This document shows, one piece after another, positions 1 through 64,000 of a stretch of 64,000 nt of DNA. Position 1 is the stretch's first letter; each line of letters begins with the position of its first letter. A program made the position numbers and the translations under genes. Below the pieces are notes generated by a model. That model searched no databases and was not told the origin of the DNA. It worked only from the letters and a program-made list of their open reading frames with translations. The DNA lies in NCBI GenBank assembly GCA_034401135.1, contig JAWZSP010000010.1:558001-622000 (forward strand), written 5' to 3'. The stretch comes from Volutella citrinella. Its lineage: Eukaryota > Ascomycota > Sordariomycetes > Hypocreales > Nectriaceae.

Positions 1-604
1 GGAGACTTACCATACCGCACTACCGCCCCGGCACGCTTAATGGACGAGACGTGTAATCCCTGTGCCAGGACTGGACAGCTGAGCACATTGGAGCGCGCCT
101 TCCTAACTCTGCAGAGGAACATACTTCGCGATACCAACCTTAGCCAGCACCCCCCAGACGACGAGGTTGTCTGCCAGGACGCGTCCCACAGCCTCAACAT
201 GGCGATATACTCTCCAACTCGGCTTCATGAGCCTGGTATGATTGCCTTGGGCAGAACTGGGCGAACCATGAAGGGGAGCCGTTGGTGATCAGAAAGGCCC
301 CTCAGCAGAGGCCTGGGGCGGGCAAAAGTGTACCATCAAGCGTCGTGGTGGGTCAACCGGAGCAAAGCCCGGGTAATCACTGGTTTAGGAGTTGTGTTCG
401 GGGCTACTAAGCCGGTTGGTTGTTGATGAGAATGTGGGTATGGGGTTTCTGGCAGCAAGCCTGCATGGGGGCTTGACTGGCTAGCCTCACGTGGTTGTTC
501 AATGATCCACAAACATGGCCAGCCGAGCCGCCCTACCACCCCTCACCCCCAACGGGCCTCTTGTCAATTTGGGCGATAATTGAACATTTTCGTGGTCCCA
601 CTTT
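1..604. other. No recognisable gene
   Basis: Only short open frames without family resemblance. The + strand near 150-200 reads PDDEVVCQDAS, and near 830-855 a similar PDGEVVWHEGK appears, which may be a small shared fragment; I cannot assign it. Confidence 0.4.
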
Positions 605-850
605 CTAAGAGAGAAATCCCAGGAGAGCGGCCTGCTGCGGAGGCACCTGCATGCCCTGCTTCTCGGGCTGGTAGCCGTCGGTGGCGGGACCGCTGCTGGG
701 GGCCTCGCGGGCCTGAGTCTCCTTCTCCTGCTGGGTGATGGCACAACAGCTGCACCAGTAACTGGCGCAGCATTCGTTCATGCCACTGCCCTCGATCTGG
801 TACTTCACGATGCCAACCTCGGCCGGTCTCTCCGGACGGCGAGGTCGTCT
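605..850 (-). pseudogene. PLAC8-family gene, C-terminal fragment
   Basis: The frame ends in a TAG at 605-607 and reads KYQIEGSGMNECCASYWCSCC, then AITQQEKETQAR. The Cys-rich stretch followed by QQEKE is the hallmark of the C-terminal end of fungal PLAC8 (placenta-specific 8 / Cys-rich domain) proteins, which are small membrane-associated proteins linked to metal handling and cell size. A Q/P-rich tail (GYQPEKQGMQVPPQQ) follows. The N-terminal half of the domain with its first Cys cluster is absent upstream: the frame degenerates into PRRRPERPAEVG near 850. The same tail recurs on the + strand at 3780-3860, so this is one of two dispersed fragments. I see a broken gene; the function is known only from the family. 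Confidence 0.6.
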
Positions 851-982
851 GGCACGAGGGTAAGGAACTATTAAGAGATTTTCTTCTGCGATTGGTGACC
901 CGAGAATCGATCAGCTTGGATCACAAAGATCTGTCGATGCCAGGCATCACTACACAGGAACCGTTTCACTCTCGTCTTAACT

Positions 983-2529
983 TTATCGCAGGCCGATAGG
1001 CACAAACTTGTCCAACTCTGCTGGATCATCCCTGGGATGACTCCCACTGTCATTGGGCATCCTCCCCTGGTAAGCCCTGGCCATGCATCGAACTTCCTCT
1101 GCCGACGCTTGTTCGCCCAGTGCTTTCAAGGCTACCGAAAGAGCCAACTTTGTGCGGCAGATGGCGCTGGGGTGGCACTCGCAGCTCATAAGGACGCCCA
1201 ACGCCATGCTTAGCGATTCCCTGAATGTCTCAGTGTCAGCAGAGGCGAACAAGAGTCAAGGTCGGGGACTGAGCTCTTTCACTCACTTGCTGTCTTTCAG
1301 GTTTCCCGCATTCATTGACAGTATGCCCTTGCGGTGGTACGTAAAGCCTATAGAACGGTGTCCCGGCATCTTACTCTCCCGGATGCGTAGGCTCTTGTCG
1401 ACTTCGTTAATGGCCGCGCTCATATCTCCCTCGGCCTCGGAGATGTAGGAACGGTAGAAGCGCAAGCTGCCGCGGTTAGATGAAGGCACTCTTCTCTAAT
1501 AGACAAATGGTGGTAGCTTACCTGGCCATTTCAATAGACTCCTCGCCCTTGCGAGACCGAACAGCCTGGATGGCCTTCAGCCATGCGTCACGCGCCTCGC
1601 TGATACGCGAAAGCTGGATCAGGCACAAGAAGTAGTTTGATAGGTATATATCCTCATTCGGCTTCATGTCCTCCCGCTCGATGAGCATGGATAGTATCTT
1701 CAATGCTTCGTCGGCTCGCCCATTTGCCATAAGCGAGACTGCTAGGTTTCCCTTGCCCGCCGCGATCCACATCTCGTCCTCGGCGTTGCCCTGGCGCTTG
1801 TTCTTCTCGCGGATGGCCAAGACTTCCTTGAAGAGCTCAAACCCGTGGCCTTCAGTTGGCCGTGCCATGTTGATGCAGGCTTTGACGCTGACGTGATAGC
1901 TGATCATGTCCTTTACATACCACTCGGTGTATCCTGCGTGGTTGCCTCGCTGTATGGAACTTTCACAAATCAGGATGACTCGGTCTGCAAGGTCGGATGC
2001 CTTTGAGAACTGGCCCTTTTCGTGGTAGTACCTGTGGGCAAGCGTAAGCAAGCACTTTCAAACCACGATGAAGCATGACCTACCAGGCGAGCCTACAAAC
2101 AATGTCGCAGAGGACGACAGGCAACTGTACATCGTCCTTGCGCGCCTCATACGCCTCGAGTACACTGACGACACTGCTGGCAAGGTCCCCGCACCTCCCC
2201 CACTGCGAGTGCAACGGCTGGCCATCTGTCTGTTGTGGGAATGCGGCGTTGAGGAAGAAAGCCACGCGGCCCAGGATAATGGAGACTTCCTTGGGAGACA
2301 TAGACTCCTGTACTGCGATGAGCAGGGAAGGATGGTTGTTGAGTGTGATAGAGTCAAGGTCTGTGGTAATTAGACCCCTCTCCGACAGGCAAGCGAGTGT
2401 ATTCTCAAACCTGATTCCGGTCGTTAGATGTTCAAAGCCTAGACTGTCATGGGTGGAAACCATACGCGATCGAGCCCTCGAATGGATTCTCCAAACTTTT
2501 CTCGACATCCGGTGCCCCGTCCAAGTCAT
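983..2529 (-). CDS. TPR protein with DUF7779-like N-terminus (truncated fungal NLR type)
   Basis: Four exons join without frame conflict: 2529-2084, 2031-1522, 1466-1287 and 1220-983, giving 1374 nt and 457 residues. Introns are 52, 55 and 66 bp with GTAGGT/CACAG, GTAAGC/GGCAG and GTGAGT/TTCAG ends; the codons split at the junctions restore Trp, Ser and Lys. The ATG at 2527-2529 opens MTWTGHRM. Residues about 30-100 (FENTLACLSERGLI, then HPSLLIAVQESM) match the winged-helix-like DUF7779 module that follows NB-ARC in fungal STAND proteins; the rest is TPR-like helical pairs (KGNLAVSLMANGRADEALKI). The NB-ARC ATPase itself is missing, so this is a C-terminal half of an NLR-type protein or a shortened stand-alone gene. 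In fungi such proteins are linked to non-self recognition; no specific ligand can be inferred. Adjacent sequence at 2560-2851 (minus) is open but not clearly part of it. Confidence 0.65.
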
Positions 2530-3264
2530 CGGGACCGTCGCAAAGCCTGTTCAGTCTTATTAGTGGCAAACTTGGCTCGGAGGATACATGTCGACCTCAC
2601 ATTTTGGGTCTTGTGGCACCCATAAACATTTTCTTTGGCACACGGTTCTGGTTGAGGACGGATAGCATCCGCACCAAGGCCGTGGCGGATGCATCGAGCT
2701 CGTGCCCAGATATGGCCGACCCTCGGTTGATACCATCTTGCGAAGTCTCCATCCAGCTGGCCAAGTCCTTGCGGAACACCAGATGTCTCTCAGGCTGTTC
2801 TCGCACGAGGTTTGCAAGAAGGAACACAAGATTCACCAAACTGTTCTTCAAGTGGCGTCAAATGCAATGAAGAAGAGCCAAAAGGGCGCCAGAAAAAGGC
2901 TAGCGATGCTGAATGAAATGCAGGCAAAATAAGAGACAATCTAATGATCGTGCAGCGTCACCGCGGGGAACTAGGGAGGGGTCGAGTTGGGCTTACGTGC
3001 AGCCAGCATGGCGACTTTTGCGCACACCGTGCGCTGCCACAAAATTGCAAACGGTGTGGTTACTTGTAAATGCAGGACCTCGCGCCTTCTTCACTGCCAG
3101 GCTGGTCACTAGTGGCGCGAGCCATTTCCTTGCAGGATTGGGGCAGCCTGTAACTGGCACCACTGAAAAGCCTCCTGACTTTCCCGTGCCCCGCAGACCA
3201 TTGGAACCGAAGCAATGCAAATGGGCTCATGCGGCGCAAGTCACTGATAGGCTCTCGCAGGTTG
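2530..3264. other. No assignable gene
   Basis: A minus-strand open stretch (2597-2851) reads LVNLVFLLANLVREQPERH without an ATG and follows a TGA; it could be a remnant upstream exon of the TPR gene, but no splice model ties them together convincingly. Confidence 0.3.
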
Positions 3265-3420
3265 TGCACAAGGCACAGCAAACCCGAGATCAGAAGCACT
3301 ACACATCCCCCGCGCTCTCCAGAAACGAGTCCCTGCCCGTCGGAAGTGGCCGTCTCGGTGCCATGATGCACAGCCGGATGACGACGGAGCTGATCCAACT
3401 CAATCAGGATTCCGTCTGGT
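3265..3420 (+). pseudogene. GH95-type alpha-L-fucosidase, N-terminal fragment
   Basis: The frame reads HYTSPALSRNESLPVGSGRL, then GAMMHSRMTTELIQLNQDSVW. The pattern W/R-N-E-x-LPVGSGRLGAM followed by E-x-IQLN-x-D-x-VW is the start of glycoside hydrolase family 95 enzymes (alpha-1,2-L-fucosidase/galactosidase), whose usual length is 700-800 residues. Immediately after VW, where the family continues YGG, a TAG follows and homology is lost, so only about 50 residues remain. The fragment lies just upstream of a PLAC8 tail fragment, consistent with a patchwork of gene pieces. It cannot encode an enzyme. Confidence 0.6.
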
Positions 3421-3779
3421 AGTGCCAGATCACAGGGCTTCGCTTCCCAGTTTGGAGAATCTTGACCTTGATCTACAAGTCCGACTAAGCTGTACTGAGT
3501 TGACATCGGGACATTGCTGCGTCGGCCACTTCAGCGGATTGGACGCATCTTCGTGTTGGCTCTTGGTGGCTTGTTGTCACAGCCCCCACGACAATTATAA
3601 TTTCCGCATGATTTCGACACTCCCCTCACACATTCGGTCCTCGGTTTGGATATGATCACACTTTCCCGGCAACGAACCGGCTAGCACAAGGGACATGGGG
3701 CTTTTGTGGAAACAGACCCCCATATACGGGAAGTGCCCTCGGTCGCGTTGGGGCAAAACAAACCCTCCATTGGATCGTC

Positions 3780-3860
3780 GCAGCGCGGCGGCGTTGACGG
3801 CTACCAGCCTGAGAAGCAGAGCATGCAGGTACCTCCTCAGCAGCCCGCTCCCAAGGGAGC
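3780..3860 (+). pseudogene. PLAC8 C-terminal tail, second copy
   Basis: Reads DGYQPEKQSMQVPPQQPAPK, nearly identical at DNA level to the inverted copy at about 640-700. No Cys cluster precedes it here. It is a duplicated, non-functional fragment. Confidence 0.5.
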
Positions 3861-5838
3861 CTTCCCTCCCTCCCCTCGGCTAGAGGTTACCTTCTCAGTA
3901 GCGGCAGCGGCAGCAGCAACAGTAGCTCGAAGAGGTGCACCATGAATGCTTCGGCGGCTTCTTAGAGGGCCTGGGTCGCCTGGCTCTGCCATCGCATGCC
4001 CTCGCCTCGCGGTCGCACCATCAATGCGATTTCTCAGACCTGGAGTGTCTAGCATCAGCGGTGCTACCGGGCAGCTGGGAGAGGCGCAGGCGCGATCGCG
4101 GGCGTTTGGGAACGTACCAGTCGCGCAAATAGTAGGCGCAGGAGTAATAGTTCTGTGTTGCCCAGGTATCGGCGCTTTGCGTGCACGGGGATGGGGTCGC
4201 CAGCTGTTTTAGGTTATTGTTAGACGCTGCACTAATGAAATCGGTGTTCGAGAGCAGGCGCTCACCTTGAACATCGCCAGGTCTGGACTTGATCCCTGTC
4301 GACGGTCGGCCTGCCGAGGGACGCCCCGCCGAAGTTCTCCCAATCGAGGGCACCTTCGTGTTTTCCGTTCGCGGAGATACGGTAGCTGTGCATAGGGGAG
4401 AGCGCCTCTCGGCATGAGTCGTAGGAAAGCTCGGGGGAGAAAAGCTTCGAGTGCGAGTTCGAGAGGCGACGGTAAGGAGCGAAGGGAGTGAGGCCCGAGA
4501 TGCTCGTTGCCATTTCCGACCCTTCTACTCAGGGGCAGTCCATTATGCCAGACCAATCGTGCGTAGCCCGCAACATCTCAAGAATTGGGTCGAGGAAACG
4601 GTTGATTTTGGCCGTAAACTCTTTCTTCACCCATTCATGTCAAAGCATAGACCGAGGAGTCGGAGTTCCAGATCAGTGGATGACCTCGTTTTGCGGAATC
4701 TCGAGAATTGGCTCATTTGGATACTTCACTTCGTGATCGGACTGGACGGTACGGCGCCGACGTGCTCTGTGAGGCCGGAAGATGCTTGTGAGCATTTATC
4801 AAATCAGATGTGCCAGTTTCCAGAGTCCACAAATGAACTTATCGGTGGATGGTGAGAAAAGTCGGTTTCCGACCGCTCCATTTACTAGACCTGAGGCAAT
4901 AGGTCTTTTATCTATCGATTACTGTTACTGTACTGTAGCACTGATCATTATCTGCTGTGGGGTACTCAGCAAACCCCACTCAAACGTTGGCTCCCAAGTC
5001 CAAGGGTGTCTCAGCCCATCTCGGTCTCCAATGGATGCGATGATGCCTGGCACTGAGCAGAAGTTCCTAATGGCTGACAGCCAGCAGAGAAGCCTATGTG
5101 GAGTCGGCCCACTACCAGTACATATTTCCACACTCGGCGCGCTGAGCCTTCATTTCCCAATCGACAATTCGTCCAACGTTTGGCCGGTCTCGGCCAACAA
5201 AAGGTCCGACGACCTGCGCGTTGCCGTGGCAAGATGCAAAGCCTCAGCATGGACCCTTATTTCCGTGCGATTTGAGTTTCTGTCTCAGCCCACAGCCAAA
5301 TGCTGAAATCATGCCCCTCACCATTAGTTGGCCCAATGCGCACAAAACAGTTGGCGTCTTTCCCACTTCCACACTCAACCAAGCCCGCGAGCCAAGGATG
5401 AGGAAAAGAAGGACAAATGTCGGCTAACTAGGCAATGGCAAATATGTAAATCTTCCTCTGAACAGTCTCATTAGCCAACCGTCGGAATAAGTCAGTACTG
5501 AAGACACAGGCTTTTTGACAGCACGTCTTCTGGACCGTGACCAAGGCGGTGCAAATTGGACAAAATAGACCCATGGATTGCTCTCCACTTTATAGTTTTT
5601 GTTTACAGTAACAATCATGAGCATCTCTTTGACTTAATCTGGCGCAACAAATGGTCTATTCTAGCGATGTTGCTGCTTGCCTCTGCCAGAGCACCGCATA
5701 GCATTCCTATGCGCTGCAAAGTTTGCTATCAGTAGAGAGGCAAGCTCATGTCATTCACAGCTCATGACACGTATGAGTGTATAAATTTATTGAGTTGTAT
5801 AGATTAAAATGGCGGATAAAGGATAGGTCGATCAGCCA
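3861..5838. other. No recognisable gene
   Basis: Several open frames of 60-170 codons occur on both strands without recognisable domains. A minus-strand segment (4021-4353) contains NYYSCAYYLRDWYVPK, which looks protein-like but matches no family I can name. 5640-5838 is moderately AT-rich. Confidence 0.35.
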
Positions 5839-6375
5839 TTACCCAGCATTCATATTAGAATCATCCCGCACGTCAATGCACGGCCACCAAACACCCCACC
5901 ACATAATCTTAACAGGAACTCCTGCATCATCATCATAGTGGACCAAGCAGCGCCTTATTTGCTTGCAGCTATCTTTATCGATAATAAACACCTCTCCGTC
6001 CGATGGAGGAAACACAGCAGGCGGGCTTAGTTCTGATCCTCTCACCGTTGTTCCGCTAGGCGCGCTGGGCTCTGCACCAAGCTGACCCAACTCTTGGGGT
6101 CGACCGCTAGGTCGACAGTGCAGCTTGGGGTTGAGATTTGTCAAACCAAGAGACTCCTGAATCATCGATCTCGTTGATTCAGGAGTATCGACCTCGGGAC
6201 CCCTCCAGGGCGGCTGCGTCGTCAGGCTTTCCGGTTGATCTACTGGAAATGCTACTTGATCTGTGAGTAGGTGGTTTTGGAACAGTAGGAGATCCTCACA
6301 TTTTCTCCCAAGGCAAACACAAGGCATGAACCGGGTCGCCAGCTGCACGAGACTGGCCATCATTGTCGATATCAT
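5839..6375 (-). CDS. Hypothetical protein, 178 aa
   Basis: Single-exon frame opening with an ATG at 6373-6375 (MISTMMASLVQLATRF) and ending in TAA at 5839. No signal peptide that I trust, no membrane span and no known domain. The middle is Ser/Pro-rich (about residues 60-130) and the C-terminus is distinctive: IIDKDSCKQIRRC, then Trp-rich KIMWWGVWWPC. It sits between decayed gene fragments, so it may itself be a remnant. Length and codon use are compatible with coding but not decisive; I do not recognise the gene. Confidence 0.35.
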   Translation of the reverse strand: MISTMMASLVQLATRFMPCVCLGRKCEDLLLFQNHLLTDQVAFPVDQPESLTTQPPWRGPEVDTPESTRSMIQESLGLTNLNPKLHCRPSGRPQELGQLGAEPSAPSGTTVRGSELSPPAVFPPSDGEVFIIDKDSCKQIRRCLVHYDDDAGVPVKIMWWGVWWPCIDVRDDSNMNAG

Positions 6376-6629
6376 TGAAGGTCACGCAGGTGTGACGGCT
6401 GCTTCTGGCTTGACAGGGAAGGCAGACACTGCCCTTTTAAGACCCCTGACAGAATTTGATGCACCTTGTGCCGTCTTGCTTCTTCAGCTCAAGTCACTGA
6501 CTAATATCCGAGGACGTCAGCCGAGCCACCGCCTCTATGCGTGCATACAGGTGTGGACGACCAGGTACACATCATCCTTTTATTCCCTCTCTTCCTCGTC
6601 TTGAATCCATTTGGTAGGTCCCTGGTCGC

Positions 6630-6805
6630 AGCAATTGAGGCAATTCGTAATAACAGGAGAACTTCAAACCCATCAACATCATCATTATGACAGTGTGTCT
6701 CCGGATGACCCCGAGTATCATTGTTCACCACGCCAAACGCTCAACAACTCGACGCTCCGAGGTTGGCATCCAGCTCTTTCAAGTTGGCCATGCGTGTGCA
6801 TGGTA
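6630..6805 (+). pseudogene. von Willebrand factor A domain fragment (short copy)
   Basis: DNA is clearly homologous to 21950-22115: both carry the coding of KPINIII followed by a D-D-P-E/S motif, VHHAK, and later EVGIQLFQVG. In this copy the frame is broken several times within 170 bp. It is a decayed duplicate of the vWA gene described at 21684-22331. Confidence 0.6.
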
Positions 6806-7044
6806 ATAAAACAGGGACATGAGTCGCGCAGCCCGGTCCGAAGAGTTAGCAAAGGGAGACGACTGGCCGTGGGGGCGTCACGCTGTGGGACCGCCTGCAC
6901 GCACTATCACCGACGAGGCAAAGCCAAATACAGGGGGGCGCAAGATGTAGCACACACGGACATGCCCGACGAAGACGGAACAGATCGGGACGCCTCCACC
7001 AACAACAATTTTGCATCATAATCGCCTCCACACGTACGACAAGT

Positions 7045-7326
7045 ATGCCGCAGCGCGACGTCCGCAAGCGCCTGAGCTGGGCGCTGCATGTACAAGATCG
7101 CTGGACTGCGCTCGCCTATAGTCGCCCTCTACATATTCACGAGGAGGGCTGCACAGTAAAGGATCTCACACCGGCAGACTTTTGCAACCGTAAGATGCCA
7201 GAAGCCGACGACAAGCGGCGGCTCATTTTGGCCTTAGGGATTACGCAGTACATCCATCTAGTACAACTAATGCAGATCCTGTCCACAGCGGATACGCTCA
7301 ACAGCGCTTCCGTCACGTTGCATTGA
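7045..7326 (+). pseudogene. Fungal Zn-cluster transcription factor, middle-homology fragment
   Basis: Reads RKRLSWALHVQDRWTALAYS, then RPLHIHEE, DLTPADF, and QYIHLVQLMQILS. The order R-L-W/S-WAL-x-VQD-x-WTAL-x-x-GRP, D-L-x-x-x-DF and later VxL-x-x-ILS is the signature of the fungal-specific transcription factor domain (middle homology region) that accompanies Zn(II)2Cys6 DNA-binding domains. The DNA-binding N-terminus and the rest of the domain are absent, a TGA closes the frame at 7324, and an AT-rich stretch (7370-7510) follows. Only about 90 of the usual 600-900 residues remain, so it is a relic. Confidence 0.55.
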
Positions 7327-9031
7327 CGAATAGTCGAAGGTCCGCCAGACTTCTCTGCAGACAGCACAGAGCGCTATACACTTTATTATTAACCTCTAAC
7401 CTGACTGCCTTAAGTTATTCTAGTACTTTACCTTACTATACCTCTTCTCACTATTAGGATCCTTTATAATACTTCTCCATATTATATCGCTCTTATTAGA
7501 GCCGATACAGTATGTGGTCAACCGGTTAGAAGGTGCTATTCTGCGCGGCCTAGAGTATACACTGGCCGTCCTTAATGAGACGATGAGCGAGATGGTCAGG
7601 CTGATGCCGGCGAACTACGCAACGGGCGACGTCTATGAGCATGCCGCCTTTGGCGACTGGGATATAGCGGCGACGACGGGGAACAGGCCATATGTGCGAG
7701 GTTTCCCGTCCGCACCATCACCACTGGTTACCGAACAGCTGTACTAGCTAGTACAGCTGGGTTGCTATCGCCTGACCCTCATCCACGCGGTCCTAAGCCA
7801 AAGTTCACGTCTGGGGCTGCTCATCCATGAGCACTGGGGTTGGTTTTATCGGTCATGGCAATTTCTCGATTGTCTCTTGACTGCATGGATGTTTTCGAGC
7901 TCAGGTTCTGCGCCTGTCCCAACAGCTTGAGAGCAATAACATCCGACTCGCCAGATTGATCCACATCGCGGCGGTCATGATGGTAGGACATGCCCCTCAA
8001 CCTTACGGATGGCCGAGAGTTGCATTATCACAACAATCCAACTGGCGCAGAGTGGCCAGGTCGTCCGGCAGTACGGCATTATAGTTCTTTATCTGCCCCA
8101 AGTATGACTTACCGATGCTGAGTGGTGCTGCTGAGTATCCTGACTTGATGTAGCTAGGTGGTGATGCACCTGCTCGCCTGCTGGCCTCTCTAACTGCCGC
8201 CCGGCCGTGGCTTGATTGCCCTATTAGGCTATTACACCTTCACTTCTATCATCTCTCGCGAGCCTGGGCTGATGCGTATGCAACCCTTTACGCTCTCGTC
8301 AGTTCAAACATATGAAGAACATCACCGGTCATTTTCCCGCCGAAATCCTTCGAACAACTGATCGATGCCGCGCATCTTGTCGTCTCCACCACACCCAGGA
8401 ATCATCATGAGCAAGTCGATTCCCCCGAACGTTCCAACCGTATCATTCTCGAACTCTGCCGCTGCTAGCAATAGCTGGAAAGCAGTATGTTGTGGCCATG
8501 GTCCAGGCAGAAGTAGTACTGTAGAAGGAAGAGGATTTCGTGTCTCGACTTGTTCAGACTTCTTGCGGCAGTCAAGCTAATGGTGGGGGTTGGAGATAGG
8601 CTTCAATGCATGGCCTGAGTGACGCAAGAGAAGAACTGCAGTAGATGGGCTGGTCGAAGTGTCGAGGAGGCAAGAGGGAAAGGCTGCTCAATGAGCGCAT
8701 GCAGTAGCCCTCTGCTTCACGCCACACACTTCCACTCTCCCACCGATCAACCCGACCACATTGGCTTCAAGCCCGTTCGATTTATAGCTTGATATGCTGG
8801 AACTGTGGTGGTTCGATTGCGTTGCAGGATGTCTTCTAGATTCTGGCTACTTGATTCAACGACAACCTCCTGTGAAAGACAAGGGAGACTTGTAGTGTGA
8901 TAGAGGAATATTACGCCGTACTCCTTGACCCTACCGAACCACCGCTGCCGGAAGGATGACTCTACCTGAAATGGTCGGAGAAAAGCTGTAGAAAAGTATT
9001 ACAACAGCTGTCCAAGGAAAACCCCCAAGAG
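7327..9031. other. No recognisable gene
   Basis: AT-rich 7370-7510, then an open + frame 7514-7747 (RLEGAILRGLEYTLAVLNET) of unknown nature, then about 1.3 kb with only short frames. Contains the dispersed repeat at 7764-7817. Confidence 0.35.
7764..7817 (+). repeat. Dispersed 54-bp repeat, copy 1
   Basis: Contains CCCTCATCCACGCGGT and TCACGTCTGGGG, shared in the same orientation with 40474-40527. Substitutions separate the copies; both lie in non-coding sequence. Confidence 0.6.
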
Positions 9032-9277
9032 TTACCGGGAGTTGAATCTTTCGGTGTTGCAATTTGGACACCTCGGATTTCCGCACCGAGGACATGGATC
9101 AATACTCAATCTCATCCACCCTTGACCGCAAATACACTTCTTCGAGGGAGGCGTGTTAGTTATAGCCAAAACCAGAGGCATAGGGAAATACCTACACAGA
9201 CCCAAAACCACATTAGTTTCCTCCGAGGTGGGTGCCCATAGAACGGTTGCGACTGGTCTATAGCAGCAATACCACAC
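9032..9277 (-). CDS. Small zinc-ribbon protein, partial
   Basis: The C-terminal 35 residues read KCICGQGWMR, then CPRCGNPRCPNC, ending in TAA at 9032. The spacing C-x-C-(n)-C-x2-C-x4-C-x2-C is that of a recurrent short fungal zinc-ribbon motif (C-x-CG-xG...P-x-C-x2-C-x3-C-x2-C). The upstream part of the open frame has no ATG in a good place and includes a TAACTAAC box, so a short intron may precede the ribbon; I could not find a splice that keeps phase. Function unknown. Confidence 0.35.
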   Translation of the reverse strand: MWYCCYRPVATVLWAPTSEETNVVLGLCRYFPMPLVLAITNTPPSKKCICGQGWMRLSIDPCPRCGNPRCPNCNTERFNSR

Positions 9278-10556
9278 ATCTATTAGCTATGAGCAGTAGG
9301 CAGCTGGGGGGGGGCCGGCCAAGTACACAGCTCTGGCTGCTTACTAGATACTGTAAGGCGAGCATCGGGCTGGAAGTCAGGCTCCTCATCCTCCAGTGAG
9401 CTCGAGTTGTTTGGGCAGCGGACGGTCATATGATCAGTTGGTGGCCGGTCGACAACCATTCTCTAGCAGTCGTGGGAGAAGGCGACGTGCGGGGACAGCA
9501 ATGAAAGTAAAAGAGAGGGCCCTCATATACATGCACCGGCTCGCTCGTCCTTCCTTTGCTTATGTTTGCTCAATAAATTGATGGTTACTCTGTATCCAGG
9601 AATTCTGTGAAGATTCTTCAACCGAATCAGCGGTGGGAACTGCGATGCGCTGCGAGCCGCGGATGGAAGCAATCTGAGGCGGGCCGCAATAAAGCGACAC
9701 GTCGCTTTTTGTGGAATGATGGACGATGCACGGACTACATCAATAAACGCGCAGTCCCTGTGCGCGGCGGCGTGTGCATCGGGCTGCATTCCGACCAGGG
9801 TGGCCATGTCAGCTAGGCGTAGCTGGATAAACCTGGGCGTGTTTTCTTCCCAAGCCAGAAGCAAGGTGGCTTGTTGTCTCCTCACATTTAATTACACGCA
9901 CCAACTGACATGTACCCTACAAGTAGATGGGGTCTCAAAACCGTTTCTCGAGTCACCAGGACGCTACGAGCCGAAAGGACGAGAGGCAAGGTATGAGAAG
10001 GCATCAAATGTAGTGTAGAGTAGTTCCCACAAAACAAAGCCGACAGCGCTTGCCACGGGTCAAAGGTAGCGCGAGTGCGAGTCTAGCAGACACAGAAAAC
10101 GCCCCGAGGGTGCCCTCGAGACCCGATAGACGGGGCCTAATTCGCTGCGTTGAACTGGGGGGCCTTTGGTTACACAGCCATCGCGCGAACCGGATACGTC
10201 TTACCACTGCAACAATACAAAGAGGTAACTGCGATGCCAGGCCCTAAGAAACCCCCGGTTTCTCTGAGCTGATAATTTGACAAGATGCGCACCATCGTTG
10301 CCAAGGCGAGCGGCTCATTCTGCGTTCTCCCAATATGGAGGCCTGGCTCCTCACATAGCGTCTTCCTCGGCCTCAGCACTATACCTTCCTGCGTGTCACT
10401 CGCAGAAGCCATGATGCGCAGAAAGCCGGCCTCGTCCCCGAGCCCGAGCGAGGCAGACTGTCGGTGTGGTTGTGCGGTCTCTCGGGTTCTTGCTCTCTCA
10501 CGGTCGGCTTGGCATGATCTATAGGGTAGCATCACCAGCAAAGCATCAACAAAGTC
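9278..10556. other. No recognisable gene
   Basis: Open frames at 9523-9885 and 10170-10646 (both minus) begin with non-ATG codons or lack domains. The latter includes DEAGFLRIMASASDTQ and may be a relic of a longer gene. Confidence 0.3.
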
Positions 10557-10787
10557 GTGCGTGGCAGCAGGCCTGAGGGGTTCAGCAAGGCCCCTGAGAG
10601 GATTACCCAAGGGAAAGCCGGCACGGGCGATCTCGAGGCCGAACACGCGGAGACCAGGGCAAAAGCTACGACCGAAAGAGCAATAAAACTCTCCCTTAGT
10701 AATGCGGACGACGAGTCGTGCTCCATATGCAAGCAGAAGGGAGCCTGGAAGAACGAATGTCTGAAGAAGCCTAAGAGCAATGGATAA
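10557..10787 (+). pseudogene. Retrotransposon gag zinc-knuckle fragment
   Basis: The end of the frame reads DDESCSICKQKGAWKNECLKK. This is the C-x2-C-x4-H-x4-C knuckle of LTR-retrotransposon gag proteins (copia-like), with the His replaced by Ala. Basic and acidic residues precede it. No protease, integrase or RT follows, and no LTRs are visible nearby, so only a fragment is left. Confidence 0.45.
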
Positions 10788-10791
10788 TTGA

Positions 10792-11136
10792 CTATACTAC
10801 TGTTTCCCAAGCATCTGTGATCCCTGCGCGTTGCGAGCAGTGGTCTACCCAGTCCTCGTAAGTGTCCGGAATTTCGAGGTGAAGTCCTTGCGTCTGCGCA
10901 TCCTTATGCAGATCCGCGAATGAGTTCCAGGTAAATTCAAAAAGAGACTCCAGTATTTGTACTCTTTCTTTCCTCTCCACTGCTTCCTTTATATGTTTCT
11001 GAGCTAATTTCAATTCATCTTTGTAAGCTTGACGAGACTGCCTATTAAGACTTCCCCCAAACTTTTTTTCAGCATCCTGAGCTAAATCCCGGCCTTGATT
11101 CAAAATGACCTTAGCTAACTGCTGAAGAATTAGCAT
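10792..11136 (-). CDS. Hypothetical helical protein, 114 aa
   Basis: Opens with ATG at 11134-11136 and ends in a TAG. Residues 20-70 are strongly helical and charged (AYKDELKLAQKHIKEAVERK), suggesting a coiled coil, and the C-terminus is acidic with aromatic residues (DTYEDWVDHC). No domain that I recognise. The upstream region (11150-11330) is free of long frames and could hold a promoter. It might be the C-terminal part of a larger decayed gene, but the ATG-to-stop frame is intact. Confidence 0.4.
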   Translation of the reverse strand: MLILQQLAKVILNQGRDLAQDAEKKFGGSLNRQSRQAYKDELKLAQKHIKEAVERKERVQILESLFEFTWNSFADLHKDAQTQGLHLEIPDTYEDWVDHCSQRAGITDAWETVV

Positions 11137-13036
11137 TTTGCTCCTCGGTTGTTACATGTCTACAAACCTTATCCGCTTGGTCATGCATAGTGAAAAATGG
11201 TGTGTTGAATGATATCCTCTGATAATCAGCTCACGGTGCGCTGTACACTGAGGAGATGTTGAGATTTGATGTTGCGTGAGGATGCGTTGAAAAGATTCGT
11301 ACTCAGTTTGAAATGAAACAGCCCCCTCTTATAGGCCAGTAGTCCTTGTACTAACCCTCACGCCACAGGTTTCCACAAATTTAAGCGATGGGCAAGGGGC
11401 GCTGCCATGGTCTCCATGGTGGACTCTGAGGAAAAGAGCAAAGGAAACCAGGATAAGTACAGCGAAGGAGGGGCCAAGCAACAATTTCCAAAACCGGAAG
11501 TGATCACCGCGATGAGACGTGACTTCGTCAAGCTGAATCACGGCCGATGACGAATCAATAGTTCTCTTTTCCCTTGGATGGAGGCGGCAGTACCCTGAGT
11601 GCATCTCCCTAGCGCAATATGCGGGCCTTTGCGCCCTTGTGCTCGATTGGCCGAAGATAGTAATGCCCGCACGAGTCAAAGGAGAGCAAACACCCCTCGT
11701 GGCGTGGATTTTGAGGAACCGGCTGTGCTGGGAATCGGGAATTAGGTTAGCTCGGCCCAGGGATACGGGCGCTTCCCATCTGCTACCTCATGCCCCATGG
11801 TACATGCATTCATGCCATGAGTTTATATTCAGTCATCCTCTTGAGCGGACGTTGAATTTCTGCTACCCCTTGAAGCCATGCCAGCATACACGTTCTGGTA
11901 ATTGAACGTAGCACTGAAGTATTGATATCTCTCTGCGCAAGCTTTTCAGAGCTTTCAAGAGGCAGCGCCATTTATATATTCTGATATCAGGGAGATAAAA
12001 GCGGTCCGAAGCGACTATCACAGCTCCAGGAGGACATGGAACGAATTGGATATTTCTAGTGAGGAGAGAATGCAGCTGCGCAGGTCACACTTCGCGAGGC
12101 ATTCCGCCCGAGCCTCTCCCGCGTGAACAGCAACCTCCACAATGCCTCCCACCGTACGCTCCATCACCAATTCCGCATACGCCTTTTTGACGTTGAAAGC
12201 GAGCAGGGTTCGAGAGCGGGATGACAGTGAGGGGCTTAGGCATAGCTATGTCTGCGGAAACGAAGCTGCCGGCCTGAGGACACGGGACGACAATGCCGGC
12301 GGGAGTTGCGTGAAACACCTGATACCGGAGGCCCGGAAGCGACGGGCACTACCCTGCTGCAAGATACGAGCGCGAAGAACCTCCCGCAAATGCCCTTCCG
12401 TCCGCCCTCTACGGCATTGTGTCATGGTTAAAGTAGCCCTTGGGCTCATCATCCTCGCCTTTCGCTACGCTCAACCACCACTGGCCGTCTAGTCTGATTG
12501 TCAATTCTAGTGTTGAGGTTTTGCAGTTCCTCCTCAAAACGACTCAGGCCATCGCTTGCACATTCCTGTACCTCATTTGCACGGCCACAAGCGCTGATCC
12601 ATCTCTCGCGCGCCTCAGACAAGTGCAAATTCCAGGTCAGCGGCGAGCGCATCTCCAACGCCATTCCCTCGTGGCGAGCGTATTGATGTGATTGATGCGG
12701 CTGCTCAGTGCTGCAGCCTCACCGAGCAACGCTTCCTGCCTCGGAGACTGTAGCCTTACTGTTGTTGCGCTTGCTGGGGCACACCGGAGTGCGGCCGTCG
12801 TGGCAGGCAGGCGATGGATTGCTTCTGCCGACTAGATGCAAATATGGGCAGACCCGGCGCTGCCCTCTGTCATTTGCACCGCGACGCGTTGCGACAGGCT
12901 CCCGAGGCGCATGAGCCATATAGCGGAGGGGAGGTGTCAGCGACAATAAAAAGTAGTTAGGCACGAGGAAAGTCGTGGGAGAAGAAAGCCGCTGGCAAGC
13001 CTGGGGCTACCAGCAACTGCTGTTATATACACCTAT
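11137..13036. other. No recognisable gene
   Basis: Only short frames. A minus-strand stretch 12449-12664 (GRANEVQECASDGLSRFEEE) looks helical and coding-like but lacks boundaries and family. Confidence 0.3.
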
Positions 13037-13627
13037 TTAAGGACTCGAAAAGAACTCAAAGTCTACAGGCGGGAATCCTACTTCCCAGGTTGGCTGATGA
13101 TTCCACTCCTGCCATTCCTCGAGGCCCATTACAGCTTCAATCATCTTTTTATTCCCAGATCCAGCATTATAAAACAGAAAGACAATCGGTCGTCTATCCA
13201 GAAAATCTCTAGTATGCTTTGCTGGTACATCCCCCAGTTCTGTGATATCGACGTCGACAAGGGAGCAGCGTAAAAAGTGACTTGGCGCAAGCTGAGTGAG
13301 GAACTTTCTTTCCGTCGATCTTTGTAAAACGAGGGAGAGAATTCGGGTGGCATGATTAGGCTTTGAGGTACAGATCGCCCTCTCCGAAGAATCGCAACGA
13401 TCTTGAGTCATAAAGATATTTGAGCGTATGTAATTGACCATGAGATCCCATTGACCGATGTTTTTCTCGACATAAAAGGCTGCGCAGAGAGATATCTCAT
13501 GCAGATCTTTAGTACTTGGCTGTCCATAGATGATGAACCTAGGCGGGATTCTAGAGTCTGCTGCTGCAGAGAGAATGTGGCTGATGGGTGGGGGCGGTTG
13601 CTTGTTTGGAGCATTGGAAAGCTCCAT
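13037..13627 (-). CDS. Hypothetical protein, 196 aa
   Basis: Single-exon frame from ATG at 13625-13627 in a fair Kozak context (AACCCATGG) to TAA at 13037. No signal peptide or membrane span. The N-terminus is Pro-rich (NKQPPPPISH); the remainder has mixed hydrophobic strands (PPRFIIYGQPS, RPIVFLFYNAG) typical of a globular cytosolic protein. It is the longest intact frame in its neighbourhood and is flanked by gene-free sequence. I do not recognise a family. Confidence 0.5.
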   Translation of the reverse strand: MELSNAPNKQPPPPISHILSAAADSRIPPRFIIYGQPSTKDLHEISLCAAFYVEKNIGQWDLMVNYIRSNIFMTQDRCDSSERAICTSKPNHATRILSLVLQRSTERKFLTQLAPSHFLRCSLVDVDITELGDVPAKHTRDFLDRRPIVFLFYNAGSGNKKMIEAVMGLEEWQEWNHQPTWEVGFPPVDFEFFSSP

Positions 13628-14853
13628 GGGTTACAAAGGGGCAGTAATTGTAATTTGCCTTGAAAGAGGCAAACGGGTCGCGCCCTGCTTGATCGCCTCC
13701 CTGTTTATCAGGAAAAACATATCTGCCCAAGGACAAAGTGGGGCGCATCTGACGCTAAGGGCCTGGTGGGATGCCCCGCACTGCAAGGTGACAGGACCAG
13801 CCATGGGCTATTAAACAACCCCCTTCGCCATTTCGCCCAACAAAAGAGCCTTGCGCCGCCTGCTCTCGCAAGACGATGCTGGCGCTCTGATTAAACTTCG
13901 TCGTACCCTTCTGTAGCTGCCTCGCTGTCGATTTCCATCACCGCCGCACCGCATGGGTTGTCTAGTGGAGAAATGGGAGAAGGGGTCTGACGGTGAGGAA
14001 GCCTGCGCACTGTGTGATGGCGACCAGTACTTCGAGGCCTTTGTGCAGGGTTGGTTCCGCCAATCGGAGCAAGCCAAGAGCCGAGTTTATGCGGGGTTGC
14101 GCCACATTTGAGTAGAATCCAGCCAGTTTGTAACAAAATCGTTGCCTAAGAAATTAGGGAGCAACTTATTGATGCTCTTCCGAGCGGTTATTCCGGACCC
14201 GAGACAACCCATCTACAACTACCAACACCTGATAGCACCACAGTGGAATCAATATAATATCTATCGATAAACTTAGCGCAATATAGTAGGCTTTTGTCGC
14301 TCTAAGAGGCATCGAATCGAGATAGATAAATAGTCGCCTTGTTCTTTAAATAAAGACAGGAACAGAGAGGTAGAGAGCGGGGTTGGTAGGACAACTATAT
14401 AGTTATGATTTCGAGAAGAGTGCCCCAAAGTTCCAAGCATGGGCTACGGAGACTTCCGGCCCAGCTGGTTAAGCTAATAGGTATATCAATGCCAAACAAT
14501 TGAGCACTTTGCCTAGAATATTGTTCTTTCTGTTGACTGCAGGTTTAGCTGCATCTGGCACCTTAGTGCAGTGTGCTCACAGAGCTGCACGCAAGCAAGC
14601 TCTGATCAAGGTGGCCAGGTCAAGATAAGCATGCTCATCTCCATCAGACCTCGCACCCTCAGAAACTTGAGAGATTCTGGAGATGTCTCTGACAGTTATA
14701 CACAACCACGAACCATCTTGACTCTGCCCCAGGTCTATACATGTAACTGAGGTCCGCTCACAGACGGTAGATACACATTGAGAACACATAACATCAAAGA
14801 GAAGGTTTCCGTTTAGCAGCCCATGTAGCGAAGGAAACTTGGAAATTGATAAC
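13628..14853. other. No recognisable gene
   Basis: 14140-14570 is moderately AT-rich with short frames only. A minus frame at 14577-15047 overlaps the + gene below on the opposite strand and was judged its shadow. Confidence 0.35.
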
Positions 14854-15372
14854 ATGGCGACTATGTACTCTACGAACTGGCTCAAGGCCTTGATAAAAAG
14901 TTTGGAACAACCCTGTCTTCGGCAAGAATGGCCAAGGTCGATGTGCTTGCGGTTGGCGACATTGGGATGCTTTGGGTGGGACGACCATCGATTCGCAATT
15001 CTACCCAAGGGCGGGAAATGGGTTGCCCATGTCTTGTGGAATGGCACTACCGTTGAATTGGAAGAGGAATACCATAACCTTCCGCTTCAACCACTCTACG
15101 GTGTGAGCAGATATTTCCTTTTCTACCGCTTTGCGCTGGCGATACTCTACAAAAGTACTTTTCTCGGCCAGGGTATTCCTCTAAAGCTAGTCATACTTGT
15201 TCGCGCAGGACCTAGCCAGGTGAGGACCCTGTCAGCCGATGAGTATCGACGTCTTTTCAACCTAATCGGTCGGGCGCGCAACAGGAGCAAGAGTCCAAAG
15301 AAGCTGCCTCGTTCAACGGAGAAGTACAGCGACGGGACGCAGATAGACGCGGAATCGGAGATTGATGGCTGA
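14854..15372 (+). CDS. Hypothetical protein, 172 aa (may have lost its C-terminus)
   Basis: ATG at 14854 (MATMYSTNWLKALIKSLEQP) gives 172 residues to a TGA at 15370. Contains GWDDHRFAILPKGGKWVAHV and SADEYRRLFNLIGRARN; no family recognised. The same frame continues past the TGA for about 50 codons with protein-like, basic, Ser/Arg-rich sequence (DEEPDRGRTRKRKW) to a second stop at 15532, so the TGA may be a recent nonsense change, for example from CGA. The TTG upstream at 14839 is in frame but unlikely as a start. It abuts a telomere-linked helicase fragment. Confidence 0.4.
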   Translation: MATMYSTNWLKALIKSLEQPCLRQEWPRSMCLRLATLGCFGWDDHRFAILPKGGKWVAHVLWNGTTVELEEEYHNLPLQPLYGVSRYFLFYRFALAILYKSTFLGQGIPLKLVILVRAGPSQVRTLSADEYRRLFNLIGRARNRSKSPKKLPRSTEKYSDGTQIDAESEIDG

Positions 15373-15521
15373 CTAGACGAGGAACCTGACCGCGGCCGGA
15401 CCCGGAAAAGGAAATGGTTACCTGCGGACACTGAGGATTCGAATCGAAGCCTAAACCGGCGCCGCTCTTTGTCGTATAATCATACATTCAGGACTCCGCC
15501 GCAGTCTATTAGCCCAACTCC

Positions 15522-16620
15522 CACATGTGGCTGAAGGATCGCAAGGAGACGCCGCCCGATGCTAAGATGACGGCAGAGGGCCAAGCGGCTGGGCGAGTTC
15601 CACACGGGCGGCCCGACCAAGGCCCAGTCGGTCGGCTTCCGATGCTTCAAGAACGAGTCGACGCTGGTGACGTAAGTCCAGAAGCTGCGACAGCTTGTGG
15701 TGTACTACTACCTCGTCGTGCAAGTCGCCTGGCCACGCGGTGCTCGCGACACCATCGTGCCGACGCCGCGTCAGCAGTAGTGCATGGAGGCCATCATCAG
15801 GTCCCTGCGACGAGAGGACAAGGAAAACAGCGACAATGGCGACGACGGTGGGGCATTCGGCGACAATGGCAAGCAACCAACCAACGCATGGCTTCGTCGG
15901 CTGGGAGCACCGGCCCACCTCCGGGAGTTTAGCGGGAGGAAGGACTTTCTACGGGGACTCATCCGGCTCGACTACACAGTGGACCCAGAGACAGGCGAAG
16001 ATGACACGGAGCTGCAGCACATACACCTCGCGGTGAAGCGGGTCATCTGCCGTGCAATAGCTGTGATACATCCCAATGTGGTGTCGTGGAACGTGCTGTT
16101 TGAGGTGGACCGCAAAGAGCTCAACAAAGAGCGGACCACGCCGTTCCACTTCCGATTCAAGCCAGCGACGCGTAAGAGATATATTCCAGTATGCCTGCAG
16201 CTGTTTGCATATGCCGTCCGATGCATGACCTTCGAGGACGCAGCCGAGCGACCGCCGTTCAGGCCCAGCCAGAGATAGGGGATAGCGTACGATGCTATGA
16301 TGAAGCATGCAGATGACCTGATGGATGTGATGGAGGAAGGAGGGGTGGCGCTAGGGACGCGCTGCGCTACGAGACCAGCTGGACGCGACCGTCTTGGAGC
16401 TGTACATCTCTATCCTCGACCACCTCACCAAGACGACCGAGTATGAGAGCGTCCTCGTGAGCCTCTGGCAAGATGGCGAAATCGTTCCGGTGGGTGACTG
16501 CGAGTCATACTTCACGGACGGCAGAAGCCCAGCCTGCCTCGGTTCGCAAGGGTATCTCCAGGGCTGTATTATTATCGATAAGCTAGGGAGTCGACCTGGT
16601 CATGCCGTGTTATAGTCGCA
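15522..16620 (+). pseudogene. Telomere-linked RecQ-type helicase gene, N-terminal region relic
   Basis: Protein-like sequence spread over three frames: WLKDRKETPPDAKMTAEGQA, LRREDKENSDNGDDG, then a good run from about 15784 (RRLGAPAHLREFSGRKDFLR ... RLDYTVDPETGEDDTEL ... VICRAIAVIH ... LFAYAVRCMTFED) up to a TAG at 16276, then ADDLMDVMEEGG and LELYISILDH in shifted frames. The order and wording resemble the poorly characterised N-terminal half of fungal subtelomeric RecQ-like helicases (OrsD/TLH type), just before the helicase domain. Frameshifts near 15780 and 16350 and the TAG (plausibly CAG to TAG) show it is dead. The family call is from memory of such proteins and is moderate. Confidence 0.45.
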
Positions 16621-17589
16621 ATACTAAAGCCTGGGGAGCACAGTTTATTAATCAGCTCGCCATAATTAGTCAGTTGCATGCGCATGCGTCCTCATGCCGG
16701 TGGGGATTTACCCCTTTTGCGTTGGCTGTTCGCGCCTCCCATACGCAACGCTATTCCTGCTAGCATATGCGCCTAGGGGGCGCTGGAATAGTCGACGTGC
16801 ATATCCTGCCCAAGTACCTCGTGTCTCGTGCAACGCGGACGCAGCCAGCGCTCCCCCTAAGCCTCAAACAGACTTCATCCTACGACGAACGACCACTATT
16901 GATCCGCGCTATTCACATACTCACAACGTGCTGCCGGATGGAGGCTCACGCTGCTGTGCCAGAAATTATTTTAGACGAAGTAAATAGTCAGCTTCGATGG
17001 AACCTGCTTTACCTTGATGAACAATCCCGAGTGGCTAAAGACCTATCGTCGGTGACGAACTGTTGTAGAGATATTTACTTGAAACTTTGTTGGGGGCTGA
17101 AACTATTGCGCAACTTTTCGGGCTTGAAACGGGGAAGACTGAGGGAATCGGTTCGGCTTAAATATAATGGGCATCGGAAACTCTTTTGGGTCTATGTATC
17201 CGCCTCCATTAGTGCTTGATGTTGGCTTGTCGGATGTCGCTGCGTGGCTGCGTCATGGTCCAGCTGGTGCAACCCCCCTGAGGGCTCCTGCGGCCTTTCG
17301 TGGCGCCGACCTCTGGCAGCCGTCGTCCCGCCTCTAGCGCGAGCTGTTCTCATCCCTCTACCAAAATCGCATCCGGTCGCAACTTTCTCCCGGCAGCCAC
17401 GCATTCGGACATGCTATGCCAACTTGAAGCCTGCGGCGAGGACTCTTCTGATTGGGAGTATGCTCTTCGGCTATCATCCCGCCCAAGGCCATAGTGGGCC
17501 AGCTTGGGCTGAGATTAGCTGGAGATTGACTTTTTGATCATCTTTTCTCCAAAACCATCTAACCCTGGCCTCTCGTTCTTCGCATGCCC
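16621..17589. other. No assignable gene
   Basis: A + frame (16767-17219) is open without recognisable domains. It may be an extension of the helicase relic to its left. Nothing else seen. Confidence 0.3.
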
Positions 17590-18453
17590 TCATATTTGCC
17601 TGCCTTGGCTACGAAGGTGATATCGTGACGCGCTAGTCGTCGTGTGCCTCCGGTGTGTTTGGCTTCCCTTCGGCTCCAAGCTCCTGTGATGTGTGACCGC
17701 TACAGTTCGACTTCGTTTCGGCTTGGCTCTCGCTGTGTCTACTTTCTCAATTGTAGGAACCGCCGCTGGTTTTTGTTTTCTCTGCGCCGTCGTTCGTTCC
17801 TGCTCGTCGGGGGGTTCAGTTCGATTTCGCTTCGGCTGCGCCCTTGCTGGGTCGGGCAAATCAGAGTCTTCGTCGACGGCTGTTCGTTTCCGCTTCGGCG
17901 GTCTTCCAGCTCGTTGAGTAGGCTGGACTGGTGCGCGCGTCTTTTGTGTCAATGATGCGTCGCGCGATGGTTCTGTTCTAGTCGAAGCGCCGGGGACGCG
18001 CTCCACGGGCTTCGTCGCTACCGTGTTTGGCCGAGGCTGCTCAATCTCCTCCAGCCTGTGATCAGGAACAAACCCCGCGAAGAGCGCTACGAGCGAGCGG
18101 AATGAGCGTGTGTGGAACATCTCGATTGACGGTATGGCCATGCCATTCGGTAGCAACTTCGGTCGGGCTGTTACTTGCAGCGCGGTTTCACGCCAGGCTT
18201 GCAGTAGTTCATCGGTCCGCTCGCGCTTCCGTCCTTTTAGAAGCTCGTCAAGCTCGTCGCGCGACGAAGCCCGGCGGGCCATCTCTCGCACATCGCAGAA
18301 GAACGCGTTGGAGTCTTGGAGAGGGATCTCGATGGTATTGTGTTCGTAATGTAGGCAGCGGAAAATGGCATCCGGATCGAGGTCGAACTTCCATGATGGC
18401 CAGCGCCAGGAATGGTCACGGTCGAAGTCGATTTTGGGAACAATAGGGTCCAT
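17590..18453 (-). CDS. Basic nuclear-type protein with AT-hook-like repeats, 287 aa
   Basis: ATG at 18451-18453 opens MDPIVPKIDFDRDHSWRWPS, then WKFDLDPDAIFR. Residues about 1-130 form a globular region rich in charged helices (SRDELDELLKGRKRERTDEL). The C-terminal half is low-complexity and basic with three spaced repeats: GRPPKRKRT, AQPKRNRT and AKPKRSRT, which resemble AT-hook or nuclear-localisation motifs. The open frame extends 121 codons further upstream, but that part overlaps the divergent kinase start and intergenic DNA and is not protein-like, so I prefer this start. Divergent arrangement with the kinase at 18715 leaves about 260 bp between ATGs. A DNA- or chromatin-binding role is inference from composition. 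Confidence 0.6.
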   Translation of the reverse strand: MDPIVPKIDFDRDHSWRWPSWKFDLDPDAIFRCLHYEHNTIEIPLQDSNAFFCDVREMARRASSRDELDELLKGRKRERTDELLQAWRETALQVTARPKLLPNGMAIPSIEMFHTRSFRSLVALFAGFVPDHRLEEIEQPRPNTVATKPVERVPGASTRTEPSRDASLTQKTRAPVQPTQRAGRPPKRKRTAVDEDSDLPDPARAQPKRNRTEPPDEQERTTAQRKQKPAAVPTIEKVDTARAKPKRSRTVAVTHHRSLEPKGSQTHRRHTTTSASRYHLRSQGRQI

Positions 18454-18714
18454 GACGATGTGGTTGAGGAGGATGTGTGGGGGGAGGGAGCAACGGCTTA
18501 GCCGTTGCTGAATGGCAAGGTGCTGGTGGTAGCCGAGGCTTTGCCGTGATGCGCCGATGGCGCAGCAGTGGGTGAGATCGACTGGCTGTGCTTGCAAGTC
18601 GCTGAAACAATCCGAACGGGGCAGCGGCAAGCTAATAAATACACGACAGCCCGCTGTCTGCTGCAGCTCGGTTGAGGTACCACCACCCATCTCCTTTACA
18701 ATTACTGTGCCGTC
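18454..18714. promoter_or_regulatory. Shared divergent promoter region
   Basis: The 261 bp between the ATG of the AT-hook-like gene (minus) and the ATG of the kinase (plus). Arrangement suggests a bidirectional promoter; I see no clear TATA box. Confidence 0.35.
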
Positions 18715-20223
18715 ATGTCTTTGCTCCAGCATGTGGATTTCCGCGACCTTTCGTACGATCTTCTTCTCCGACCGACAACGGGGTCTCTGAAGGCGGATGG
18801 GGGCAAATGCATCCACCGTTCCAAGACTCCTGGGATCGATGGGACCTCTGTGACCGGGTGCACGCTTATAACGCAGACTTCAGGCAATGCCTCGTGCCAC
18901 GTCACCTACGGGCCCATTGATTGCAACTTCTACTTTGCAGAGAATGGGGTGGTTATGGTAAATCTCGGACGACGCCCTTGTCTGATCAGGCGGCTGACTG
19001 CGGACGAAACCTCGGATATCACGCTCGATCCACGCAGCCCCTACTTCTTGGAGCCTGGTTTCTGGAAAATACCTCCTGAGGGAAACAGTCAGCTGGATAT
19101 CCACGTCAGGGATCGCCAACCTACGCTTCAGGTGCTCCCACAGCATCCGCTGGCCCTCGCTGCAGGAGTCAAGCGACCGGCGCAAAGCGTCGTGAGAGGT
19201 GGACTTACTTATTTCCCAAGCCAAACCAATGTCACTCGAACCTTGGACTCATTGAATAACCTCAAGTCTTCCGAGAAGGCCCGCGTTGGGACTGGGCCGG
19301 GTGCCTACACCATCACCCGCCTGAAGGCAATACAAGGAGGGAACGCAACCGTGTTCCGGGCCAAACATTCTGACATCGGTACCATTATCGTCAAAACTCT
19401 TGCACCTAGCAAAGAATTAGATCGTGCAGAGGCCGTCTTGAAACAGGCGCTTGACTGGCAGCACGAATATGGGGTGCACTGCCGGATAGAATTGGACCGC
19501 CTTCTTTTTGCGCATGAGTGCAAGGCTAGTTCTGAGCGGATCATCAAGTTACTTGGCGGTGATGCACGGCTTCGTTGCTTTTATACGGAAAGCATCAATG
19601 CTTGCGACCTCGGCAAACCTAGATGGTGCGACTGCGAACAAACCTACGGATTTAGAGGCGGCGAACAAGATGCTCACCGGATCCTTATTGATATGGCCCT
19701 CGCAATCCGTTACCTTCATGAGAGAGGCATTCGCCATAATGACATCAAGCCTGCAAACATCCTGTATAGTCGAGAGACTGGCGCGACCCTGATCGACTTT
19801 GGCTTGGCAACCGAACATGGAACAGAGACTGGATCGGGCACTCCTTGGTATCTCCCACCCGAGTACTTCGCGGCGGGAGAGCGCAAGGACCCGGCCGACA
19901 TATGGTCCTTGGGCGTCGTTATGTGTTACCTGCTGAAGGAGACTCCTTTGCCTGATAGTGGGAGGCAATTCGCTGGGTGGAGACTTGAGGCCGTTCGCAC
20001 GCCACAGCATGCACAACATTCGACTGCCAAAAAGAATATGGCTGACTGGCTGCAGTTCATGAACAATGTCTGGGAGGACTTGAGAAAGGGGGGTGATAAG
20101 GACGACAAGATGTACGAAATCACTGCCCAAATGATAAATCCGCATCCAAAGTCTCGATTGGCCACTGCGGACCTGCCGACTTGCTTGGTAGACTTGATCG
20201 GGGGAGAAGATGAAGGTCATTGA
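18715..20223 (+). CDS. Serine/threonine protein kinase, 502 aa
   Basis: Intact single-exon frame. Residues about 190-480 form a protein kinase domain: a Gly-rich loop variant (IQGGNATVFRA, 206-216), VKTL with the ATP-binding Lys at 227, HNDIKPANIL at 341-350 (catalytic Asp 343; HND replaces the usual HRD), DFG at 361-363, GTPWYLPPE at 375-383 for the activation segment and DIWSLGVV at 395-402. HND in place of HRD is found in several fungal kinases and does not remove the catalytic base. The N-terminal 120 residues (DLLLRPTTG ... FYFAENGVVMVNL ... YFLEPGFWKI) look like the FHA-like or beta-rich domain that precedes the kinase in fungus-specific kinases. Substrate unknown. Divergent from the AT-hook-like gene. 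Confidence 0.85.
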   Translation: MSLLQHVDFRDLSYDLLLRPTTGSLKADGGKCIHRSKTPGIDGTSVTGCTLITQTSGNASCHVTYGPIDCNFYFAENGVVMVNLGRRPCLIRRLTADETSDITLDPRSPYFLEPGFWKIPPEGNSQLDIHVRDRQPTLQVLPQHPLALAAGVKRPAQSVVRGGLTYFPSQTNVTRTLDSLNNLKSSEKARVGTGPGAYTITRLKAIQGGNATVFRAKHSDIGTIIVKTLAPSKELDRAEAVLKQALDWQHEYGVHCRIELDRLLFAHECKASSERIIKLLGGDARLRCFYTESINACDLGKPRWCDCEQTYGFRGGEQDAHRILIDMALAIRYLHERGIRHNDIKPANILYSRETGATLIDFGLATEHGTETGSGTPWYLPPEYFAAGERKDPADIWSLGVVMCYLLKETPLPDSGRQFAGWRLEAVRTPQHAQHSTAKKNMADWLQFMNNVWEDLRKGGDKDDKMYEITAQMINPHPKSRLATADLPTCLVDLIGGEDEGH

Positions 20224-21683
20224 GGAGTGGCCGCGACCTCTCCTGCAGCAGCCAATGCCAGAACTCTGGCTGGCAACGCACCGCGACCTGCTTTAGAATA
20301 CCAAACGTTGGAGCATGTTGTATACACTGGGGCATCGATCGCTGCCATCATTTGAGCAGTTGAAGAATCAACCAACTTTGAATATCTTTTGATCATTTTT
20401 TAAATACTTCCCCTTTATATGCCTCAGGAGGTGAGGATCCGGGTCATACTGAGGTGATTCTGAGGGCTCCCGGCGAGTAAGGGCATACACCACAAGATAG
20501 TGATGTCTTGGCTGGGCATGATTGCCACGTATTCCTGAACATGGAAACCACTATACCCGGTTAACCTCGTGTTCTTTGTTGGCGCAGAAATATCCATGCC
20601 GCCTGGAACAGTTTCCCTTGTCAACGGTCAGAGACTCGCTCCCGCCAGACCTTCAAAGGCCAAGTCATCGTGAGTCGGTAGTGACAAGGGCTCATCAACC
20701 CCACTGTGATGGTTTCCTTTGAGCGGAAACGATACAGTGGCACTAGTGATTGTGCTTGCATTCGGCGTTGTGCTGTTCCTGGTGCTGCTGATAGCTTGTG
20801 ATGTGATAGACTGCCCTGGGCGCTCGATACTAGAGCCAAATCCTGTAGCATCGATGTCCTCTGTGGTCAACCATTCGGCGATCCATAACCCATCGGCCGC
20901 ACGTTCATTGAGGGGATCGGGTAGCTATTATATAGCGTTGTTCAGGGTTCAGTGCTAGCTAAATGTGAAAATATTGCCTCATTCTCAAACTGAACTTCAA
21001 GGAAGCACCATTTTTGCACCACCGTCATGGTCTGGAGCGGCGAGGGAAGGAGGAGGCGAAAGTGTATCCCCGCAATTCAGGGACTGCGTTTTCATTAGTT
21101 TGTTCTGGCGGACATCACCTTATTTTCCCCATATCTGCCGAATTGCACAATGACATCGGGGATCAACGAACCCATCGACTGTTTCTTCGCGCACTACCCC
21201 AATCCAGTATTACCGTACCTACTGAGGAGTTTGGCCGGCTGCGTCACGAGTTACAGGGGGACGGACCCGTGACACTTCGCCAGGCAGTCTCCGGCTTCAG
21301 GAGAGCGTTGGTAGCGCAGTTCAAGGCCACGTATTCAGTGGAGCCTCCTCGGAGCTGTGCACCATGCGTTTCAGCCGCCGTCAATGTCAGGTAACATTCA
21401 TCAATGAACACTCGGTCCAGCTTTCAGTTGAAGCGCAGGTTAACGGCCGTGTTCCTACAGGCCCGGATGCGGGATGCAGGATCAGAGTCATCTCGCCAAG
21501 CAGAAGACAATCTAGGCTGACACCTCTCTTATATCGGGAGCGCTGTGTCAGATAACGCAGGGCTGCAGGCGAGGCATCCCAACCTCCGCATTTGGTGATG
21601 GGAGGATTTGCATATGTCTGCTTGTCGCCTGTTGAAAGTTGAAAAGCTCGGACGGGCTGAGATGCTGACCATGGATGGCCGGT
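20224..21683. other. No assignable gene
   Basis: A minus-strand stretch near 20628-20915 reads GLWIAEWLTTEDIDATGF and looks coding but has no start. The + shadow contains a hydrophobic segment (VALVIVLAFGVVLFLVLLIA). 21000-21550 has open + frames of unknown nature. Confidence 0.3.
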
Positions 21684-22331
21684 AGGTCCTGGCGCGAGGT
21701 CCGTGATGCTCTCAGCGCCATTGTCCCTGTCTGCACCGCCCACGACCCCGAGGGCATCGACCTGTACTTCCTGAACCACAACTCAGGGGCTGCTAGCACC
21801 GGGACCAAGGCCGGCGGCGGCTATATAGGCATCCGCGATGCCGAGACGGTCTAGCGCACCTTTAACACGGTCCGCCCCGGCGGCGCCACCCCTACCGGCA
21901 CTCACCTTAATAGAATCCTGAAGCCATATGTCTCGGCGCTCGAGGACAATCGCAACAACATGGAGAACGTCAAGCCCATCAACATCATCATCATCACCGA
22001 TAGTGCGCCCACGGACGACCCCGAGAGCATCATCGTTCACTATGCCAAGAAGCTCGATAAGCTCAATGCCCGCCGCACCAGGTTGGCATCCAGTTCTTCC
22101 AAGTTGGCCGGGAGCCTGGCGCCTGAGAGGCCCTCTGCAAGCTCGACGACGACTTGGCCGAGCAGGGCATCCGCGACATGGTGGACACTGTGACGTGGGA
22201 TAGCACCAGCGGCCTCAACTAAAAGGCGCTTTTGGCCGACGGCATCCTCAAAGTTGTCCTGGGCGCCGTGGTTCGCCGCATTGATCGGAAATCCGATGGC
22301 CCGTCCGAGATAATAGGTCGCTGCCGTTGAG
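21684..22331 (+). pseudogene. von Willebrand factor A domain protein, pseudogene
   Basis: Reads SWREVRDALSAIVPVCTAHD, GIDLYFLNH, RTFNTVRPGGATPTGTHLNR, INIIIITDSAPTDDPE (the strand-loop of a vWA fold), and after a frameshift near 22075 HQVGIQFFQVG, LDDDLAEQGIRDMVDTVTWD, DGILKVVLGAVVRRIDRK. This is the common fungal vWA domain protein of about 250-300 residues. The MIDAS DxSxS motif is lost at the 5' end. In-frame stops are TAG after DAETV, TGA after EPGA, and TAA after SGLN; the TAG and TAA fit CAG/CAA or TGG turned to stops by RIP-type transitions. A shorter decayed copy lies at 6630-6805. Confidence 0.75.
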
Positions 22332-23166
22332 ACTCATACTACGGAGTGGCTTATTGCTAATTCTTTGACTGCATCCTACTACTTTTCTGCGTCTTTCTAA
22401 GAATGCCTACTTCGAGCGGTAACTTGTCCCCAAAAACGCCAAATCCTCGCGACAAACGTGAGAAAAGAAGTTAGCACCAAGCATATACTAAACCCCTAGC
22501 CTAGACTATGTATTACTTGTTCACCTCTAACGAACGAAATGATGCGGAGCAGTCGCTTCGCCATCCCGCCTCCTCGATCGTCTATATATGAACCCCTCCC
22601 AACAGTCCCGTAGGCTAGAGTTCCACCTCTTGGAAAATGATAGCGCCTGACTACCCATGCGCATGGTCGCTCGACGATCGATGTACCCAAGTGTCAGCTG
22701 TTAATCGTTCCAGTAATAGCTGCTTATTTTGTGCTGGGACTTACTGCAGTTGCTGACTGCTCTGGCCACTCAATCCATCGAGGTGCTCAAGCCAGGTAGA
22801 CATGTGGGCTTCGAAATTCTGAAGGGCGTCCATCGTCGGAAATAAAGACAAACGGTAAACAACGGATGATCAGGTGGGCGTGCTTGAATGCCGACAAGTG
22901 GTGAACGTGCAGACGCCCGAGTCTTTGCCGTTTATAGAGGAGATGCGGCCAGCCCTATATAGGCGGACGATACCTGCGCAAACGCCTATTCGTTAGCGGT
23001 TGGAGAGGTGGCGTGCATGGTCAGGCCCGCCCACAGCCAACATGGATTGCGTGCCACAGGACGACGAAGCAAGTGGCAGTGGAGAGAATGATCTCGCTAT
23101 CCGTCCGCACCTGTGACAGGTCAGCAAGGGTCCGGGGGGGCCCTGGAGCAGGCGCTACCAGGCCTA
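22332..23166. other. No recognisable gene
   Basis: Only short frames on both strands; no repeats recognised. Confidence 0.35.
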
Positions 23167-23646
23167 CGATTCCCGGACAAAAGTGTCGAGGCACCCCGCA
23201 ATTCCCACCTTAAATCCGGAAAAGCCTCTATAAACACTCCTTTATATCTCGCTTAGCAATATATTTTAAAACTTAAAAAAATTACTATATATAGATTATT
23301 GATTAAAGTTTATTATATTAATTATTAAGCATTTTTATTAAATATTTATCTTATAAAAAGTTAATAAAATAAAGCTTTAATTTCTACTTATTTTCTTATT
23401 CCCTATAAGTCCACTATAACTCACTGTAATAACAAGTTAAGATTTTATCTTGATTTTAAAAATTTATATAAAATCGGGGTTTAAATATATACTTTTTAAA
23501 AAAAATAATAATAAATACTTTAAGTATTTAAAAAGCTATAACTAAGTTCTTGGAATTTTTATAAGCCTATATTGCTCTTCAATTAGTGTTTAAAAGGCTA
23601 GCATTTTGGTAAGTGGGCCTGCCTCGACACTTTTGTCCCCCCACTG
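23167..23646. mobile_element. Non-autonomous mariner/pogo-type element, 480 bp
   Basis: A perfect 19-bp inverted repeat (GGACAAAAGTGTCGAGGCA at 23175-23193; its complement at 23620-23638) encloses a very AT-rich interior (about 23220-23600). Eight bases outside each repeat lies a TA (23165-23166 and 23647-23648), and the right end reads CAGTGGGGGGACAAAAG inward, the CAGT start typical of Tc1/mariner-pogo ends. The left outer eight bases (CGATTCCC) have diverged. There is no coding capacity, so it is a MITE-like or internally deleted copy; the interior composition suggests RIP. Confidence 0.7.
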
Positions 23647-24375
23647 TAGGAGCCGTATGGGCCGCTGTGATGTCGAGCCGTCCGGTGGGTTTCCGGTGGC
23701 AGGCCGGCCGTTTGCTTGGTCTCCCTCGTCTTCGGATAGACCCACCTGGGACTGGGCAAGCATGATTGTTTCGCCCATGTATTGTTTTAGGCGGGGATGG
23801 ATGGATAAGGGCCGCTGGTCTTGCGAGATATTGTTTGGGGTGATGCAGAAGCAGAGTTCTGCTTTAGTAGACGAAGTGACAAGGCCGCGGTAGTTGGCTG
23901 CCCATGCAACCACCAGCGGAAATCATGATTAGCTTGCCTGCAGCCTGTACACAATGGAGACCACATTTGCAGAGCTGCAAGCACTCTACTGGTGTCTCGA
24001 CAGGCTCTCTCACGGAGGGCTGCTGATCCTGGGTAGAGTCCAGCGCTAGCGCCGAGCGCCTGTTGCGGGACGCGTGCTGCTCGTGACGCGCCTGAACTTG
24101 GGCCTGAGACACCAGCCACAGACCTCGCTACGATTTGCATAAACCCGTGTAGCACGAGGTAGTCGAAGCGATACCCAAAAGAAATGAGGTGCTTGATGCG
24201 ATGCACAAAAAGAATATCACTGGAGTGACTTTCACTGCTGGCAGTCGCTAACTCCCGAGGCAGAGCTGGAGTGGTCATTTGCTGGTGCACTCAGCTGGAT
24301 TCATTTACCGCCAGCCACCAGTCGATCGATTCGCATATATAAGCACCAAAAAAGAGAGCATGTCTACTCTATGAT
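23647..24375. other. No recognisable gene
   Basis: Open frames at 23787-24290 (minus) and 23606-23893 (plus) lack recognisable domains. Confidence 0.3.
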
Positions 24376-25038
24376 TCACTCGAAACTGATATAGTGCATA
24401 TCTGCGTACTCAAGCTTTTCCAACGGCATAGACTGTAGCAGTGAGGCAGTATCCCTCGCTCCACACAACTCCAGAAGTCTAGTAAATGACCGTTGTGTTT
24501 CCTGGGTTGGGCTTGCTGGAAATCTTCTTAGCTTCTCTTCGGCACTTGGAATAGTTTTATGCTTACGGTTGTTCGAGTTTTGGTCAAGTTTCACGTGAAT
24601 GACGAAGCCGACCATCTCGCTCACCATGCTTAAACCTCTGTCCTCGCCGATGCAGCGCTTCGCTTTCACCAGCAGGGGGCGGCTCCTCATAAATCTCCTG
24701 GTTGTGAACCCCCCCCTCAACTTTCCCACCAAGTCGCTCACATCGATGCCGCGCTTCATGTCGAGCCGCGCGTCTGCTTCGCCAGCAGAATCAATCTCCT
24801 GGCTCCGTTTATCCGCTTCATCGACCCCCTGACTCTCTTGGTACCCATCGTTTCGATTCGTGGTCCTGGTGATGCTGTTCTTAATTACCCGCGGGCGGGT
24901 TATCGAAGGCTGTAGGAATACGCGTGTGTGAAAAGACGATGCCGTTGAGACTATTATAGCACGCGGCACTCCAGTGAAGGACGCTTGGCTTAGCGCGAAG
25001 TCGGCAAAACTGATGAGTTCAGCTAGCCCACAGCGCAC
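24376..25038 (-). CDS. Hypothetical protein, C-terminal portion (up to 220 aa)
   Basis: Open frame ending in a stop at 24376 with protein-like C-terminal sequence: RSRPLLVKAKRCIGEDRGLS, EMVGFVIHVKLDQN, SFTRLLELCGARDTASLLQS and LEKLEYADMHYISFE. No ATG lies near the 5' end; the frame starts after a TGA at about 25066, and the first internal ATG (MKRGIDVSDLVGKL) would give about 128 residues. Either the true start is in a lost or unseen upstream exon, or the gene is truncated. No known family. Confidence 0.35.
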   Translation of the reverse strand: MRCGLAELISFADFALSQASFTGVPRAIIVSTASSFHTRVFLQPSITRPRVIKNSITRTTNRNDGYQESQGVDEADKRSQEIDSAGEADARLDMKRGIDVSDLVGKLRGGFTTRRFMRSRPLLVKAKRCIGEDRGLSMVSEMVGFVIHVKLDQNSNNRKHKTIPSAEEKLRRFPASPTQETQRSFTRLLELCGARDTASLLQSMPLEKLEYADMHYISFE

Positions 25039-26789
25039 TGATATACACTCACTCTGATCAAGGGATCAGGTGCATGCTTCCCTCGAATGGGTGCCAAGCC
25101 TGAACAGCTTCCTCAGGTGGTGCGGCAGGGATTACGACAACTTCAGCCTAGCTTGGAATGCTTTCCTTTTTTTTCGTGTGTATGGGGGCGCGAGGGACGC
25201 GTCACAAGCCACCTGCAGAAGGGCAATTGCGCATGCACGCGATACCCAAAAGAGTACGGAGGTAATCGGTATGGACGCCATCGTGCAGCCAGTACAAATG
25301 ACGTGGATACAAATGACGTGAGAGCCGAAGATTGGATACGGGCATCATGGGTTGAAGCGCAAGCCAGATATCATGCGCCCCGGGTCCCGATCCGCGCGCC
25401 CCGGTGCCACCGTACTGCATATCCCTTGCTAGTGACTAATTACAATGGATTTCAGCCTCCTTGTATCAATGTGACGCCAGGGTACCCACGAGCGTCGATG
25501 GCCGTCCGAACGACGTCGTGATAACCGCCCCGACCCTGCAGAAATTTGCTACCGATGCCTTGCGAGTTAGCGCCGTCCCCGACATCACGGACTCGACGCG
25601 CCAGCTCTCCTCGCCCGATGCCCTACCCAACGGAACCCGCCCGACCTCTTGAAGGCCGTATCTCAAAATGTAGAAAATTGAATCATATGATAATGAGATG
25701 GAAGCAACATCAAGCTTATTCACTGATATGATTGCCGTCAACCATAGCCTTCACCACCAACAGGCAAGCACCCACACGTGGCGGGCTTTGTCTCAGTTGA
25801 CGCCTCAAACCCTTGGCTACTGACAGTTTCATGAACATGTGCGTGCTGTTGCCGGCGACTAAGGGGTGCCACCAGTCGAGTCTTGGCGGCATTAACGGAA
25901 GGAGGCTAGTGCATCTGCAACAGCTGACTCTTTCACGCTCTGTAGCAAGCCGGTGCTGTCTAGAGCCGTGTGTGGCCAACACGAAGTCTTGCCATGAAAA
26001 GCGTCCCCGCCATGTCCTTTGTACTTTCGGGACGGCTCGGACACGCCGAATGTCCAGAGGACGAATTGGTCTGCTGATCTAGCTCTACGCAAGGACAGAC
26101 TTCCCCGCCTGTAACCCTGTGTGGACACTTGGCTGGCTGTCACCTATTGTCCTGGGCAGTGCGAAGTGCAAGTCACGATTTCATCTCTTCCCGGTGAACA
26201 AAACTCGACGGGAAACAATGAAATTATTTGACGTCTTCTCCTATCGCAGTTTTCCCTGACATCATATGTTGCACGTCTGCAAAAACACTGCCCATGGGCC
26301 GGTGGCGCTACCCCAACGCACTGACCAATGAGTTGGCACACTTCAACAGGACTCACGGACGAACAGGGCCCAGCAGGACGAAAGATTGCTCATCAGTAGA
26401 GGCCACAAGGGAGCAAGTCGCCTCTTGGGAAGTACGGGGCCGTCGCATCGTATCGCCTCCGCCGGTTCGTGATAGCTAGGCGACGTGATTGGACAAACGA
26501 GACTATTGCGTACTACCCCTTAGAGACGGACACCTCAAAACAACAAACTAGCAGTCTCAGAACGGGGCGCAGCCCACCGAAAAGATGCCGACACCCATTC
26601 ATAAGACGCCTGGTCTCCCGAGGAGGAATACTCGTCCACATTTTCTGTTTTCTTGTTCATCGCAGTTCTTCTCTATCTCGGTACCCCCGCCTCTGCAAGC
26701 TGGAGGGTCAATCTGCGCCCGATTTTCGCTACCGCTCATCATTCTTCTGGGGTGTATTTTTGGAAAGGGGGAAGACTGGAATTTATTCC
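25039..26789. other. No recognisable gene
   Basis: Short to medium frames on both strands without domains; the right part (26469-26789) is open in the methyltransferase frame but not homologous to it. Confidence 0.3.
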
Positions 26790-27441
26790 CTCTTTGCTGT
26801 TCGACAGTTCGATATTGAAGAGGATTCTTGGGCTCCCTTGATGACCGATTGCGATATGATTCATATGAGAATGCTCTTAGGGAGCCTGCAGGCGGATAAA
26901 TGGGCCGACACGTATCGCAAGATTTTCGAGTAAGTCTGATGGAAGACGAACTGATCGTATCTCCGACTGTTCTGCAGCCATCTTGCTCCCGGTTTAGGCC
27001 GTATTGAGCACACAGAAGTTGACTGGACGCCTTGTTGGGATGACGACAATACAAAGCCAGCCGAATCAGCCTACCAGGTGTGGTCAGACAGATTCTTCTC
27101 CGGGATGGACGAATTCGGCCGCACGGCTAGAGTGTGCCCCGCTCAAACAAGGCAAATGCTAGAAGCAGCAGGCTTTGTAGACGTCAGAGAGTCTATTGTG
27201 AAGGCATACGCCAATCCGTGTACAACCGATCGCCGCGAAAGGGAGATCGCCCAATGGTTTAACATGGCCCTGAGCCAAAGCTTGGAATCCCTTAGTCTCA
27301 TGCCGTTCATTGAGAAATTGGGATGGAGCTGGCAGATGTCCACGACCTTTGCGAGAGAGCCAAGAAGGAGATATGCACACTTCGTCATCAGATGTATTGC
27401 CGAATGTGGGTTGCTCTATGCTCGATTGCAGTTGCGCATTT
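26790..27441 (+). pseudogene. LaeA-like (UMTA) methyltransferase, truncated and frameshifted
   Basis: Exon 1 ends FDIEEDSW ... [20 protein letters not shown]; a 48-bp intron (26930-26977, GTAAGT...TGCAG) is followed by HLAPGLGRIEHTEVDWTPCW, SDRFFSGMDEFGRTARVC, MLEAAGFVDVRE, REREIAQWFNMALSQSLESL and MPFIEKLGWS. This is the C-terminal two thirds of the fungal UMTA/LaeA-like class I SAM methyltransferases. The upstream half with the SAM-binding GxGxG motif is missing: homology stops near 26790. At about 27332 the frame slips and continues as ADVHDLCERAKKEICTLRHQ in another frame, so the C-terminus is also broken. Such enzymes are linked to secondary-metabolite regulation, but this copy is dead. 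Confidence 0.7.
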
Positions 27442-27929
27442 AACTGATACGTCTCATGCAGTTACGTTTGGACAGGGCGGAGACCACGATAAGAGGGTTC
27501 TAGACTTGAGTCGAGAGTCAACCCGTAGCAGTTTGATCAATGTAGATGTGATATGAGCTATGATGAAGGATGGCATCTTCCATTCATGAACCTATGTAGT
27601 TCGGCGAGGAGAGACTTAAAGCTACGGTTTCCTGAAATCGGAATGCATCTGAATTCTCGAGTACAGTACAATTTGCTCAGATGGAAGGCGTCCCGCACAA
27701 GCACGCCGCTTCTTGCACGACCACGTCCCAGGAAGAGCCGCTACCCAGCTCGCGCTCCAGCAGCCAGCCCATCAGAGATCCACCAACCGTGCCTCTTCGG
27801 ACTGTCCCTTCGCCTTTCCTTACGGAAAATGGCTCCTCAAGCCCGAGAAAGTCGACAAGTGGCCTCTTGGCGCATGTGTCATCGCATCGCCACACTCCGT
27901 TGCGAAGGGTTCGCCGAATAACCCCGCGT
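27442..27929. other. No assignable gene
   Basis: Overlapping open frames on + (27681-28280) are Pro/Ser-rich without a family. The right part is antisense to the SNF2 relic. Confidence 0.3.
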
Positions 27930-29165
27930 GCTATTCACCATATCCGATGTCGACGCGATCCGCTGCACTTCCGTGTACAGACATTCAACCTTTCGGGGCA
28001 GGCCATTTACGGGTTCCAGAACGGATCCATGATGATGACGCAGGACGCCGCCGTCAGATTCAGCCCTGCGTTGACCACCTCCTCCGTCTTCTCGGGCAGA
28101 TTGAGGATAGGCTTCCCGTCAAGTTCTGCATTCTTTGTTCGTCGCAGCATGATGGCCTTGAGGAGGGCTCGAAGTCTCTTCATGGCCACGCTCTCTGAGT
28201 CGCCGTTTTGGCCGAAGAGAGTGCCAAATGTCTGCAACAGGGTGGCATCGTTAGCTCTGAAACCCAATGAAATGGTGTAATCCCAAACGAACTTGTCCGA
28301 ATCCCTTAGAAGTATTGTACGGTCTGATCTGGAGGAACTTGACTAACGGAAAAAGCTCCAGCAGGCAATTTATTATCAGAGTTCCTATCAAGCACTATCG
28401 ATACGTTGCCTTAAGCGCGCAACAGGCTTTGGAGGTTTGGGTATTCCTGTTCTTGATGCATTGGGCCTCGTCGAGAATCACTCGATAAAATTTCGCCTTT
28501 TGCGGATGAAGAAGCGGGCATTTAGCTGCGAGGCTTCCGTCGATGTTGCGGTCCTGCTTGTCCTTCTCCCACCGCTTCAGCTCCGATGCAACAGTGCCGT
28601 ACGTAGTGAGGACAACATCGAACTTCAAAAGGTCGTCCGTCATCGCCTTCTTCTTGTAGTAGACGAACACCGATAGCTTGTGCGAGAGATTCGTCTTCGT
28701 CATAATCTCCTTCCACTATCTCATCAGAGCCACTAGGCCAACTATTAAGGTGGTCTTCCTACATGTCAGTATGTAAATACACCTTGCAAAGAGACAGCCT
28801 ACCTTGGGACTAGACGTTGCCGGTCGGGAGATGAGCAGGGACAGGGTAGAGATCGTCTTGCCCAGACCTATGTTATCCGCCAGGATGCCGCCTTTGTTGG
28901 GGCTCTCCTCCATTTTCTTCATCCAGGTCAGGGCAACCTCTTCGTGAGGATAGAGTGGCTGCTTCAAGCCGGTAGGCGTTCCGTCCCCGTTCCTCTCTGG
29001 GATGTCTATGTCGAGACGGATTCTTGGATGGTAGGAAGTGTCCTTAAAGTCTGTAACCCGCGAAGGCAGTGGACTACCAACCGCCTTCAGGTCACCGGCA
29101 TAGGACACAACGCTCCTTTCGCAGATGACATCTAACGGACCTGCGATGTCCCAGGGGAAACGCCC
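27930..29165 (-). pseudogene. SNF2-family (RAD5/HLTF-like) DNA-dependent ATPase, RIP-mutated pseudogene
   Basis: In order on the minus strand: LKQPLYPHEEVALTWMKKME, motif I GGILADNIGLGKTIS, a 49-bp intron (GTAGGC...CATGTAG), KTTLIVGLVALMR, DVVLTTYGTVASELK, motif II VILDEAQCIKN, degenerate motif III CLIGTLIIN, LKAIMLRRTKN, and NLTAASCVIIMDPFWNP; a scrambled motif VI lies near 27940. A TAG (28714-28716) replaces Gln before WKEI, another TAG replaces Trp before CLIGT, and canonical D, M, T and M residues in motifs I and III have become N, I, I and I. These are C-to-T or G-to-A changes at CpA/TpG. Segments between motifs III and V, and V and VI, are deleted. The family remodels chromatin or repairs DNA; this copy cannot. 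Confidence 0.8.
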
Positions 29166-29718
29166 GCAAGACCCAGACGGGCTTTTCGGAAAGGTGGTGG
29201 GAGTTGCCTGGAACCCATGACCATGTTGTGCCTAGGGCGGGTTCCAAGGCCAGAGGAATCTGGTTGTTTGTCATGTCCGTGAACGCAGTGGACTCCGACT
29301 CGAATGGCGGTAAGCCTTGGCTTGGGTTTAGCTCCGCCACCTATTCCGGCTGCGGAGCTCTTTTCGTTCGTCGGTAACAAGCGATGAAAGTGGTGTCGAA
29401 ATCGTCATCGTCCCTGGTTAGTCGCGTCAGCGGGAAAAGAACAGACACCGGGGCACGATAGACGTGTGATCCTGGTGCTCTCTATTAGATTAGAGAATTA
29501 CAGAGATAGCTTAATCTTAAGTTTAAGATGATGCATAAGCTAAGGGCTAGGTTAGCAAAGCTCTACTACTTTCTTACACTTGCCCTAAGCCTTGATATAA
29601 CTATATTAAACTGCTTTCTATATATTATTTTAACTCTTATAAAGTATAGCTATAAAAACTCTTAAACTTATAGCTACTTCTTGCTCTTAACCCCTTACTT
29701 ATAGGAAGAATTACTACC
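29166..29718. other. Gene-free; AT-rich from about 29480
   Basis: Sequence left of 29480 may contain the decayed 5' end of the SNF2 gene. 29480-29718 is rich in TA and poor in CpA, as expected of RIP-mutated DNA. Confidence 0.4.
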
Positions 29719-29723
29719 TAAAG

Positions 29724-30164
29724 TGTCAGAACCTGACGCTAATGCACGGTGCCCGGACCTGCGGCATAACCGCCCGGGACGGAAGAACCAATGCCCCACC
29801 CACGTGACTACGGACCAATCAGAACAGGAGCGATGAACAAAGGAGCGACGGCGCTCCTGGAGCGCTGCGCTCCCTGACATACCGCGCTCCGCAAACAAAG
29901 GACAGGCAGTAGGCCACGTAACAAAGGACTAGACAAACTATATAGACCTGTGAAGAGTGCACATCTAGTATGGGCAGCTCTTCAGCTATCAATACAACTT
30001 GGTTACCTCAATCACCGCTACCTAGCAACCCTTGACTATCACCAGACGTGACAGCGACCCGTATCGGTCACTGCTCAGTAGTACCACCCTATCCGCTCTG
30101 CTAACATAAACCCCCAGTACTTTTGGTACAGGTTTACACAGTTAGGACCACTCCAATCGTCACA
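29724..30164 (+). mobile_element. Solo LTR, 441 bp, with 5-bp target-site duplication
   Basis: Begins TGTCAGAACCTGACG and ends AATCGTCACA (TG...CA). It is flanked by a perfect direct repeat TAAAG (29719-29723 and 30165-30169). It is homologous along its length to the element at 46187-46565: both share CAGCTATC-x-ATACAACTTGG, GACGTGACA, CCCCAGTAC and the CGTCACA end. No internal retrotransposon sequence follows, so it is a solo LTR left by recombination. Confidence 0.85.
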
Positions 30165-30549
30165 TAAAGCCTAGTAAAGACCTTATACTTAAGTAGCGAT
30201 TGTTATAAAACAAACTCAAGGCCTAGGTACTCCTTTCTAAAGTTCCTGTATACTAAAACAATTATTAACAATCTAAAAAGCAGCTCTTAAAACTCTATAT
30301 ATATATATATACTTTAACCTAGCTAAATACTAAGTAATATTAAAAGAGTTCTTACCTTATTTTAGTATAAATAAATTATAAAATACTTTTATTATTATTA
30401 ATACATTTACTATCTTGCTTCCTAGCTATCTAGTACTAGTAGATACTACTTAGTTATAGCTTAGTAATTTTTTCTTAATATTGTTCTACTTATAGTCTAT
30501 TATAAACTGCTTTAAGGCGTTTAATATCTTTTTTATTAACCTGTTCTCC
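30165..30549. other. AT-rich RIP-type sequence
   Basis: No gene. A (TA)n run at about 30297-30311. Composition contrasts with the adjacent LTR, which is less mutated. Confidence 0.5.
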
Positions 30550-30665
30550 TAAGGTTGCCCTGACCTAGATAAAGAAAATAGAGGAGGGCCCTAATAAAGG
30601 CGGCAACCTAGCGGATAACATAGGTCTAAGCAAGACGATCTCTACCCTGGCCCTGCTTATCTCCT
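30550..30665 (+). pseudogene. SNF2 ATPase motif-I fragment, heavily RIP-mutated second copy
   Basis: In one frame it reads VALT-stop-IKKIEEGPNKGG followed by NLADNIGLSKTISTLALLIS, directly alignable with VALTWMKKMEESPNKGG and ILADNIGLGKTISTL of the copy at 27930-29165, in inverted orientation. Differences include TGG to TAG, ATG to ATA twice and GGC to AGC, all G-to-A. No other SNF2 motifs are recognisable nearby. Confidence 0.75.
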
Positions 30666-30711
30666 AACTACTGCTATCTATATATAAACCTTAATATAAA
30701 CGATACTATTT

Positions 30712-31044
30712 TGTTGGTGAGAATGACAGGCCAAACAAACACCAGCCGTTGTCAGTGTCCCCTGCAGAAACCTGCCGTAGGGTAGCCGAACTTGGGCAAA
30801 AAGCGGAAAATTGCGTGACCTCCAGCAAGAGAACCTCGCAAGATGAACAAAATCTGAATTGACCAGCGGTCTGATCAGACAGAAATAAAGGAGTCCCTGA
30901 ACAGAAAAAGATTGAAGAGGGGGAAAAAATTCTTGTTGATCTAAAGCACTGAGCGAACCTGCTCCTTTTAAGCTACTGACCCAAACGCCCAATTGACCAA
31001 TCCAGCCCAACCACTAAATGCCAGTGTGATCCAGCCGCCACACA
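30712..31044. mobile_element. GC-normal insert within AT-rich DNA, possible solo LTR
   Basis: About 330 bp of ordinary composition inside AT-rich flanks. On + it begins TGTTGGTGAG and ends GCCACACA (TG...CA), but I find no convincing target-site duplication. Read from the right it begins TACAGTGTGTGGCGGC, which could alternatively be a TA-flanked DNA-transposon end. It looks younger than the surrounding RIP-mutated sequence. Confidence 0.3.
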
Positions 31045-31152
31045 CTGTATATAGAAAAATATATTAATAATATTATAGATCGCATTATTGACCCTAAAGT
31101 AGAGCTATAATAAAATCTTATAATAAATAATTACTAGATATTTTAAAATAAT

Positions 31153-32148
31153 ATGCTTGACTTTAATATATTTAGCTCCCTATTCTTAGTCTTATATAAG
31201 GCAGATACTAAGCAGCCCCTCTACTTAATAAGCTTTATCTACTAGCCTAGGGCCTATATCTAGGAGAAGATGTCTTTCACTTATAATATATTTAACAGGC
31301 TAATAAAAGAGTACTTACTAAGGTTTTAGTACAGGCAGAATAATAAGTTAGATATAATTAACACCCTCTAAAAGTACTAGTACAACTAGGGCAATTTTAA
31401 GGGCCCCTGTTACTATTATTAGAACATCTTTCTATAAGACTGTACTAAGGCATACTCTTACTACCCTAGCAAGTGCTTTAATTAGAATATTTTAAAATAT
31501 ATCTAGGTATTCCTATTTAATTCTTAGAGCATTATATTACTATACTTTTTGTATAAATACTAGTTCTTTTCTAGCACTAGCCTTATTAAGAAGAGGGGCC
31601 TGCTTAATAATTTTATTAAGAGGAAGCTTAACTAGATTATAAGTAATAAGCTAAGAGTTAGTGAGTTTTTAACTAATATTATAACTGACTTTGACTAGTT
31701 CTAGAACCAGCTTATAATCCTCCTTACGCAGGATACTCTGCTAATAGTAGTAGTAGCTATAGCACAGTGCCCTAATATCTAAGAAGCAATATGCTAGATC
31801 TACTAGATACTAGACGAGCACCAGGACCGCCTTAAGCTAAGGGGCATCTACTGTATGCAGCCCTTTAGCCACTACTTTAAGAAGGGCTCGTACTACTAGT
31901 ACTACGTGGCCGACTGGAGCTCGCTGATGCTGCCGCTGCGGATCCAGGCGTACGAGGAGCTGCGCGACCAGCGGGCGGCCGAGACGGAGGTGCCGGGCCA
32001 GCGGAAGCAGGGAGCCAAGAGTACTCCGGGTGGGAGTTCCAATTGCGGGAGCCAGGGGACGACGTGTGCGGGTGTCGCCTGTGCGGTGCCCGGCGTTGAT
32101 ACGTGCGGCACGGGTTGCGTTGCTTCGTGTGGGGGGGGGTTGCGGTAG
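31153..32148 (+). pseudogene. Unrecognised gene, RIP-mutated, one frame of 332 codons
   Basis: From an ATG at 31153 (MLDFNIFSSLFLVLYKADTK) one frame runs to 32148 interrupted by 19 stops, 16 TAG and 3 TAA, with no TGA and no frameshift through at least 31980. Between stops the sequence is protein-like: GLLNNFIKRKLN, LRVSEFLTNIITDFD, NQLIILLTQDTLLIVVVAIA, ILDEHQDRLKLRGIYCMQPF, then stop-free YYVADWSSLMLPLRIQAYEE. TAG/TAA without TGA is what TpG-to-TpA and CpA-to-TpA changes make from TGG, CAG and CAA. The last 250 bp is GC-rich. An alternative frame there ends in WEFQLREPGDDVCGCRLCG. No family recognised; it may belong to a subtelomeric or transposon-borne gene. Confidence 0.6.
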
Positions 32149-32576
32149 TGGTGGAGGAGCCGGTTGTGGAGGAGGAGGAGGTGGTGGTGGTGGAGGGGGA
32201 TAAATATGAGCCCTCGGACGGCAGTATCTTGAGTCTTGCCCTGATGTGTTGAAGCATTGTAGATCACGACCAGTCTTAGGCTACCCAATTCATGCCAAGT
32301 TATCCAGCCTTACATCTCTACTCTCTATGCATCTCTACTCTCTATTTATTGAACTCTATACATTGAACTCTCTACACATCACTACTCTCTATATATTGAG
32401 CTCCCTATACATTGACTGCTTACGTTGAGCTGCTGTCTTATTACAGCTGCGACTGTGTATAATTATTCACAAGGCACGCGATAAGATCGGAAATAGCGCG
32501 TGTAAACATTTTTTAACATTGGTACACTAGGCTTGATAGGTTGCAAAAGGGGTATAGGCTAGGCTTGAGACTCTCT
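32149..32576. other. Low-complexity and tandem-like sequence
   Basis: 32150-32200 is a GGT/GGA-rich run. 32310-32415 contains degenerate tandem copies of a unit around CATCTCTACTCTCTAT and ATTGAACTCTCTACAC. No gene. Confidence 0.5.
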
Positions 32577-33146
32577 CTAGTTTTTGAGAGGGGAGTATTG
32601 GTGATCCTGCCACTGGATGTTGGTGGGCGTATTGACTGTATAGTTGCCGTTGATGACAGGCATGAAGTTGCTGCAGGGGCCCGTAGGTCCAGGGCAAGCG
32701 AGAGGGATGGTGACGGATCCAGACCACATCCTGGAGTATCTGCAGCACGGTGTTAGAAGCTATCGTCTACGTTTATTTCACTGCCGGGTTCAAGAGCCAT
32801 ACCTAGTGTCATCGTCGTAGCAGGTCGTGTGGTAGACAGTGAGCTTCATCCGGCTGAACTCAAACTCGACGAGGTGGTCCCCGTCCTCGCAGACCCATCG
32901 GCCCCGCCTGTTGGGCTTGTTGCCAAAGCCGAAGCCGCACTGCAGGTTCTTGATGAGGCCGTCGTCGAGGAAGAAGCTGCCCCGCGTCGGGAAGCCCCCG
33001 TTTTCGGGGCTGCCGACGAATGCGTCAAAGTTGCGGACGACGAACTTGTCGCCCGTGGAGCAGTTTGGAAGCTGGCGGGGAGCGACCTCTGAGGGAGCAG
33101 CCATGGCCACGGGGAGGACGGCGAAGAGCAGGTGGCTGAAGCGCAT
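32577..33146 (-). CDS. Small secreted cysteine-containing protein, 168 aa
   Basis: Two exons (33146-32803 and 32739-32577) around a 63-bp intron with GTATGG/TGCAG ends; the split codon restores Arg. The ATG opens MRFSHLLFAVLPVAMAAPSE, a clear signal peptide with a cleavage-site-like AMA-AP, and RQLPNC soon after. The mature part has six cysteines (in NCSTGD, QCGFGF, WVCEDG, TTCYDD, LACPG and PCSNF), enough for three disulphides, and ends QWQDHQYSPLKN. No membrane span or GPI signal. A TATATA lies about 50 bp upstream of the ATG. The size, secretion signal and even Cys number fit an extracellular or effector-like protein; the function is unknown. It is intact although surrounded by RIP-mutated DNA. 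Confidence 0.8.
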
Positions 33147-35053
33147 GTTGGCGAAGGGGGTAAGGGATGGGGGGGGAGATGCAGATGTGGATAGTGTATA
33201 TAGTTGGATAGCGTGTTGCGGATAAGTAAAGTCAGTGGATGATGATGCCGTTGTCCAAACAGATCGCATCGAGCTTTTATACATTCGTCGCGAGGCATTG
33301 AGTCGCCCGGTGCTGCTATTATCAAAAGCACTGCCCCAGGCCGGACCCAAAACCTGCATCCCCGGCGCGCCGAGCTCGCGAGCGGCCGATTCGCCATCAG
33401 TCAACGCTTTGTAAGGACCGGGGCCGAAACGGAGTTGGGCCTAGCTCTTGGCCGGCGAGCTCCACCCGGTGCTGGGGCTCGTCTCTGAATAGACGTCCAT
33501 TTCCTTATATAGCATACTTAAAAGCAGCCATGGGGGCTAAAAATATACGCCAGGCCCGTCGCTTCTTATTTTTTTTTCTCCAGGTAATGCCAGTCCAGTC
33601 TGCTATGCGTAGACAAGGCGCCTCGGCCGTCTTCATCTCAAGTATCGCATCGCAGCTCGTCCAGGCCTCGAGCGTTATCAATCGCCATCGCCAACGTCTG
33701 AGCTCCCAACGTGGCGGCGCCAAAAGACAAAAGAGCATCAGGCGGCCCCACCAACGCCGCCTCTGTGGGTTTCCAATCAGTGAGGCTCCCAGAAGGATTG
33801 ATTGCACTAGAGCCTGCATTCCCTTCCTTAATTGTGGTAGCGGACGCTGTCCATTAACTTGACATCCCAAGACCGCGGCCCATGTTTCATAGGGCTGCGA
33901 TCCCTGGGAGTTCTCGCCCGGCCCTGATTCGCCGGCCAGCTACGTTTATTCGAAACCTGCGTCACTTGCTCTCATTCGGAACTGGGCAGCTCCGCCGTTA
34001 GCTCAACCCAAAGGACCCTTATTAATCAGTACTGAGAGTTTGAGACACCGAATGGCACATGCTCCCCCTCCTCCATCTCGGACATCCGCCTCTGCAGCGG
34101 GCACAACAAGGATTTTGAGTATGGCTATATTTGTTGCCAACATCACTTCCCTCGGTGGCCTGCCTGTCCAAGCCCAGCGTAAGCCGGAGGACGCTTTACA
34201 AGTTAATTCATCCACCACCTGGTCGCACAAGCCCAAGCAGATGCTCGCTCGCGCGGCACTCGGCTCGACAACACCATGCTTAGCCTAGGCCATCACAAAC
34301 GATCACGCAACGTGCTAGATGGCGAGTCTAAACGTCTCAGAGACGAGAGCTTATCGTTCGCAGAGTGCCACCTGGCCTGTCACTGTTCCATGGCTCCTGT
34401 TTTCGAAGGATTCGCCATGCTATCGTGAATGGGCCACCTGGCGGCCGCCTCGAGCTACCACGGCCACTGCAGAATTTCTCTCCTATCGCCAAAGGCATAG
34501 TCGTTGGGCAGTTTAAGATTGGCTGTTGCCATGGTTGCATACCCCGTTCACCAATATCAGCATGGAGCGGATGTCGAGGGTCTGAGCCGTTGCTGTTCCC
34601 AACTCACCACACCGACCGGATGCAAACTAATCGCACGGCCATTGAGGTGGCGAAGAAGCCATGGAGTTGGCAAATCCTCTGGCACCGGTCTCGGCCTCAC
34701 ACCGTCGGCGCAGGATCGAAAAACTTTTACCATTAGGCCTAGACCTAGCCTTGCGGTTCTGCCCTCAGCGATGGATCCATCTGGCACCGCACCGCGATAC
34801 TGCGCATCACTTGGAGGTATTCACTCCGCCTGGTCTAGACTATTGCATATGCCAAACATCTAATAATGCTTGTCTTTATATATTCATCGTCATCTCGTAT
34901 AAATAAAGCCTAGTCGAATAGTTGTAGGGGGGTATGAACGAAGGTCATAAAAAAAGTAATACAGTCCTAAGAAAAAAGATAGCACAGAAAAATCCCGCCT
35001 AGATCTATAAGCGCAACGCGACACAATGAAACGAAACGCAGGCGATCCCGCTC
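33147..35053. other. No recognisable gene
   Basis: Overlapping frames of 60-125 codons on both strands (33505-33870, 34365-34736, 34504-34863) lack domains. 34870-35000 is A-rich. Confidence 0.35.
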
Positions 35054-37835
35054 CTACTGGCGGAACAGGGGCGACGAACCCTGGCGCCTGCTTAGCATCA
35101 GGTTCGCTAGGGCGAGAGCTGAGTCCATAAACTTGAGCGATATGTCGCGGGTAGCGCGGTCCTTGCGCAGCTCCTTGAGCGTTGAATCCATGCTCTGTAG
35201 CAGAGGGATTATGGCTGACATTATGGGCTGCTCTATGTCGACGTTTTGTGCAGCCAGCTCTATATTGTAGCCTGTCGTTGCGCCGGACGGCGTGCGCTCC
35301 TCCTGCTCCTGATCCTCCTCGTTGCCGTTATCCTGGATGCTCTTGAGCGAGCCTATGGTCGTGCGGCGGCGGTTGCCATTGTTGTTGCTGCTGCTGTTGC
35401 TCGGCGCATTGGCGTTGAGCGTATGCAGCGTGCTATTGCAGTATATAGTCTGCTAGAACTTGCGGTGGCGCTCCTCCTCCAAGTTATTATCAACCTCTGA
35501 GTTATTATTGTCGACCTCGTGGTGTGCTATTATCTAGATAAACCGGCTCGTCACCTTGGTTATTATCTCCTCAGTAAGCTCGTGCTAGAGCTGCTCCTTA
35601 AGGGCAATAAGGCGCCACTCCTGCGCTAACTGCTGCTAGTGCGCTGCTACCTATTCCATCTCCTTATCCTTCTTCTTGCTAGATAACAGGGGCATCCGCG
35701 CTAGCAACCTGTCCGACTTAGTCCTTAGAGATAGGAGCTCGGCGCCTAGCGGCAGGCTCATCCGCGGCGATAGCAAGGATAATAATAAAGAGTGTATCGG
35801 CTGTGTGGGCATATAAGAGAAGCTGCTACACTTTAATATATTAATGTTAGCTGTAATATCAGGCAGCCTAGTGCTAACCCTGATAGGAAGGGGTCTCTTC
35901 TTTATTATATTAGGTCGGATTGTTAATCTTAAAGAAATGCTAGCAGTAGTTAAGAGAGAGAGGGGGCGGAGAGATATCAAAGAGGGCCGTCGTGCCTCAA
36001 TATTGGCCATAACTATGATAGGTGAGATTGCCAATAACGGCGGGGAAGGGGGTGTAGCCGCTTGCTTAGGCTGGGGAGTAGGCTTGGGAGATTTGGCAGT
36101 CTCCTCGGTAGCCTCCTCAGGAGCTTCTGGGGACATAGGGGTGGTTGTTTCTTCCACTGTCTCGGGGATCAGTTATGTGATATCGGCCATAGAGGACCTC
36201 CGAGCTGCATGGCCCGACTTTATCACAATAGAATTAGGTAGTGTGTCGGGGGTTGACGATTCCTAGGCAAGCCTGGACGGCCCTTGGGTTGCAGCCTTGA
36301 TGGGAGCATATACACCACCAGGCATATTGTGATAGTGGCGTCCTAGGATGGGCGAGTCTATAGCATCGGCGCTGCTAATACCGGCCATGAACTTGTTATT
36401 GGCCTTTATTATATTAATGTCTTGCTGCAGCTTCTCTTAAACTCGAGCCCTCTGAACTATACATCGCTCTACGAGACTCGCCGCAGTGCTGCTGGTTCTA
36501 ATAGAGGAGAAGGACTAGATGGATAGAGGACGCGACGAGGTACTGGATACCTGTAATAATCTTCTCTTGCTGAAGCCCGGCGGCTTATAAGGGTCGTGGT
36601 CCTGCTAAGATAGATCAGGCTTGCTGTATGTGGCGGTCGTGGCTGTAGTATTAGTAGTAACCGAGGTGTTGCTCTTTATTAAGTTATAATGGAGACTGCT
36701 TGTTGCTATAGAGTGGGCGGACGACTTAATGGTGCTGGCAGTAGACTCTCGCGGGGACTTGCCTGCTTAGAGATCGAAAGTGTCCATGGACTCTCGCTGG
36801 TCAGTTCTGCCAGCGTTATTAGGACCGTCGGGACCTTGCTGCGTCATAGGCGTGGTTATAGTAGCAGGAGAACTGTCCACCTGAGCGCGAGTTGTGTTAA
36901 TAGTGGGTATGTCTAGTAAGTCAAATGTTAGGGATATAGTTAGGGGACTATACACCCTTGTAGCGCTACTATTAGTATAGTATTGTTAGAGTAGTAGCTG
37001 GGTCTGCTTTATTATACACTAGTCTAGGTTTAATAATAGTAGCGACCTAGGTAGTGGCTGTATTAAGCTGGTCAGTAATATAGCCTGGTTTAGGCTTGGT
37101 AAATTGACACTATTGCTAGCTGAGTGGGATTGGATGCTATTAAGTGGCGAGGGAAATATTATCTTGGCTAGTAGTAGAGGGAAGCCGGGCGACTCGGGTA
37201 GCAGGGGGTTGTTAGGGACTAGGAGTAACAGGTTGATGTTGATGCTAGCAGGCTTTTTATGTGACTTGGAATCGTTCCTTGGTGGGATGGACTTGGAGAT
37301 GCTGTTACTAGAGGCCTTCCTGCCCTTGACTCGTAGAGACGTCCTGGGCGAGATATCGTCGCTGAGGGCCTCGGAGGCATTGCTTCTGCTCTTTAGGTCA
37401 GAGTCCGGGAAGTTGCTGATAGAGACCTCGACTAATGGCAGAGCGAGCGGGTTTATGTTCATAACCTTGAGGGTTTTGTTTACTGATAAGGACAAGGACC
37501 GCCCTCTATACTTAGTTACTATTAGATAGGCAGAATTACTATCCTCTTTTATTAACTCCTCCTTAGCTACTATTAGGTTTATTATAGCACTCTTAGGTCA
37601 ATAGTAGCTAGAATTAATCCTCTTTAGCTACTTAGTTTATATTTAAAAGTCTAAGTCTAGACTCTGCTTATCTAGCTATTTATTAATATATTTTATAAAG
37701 GACCGCACTCCTTGCTTAGTAGTGGTGACCTTAATAGAGAGGCTGAAGTAGCCTATATCCTATCCAGGCAGTACGCAAGAGACTAAAGCTATGATATTAG
37801 CATTTTATAAGGAGCGATTTGATAGCGATTAGGGG
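35054..37835 (-). pseudogene. Unrecognised long gene, RIP-mutated, one frame of about 920 codons
   Basis: One minus-strand frame runs from about 37835 to a TAG at 35054-35056 with about 20 internal stops, all TAG or TAA except one TGA, and no frameshift. The 5' part has globular sequence (QGVRSFIKYINK, KSAIINLIVAKEELIKEDSN, SAYLIVTKYRGRSLSLSVNK), the middle is Ser/Thr/Pro-rich, and the 3' part is helical and charged (EWRLIALKEQL, LTEEIITKVTSRFI, LEEERHRKF). The last 130 codons are stop-free and GC-richer (SLKSIQDNGNEEDQEQEERT, SMDSTLKELRKDR). It resembles a large gag-like or nuclear protein, but I recognise no domain. The decay pattern is nonsense by transition, as for the frame at 31153-32148. 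Confidence 0.6.
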
Positions 37836-38150
37836 TTGGAGATTGGTATGTCCGATCTTAGCTAAGGCTCGGGGGTCTTGACTGTACCTGTGCGAGACGA
37901 TACCCGAGCTAGCCACTCGGCCTCGGTGAAACGGCCGGGCGGCACGGACTGGCGAGGGAAGTGAATGGAAAGAGGCGACTGAAGCGAGGCTCTCCTTATC
38001 ACGCCGAGAGCTGGAGGGATGGCAATGGCGCGGTACGAGGTTCCTGCTGCTGACGCTGCATGATTTCGTGGATGTTGTTTGTAAGTGGTAGGGGTGACTC
38101 GCAGCGGGTCGAATTAGCGGGTATGAGGTCTGATGGCAGGGACCTCCGAG
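37836..38150. other. No recognisable gene
   Basis: Transition from AT-rich relic to ordinary composition at about 37850; no frames of note. Confidence 0.35.
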
Positions 38151-38927
38151 TTAGCTCCAAGCATCAAAGTCTCTAGAAGGGATGGCTTGCATACCTTTAC
38201 TCGTAGGAAAACTGATTTTCGTTGAGGTCGGATCACTGGTGTGGCTTTCAGCTTGCTTGCTCTCTGCTCTTCTGCGCAGAGCAATCTTTAAGTCATCATA
38301 AGCTTGAGCGGATAACGCTCTTTGCCGATCAGATGTAGCCTTTGATATTCGCCGCCTTCGCTTCTTAGCGCATGTTTCCGGGTGTCTCGTAAATTGAGAC
38401 AATCGCTCCAGAGGCTTGAAGCAGAAAGGGCATTTCTCGTCGCATTTGACATCTTCAAATGTTAGAGACGTTTTCGTACCGTAAAACTTAATTCTTACGT
38501 ATTTTGAAGTGTCGTTGGAGGTCCTGGTAACCGTCATGCGATGAATAGGCGCAAGACGCTTCAGGACAGCTCAATTTAACGACATCGGAGGCGATCGTGC
38601 GCACATTTGGACGTTGGTCCGACTTCGATGTTACTACAGCTTGCCGAGCGTTTGCTTCCCCCGAGTGCGTAGCAAAACGTAACAGGACGCCGAGCACAGA
38701 TGTGACAGTGAGATTTGACTGGAGAAATTGTGAGTGAAGCCTCTGTGAAGGCCGAGCCTGGCTGACCTTGAAGAGTTCCTGGACATCATCCGCCAGTCGA
38801 CGCTGCAATGGACTTAGCTAAGTCTCTCTTAGATAGTTTTAAACCTTACTTGTTCGGACCGAATGTGTTGTTGAAGATCTTCGATGGTACAGAAGGTTTC
38901 CGCGCAGACGTGGCATGTAGTAGCCAT
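38151..38927 (-). CDS. C2H2 zinc-finger protein, 227 aa
   Basis: Three exons (38927-38850, 38802-38499, 38452-38151) with introns of 47 bp (GTAAGG...TTGCAG) and 46 bp (GTAAGA...CTAAC...GAAG) give 684 nt in frame. Exon 1 starts MATTCHVCAETFCTIEDLQQ followed by HIRSEQ (a C2H2-like unit). Exon 2 carries CPEASCAYSSHDGYQDLQRH and, across the second intron, FKIH, a second C2H2 finger. Exon 3 carries CPFCFKPLERLSQFTRHPET ending in C, then the basic KKRRRRIS, a likely nuclear signal. Splicing is required to restore the second finger, which supports the model. A nucleic-acid-binding role is inferred from the family. Intact and near the long RIP-mutated relic. Confidence 0.8.
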
Positions 38928-39439
38928 CCCGAAGCCTGGGGCAGTGTGGGGTGAGAGACTGAAGCTAATGACGGGGTATTCGGGCGTCCATGCTTAGCGT
39001 CGGGCATTAAGTCACGTGATGTGGAGACTACTTATTGTAGAGCAAGTAAAATATATAATCAGTTGATTCTGCCACCCACAAGCTTGGCGCAGCAACACAA
39101 GCATCTACGAAACGGCTCTCTGCAGCTATCAGTGTAAGTCTAAGGACTCGCACTAAGCTCAAATTGGAATCTAACATGTGCACCATTCGCAGCTATCAAA
39201 TTATCATCTCCAAAAGCCATGTCCGACGCTTGCAAACTCTGTGGGGGCAACCCTCCCGGACCATACAACTGTGGCCTTTGTGGCCAAGCTCCATCTCAAA
39301 GGTGAGATCGAGAGAGCTAGGATTTTGTGTTGGAAGGGGGAGATGAAGAGCAGTATCGCTGTAGACTACCACGCGCAATAAGAGAACGCTCTGTGAACCT
39401 TGAAACAAGCATCAGCAGCTCAGAGCACAAGTGTAGACG
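38928..39439. other. No recognisable gene
   Basis: Upstream region of the C2H2 gene and short frames only. Confidence 0.35.
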
Positions 39440-39845
39440 GCATGCAACACACCATTCCACAGCACAAAGCCCACCCACGGGACAATCCCAGTTACTTCGC
39501 AGCCCATGGGGCGATCTTGCAACATCGACCCATAGCACAAAGTCTCTGGCATCCTGATCCAACAAATACCACATCATAGGCCCACAGCACAGCTCACAGC
39601 ACCAACTTTCCAAAGCAGGTACAAGGATAAGGTGATCTTACAGCACAGACCCACAGCACAGCCCACAGCACCAACTTTCCAAGGTGATCTTACAGCACAG
39701 ACCCATAGCACAAATTTCCAAGGCTGGCTGATGGGGCGATCGATCCTGCGGGACAGGCCCACAGCACGAATTCTACAACGCAACCCATTAGGCAGCTTCC
39801 AACACAGACCCACAGCACAGACCCACAGCACAGACCCACAGCACT
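39440..39845 (+). repeat. CAGCACA-based minisatellite-like block
   Basis: Many copies of a 12-bp unit CAGCACAGACCC / CAGCACAGCCCA (for example 39647-39672 and 39810-39843), interspersed with longer shared segments containing AACTTTCCAA and GGTGATCTTACAG (39602-39640 and 39676-39695). On the reverse strand it gives repetitive VLWVCAVGLC, an artefact of the repeat. Confidence 0.7.
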
Positions 39846-40698
39846 TAGCCTGGCGTGGTCTGGCCATGAGCAGCTAACTTCTGTGTGAAGACTCGTTGAA
39901 GCCATGCACGCGGTTGATACAATTAATTCTGCAACAGGTTGAAGTAGGCCAACAACGATTCACGGGTTAAGTCCTAGTGACTTCCGAAAAGAACCTTTAC
40001 ACATGTGATCGTGATCTTTCACGGGTTCAGCATAACTATAAATGACCTGCGACACCTGAAGGTGAATAACAACCTCATCAGTCGCAACCGCACAGAACTC
40101 TACACATATATCGTTTTCCATTTGCAACCTGCTAGAAAGGTAATATCACATATATCTGACCCCGCAATGTTTAAGCTCATACAATGTAGATGAGAGCTAC
40201 CGCCACTATCCTCGTCGACAATTGCCACTGGAACTCGGCCGAAGTAAATGGGACCCCAACAAAAACTTTTGATTGTGGAATGGAGGATTGCGAAGACTCG
40301 GTCAATTATGTGCCGCCTAAGCCGGCGAAATAGGGGCTGACGTATGTGCGGTATGTGCGGTACTGTCATTAGCTCGGTGGACCATTTTATTGTCGCGATC
40401 AGTATTTTCAACAAATACGCAGGGGGAAGCAACATAGTTCATCTCTCCTATTTTCAACCTGAATATAAAGCCTGCCATCGCCTACCCCTCATCCACGCGG
40501 TATCAAGCCTAAGGTCACGTCTGGGGACGACAAGCTACTTATCAAATCCAAGGAGAAGAGGCACAGTACACTTTGGAGCGAAAGCACCTTCCTCCCAGAT
40601 AGAATGTGTGCTGTGAAAACCGAGGTATCCTTTAGATTAATGACCAAAATAAGCATAGGCTGATCGATAGGTTTGAACAAATTTCGTGGTGGCGCACA
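39846..40698. other. No recognisable gene
   Basis: Short frames on both strands. Contains the dispersed repeat at 40474-40527; the rest is the downstream flank of the kinase-like gene. Confidence 0.35.
40474..40527 (+). repeat. Dispersed 54-bp repeat, copy 2
   Basis: Partner of 7764-7817: shares CCTCATCCACGCGGT and TCACGTCTGGGG in the same order and spacing. Confidence 0.6.
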
Positions 40699-41496
40699 TT
40701 ATGCAAACTTCAAATCTCCCACTGATCCAAACAACCATGTTTCAAGTTCCTGAAGAGCAACTAGGTCATTCTCTCTTGCAGCAAACTTGGTACTTTGGTC
40801 ATGCCATCCATAGGTTCGTTTGATATCTTGCAGCGACTGCCCTTCTTGGCATGTGCTACCAAAATCGATTATCACAGGGGCGTTGTTTTGATTTAACATA
40901 ACGTTTGCTGGAGTTATGTCATTGTGAACAAGGCCCAGAGAGTGCAGATGCTCTACAGCGCTCTGTAAATCTCCCAGCCAGCGTCTCATATCATCTCTCA
41001 CCAGCGATCGGCCGCTGATGATAAAATTGCGCTTCGATAGTCGTTGCGGATCCACTTCCTCGACGAGGGTCTTTGCATATCTCATAAAAGAGAGTCCGAC
41101 AACCTTGCCTTCTCTGTCAATGCAGCCGTTGTAAACTGCTAGGTTCGGATGCGGATGCTGCCTAAGAGTTTCGCAAATCTCAATTTCACGTTCCATCTGG
41201 GTTTCCAGTGCCATGTTCAAGTACTCCTCCAGACCTGGCTGTTTCACATAGCGAGTATCATCCAGAGTATCATCCAGAGATATAGTCGTCCAATGAGGCT
41301 GGACAGCTGGGCCTCTACCTTTTGTTGGAATAGGTTTGACGTCTTCAAATTCGGATAACTCTTTTGGCTGCTGTTTTCGGTCTTTCCATTTGCCGATGTA
41401 GTAATTGTCGTCGAGCTTAATGATGAACTTGACCCGATAGAACTGCATTCTACCGTCGGTCATCTTGGCTGTCTCATAGCGGTTGATAATTTCCAT
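40699..41496 (-). CDS. Protein kinase-like protein, 265 aa
   Basis: Intact single-exon frame from ATG at 41494-41496. Key motifs: EREIEICETL at 102-111 (helix C region), HSLGLVHNDITPANVM at 185-200 (catalytic loop, HND with Asp 193) and IIDFGST at 209-215 (DFG). The N-terminal lobe is atypical: no Gly-rich loop and no clear VAIK Lys, and residues 73-81 carry a short tandem repeat (LDDT-LDDT, from a 12-bp duplication). After DFG there is no APE motif; the C-lobe is short and ends LQELETWLFGS, a common ending of small fungal kinase-like proteins. It may be a reduced kinase or pseudokinase. It is flanked by a repeat (left) and a transposon-end-like repeat (right). Confidence 0.75.
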   Translation of the reverse strand: MEIINRYETAKMTDGRMQFYRVKFIIKLDDNYYIGKWKDRKQQPKELSEFEDVKPIPTKGRGPAVQPHWTTISLDDTLDDTRYVKQPGLEEYLNMALETQMEREIEICETLRQHPHPNLAVYNGCIDREGKVVGLSFMRYAKTLVEEVDPQRLSKRNFIISGRSLVRDDMRRWLGDLQSAVEHLHSLGLVHNDITPANVMLNQNNAPVIIDFGSTCQEGQSLQDIKRTYGWHDQSTKFAARENDLVALQELETWLFGSVGDLKFA

Positions 41497-41787
41497 TGTG
41501 AAACAAAATGACGGGGTGTTTTAAGCTGTGAATGAGTTGATATTAGAGAAGAGGTGAACCCGAAAATGGATTTTTTTTGGGGCGGGGTGGGATTTTTATG
41601 GATGAAACGGCGCGCAGTCGTTTTATTGCCATTTCAAAAGGCGGTGGCGGATCACGTGACAATTTTCGCCGAGCAACCAGCCGCTAGTCCGCGACGACCC
41701 CGACCCAGGCAACCAGGGTCGTTGGGAGCTGGGTGGGGGCGCTCGGGCCACGCGCGAGGGGCCGGGGGTCAAGGTCGTTGGAAAACC

Positions 41788-41837
41788 TACTCTTCTATTA
41801 TTAATTGTCGTGTACCCTCAATTGTCGCCTGCCCCTG
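41788..41837 (-). repeat. Transposon-end-like repeat, copy 1
   Basis: 50 bp nearly identical, in inverted orientation, to 60336-60385. Read on the minus strand it begins TA-CAGGGGCAGGCGACAATTG, with the TA at 41838-41839, and contains two AATTGTCG units. The TA-CAG start suggests a terminal inverted repeat of a mariner/pogo-type element; no partner end is seen nearby. Confidence 0.5.
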
Positions 41838-42042
41838 TAAAAATATGGATGTCGTCTAAACCCGGGCTATTTCCGTCATCAATTCTACTCGAGATGCTCT
41901 CCTTGCTTTTTCTTGATTACTCATTTACACGTATTAACGCGTCTCGTCGCGTCTTATCGTGGCACACGTGTTATAGCATGCTTCTTTGCTCTTCGATGGA
42001 CAATTTTATTCTTGAAGACATCACCCGAGACATAGCCCAATC

Positions 42043-43889
42043 ATGGATCTTGATAACATCTTTTACCACGATTCCTTCTGGCGGATTATGATATGTAAGG
42101 AGTGTGAAACTGTACCGCATACCGATCTTTCCCATCATATCCGCCTCTAACACAATCCGATGCGTATTCACAAATCCGCTACAATCAAGTCATTTGTGCG
42201 GACCTTCGATCATCTGGAATTGAGACAAGACCCAAATGAGATCTACAAAGCGGTCCGACCATTGCCAGGTGCCGCGCCTATTCGATTTCTCAGTGTATTC
42301 TACGATGGCATTAGTTGTCAGCTCTGCGAGGATGACACAAGCCGCTATATCTGCCGAGGTCGCACAGCTATTGAAGAACACCTGAGGAAAATACATGGTC
42401 AATCGCCTCGTAAGCCAGGTCGACGATGCAGTGGGTCGATTGGTGGCATCGAGGGGTTGGTTCATGCTGGCTTGGTACGGAATCAGGTGCCGTGTCAAAC
42501 TCTCTTCCGCAACTCTCGATGTCGTTATTTTATGGTTGCCGGCCAGGGAAGTCAGCACCGGCTGGATATAGTCGCAGAAACGCCGCGCCCAGAGGGCAAT
42601 GGGACACACAACGAGCCTAGGCGTTCTGCGTCCGGGCTTCAGGATCTCATAGACCTTGAGCTTGCTAGGCAAGAAGGAGAAGAGCGTTTCACTGCAACGC
42701 AGGAAAATGATTCCATTCACCTCATGTCTCGAGACGTAAGGCACCAATCACAGTGGCTCCAGATGACTGAATGGCCTCGTTTTCTAGAGCCCCATAAGCA
42801 CGAGCTGTGCCATGTTGCCGCATTAACCTTTCTACCTGATTCAGGCAAATCACATGAACAAAGCGTTACAAACAGCTCAGATGCTCTACTATTCATTCTC
42901 CTCGGCTCTCTTGATCGCATTATAGCCCGAGCCCGGCGCTCGCTAAAGGGAGGAAGGCTGAATATATTTGACCAGCACCGGCTTAACTCGTTCATTGCCG
43001 GCCGCTCATCGCAGAAGCCAATCATCCACAACTTGAAGGAAGAGACATACAGGAAGTACGGGCGGGTTCTCCAACACTTACTATGTTACGTCTTTCGCCT
43101 TGCGTGGCAGAAGAAAGGGCCAAAACTGCACTATCGGCTCACCGACGGGCAGGCAGTCGCAATGCTCGAGGCAGTCCGTACGGCGTCAGAGCTAGCTCAG
43201 AGCGATGGCGATGGGCCCAGTCTAGAACAAGCCGAGGAACTCAGGAAGAGACTTGACGATAGATGTCTTGTGTTCATGGTCTCACTCTTGGACCACAAGC
43301 TATACAGCGACATTTACGACAGCATTGTGGTTGGATTTCTTGCCGCAATAGGTATCCGGCCAGGTTCAAGATCTAGCATTGGGCAACAGTTATACGATGC
43401 CGCCGATTTTACTCCCAAGTTATCAGCAATCATCAAAATGGGTCAACTTCTTGTTGCAGAGAGGGCTTTGCTCGCAGTCGAGCTTGATGAAGCCGATGTC
43501 CCAGCCCGAGTGCTGGAAGAGATGCAAGATCGGTTCATGACAAAGGACTCAAGGTCACCGATCAATGGTCGTTGAAGCTTCGCGCCTATGGCAAAGCCAT
43601 CAAGGATAATACAACGAGTCTTGGTCATATCATTTGGTCAGATGACAATGAAATGCTGAGCTATAAGAAGATGCAATTCTCAATGACAGGGCTCCGAAAT
43701 CTTGTCGCTACAGAGGTCAAGGCCGCTCAAAGCCAGTTAGCCGACCTACTTCTCGTCCCACCCGATACTGAGAGGGAAGACATTATACCCAAAATCAGCT
43801 TGCGGTCATTATTAGATGATCCATCGGAGGGTACACCAGGCTGGAACTTTACTCAACATCCACAAAATGAAGTTACTTCTAGTTCGTGA
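42043..43889 (+). pseudogene. OrsD-like / telomere-linked RecQ helicase N-terminal region
   Basis: From ATG at 42043 the frame reads MDLDNIFYHDSFWRIMICKE then CETVPHTDLSHHIRL, a C-x2-C...H-x-HI degenerate finger typical of the DUF3505 (OrsD) N-terminus, and meets a TAA at 42148-42150 (fits CAA to TAA). It continues open from 42160 with LSVFYDGISCQLCED, ICRGRTAIEEHLRKIHG (second finger) and YRKYGRVLQHLLCYVFRLA to about 43540, where a one-base slip shifts it into LKVTDQWSLKLRAYGKAI and ends at 43887. The helicase domain that normally follows is absent. So two lesions and a 3' truncation make it a pseudogene. Such genes cluster at fungal chromosome ends. Confidence 0.65.
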
Positions 43890-44013
43890 TAAATAAAGAG
43901 GAAAACCGAACCCTCGAAGCCGCAGTTTCCTTTCCCCTTATTGTGAGTAGCTTAGAGCCATTCCCAACTTCCTCGATTATTTTGTGATTTGCGCGCTGGA
44001 ATAAAACGGTCCG

Positions 44014-44831
44014 TTGCAACAGTTCCGAGCAACGACTAGTCAAGGCCCTTCTCCTCAAACTGCTGTCGTTCAAAACATATATTTTAAGCCACGTCTCTCG
44101 GATAACGCTGCTCTGTCGTTCCCACTCGCTGATATATTCAGAAGGCTCTATTGGGCAGGCTTTGGAACGCCTTGTGTGCCCTTGTTGCCCACAACTCGAG
44201 CAGGTAGGCGCTGCCTTTGGCCGTATAGCTTCCTCAACGTACTACACAGGCCGCTACAGTCACAGAAACAACAACTCACACAACAACGCGGTCTATCACA
44301 CGCTCAGCATCACCGGCATTGCCTTCCAGCTCCTCGCCAATATCTATCAACGACTACCCAAACAACAACTCGTACAATAATACGTGTGGTGACCCCTCCA
44401 GTGGCCTTGCCACAGCCGGAAGCTCACACTTTGCCATCTGATGACCCAATTGCAATTTTTCAACGATACAAAGAAGGTCGTGATAGTTGGTATAACAACC
44501 TGCCCCGAGCGGCGCTCAAGACCAACCAACAATATCGAAGAGCCATGGGGCTCCCTTTCAATACAGCAAAGAGAAATACCACTTCTGCCTTGACTATAAG
44601 CAGATGGGGAGTAAATGTAGGATCGGAAATAGCATTCGAGACGGGAACAAGGAAGAGATGATGAACTATCTTGATTGGGATGATGCTGAGAATACGCGGG
44701 TTGAGGAGAATGTTGCAAAGGAGCTGGCGGCCCAACCGCATATAGCGCGGCGAGGGATGCAACATATCTCGGGTGGCCATTTTGGGAATGCCCTGCAGTT
44801 TGGAGTGGGTTACGGTTTATTTTCAGGCTGA
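44014..44831 (+). pseudogene. Unrecognised coding remnant in two frames
   Basis: One frame gives FQRYKEGRDSWYNNLPRAAL then KTNQQYRRAMGLP (about 44458-44553); a second, overlapping at about 44560, continues with MGSKCRIGNSIRDGNKEEMM and NYLDWDDAENTRVEENVAKE to a TGA at 44829. Together they read like one protein broken by a frameshift near 44560, about 125 residues. The 5' part (44014-44450) is Gln/Thr-rich. I do not recognise the family. Confidence 0.4.
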
Positions 44832-45034
44832 ATTAATATTGTCATTGATCAAGGGTTATTAAAACCAGTGCAACTACAAGCAAGTCATGAAGAGTTCAGG
44901 GGAGCATGTTCTGTACACTAGTATGCTCTGTTCTGAAGAAAAGCCCACACTTTAAAGTCCGTGCAACCTGCTTAACTGGCAGGCCAATTAAAATGAAGGA
45001 GGCTCGTGCACCAATCCCAAATCTCCCCAACACA

Positions 45035-46093
45035 CTAATTCAAATCCTGATTGACCGTTACGTTATTCCAATTATGCGATATTAAACGGTGCAACTCTCC
45101 GCTCCCTTGGGATGCTTCATAGTTTGCAACCTCAGCGATAGATGCGCACCCATGCTCAGGATACCAGAACACCTCGTCAGTATTTAAGCCGTGTTGTAGG
45201 AGCGCCTTCCAAATCGCTTCTGCATTGCGATCTATACTGTTGGTAGGAAGTCTGGAGCTAGCCGAATTACCGTCGATGTCGGTGATATTGAAGTCAGCTC
45301 CGGCTTCAAGCAACAACGCCACACACCGGGCATCGAGGCTTACAGCAGCCCAAATCAATGCGGTTCGAACCTGGTCACAAAGACAGTCGACACCCGCGCC
45401 CAGGTCGAGGAGTAACTTTACGATAGAAGCCTGGCCACTCATGACAGCATGTATCAGTGCCGGGCGCTTTTCATCTTTATCTTTGTAGTCTCTGTAGGAC
45501 CATTCCAGTATTAGCTTTCGGTCAACAGAAGAAGGCACCTTTTGCACAATCTGGGTGATGAACTCCTTTTGGAGCGCCGTTGCACTCTCGAGGTGCTGGT
45601 CGGGAACCTGACCTCCTTGACTTATGGCCCTGATTGGGGAGATAACACTGAGGTGTATTAGGTCATCCGTTATGGCAGCTTCTCGGTTGAGTAGAGCTTG
45701 CGCCACCCAGAAGTTATGGTTATCAACGGCGAGCTCCACCGGCGTGATTGCATGTCTGCCTCGTTCGTCTCCCCGAGCTCCTCGTTCGATTAGGGCATCG
45801 ACCATTTTTGCAGCGGATGGGGCGAAGCAATACGCAACATGGTGCAGCGCAGTATTTCCATCGTCGTGTATGGGTGAATCATCCTCCAGCACTTTCAAAG
45901 CCAGGTGAAATGCCACCAGATCCGAGTGCGACATTGACCAGCGAAGTAGCTCCGGGTTCTCATTTTGCGCATCTCGTTTGAAGATATGCACGATGCAGTT
46001 TCTCAATATGCGGTTCGTCATGGCTAAGGAGCTTAGATCATCAAAGGATAGGTATCCAATAACCATGGATATCAACTCGTTTGGTAGCCACAT
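45035..46093 (-). CDS. F-box and ankyrin-repeat protein, 352 aa
   Basis: Intact single-exon frame from ATG at 46091-46093. Residues 1-35 (LPNELISMVIGYLSFDDLSS then LAMTNRILR) match an F-box, the SKP1-binding part of SCF ubiquitin ligases. Ankyrin repeats follow: DDGNTALHHVAYCF ... LIERGARGD (about 77-107), HAITPVELAVDNHNFWVAQA (about 113-132), RPALIHAVMSGQASIVKLLL (about 210-229) and RTALIWAAVSLDARCVALLL (about 243-262). The combination is common in fungi, where ankyrins are thought to present substrates to the ligase; the target here is unknown. A solo LTR ends 94 bp upstream of the ATG and could affect its promoter. Confidence 0.8.
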   Translation of the reverse strand: MWLPNELISMVIGYLSFDDLSSLAMTNRILRNCIVHIFKRDAQNENPELLRWSMSHSDLVAFHLALKVLEDDSPIHDDGNTALHHVAYCFAPSAAKMVDALIERGARGDERGRHAITPVELAVDNHNFWVAQALLNREAAITDDLIHLSVISPIRAISQGGQVPDQHLESATALQKEFITQIVQKVPSSVDRKLILEWSYRDYKDKDEKRPALIHAVMSGQASIVKLLLDLGAGVDCLCDQVRTALIWAAVSLDARCVALLLEAGADFNITDIDGNSASSRLPTNSIDRNAEAIWKALLQHGLNTDEVFWYPEHGCASIAEVANYEASQGSGELHRLISHNWNNVTVNQDLN

Positions 46094-46186
46094 TGTGAAG
46101 AGGGCTGGTGCTGGTGCAAGGAACTCAAAACCGTTGACTGTCTGCGAGCCTTGATTCTATGGGGAAGAGCGCCCTTCTTATACTTG

Positions 46187-46565
46187 CGTCCGAATCTGAC
46201 GCCATTGGGCACGGCAAAACCAATCGGACGTAAGTGACCCAAAAGGATCACAACAGTCACTTAGTGATCTCGGTGATCCAATAGGATCACGACGGTCGCC
46301 CAACGAAGGGGCTGCCCCGAGCAGGTACCAAACCACGTAGACTAGTATAAGTAGAACCTACTATACTGCACGATGAAGAGGGCCAGCCTCTTCAGCTATC
46401 GATACAACTTGGTTACCGCAATCTACATTGCTTATTACCGGACGTGACATTCTATTTGCCTCAACCGCCGATCAACGCTCAGCATTACGCCCTGGTGCAC
46501 CTGTCAACATTAACCCCAGTACGATTACTGCTGTTTACATAGTTGGAACCAGCCCGGTCGTCACA
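46187..46565 (+). mobile_element. Solo LTR, 379 bp, with 5-bp target-site duplication
   Basis: Homologous to the LTR at 29724-30164 and flanked by a perfect ACTTG direct repeat (46182-46186 and 46566-46570). It begins CGTCCGAATCTGACG, corresponding to TGTCAGAACCTGACG (first T changed to C), and ends GGTCGTCACA. It carries an internal near-duplicate (AGGATCACAACAGTCAC and AGGATCACGACGGTCGC). No internal retrotransposon sequence. Confidence 0.85.
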
Positions 46566-46923
46566 ACTTGGTTCCTTGCAGAGAATACTCCATGCAGGGA
46601 TCTTTTTATTACCGTGGACAGCCACATTTAGACAAAAGAATCCGTGTGGAAAGAAGGCCACAACTCACTCCAGCCGCCACTGTACTGTACGGTGAACGAA
46701 CGTACGATACTGTTCCAACCTCCAGAGTGGCAATACCGGCTGCAGACTAAGTCCTAGCTAAAGCTGACCGGACCTTGACATTTTCCCTCACTGACAATGG
46801 CAGGAGGAAAGAAGAGCGAGGTAATCCATCAATTATTTGCCTCCACTTCATGCCAGACCTAGACCGATCAATAGCTTCAGGTGGAAGCTGAGGGCGACTC
46901 TAGCTTTTAGCCTGACCGACAAC

Positions 46924-47500
46924 TATCGCGAGAGCAAGATCCCAATGAGCTCCATGAGCCTGGGGCCTACGCCACGACCCCTGTAAAGCCACCCAAATTC
47001 CCATAGCGCAAGATTAGCAAAACCGGGATGAAAAGTAACGCTATCCGACGACATCTGAGCTTTACCATACCCCTGACTCGTCATCGGAGTCTGCGGAGAG
47101 CGTTTCGGCAAAATGGGTCTCGTCCATCTTTCAAGGAATGGATGAAAGGTCTGATGAACCAGCAGCACTTTCGCGCGCGACTTCAACGTCATACCAAGAC
47201 GCAGCCCGAGTCGTCGGCGTGACCCAACAGGGCGAAGCGCGCACATCGACCATGCAGTGGCCGGATGAAGTTCTCAAACTGTTGCGATGACTGCATGACT
47301 TTGCCTGTCGCTATCCAGTCGTCCACCTGCATCTTCCTGGACCGGCCGATGAAGTTTTCCAGTTCCAGGTCGATGGCATGGGGTCCTATGCACCTACCAT
47401 GTCGTGTAGTGAGGGGCTCGATATTGTGCATGCTAGAGTCGCAGTTATCACACGGCACCTCGCCCACCTCGCAGCCACGTCTATCTCCATCCAAATCCAT
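46924..47500 (-). pseudogene. Telomere-linked RecQ helicase, C-terminal region relic
   Basis: Minus-strand reading gives GCEVGEVPCDNCD, then SSQQFENFIRPLHGRCARFA, resembling the Cys-containing tail of fungal telomere-linked helicases (C-x-GE-x2-CD-x-C, later HGRC). A stop separates this from ANLALWEFGWLYRGRGVGPR at the end. The last 100 bp (46924-47023) recur at 51441-51550. Broken and disconnected from a complete helicase. Confidence 0.45.
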
Positions 47501-47789
47501 AACTCAATCTAGTAACGCACAACAGCACCCTCAACCGAGGAACACGCGCACGTTTGGATCAGTTTCAAGTAGCAAGTCTCTGAATACGACAATATATATG
47601 CTCAGCTTCCCGTCTCACCCCGCGCATCCACTCCTATACATAGTCGCACAAAGACCGCAAAAACCCTGCATAGATCACCAAGCGGATGTCAGGCTTGTCT
47701 AACACAAAACCAATCGCAGATATAGCCACAATAAGGCCGCCGCCCCTGACGCTAGAGGACTACCGCCATACCGCCAGCCGCACCCGCTT

Positions 47790-48165
47790 GCCGTCGGCAT
47801 GTCGACTGTGCTATAGTACGCTTCGCGCTGCAGCACATTGGCGAGGTCCTTGGCGTGGGCTGTAGCCTGGACGTATACTATGGCTTTCACCGGCAGGTTG
47901 CGCTCCGTCCATCTGAGGGCAGCGACGCCGAGAGGCATGTAATCTGCGCGTGCCATGACAGCACGGTCGGCCCAAGCTTGAGTAGCTCTGGGCGGGATGT
48001 CGGTCGAGTATCCAAAACGAAGTGGCACTCGTCGAACACGACCCGATCTAGTTGTTACCGGGACCGAAACCTGGCAATGAACTGGCCGAATCTCATTGAG
48101 ACTGCAGACTCGGGCGTGACGATGACAATACTCGCACTCCGCATCAGCAGGCTGTGATGTTATGA
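47790..48165 (-). pseudogene. RecQ-type helicase domain fragment
   Basis: Reads SASIVIVTPESAV (motif Ib region), QLDRVVFDECHF (motif II, DECH) preceded by a TAA that fits CAA to TAA, a decayed motif III, and RNLPVKAIVYVQATAHAKDL (start of the second RecA-like lobe). Between motif II and the second lobe the frame shifts and sequence is lost. Consistent with the telomere-linked helicase family seen elsewhere in the window. Cannot be functional. Confidence 0.6.
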
Positions 48166-48397
48166 TCCTCGCAGCGCTATAATCGGTCGGAAGATGCCCA
48201 AGTCGACAGAGTCAGGAAAGTGGCAATATGGAGTGTGATTGCAATAGCTATTATGTATATTTAGTTGATTTGTGATTGACTATCCTGATCAAAGATATCT
48301 GGTCTTTGGAAGTGAATAAACCCTTGTACCCGACATCAGTCAACCACCTTCGCCTTTGTACATCCTCTACTTAACAGCCAAGCCGTAGATTCTTCGC

Positions 48398-48990
48398 TTA
48401 TACTGAACAATAATCTCCTTCTCTGAGAAATTCCGCCGTGACCCGGTTAAAACAGAATGGCGTATACCCTGGCACTCGAAAAAGACTTAATATTGGTTCA
48501 TGAAACAGCGGCTTAAGATATACCACTCCATTTTCATAGATTGAAATTGGCAACCGATTTGTGGTCCAGGAGGTATCACGAATTATAATCGGACAAGAAT
48601 TAAATCTTGCATGAATAATATTAAGTGTCGCGGTCTTAAATCGTAGTTCAATTGTGGCTTTGCCCACAGAGTGTTCACGCATTGAAGCTTTAATAAGGCC
48701 TAGGTATTTATCATGAGGAATCTCAGCGTAGTCTCGGGTTAAAAGCAACAGATAGAAGTAATCTTCGTCCTTCCTTCGGAGAAGGGCTGGTGATATATTT
48801 GCCGACTTCAGCTCGTTGGCCCAATTATAGTTTTTAAAAAACTGTTCCCACAGCAGTCGATTATCCTTTTGAGGCTTATTTACAGCGCTTGAAAGATGAG
48901 TACTGTATGTGCCAAAATAAAGTTAAGTAAATCTGGGGGAGAAAGCTTGTCAGCTACTTTATGCCAGATGTCGTGATGAAGAGGTGGCAT
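48398..48990 (-). CDS. F-box-like protein, about 176 aa
   Basis: ATG at 48988-48990 opens MPPLHHDIWHKVADKLSPPD followed by LLNFILAHT, an F-box-like start. The frame then closes unless 48842-48903 is removed: this 62-bp stretch begins GTACTC and ends GAACAG and could be an intron, giving exons 48990-48904 and 48841-48398 in phase. However, the putative intron itself reads well in another frame (THLSSAVNKPQKDNRLLWEQ), so an alternative is a coding sequence with a one-base deletion near 48900. The rest (FFKNYNWANELKSANISPAL ... RDYAEIPHDKYLGLIKA ... PIIIRDTSWTTNRLPISI) is open to TAA at 48398. Downstream function unknown. Confidence 0.5.
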
Positions 48991-49055
48991 TATAACTTAG
49001 ATAACCACTTTACTAAACCAATAGAGAGTAAAGTCATTATCAGTTTCCTGACGCT

Positions 49056-49063
49056 TATATATA
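49056..49063 (-). promoter_or_regulatory. TATA box of the F-box-like gene
   Basis: TATATATA, 66 bp upstream of the ATG at 48990, on the coding strand TATATATAAGC. Confidence 0.4.
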
Positions 49064-51440
49064 GTATGTAAAGTGTGGCGCTGTTACTATCTTTTCACAA
49101 CGGCCTAAAAAGAGCCACTTCCGGCCGCCTCACCCTGAGTTCGATTTTATACTGAAAGGTGGGGGGTGGGGGGGCCAAACTGGCTGTGTAGCCAGCACAT
49201 CCCAATTCGACGCTCAGTCGTTCGTTTTGCCAGAGTTCATTCCCTTCCTCGACTTTACAGTACTCAATAAGTGTTGACCGTAACGGGCCCCGTTACGTCT
49301 TCTCGCCCCGTTTGCCATAGATCGACGTGTTGTAGCGGCCCTATGAAGTCTGGAAAGAGTAGCCAATCATTTCCATGCAGCTCGCTCAGTTCTGAGTGAT
49401 AAGTGATAGCACTTGAATCAGATGCATCCTGGGACCCCGCGTATTGGGCGAATTCAGTTTACTGGCAAGAACCACTGAGACCCAAGGTAAGAAAAAGGTC
49501 TTCTATACTGTTCCTTCGTTAGTGAGACTACAAAGACCGTTCTACACGGTGGTTTTCGGGTTCGGGGCTATTTCAATCACTCCATACCCGACTCAGATGG
49601 TCCATGAGAAAGAAAGGGTCTAGGGGGAACCTGGATTGCTGTTGGCCAAGAGGGATAGCTGGGAATTTTACTTCACACGGAACTTGAACACATTTACGTC
49701 ACTTGAAAGGCCAATATTGGACCTGGATGCCGGCTTTGTACCGAGGCCTACTGCCTGGAAGTTCTGTTGCTTAGTTTTAGACTGTTCCAGCCCGAAGCCT
49801 GCACAGATTTTCTTTTTAGAACGGCAATTTCTGGACGCATGGTCTTCGAAGTAGTGAAGCTTACAGTTATTCATTTGAGCCTAGATCCAAATATGGAATT
49901 TGACTATCTCTGCAGAAATCTAGCCGTTTGATCCTCTCCATCTGACGATAAGTCGGGTGAAATGTTGAGTTGCCCATATGCTGGGACTCGGAAGGGTCCC
50001 TGCGATACGGCATCCGTCATTGTTCCACGCCAGATAGCCTGACGGGGACCAATGAGTCTGAATGGACCATGTCCAATTTTCAATAGCCCGGTCAAATTAT
50101 TATTGAATTCAACCGCAAGGCAATGGGCATCCGCAGACAGTAAGAATCCTATGCACGATGACCTGCCCCTTGAATTGACGGATTCCATTACGGGCGAAAT
50201 TACCATAGGAATCAGACAGCCGCAGCCCCGATAAGACACCAAGTCTGCATCGAGATACCTCAACCTAACAACCTATCTGGGCACCCGGTCGAAGAGCGCT
50301 GCAGCAAATCAGATGGCTCGAAAGATGACGAAACCGTGCCAAACGCTGACGTCTAGAGGACGCCACAAAGCAGAAACCGCCGCGTCTCCTGCACATCAGC
50401 CAAACTAGACTACTAGGAAAACTTTCAATATATAACGGCGTATCAGACCAATCATAGGCCATTAGCTCCCGAGGTGCGATCACACCAGCGGCGCTGATAC
50501 ATGGTTGATGGAAGTCCATCCGGCTTGCACAATTAGCGAGAGTGCGATGACGGCTCTGGCTAGGGAAAAGTGCCTTCTGCACTATGCCTGACGACTTACC
50601 CAAGCTCTGGCTGTCTGGTCTGCTCATTAATCGATATCCTATTGTGTTTCGTTTCTTGGCCAGCTTCCATATCTGCTCACAAGCGTCACCAGTAGCCCAG
50701 CTCGGCCTTTTTCTCTTCCCCCCCATAAATGTTTTGTTAACAGAAGCCGTAATTGTAGTAAGCCCCTTGCTTTGGACCTGGCTGACTGGCAACGCGCATA
50801 AAGTTTCTAGCATTGGTCCCATAGTCGTATTGCGGGCATTGACGGCGTCTTTGCGCGGGACTCTGGGGTATTCTCGATGCTCGGCTGCACGGAAGTCCTC
50901 TAGATGACACTGCGCACAAAATGCCGACAAGGGCTCGGCGGCTGGGCTCACCGTCAGCAGTGGCAACCATCGTTAAATTTGCGTATTTACTGAGCTCGCA
51001 TGCATGAGGTACCCCTGGATGCCGTATGAGATCCTTTGGGTTGACGTAAAGTGGAGGGGAGTCGTTGACAGAGAAGCTCTGTGTCTGCAGTGTTGCCACC
51101 CAGGGTGAACCATTTCGAAAAGTTGGTATGCGTATGTCGCACGAAAGGGGAGCACAGGCAAACATTTAGCCATAAAGCCATAATAAATAGAGACATACTA
51201 AGCAAGGTGATGCGATGGATCACCATGAAGATACCTGACTTGATGACACTCACTTTAGTCCATGTGATGGCACTGTAGCCAACTGCTAAGTCATGCCTAT
51301 TCCTACGACGTACGTACAGTGGGCCCTCTTCATGCAATCGCATGTTTTGCCCCGGCGACACCGACAGCGATGCCATGGAAGTGGGACTGGATACTGTTGG
51401 CACCGAGCGGGTTGCCATTGAGCAGGTGTGCATCTAATTC
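49064..51440. other. No confidently assignable gene
   Basis: A minus frame 49904-50263 (GFLLSADAHCLAVEFNNN, GLLKIGHGPFRLIGPRQA) is protein-like and may be an exon or a fragment, but begins at TTG. Another at 50265-50966 is long but not protein-like. No family recognised. Confidence 0.35.
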
Positions 51441-51550
51441 GTTCGCGAGAGCAAGATACCAATGCGCTCCATGAGTTTGGCACGGTGGGAGGCCTACGTC
51501 ACGACCTCCGTGAAGTCATCCGAGTTCTCGCAGCGCGAGATTCGCATAAT
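51441..51550 (-). pseudogene. Telomere-linked helicase 3' end, second copy
   Basis: About 105 bp homologous, same orientation, to 46924-47023 (shared CGCGAGAGCAAGAT, GCTCCATGAG, CCTACG-x-CACGACC). It codes the equivalent of ANLALRELG and is isolated from other helicase sequence. Confidence 0.45.
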
Positions 51551-51682
51551 CTTAGGGTTTATGTGCAACCGGCTGTGCATCTTTGCCCGTATGACCCTGC
51601 CCGACGGGTCGGAAACCTGGCCGGTTTAGGCCGCATGCACGAACAGATAGAAGCGGGCCAGACATTGCTGCGAGTCTAGACC

Positions 51683-52071
51683 CTAGGAAAACGAAGCGGC
51701 AGCGGCGCCCCTACGGCTGGCGTGAATACTGATGGCATAGGCTACCATCTTGCCTGCTTGATAGACAGGAAGGTACTCTGGGATGATTCTGGCTGTCATG
51801 CTAGAGAGAATTCTGATGAGATGGTGTTCGATATCTATTGTTTCACCAGACGGAAGACATACCACGTGGTCGTTCGCAGGCGCGGAGTAACGATGCTGCA
51901 GCTAGACAGGGCAGTCTTCAGAAGAGGTGTATGCACCAAGTTGTTCCAGCTACAGTCCACCTGCCGCGTGCCAGGTAATTTCGGTCGTAGCTGCACGGAG
52001 GGTCCATGGCTTCGGCTAGGAGCACGAGCCACTAAGTCTCGGCGTTTCACCATTATCTCTGAACTTTCCAA
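51683..52071 (-). pseudogene. PD-(D/E)XK nuclease-like gene, fragment
   Basis: Reads CSWNNLVHTPLLKTAL in one frame and, after a shift near 51860, EYLPVYQAGKMVAYAISIHA in another. These match CEASWNNLVHTPLL and HKMVDYAVVLLPD of the intact gene at 58582-59988, in the same order. The Asp of VDY is replaced by Ala, and the E-x-K part is missing, so it could not be active. Confidence 0.6.
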
Positions 52072-53529
52072 CTCTTGGGAACCAAGACTGATAATGGCAG
52101 TGATTGGTCGTACCTACAGGATTTGCAAGCTCGTGCATCAAGCACTTGCAGGTCTATCCGGTCTGGACCGGCAGGTGCTATCACATCTTGGTTCCGGATC
52201 CTCTCGGCTACAGCGGCACAGACCGCCGTGGAAAGTCCTTCATTGGCTTTTGGCGCTTCGAGGTCGTCCGAAGGGTGCGCGCTGGCCTTTGTGTCTTGAT
52301 CAAATGCAGAGCGCAAAAATGCCGTGCGGACACTGATTGTCTCTCATCTCTTCTTTGTCAAATGCTTTAAATAAGCAGAGGTTCTGTGGTTGCAAGCTTC
52401 AGCAAGCTTAAGGTGGCCCTACACTGTCTGCCTCCATCATCAGCGCGCCGAGCCACCCTTCATAGAACAGCTTCCCAGCCCCACGATTCAGGAGCATACG
52501 CTCCGCTAGTCCACCATGGACAGGTTTGCCGTGCGAATAAGAGAGAAGCGGTGCCAGGGTAGAGTTGGTATTCTCGTACTACTGTGTGACCGGTTCGCTA
52601 ATCACCTACAGCTTCTGGTTGATCATTTTGGTCATCTCCCTGCCAAACGCAACTTGGGGCTCTGGAGGCAGTACTGAGTGTATTACTACAGGAGGCAGTC
52701 GAGAAGCGAGAAGAGCAGAAACAAATCGTTAGCTTCATCCAGTCAGTGGCGACTGACACGCAGACCCTCGTGTTGGGGAGCACGTCAAGTAGTCGAATAA
52801 ATAGAGGCAAAGCGGCACCAATAGCGGCCAATGAATGCATTTCAATCCACGTCACTGAGTGGGCACGACAGAGCGGCGTGAGGAGGCCTGGCTCAAATTA
52901 CAGGACTTGCACGAGAGTCGATATCCGACCCGCCGTTTTTGGAATTAGTGGGAGAACCTGGTAAATGCCGGGTTGTATACACGAGATCGAGACGGCCAGA
53001 GTAAAACTAACGATTGTCGCGATACCCCGCATCAACTACAACGATAGTCCGGAATATCATAATTCATAACCGAAGTTGTAGTAGTCTACCCGTTGTAATG
53101 CCTCTTAACGCGATTCTGACGAACAGGGACGTGTGGACGACACAGACGCCCCGAGAGATCAGGCGCAGCCCCGTGTTGTCTTCGCCTGTCTCCGGATGGG
53201 CTGTGTAGTGGAGCGAGATGAGTCCCCGAGAAAGTTCTTCCTACTTCTCAATTCCCGAAGGTGAGCCGGTGCCCTCAGCCGACGAAGCCATGCGTTGGGG
53301 ACGCAAAGTCGCCCTGCTCATCAAACTGGTCACCCTATTTCAACATTGTTTGCTACGCGCTCTCTGCTGCGGCGCCGAAGTGACCTTTTATTATGCTAAA
53401 TAAAATTCCAGTGCTAGAGCATGTAACATGTAAACTTATGGTTGATCTGAGTTCCAATGCATGTTTGTGGGCCAACATGCCATCCCCCAAAGGCTTGGTG
53501 TGTCCCCAGGTATGGCTTGTTGTGTTAAG
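52072..53529. other. No recognisable gene
   Basis: 52072-52320 may hold the decayed 5' part of the PD-(D/E)XK fragment. The remainder has only short frames. Confidence 0.35.
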
Positions 53530-55595
53530 GCACCGAGCTCGTGCATATAGTTTGTAGGCGCATGAGAGTTCTTAGCTTGATTAGCTTTGATCTTAAAGGA
53601 GCCTACAATGGAGTGTGCAAAGAAAGGCTTCTCCAGAGAATGAGAGCAAGAGGCATCCCCGAACAGTTGCTGACGTGGATCGATGCCTTTTGCACCGATC
53701 GAACCGCGACCATTCGTGTCAACGGACAGGCGTCAGAGAAGCGAACTCTACCACAAGCGGGACTGCCGCAAGGCTCGCCGCTGTCGCCGATCCTGTTTCT
53801 GTTCTTCAACGCGGATCTGGTGCAGCAGCGAATTGATTGCTACGGAGGCTCCATTGCATTCGTGGACGATTACACGGCGTGGGTCACGGGGCCCACGGCG
53901 AAGAGTAATCGCACGGGTATGGAGGCGATCATCACAAGAGCCCTTGCCTGGGAGAAGAGAAGTGGAGCAACCTTTGAGGCAGAGAAGACGGCAATCATAC
54001 ACTTTGCCCCCTCCCGTAGGGCACACGCGTCGGATTCAGAGCCATTCATGATCAGAGGGCAAAGTGTGCAGCCTACGGAGCGTGTCAAGGTCCTCGGAAT
54101 GGTCCTGGACTCAGGGCTGAGGTATCGAGAGCACATTGCTCGTGCAGCCACCAAGGGCCTGGAGGCAGCCATGGAACTACAGCGACTGAGGGGTCTTACC
54201 CCCGCGACAGCGCGACGGCTATTCACGACCATGGTGGCCCCGGTCGTTGACTACGCCTCTAATGTCTGGATGCACGCATGCAGGTATAAGAGGATAGGCC
54301 CAGTAAATCGAGTCCAGAGGGTTGGGGCGCAAGCGATTGTGGGGACGTTTCTCACGGTGGCAACGTGGGTAGCTGAGGCGGAAGCGCATATCATAAGCGT
54401 GCATGACCGGTTTTGGAGGCGAGCGGTTACGATGTGGACCGATCTGCATACCTTGCCGACGACAAACCCCCTCCGCAGGACCACATCTTGCATCCGAAAG
54501 TTTAGGAGATTTCATCGCTCCCCGTTTTATGAGATTGCGGTCGAACTCAAGGCTGTACCGTCGGAGGAGCTAGAGACAATCGACCCATTCACAATAGCGC
54601 CCTGGGCAAAAAGGATACAGACCATCATCGAGGAAGACGACGTGTCACGGTCGAGACAGACAGACCTGAGCTGGTCAGTTCGCATTGCAGTGCGCAGCTC
54701 TGCGCGTAACAACATCGTAGGACTTGGTGGAGTCATCGAGATCCCTGTCTCGGTGCGAGGAGGGCCCAAGCTCGAAACGTTCTCATTCACGCTAGGCGTG
54801 AGAACGGAGCAGAACCCGTTCTCTGCGGAGCTTGCGGCGATGGCCTACGCCTTCCGGCATTTACCTGACATGAGATATCGCAGCATTGCAGTGTTAACGA
54901 GTAACAAGGCCGCCGTATTGGCAATGGGTAATCCTTGCCAACAGTCAGGCCAAGAGTTCGTTCGCTGTGCTTATAAGTCGCTTGAGTCACAAAAGGAGAG
55001 GGGAAACACGGTAGCTATCATGTGGGTGCCAACCAACGACCAACACAGACTCCTTGTAAAGGCTAAGAGTCTTGCACGGAAGGCAACCCGAGAAGATGCG
55101 AACCCGGCACTCAAATTCCCCGGCATGCGGTCTACGACCCTCAACATTGCACGGGCACGCCAAGCCACTAGTGGAGCACCCCCAGACAAAGTAGGAAAGT
55201 TTTCTAAGAAGATTGACATCGCACTACCTGGTAAACACACACGAGAGCTGTACGACAAGCTGTCATGGAAGGAAGCCAGCATTCTAGCACAGCTCAGGAC
55301 AGGCATGAACAGGTTGAACGGATATCTATTCCGGATCATGGCAGCATCGTCACAGCTGTGCGCATGTGGTCAGGCGGCAGAAACGGTCGACCACTTTCTC
55401 TTCCGGTGCCAGAAATGGGCCCAACACCGAGCTGAGCTCTACAATTGCATGAACATGAAGAGAGGGAATCTATCATTCTTTCTAGGGGGTAAATCACTTT
55501 CGGACGACGAGAAATGGACACCCAATATGCAAGCTGTCCATGCAACGATTCGGTTTGTCATTGCCACCGGGCGTTTTGATAATGCGCAACATTGA
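53530..55595 (+). mobile_element. 5'-truncated Tad-type LINE; RT / RNase H frame open
   Basis: An open frame of about 680 codons (first ATG 53562) encodes the C-terminal part of a non-LTR retrotransposon ORF2. It contains SFDLKGAYNG (RT motif A), AGLPQGSPLSPILFLFFN (motif B), AFVDDYT (motif C, the catalytic Asp pair), a thumb region, an RNase H-like part (GLGGVIEIPV ... SAELAAMAYAF ... VLTSNKAAVLA) and a C-terminal zinc knuckle CACGQAAETVDHFLFRC. The endonuclease and first RT motifs are missing, a TAA just upstream ends the frame, and this is the usual 5' truncation of LINE insertions. No internal stops or frameshifts, so the copy is young or was spared RIP. It cannot transpose alone. Confidence 0.85.
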
Positions 55596-55899
55596 ACCCA
55601 GATTGGGCTAACACCCACCTTTCACTAACCTACCCTAAAGCGACTATCTCGTCGTGGGACAGCAGGCGCCGCTTCAGTCGCCGTAGATAGGACTCTGGAC
55701 ACTTGGAGAATCGCCTTCAAGTAGGCTTGCTGGCAATACAATATTTCCCTCGCGGGGATAAGAAGGATGAAGAGATATGAACACAAAGGCCGAAATTGGA
55801 CTTGCGTAAGGGCTACCAGGAGACATGACTACGTTGTGGAACCAAGTCTGTACCATAGCAAAGAGTGCCCTATTGGCTGTGAGCCACCGGGCGTAATAA

Positions 55900-55901
<2 letters not shown>

Positions 55902-55932
<31 letters not shown>
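55902..55932 (+). repeat. (TG)n microsatellite
   Basis: About 15 uninterrupted TG units at the boundary between ordinary sequence and the ApT-depleted block. Confidence 0.95.
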
Positions 55933-55933
<1 letters not shown>

Positions 55934-55934
<1 letters not shown>

Positions 55935-57363
55935 CCCGTCCTTCAACTACCACCCTCTTTTACACACCACAACCCCAACCAGCGCTTGACCCCGACAGCG
56001 CCTACCTCCTCCTGCTCGCACTAGACGCCAGTAAAGACGCCCACTGTTACTTTTGTTTACACAGCAAACAACCCCGTCAACTACAACCACCCTCCTTCAC
56101 CACCCTGTACGCTCCAACCCGAGCTGCCTCTACTCTACCGCCGCCGCCCACACAGCGCTCAGTCTCCCTCTTTAACCTTACACGTTAGTTTTCTCACCCT
56201 CTACCCCTCTAACTCTCCTCCTTCTACCCTTGCTCTGTTCCTCCGTCCAAAACTGGACCACACACCCACAACCACCCACCCCGACATTCTCTCCTAACCC
56301 TCTTTCCTCCCTCCTCGAACCACCACTCTGTCTAAACTGAACTGAACCTTCGCCTCTTGTTACTCTACTAGCCGCAACGTTGACACTACTTACAGCTACT
56401 ACAGAGACAGAACTCACTTGAACACCCACCCGCCTCTTTTCTCGCTCTTTCACCTCCTTGCTCTGCTTCCTCACTCTCAACTGCTAACCCACTGTCTTCT
56501 TTCCAGCTACAACGACTCCCTCTGCCGACAAGCCTTAAACTACCTTTACTGCCTTCCCTGCCTTCCCTGCTCTACCTTGCCATTGTCCTCTTCGAAGCAA
56601 CACTACAACACTACAGCCACCTTACAACGACACTCTACAACCCAGTCCCTTTCCTTGACTCGCACCTTACCTCTAAGAACACCACGTTCTCTCTTCAACT
56701 CTACCGCTTAGCGAAAACGTCACTCTTAGGCCCCTTGGCCACCCCGCCCTAGCCCTCGAACCCTTACACTTTAAACGCCTTCCTTCAACGCCCACAACAC
56801 CCTTCTAGCCCTTAGACCCTAGTCTCTCCTCTCTTCTCTCCTACAACGCTCCTCTTTCCACTAGTCAGAAGCTAGTCTCGCCTTCTCTTCAGTTCAGTCA
56901 CGCTCAGAACCTACCCTGCCACCTCCCACGCTTGCACCACCTAAGAGTACTACCGGGCTTGCTTAAACGGCCACCCCTCTGCTTCTTACCTCTTCCCTAC
57001 CGTGCTTCTCAGCCCTCTACAGCTCTTCTCAGACTTTCCTCTTAGCAGCACGCCGTCCGAAGCCGCAGTCGCGCCCCCCGAGCGTCAGAGGTTAGTTTTA
57101 CTGCCTTTACAGCTCTCCTCTGCCTTTGCACTCTTCAAACTAGACCTCCACGCCTAGAAACGACTAAGTGACCCTTGCTTCACCGCCTCCTACTCTCGCC
57201 ACTCTCCACCTTCCTTCTGTCTCCTCGTTCTTCTTTCTGACACTCCGTTGGTACTGCTGTGACTTTCTTCTAACTGTCAGCCGTTAACCTTTACCAGAAG
57301 CTCAGCACCTACTTTCACGCCTAAACGGCCACTACGCCCTTCCCATACGCTAGAGGTTGGTCA
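55934..57363. other. ApT-depleted, pyrimidine-rich block, no gene
   Basis: By eye I find only three ApT dinucleotides in this stretch (56286, 56582, 57345), leaving runs of about 384, 294 and 761 bp with none. The + strand is rich in C and T and ApC is very common, whereas TpA, TpT and ApA are present. No ATG can exist on either strand except at those sites. Frames open here are therefore by-products of composition. See findings. Confidence 0.75.
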
Positions 57364-58581
57364 AAAAGGAGCGGTCGCTAGGGATGTAGATAGTAGGGGA
57401 GCAGAGGCAAATGTGGGCTATTTTTCTAGTAGGAAGTATATGTGTTGAGCTGGTCTCATTGTCTATGCCTCGCTGCTGTGCCACATAGCTGTTTCTATTC
57501 TAACACAGTCCGCATCATACAGCCGCCTTCGAGTGAATGCCCTGTGACCGATCGATTTCGCCCCCTTCGAGACCCCCCGGGGGCCGACTAGGGTCGGCTA
57601 GGCGGGCAGCAGCTCTGCCGTCTCTGCGTCAGCTAGGTGAATTGCGGCCGTGCAGCCACCAGGCAGCCAAGGGGAGAGGAGAAAAGAGAGCAGGTAATTT
57701 AAGACTGGAGGCGTCCATAGGACAGGGTAGAGCCCTTGTTTATTAAATCAGGTATACAGCGGTAGACCGAACTAGTTGGCTGGCCGGCCGGCTAGCTCTC
57801 TCGCTGGCATATACTAACGTCCCCCAGCTTAGACCGGGTTTCTACTGCATATGATCATAATTTCAGGGGAATAATACTTCTCAGCCTTATTATTATTGCT
57901 GTTTTCTTCTCGCAGTAGCGTCAGTACTAAATAGGGACGCCGCGTAGCCAGCTGGCTGAGTTGAGTGCCCTATTAGGAGGACGGGCTGTGATCGAGGCAG
58001 GAGAGCTGGGGGGTGGTCCTGGTTGCCGTGGCTCCATAGTGGCATGCAATGAGGCCGGAGGCTTGTTTCGAGGATTTGCAGTGCTTTGTCCTCGTTGCTT
58101 TTTACTACGCGACGTAGCATTCCCCTGCCGCCCCCTCCTTAGCTTGCTGCTGTACCTATGCTGGGATTGGTCCTCCCAACCTCCCTGCTGCCCACTCGGC
58201 GGCGGTGGAGGAGGAGGAGATGAGGGAAATGGCGAGGATGGAGATGGGACAGATTCTAAGGGCGATGGCACCTGGTCGAGGTCGATGACGGCAGTCTCTG
58301 GCGGTGCCTGGTTGTTACCCTTGTCTTTTTTTTTTAGCGCCGCTCGCGTTCGCTGGTGGCGCCGCCCTGCCAGGATGGGCGCGCGTACTCTGCCTGCCGG
58401 CAGTCATCAGCTGCAGCGCCTTCGCAGCCTGATCCCGGTCGGCCTGCTCGCTCCTGTCCACTGGCGTCGGCGGCAGCTGGTGTCCCCCCCTCGGGGCCTT
58501 CCATCCAGAGCCAGCGTCAATGATAACAACGTTGCTCTGCCCTATTGATGATTGGTTATTCTGTTCATTGCTGCTAGATCT
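57364..58581. other. No confident gene; possible Pro-rich minus-strand remnant
   Basis: Normal base steps resume at 57364. A minus-strand frame from 58548 (NVVIIDAGSGWKAPRGGHQL, SEQADRDQAAKALQLMTAG) breaks at a TAA next to an A10 run (about 58328) and continues ETAVIDLDQVPSPLESVPSP to 57927. It may be the tail of a larger protein. Confidence 0.3.
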
Positions 58582-59988
58582 TCATGAAATGGCCCGAGAT
58601 AGAAGCGAGGTAAACCAGGGCTCAAAGGTCTTCTTGACCCAATCACCAAGCGCAAGCATAGCAGCCTGCAACTGGTAAACGCCAACAATGGTATCAGTAT
58701 CACCAATCCGGAAACTCCAATCAATAACACGCTGCCAGCTGTTAGAAAATAGTTTTCAAGACAAAAGTTTTACAAGGCTTACAATCTCGGTGCCAGCGTC
58801 CACTACAAAGAGAAGCGTCCACACAGCCCCGACGACCTGGATGACGGGGATGGTGATGACGCGGTGGTTTCCGCCGCCGAACTCGATGATGCTGCGCATC
58901 CGCTGGTGCCACGCCGCAACCCAGATGCCGAGCTGCACATTCGCCGTCTCCATGTTGCCCGCAGCCGTCTTGGTCTCGATGAAGATGGGCGCCGGACACG
59001 TGCGCAGCGGCTCGTACCTGGACTGGTTGATGGTCGCCATGGTGTGCGGCTGCCTGGCCAGGAACGTGTCAATGGCGCTCTCGAGGTCAGCATCAGGAAG
59101 CAAAACAACAGCGTAGTCGACCATCTTATGGACGCCCACAGCAGCCGTAGTCTTTGGCGTTCCTGGATCCTGGCCAGACGCACTGCTTGCACTGGACACG
59201 CTCGCCGCGTCGCCGGTCTTGGTCAGCGGACGGAACGCAGGCATGATGCGTGCAGAGGGAATGGGCTCGACTTCGAGATGCGCAAAGCTTGATAGTGTGT
59301 GCAGGAGGAGCGGCGTGTGCACGAGGTTGTTCCAGCTGGCCTCGCAGCGCCTGTGGTTGGCGGAGCGCGTGGAGCCGTCGAGTATGTTGCGGAGAGTTGC
59401 GTAGTTGGTCAGAAGCGCCGCCTCATCTTCATCTTCAGTGCACGGCCTCCACATGTGGCCGCGGACCCGGCGGAAATCAGGATGCGCTCGCAAACCTTCT
59501 GGAATGATGCCCTCCTTGTTCTCAACTGCCGACAGAGCCGTAAAGAGCGGCTGCGCATCCTCGGGAAGAGCACTCTCTGGGTCAGGCTCTTTCATGAATC
59601 GCACGGGGACGGCGAGGTCGAGCAGCTTGGCCGTCGTACGGAACTGCTTCGAGGGCGATATGCTGCGCGACCGTGGGGCCAGCGGCAGAGTTGTGGGAGC
59701 TGAGAAGGGCAGTCCGCTGGAAAGGAGCGCAGTGAATGAGGACTTGGAATGAGTCGACGTTGCATCGTCAAAGACGGCTTCGTCGCTCTCGAGTCTGAAA
59801 GGCTGGTGCGGGGGGCGTGTGGGAGTCTGGTCAGGGTCTGGGGGAGGAGGATCGCTCGTCCGCGCCCGCTTTGATGGGCTGGGCATTGCGTCGGTGTCAG
59901 AGTGGCGCCGTCGATGGGCCTTGGGTTGCGGTGCTGTGGCAGAGTCTTGCACTTCGTCAACCCACGCCTGGATGATGAGGGAATGCAT
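58582..59988 (-). CDS. PD-(D/E)XK nuclease-like protein, 451 aa
   Basis: Two exons (59988-58783, 58731-58582) with a 51-bp intron (GTAAGC...CTAAC...GGCAG) give 452 codons including the stop. The N-terminal 110 residues are disordered and basic (AHRRRHSDTDAMPSPSKRAR). The conserved part starts at about 150: CEASWNNLVHTPLL (215-228), KMVDYAVVLLPD (288-299), IFIETKTA (335-342) and VQLGIWVAAWHQR (351-363). Asp 291, Glu 338 and Lys 340 fit the D...E-x-K triad of the fungal PD-(D/E)XK-like family (PDDEXK_10 type). Exon 2 adds RVIDWSFRIGDTDTIVGVYQ and WVKKTFEPWF, which also occurs at the C-terminus of that family. Activity has not been shown for most members. A decayed relative lies at 51683-52071. 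Confidence 0.8.
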
Positions 59989-60313
59989 ATCCAGAGGTGG
60001 ATGTGTGATGCAGTGAAAGCATTCGAGGAATGACAGCGGGCAGTTTTTGGGCTAGACGCGGCTGGCGGGAGACCCAGCTTGATGGCTGGGTGTCGCAATA
60101 TTGTTTGTTTTGATTAGCTTGGTGTTGCCGCAATGCCCGGCCGGAAAATTGCAAATCCGGGTCGACCTGACTGGGGTTGGCTGATTACATAATACGCTAG
60201 CTGTTGGCGGCGGCTGCTGAACAGAGTTCGCGCTCGCTGAGTGGAGACAGCTCGTTTTATCCGTGGTACGATTGGCTGAACCGAAAACCGACAACCTACC
60301 GATAAACCCATCA

Positions 60314-60337
60314 CCTACCAAGGGAATACTTGGTAGG
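60314..60337. repeat. Perfect 9-bp inverted repeat with 6-nt loop
   Basis: CCTACCAAG - GGAATA - CTTGGTAGG. Its right arm abuts the transposon-end-like repeat at 60336-60385. It could be a hairpin or a footprint of insertion. Confidence 0.7.
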
Positions 60338-60385
60338 GGCAGGCGACAATTGAGGGTACACGACAATTGATAATAGAAGAGTAGG
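60336..60385 (+). repeat. Transposon-end-like repeat, copy 2
   Basis: GGGGCAGGCGACAATTGAGG and following bases, inverted relative to 41788-41837; preceded by TA at 60334-60335. The CA after TA in the other copy is absent here. No matching right end was found within 1 kb. Confidence 0.5.
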
Positions 60386-60543
60386 GCTGGTCCAAGACCA
60401 GGCTCGGCTCCCTTTTCGCTGCTCCTTCTGCAGCTGCTTCCGTACTTGGCGAGTTTGCAAGTGGCGCGAAGTCATTAGGCGCGCCCTCTAGCGGCAGAGA
60501 GGCAAGCAGTCCAGGATGATCGCTACAGATCAGCGACAAGGTC

Positions 60544-61250
60544 TTAAGAGCCTGCTATGTTGGCCTCTTTGAGGACAATGGGGGTGACCCCGGCCGCCTT
60601 TGCCTCGTTGTTGATGTAACCTGCCGGAAGACGTTGTAATTCTTTAAACTCACCAGCATGAAGGATCTTGTGTGTTTTAAATTGGCAGAAGCGAAGGGCC
60701 AGCGTGTCGACGGTCGAGTACAGCTCGCACCGCTGGCTATGCTGTATAAAAAAACGCAATCTCGCCACAGGGTCGGCGACCATTTGGTTGAAGGCCTCGG
60801 GGGCGGACTGGGCGTTCTTCGCCAGCCATTGCGCCTGGCGCAGCACGGCCGCGGGCCGCATGGCCGTACCACCTCTCGGCAGTCTGGGCTGAGTATGTCG
60901 ATGGAGACTCCAGATCCGTCGGCTGGCTTCGCTGGCTTCTCCACGGGCTTACCAGCGTACCCCTTGAAGTCGGCGCATCCAAGATTCCTGGCTGTTGTTG
61001 GTTTCTTGCTCGACTTCTTCGCTGCTCGTGCTGCTGCTATCTCCTACTTCTGCTCCAGCAGAGTATCGAACAACTCTTCGTGCTCACGCCCGGGATCACC
61101 ACCTTCTCCCCCACCCTGATCTTCGAAAGAATATCCTTCTTTCGGCCTTCTTCCTCTTTTCCTTCTAGGAAGCCGATGCTTTCCGTAGCCTCCTTACTGA
61201 CTTCCTTATCCAATAAGCGATATCCGAATTCCAAGAGGCGTATTAGCACC
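60544..61250 (-). pseudogene. Unrecognised gene, broken by nonsense and frameshift
   Basis: Reading on the minus strand: LIRLLEFGYRLLDKEVSKEA, SIGFLEGKEEEGRKKDILSK, HEELFDTLLEQK, a TAG (61044 region, fits CAG), EIAAARAAKKSSKKP, ADFKGYAGKPVEKPAKPADG, then a shift near 60880 to RQAQWLAKNAQSAPEAFNQM, DPVARLRFFIQHSQRCELYS, FCQFKTHKILHAGEFKELQR. About 230 codons in total. The last part looks like a conserved globular domain, but I do not recognise it. It ends at 60544, 160 bp from a transposon-end-like repeat, so it might have been carried by that element. Confidence 0.45.
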
Positions 61251-61979
61251 CCGTCAGGTAGTGCCTTATATTGGTTGGGATGTCTCGTGGGTTCAGGCTT
61301 TTAGCCGGCAGCTTGAAGTTGATTATTTCTCCGAGAGAAGACCCTTTTCAGAGATAAAGGGGGCGTTGATTGGTGGCATCTCGAGGTCGTTGGCGGCAGA
61401 TGGAAGAGGTGTGTTGTGTGTGTGTGTGTTGTGTGTGTGCGGGCGTTGGCTTGCTTGCTTGGCTGCTTGCTTGACGAGGCACTTCGCAAAGAAGCTGGGG
61501 GAAAGGCATCATGATATAGCTGGCACAAGCCCGGCGTTGGGTCATCCGGCGTGGCTAACTTTCTCCTTGTGCAGCTGCCACAAAGGTTGCCATAAAGGTT
61601 GGGAATTCTAACGTGCTGCAGGTTCATCGCAACCTTCCAACAACCTTTGGTGCCGCAGAGACCTTGATGGACGAGGCCGCCAGTTGCTGCATCTGTCAAA
61701 TGCTAATTGTGACTCATACTGGGCAAACACTGTGGTTGAGATGTTGGGTATGACATCTACTGTGAAATTGGCTGTGGTTTCTATTGTGTATATATGAGGC
61801 TGTGTGTTGCACGGGCTTATTATCTTCCACAATGGTGAAGTCTCTTACCCTGGTGTCAAAGTTGCCGTAGAGAGAAGCGACTGCATTTGAGACCTCGGTC
61901 CTCTTCTTGCTGACAACAACACTGGCGGACACACGAGAGATATTCAACCCGAGCAGGTGGTTCTTGTGGAGCCTGACAG
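61251..61979. other. No recognisable gene
   Basis: A GT-rich microsatellite-like run at 61409-61439. A long minus-strand frame (61714-62193) is mostly antisense to the metalloprotease and was not accepted. Confidence 0.35.
61409..61439 (+). repeat. Interrupted (GT)n microsatellite
   Basis: GTGTTGTGTGTGTGTGTGTT and GTGTGTGTG in succession. Confidence 0.85.
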
Positions 61980-62408
61980 TTGTACGGCGCACCAGTTCGG
62001 GCAGCGGTCGACGTGGCTGCTTTTGCGGCAATAACATCAACAGCCAAGGCATTGCATGGGCTGTGGCTCTCGCGCCTCGCCCGCACTGTCGCGCACGAGC
62101 TGGGGCATTGTTTTGGGATGGATCACTGCGTCTACTTTGCGTGTATGATGCAAGGCACGGCCAACATGCACGAGGACGTCTGCCAGCCACCATACCTCTG
62201 CCCTGTATGCTTGACCAAGGTTAAATCCGCCATCGCTGTCGAGCTCCTAGGCGGCAACGAGGAAAAGCAGCGGCTGTACATCAAGGAGAGATACCAGGCT
62301 CTGGCTGCGGTTTGTGACGAGTGGAAGCATGTTGGGCTGTTTGCAGCATATGGCGCTTGGCTTCAAGTTAGATTGCAAAGCCCGGGATTTGAAGGACTCG
62401 ATTGGTAG
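61980..62408 (+). CDS. Archaemetzincin-type zinc metalloprotease, C-terminal part
   Basis: Contains TVAHELGHCFGMDHCVYFAC, then MMQGTANMHED and CPVC. This is the archaemetzincin signature HExxHxxGxxHC-x4-C-x-M with a trailing C-x2-C: three His ligands for catalytic Zn and four Cys for a structural Zn, all present. The frame ends at TAG 62406-62408 after PGFEGLDW. The start is uncertain: a TGA lies just upstream in frame, there is no ATG (a TTG at 61980), and the N-terminal half of the catalytic domain normally expected is not recognisable. It may be the last exon of a spliced gene or a truncated relic. Archaemetzincins are intracellular proteases with poorly known substrates. Confidence 0.6.
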   Translation: MYGAPVRAAVDVAAFAAITSTAKALHGLWLSRLARTVAHELGHCFGMDHCVYFACMMQGTANMHEDVCQPPYLCPVCLTKVKSAIAVELLGGNEEKQRLYIKERYQALAAVCDEWKHVGLFAAYGAWLQVRLQSPGFEGLDW

Positions 62409-62541
62409 GATTTACATAGACAAGTCACGTCCAGCGCCAGCACTTTGTATTCTTGAATCTTCTCGGCCCTGGAGCGAAGAAAGCCGAGCACCCTAAAAGA
62501 GACCAGCATTATTTCATAATACCCCATGAACCCTGATATAT

Positions 62542-62979
62542 CTAATACATAGCACATATAGTATTTTTAAACTTCCCAGCATTACACCATCCTAAAGCCG
62601 GGACCTGGGGAAATGCCGTACCCTCACAGCCATTATCTGAACACCGCCCCAAGTTGTAATCTTCCCACTCATCACTGCAAGGGCATCCCGCAAAGATATT
62701 GGGAATTTCCGAGTCCCCAATTGGACAAAGGCCTGGCGTGTTCTCTGTTCCTCCGCAGCCTTCGTCAGTGCATGCCCGCTTATAGCTAGGACAATTGCTC
62801 TTGCACGGGGCGCCCCTCCTTTTGCTGGACAGGCATGTGCCGTCTAGCCCGCCTACCGAATGGACTCCGTCACAATCAACGTCGTTGCAAAGTGGCTTCA
62901 AGCCAGGTAGTGCAGTTACTGCTGGAAGAGACGCCAGCATAAAGGCCGCAAGTAGTGACAAAGGCTTGTTTAGCTGCAT
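62542..62979 (-). CDS. Small secreted cysteine-rich protein, 145 aa
   Basis: ATG at 62977-62979 gives MQLNKPLSLLAAFMLASLPA followed by VTALPG, a clear signal peptide. The mature part of about 120 residues has 14 cysteines, several in the repeated context C-x-D/E-G-C or D-x-GC-x-G (ACTDEGCGG, RCSDNGCEG, NDVDCDGV), suggesting two or three related disulphide modules. It ends in a stop at 62542 after FKNTICAMY. No GPI signal or membrane anchor. It has the hallmarks of an extracellular cysteine-rich protein, possibly an effector; no known family is apparent. A GGCAAT hexamer repeat (63067-63099) lies in the upstream region. Confidence 0.8.
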   Translation of the reverse strand: MQLNKPLSLLAAFMLASLPAVTALPGLKPLCNDVDCDGVHSVGGLDGTCLSSKRRGAPCKSNCPSYKRACTDEGCGGTENTPGLCPIGDSEIPNIFAGCPCSDEWEDYNLGRCSDNGCEGTAFPQVPALGWCNAGKFKNTICAMY

Positions 62980-63066
62980 TGTTCAGGGTGCGATGAGGTC
63001 GATTCGTAGCAGCAGTAATTATAGGGTAAAGAAAATTACTTGCCCGAGCTTAAATAGTGGGATAGA

Positions 63067-63099
63067 TGGCAATAGCAATGGTAATGGCAATGGCAATGC
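63067..63099 (+). repeat. (GGCAAT/GGTAAT)n hexamer repeat
   Basis: About five imperfect units about 90-120 bp upstream of the start codon of the secreted cysteine-rich gene. Confidence 0.7.
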
Positions 63100-63102
63100 C
63101 TC

Positions 63103-64000
63103 AATAAACCAGTGCGAAACTGCCCGCTTTTAGAGACCTGCATCTCGAACTTGCGAAGCTATCCTGCACACGACATCTATCTATAGAATAAACTGTGCTT
63201 CCTCCTCCTCATCCTGATCCTTGGGCGCTATTTAGACAATGGGATTGTAGAACTTTGAGAAATTCGCTCAGCCTAAGTGGCTCTATCGCTTCCAAAAAAA
63301 AAAACCCCCCAAAAAACTAGCCAACCAATTGCAATTACAGTCAGTTCCTGATTCTGAGACGCTGCACGGGGGACTGGAGCCCCTCATCTTAGCGAATTTT
63401 TCGCATCGATGCCTTCTGGAACGGTGCACGCTACTAAGGATGAGTCCTAGTCGACTTTACTACTCTAAGTCTAGGGAGGATCTCGGCCCGCATTGAATCG
63501 CTGCCCGGGATGTATGAGTGGCGCAATCCTATGCGCACTAAAACGATGCATGTCGTGAAAAGGAAGAAAACGAAAAGAAAAAGACGCGCGGGCTCACCTT
63601 GAGCTGTTGTCGCTTGGCTTAAACTTGAAATAGCACGGTCTGTAAGGGGGTGGCCTGCCGTTGAAATATATACTTACAAGTTCGACCTCGGCGGATTAGC
63701 TAGAAGGAACTGGAAAGATAGACAACCGAGGTAAGATTATATTCGTATTCGTATCATTAGGCAAGGCTCCTGTCTAATCACATACTATATCGAACAACTG
63801 ATTATATATATAGTATATATTAGGACGTTATCATCTGCGTGTTGAAGCGATGCGTGACTCTTTAACCGTATTAAACTTTGCAAGCAGGAGCTGCAGGGGC
63901 GAATTGTTACAGGGATTATTTATCCATATTAAAAAAAACTTAATAAGCAGGATTCTCTAGTAAAGGATTCTGCTAGAGGATCTAGTAGGCGGCCGCGGGC
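63103..64000. other. No recognisable gene
   Basis: Contains a homopolymer patch (A10, C6, A6 at about 63295-63316) and an AT palindrome-like TATATATATAGTATATATTA at about 63803. No frames of note. Confidence 0.4.

Follow-up and report, generated by a model that had tools for sequence, protein, structure and literature searches.

A 1.4-kb block of DNA in Volutella citrinella lacks almost every ApT dinucleotide. We consider it probable that this block derives from a chromosome end, that its ApT was purged by a process specific to ends, and that it is now carried within a repeat. The block lies in a stretch of 64,000 nucleotides (the window, C10:558001-622000) on the 778-kb contig C10 of a 45.1-Mb genome assembled into 26 contigs. 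Coordinates within the window are collected in Table 1.

An earlier sequence-only reading had placed three ApT in this block against a far larger expectation. Exact counting bore this out, the only ApT starts within 55901-57383 being 56286, 56582, and 57345. The third of these straddles the last base of the interval 55902-57345, which contains two complete ApT compared with about 77 expected (0.199 x 0.267 x 1443), an odds ratio of 0.03. Taking 75 as the expectation, the Poisson probability of the deficit is about 8e-30. The longest ApT-free run in the block is 763 bp, while the longest elsewhere in the window is 135 bp. The ApC excess reported for the + strand was also recovered (1.41), but it is not particular to ApC, since ApG (1.50) and CpT (1.40) are raised as well. 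The dinucleotides TpA, ApA, and TpT are unremarkable, as had been stated, and GpG is low (0.38). The + strand contains 41% C and 13% G, giving a GC skew of about -0.6. The edges are as sharp as originally described, with the (TG)n tail of a LINE on the left and a right edge between 57345 and about 57352.

RIP depletes CpA and TpG and makes TpA. The block shares with RIP a fungal host and a dinucleotide signature in repeats; however, its ratios for CA (0.94), TG (1.20), and TA (0.97) are ordinary and the change favours one strand and runs towards C, in agreement with the initial view that RIP is not responsible. ApT is at zero or nearly zero in all three phases of the block, which rules out a codon effect as the cause. 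The lack is a nearest-neighbour effect, with A-to-T at a distance of 3 also lowish (0.71). With ApT fixed at zero, the remaining dinucleotides fit near-independence, and the second-order statistic of the block is 46.7 compared with a median of 46.5 for 43 other windows. But for the missing ApT and a milder shortage of GpG, the block resembles ordinary DNA. Autocorrelation and k-mer tests found no tandem unit in the block. Degenerate telomere repeats were rejected as the nature of the block, as telomere hexamer words are not enriched (8 versus 8.7 in simulations). Neither CCCTAACCCTAA nor its complement was found near the window block, the left side of which is occupied by the LINE.

Several other origins were rejected. 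A coding origin is not supported by the eight ORFs of the block, which have no Pfam match, two of them being without protein relatives at E up to 10. For an RNA origin, a search of Rfam at E up to 1 gave nothing. A phage or plasmid origin found no match in phage and plasmid records; one exact 22-mer was absent from viral contigs. A template jump with the LINE was dismissed as there is no clear target-site duplication and the only shared 10-mers lie away from the LINE start.

Table 1. Features in and around the ApT-poor block (window coordinates)
Feature	Position	Strand	Evidence or remark
ApT-free, C-rich, G-poor block	55934..57345	+	composition; relation to chromosome ends
Block part homologous to C10:653001-654300	56782..57182	+	nhmmer E 6.8e-10, L048 about 1817-2152, same strand; also in the two other copies
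LINE tail (TG)nTA, left edge of block	55902..55933	+	like tails end LINE copies without the block
LINE-type retroelement, 3' part	53566..55933	+	91.7% to another C10 stretch
LINE ORF with RVT_1	53541-55595	+	Pfam RVT_1 E 2.9e-16
Block-carrying repeat	41786..60385	.	three copies on C10, about 99% identity across 18.5 kb
Left terminal inverted repeat, about 51 bp	41786..41836	+	inverted counterpart at 60335..60385
Right terminal inverted repeat, about 51 bp	60335..60385	-	not found in copy B
ORF, 471 aa, weak OrsD	42160..43575	+	Pfam; 30% over 150 aa, E 5e-14 to helicase ORF near second block
Right flank of block, ordinary ApT	57346..58755	+	no likeness to second block's flank (P 0.73)
PD-(D/E)XK nuclease-like ORF, 410 aa	58756..59988	-	PF20516 E 1e-45

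The repeat that carries the block is 18.5-18.6 kb long with inverted ends, and its copies occur in both orientations. Among the hallmarks of a TIR DNA transposon, terminal inverted repeats and several copies were found (the right end was not found in copy B). No transposase was detected among the 12 ORFs checked against Pfam, a subset of the ORFs of the repeat, and no clear target-site duplication was found at the repeat. Copies A and C share common DNA past the right end. The LINE 3' end is present at nine places, all on C10; at the six that lie outside the three repeat copies, other DNA follows and there is no ApT-free block. A helicase gene is absent beside the window block, where the PD-(D/E)XK ORF lies to the right and the ORF at 42160-43575 is partly related to the helicase near the second block described below. 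The nuclease-like protein shares 97% identity with a protein of Fusarium ambrosium and 96%, over 57% of its length, with one of F. decemcellulare, while the next relatives that span nearly the whole query reach 59% or less. These identities raise the possibility of horizontal movement of the repeat.

Comparison of the three copies shows how the block changes at present. There are 10 variants among the copies in the 1412 bp of the block, compared with 168 in 17,120 bp outside it. ApT-creating variants account for two of the 10 (56286 in the window copy and 56963 in copy B; neutral expectation 0.15), and position 57312 is ApT in two copies and missing from the window copy. Over the 1412 bp, copies B and C contain three and two ApT, respectively. 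The present copies fit neutrality, with ApT returning at the neutral rate and no constraint visible there. Given one or two ancestral ApT and no removal, the ApT-free state would date back no further than about 2-3% divergence (95% bound). A less-altered copy of the block was not found in the assembly by BLAST; one changed only at ApT would exceed 90% identity.

A scan for missing dinucleotides covered 134 kb of C10 beginning with the window, two 40-kb stretches with the other copies, and 14 loci. It identified one further strong ApT gap, C10:653001-654300 in locus L048 (the 653-kb block), with 6 ApT versus 36 expected in the best 600 bp and a ratio of 0.39 over the whole 1.3 kb and 0.24 in the core. 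The strand that is C-rich and G-poor is the same as in the window block, and the 16 dinucleotide ratios of the two blocks correlate at 0.77. Among the matches listed, the 653-kb block matches in pieces (77-89%) at least 21 of the 22 ends of contigs C1-C11, and the end matches of its best piece, again among those listed, have identical scores. The end matches sit about 0.2-3 kb from contig starts; for contigs other than C1 and C10, the match pattern suggests that the right-hand match places are contig ends. An ORF of 1254 aa with DEAD and Helicase_C domains (L048 4696-8460), some 2-3 kb away from the 653-kb block and about 2.4 kb inward, encodes in our reading a putative helicase of the RecQ or telomere-linked-helicase type. 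A copy of the chromosome-end piece was also seen 11 kb inside C6 (C6:11155-11324), with a score equal to those of the terminal copies.

The lack of ApT was observed directly at a chromosome end. The piece C1:480-979 (500 bases, one end only) contains 2 ApT versus 28 expected, and its 345 non-tandem bases, which are followed by a TAGTCG/TAGTTG-rich tract, contain none versus 17.7 expected (P 2e-8). Its C content is 0.286 overall and 0.371 in the non-tandem bases, compared with 0.41 in the window block. The end piece and the window block have in common an ApT-poor, C-rich strand. They differ in that GpA is nearly absent (1 versus 10) and GpG not low in the end piece, the reverse of the window block, where GpG is low and GpA is not. 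The equal match scores suggest a similar ApT state at ends other than that of C1.

Judged by sequence comparison, the window block is a distant homologue, and not a plain copy, of the end sequence of this genome. With the 653-kb block as the query against about 213 kb, nhmmer returned the end piece (E 5e-34) and the three window-block copies (E 7e-10 to 4e-9), and no other match below E 0.29. In the converse search, which started from the window block and left its own copies masked, only the 653-kb block was matched at E up to 10 (E 3e-6), and the end piece C1:480-979, although part of the target, gave no match. The nhmmer bias correction was large (49 bits). Local alignment of 56516-57224 with L048 1560-2198 gave a score of 188, whereas 300 double shuffles reached 135 at most, and under another scoring 91 compared with a shuffle maximum of 58; the reversed control reached 48 and 35 under the two scorings. 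Under stricter scoring, the score of the window block against L048 was reached by 2 of 100 shuffles. Direct alignment of the window block with the end piece was above shuffles under one scoring (P 1e-4), while under the other it beat 200 end shuffles but not 200 block shuffles. BLAST of the window block found no match at chromosome ends at E up to 10, and the best-matched part of L048 (1817-2152) lies between, not inside, its end-matching stretches. As BLAST gave no match at the ends and nhmmer none to the end piece, the window block is assigned only as a distant homologue of the end-matching block.

The divergence between the two blocks bears on when ApT was lost. They differ at 27% of 599 aligned sites, and the aligned part of the 653-kb block contains 10 ApT versus 36.6 expected. 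An ancestor that was ApT-free by accident would have led to about 18 new ApT in the 709 aligned bp of the window block. Only one is seen (P 3e-7, or 1e-3 if only a quarter of the divergence fell on the window-block branch). This implies that ApT was removed throughout, until shortly before the present copies, which fits a force that acts at chromosome ends and ceases once the sequence is internal. The ApT odds are 0.00-0.07 for the end piece, 0.03 for the window block, and 0.24-0.39 for the 653-kb block, presumably an older capture.

We examined the kind of change with mutation models, for which 362 overlapping ordinary windows, taken on both strands, served as the reference. A change of ApT to GpT on the + strand is excluded, with none of the 362 ordinary windows fitting as badly. 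T to C after A is acceptable, as a fit no better than that of the block was seen in 27% of ordinary windows; the corresponding values were 36% for A to C before T and 63% for a half-and-half mix of ApT to ApC and ApT to CpT. Equal T-to-C and A-to-G change gave a poor fit (7%). These fits imply that the + strand gained mainly C. The strand bias proposed in the sequence-only reading is thus upheld and its T-to-C change after A is acceptable, but A-to-C before T and the mixture fit too. A test of the bases that follow AC was discarded as proof of T-to-C change, since 12% of 170 ordinary windows were as extreme. Derivation of the block, by one substitution class, from the part of C10 covered by this test was also rejected; in nine reduced alphabets the longest match exceeded the reversed control by at most 4 bases, being longer in two, equal in one, and shorter in six.

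These observations can be combined in a model in which the ApT lack would have arisen and persisted during the time that the lineage spent at chromosome ends; there, an end-specific, strand-biased process would purge ApT and recombination among ends would spread the ApT-free result. Because the C-rich + strand gained C and G is scarce there, we prefer a form in which the exposed G-rich strand is mutated and the C-rich strand gains C at ApT. The block would then have left a chromosome end and now be carried in the 18.6-kb repeat on an accessory-type contig, the LINE having inserted on the side that once faced the telomere. This side would be to the left of the block, with the C-rich strand as the + strand, judging by how the homologue is oriented at left-hand ends and by the usual strand orientation of telomeres. 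Once the block was internal, the purge would stop and ApT would return slowly by ordinary mutation. We suggest, tentatively and with somewhat less than even confidence, that a hitherto unknown position-dependent, strand-biased removal of ApT operates beside telomeres and that ApT content serves as a clock of the time since leaving the ends. Counting against this model, besides the absent direct matches at the ends and the GpG and GpA differences given above, is the C-rich stretch at the interstitial CCCTAACCCTAA (L012 8388), which is not ApT-poor; the interval L012 8201-9200 (C10:630201-631200), which holds this sequence, is C-rich and G-poor with ApG at 0.42 and ApT at 1.07. The window block aligns with L012 8381-10000 (A-coordinates 72381-74000) no better than shuffles do, and interstitial telomere words at A-coordinates 81507-81894 sit in DNA of ordinary ApT content.

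Selection on end transcripts or end-binding proteins is a real rival to mutation, although we judge it rather unlikely. ApT could be excluded at ends if transcripts from them, TERRA or its antisense, had to be free of start codons and of TATA-like and AATAAA-like signals on either strand, or if an end-binding protein had to be spared ApT. Removal of ApT eliminates ATG from both strands, and the joint rise of ApC, ApG, and CpT with near-independence of the other pairs suits long purging by any route. Pressure on ATG, however, would leave ATA, ATC, and ATT, and the present copies are unconstrained, though they are off the ends. Alternatively, no removal is needed if a telomere-adjacent family grew from an ApT-free seed of degenerate CCCTAA-type repeats and was homogenised among ends by conversion. 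Like the block, the CCCTAA unit is rich in C, and both AT and GG are missing from it; the ends, which match pieces of L048 with identical scores among the matches listed, look homogenised. The absence of telomere-word enrichment and the 27% difference between the window block and L048, too much for a lack of ApT to persist without removal, make such a founder effect improbable.

The remaining alternatives do not involve telomeres. Hypermutation of ordinary cargo DNA in place, by a deaminase-like cluster or a RIP-like process on ApT, would account for the sharp edges, the strand bias, and the kilobase scale, and for the block a change of T to C after A gives a fit comparable to that of ordinary windows under their own model. 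Change of the block where it is now located is nevertheless not supported, given the same lack of ApT in the piece from a real chromosome end and in the end-related second block, and the neutral gain of ApT in the copies. The homology to L048 and the absence of a less-altered copy in the assembly also count against hypermutation in place, which we regard as very improbable. An assembly or base-calling artefact, or synthetic DNA, is barely credible; no point in its favour was found, there is no phage or plasmid match, and the three copies, in both orientations and 99% identical, carry ordinary differences. Assembly error, raised at the outset as a possible refutation, is accordingly very unlikely.

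The inferred process can be compared with known systems. In early-diverging fungi, 6mA occurs in the ApT context. The likeness, as far as the literature searched describes it, is a process that recognises ApT; 6mA, however, is a DNA mark and is only hypothetical for the window block. To our knowledge, 6mA is not known to remove ApT. Telomere-linked helicase genes at chromosome ends are described for Fusarium, and subtelomeric sequences with such genes for Fusarium, Magnaporthe, and Metarhizium, in passages of PMC12857005 and PMC11499160 (citing Gao 2002 and Inglis 2005). The end-shared sequence and nearby helicase ORF at L048 resemble these subtelomeres. In contrast, those passages mention no exclusion of ApT, and the window block, internal and strongly diverged, lacks an adjoining helicase ORF. 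The FoTeR and MoTeR telomeric LINEs, as described in parts of PMC12857005 and PMC7367193, share with the window LINE a 3' end that faces telomere-adjacent DNA. Contrary to FoTeR 3' ends, which are followed by TAACCC repeats in the relevant passage of PMC12857005, the window LINE ends in a (TG)n tail, and unrelated DNA adjoins its other copies. While the kind of sequence is itself known, a near-total ban on one dinucleotide in telomere-adjacent DNA was not met in the portions of the literature searched, nor was any described fungal process with such ApT loss, in line with the initial reading. If true across ends and species, the exclusion of ApT would indicate that chromosome tips are subject to a mutational or selective force not recognised so far. 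It would also offer a simple test for once-terminal DNA and an aid in tracing accessory chromosomes built from old ends.

Other dinucleotide gaps were also seen. An open 668-aa OrsD-type ORF on the - strand (L012 2406-4412, C10:624406-626412) avoids CpT on its coding strand, with ratios of 0.19, 0.27, and 0.27 by codon phase and 7 Leu CTN compared with 28 TTR codons; the neighbouring 1233-aa OrsD ORF has ordinary CpT. The shorter ORF is a second one-dinucleotide gap, here in coding sequence. Within the window, positions 29463-31727 are AT-rich, contain no CpG over a run of 646 bp, and are low in CpA and TpG, a pattern that looks like ordinary RIP. An extreme RIP-like signature was found in locus L034 (around C9:132135), where CpA and TpG are each 0 versus 18 expected in 600 bp, and this stretch lies near a relative of the terminal sequence of the 18.6-kb repeat.
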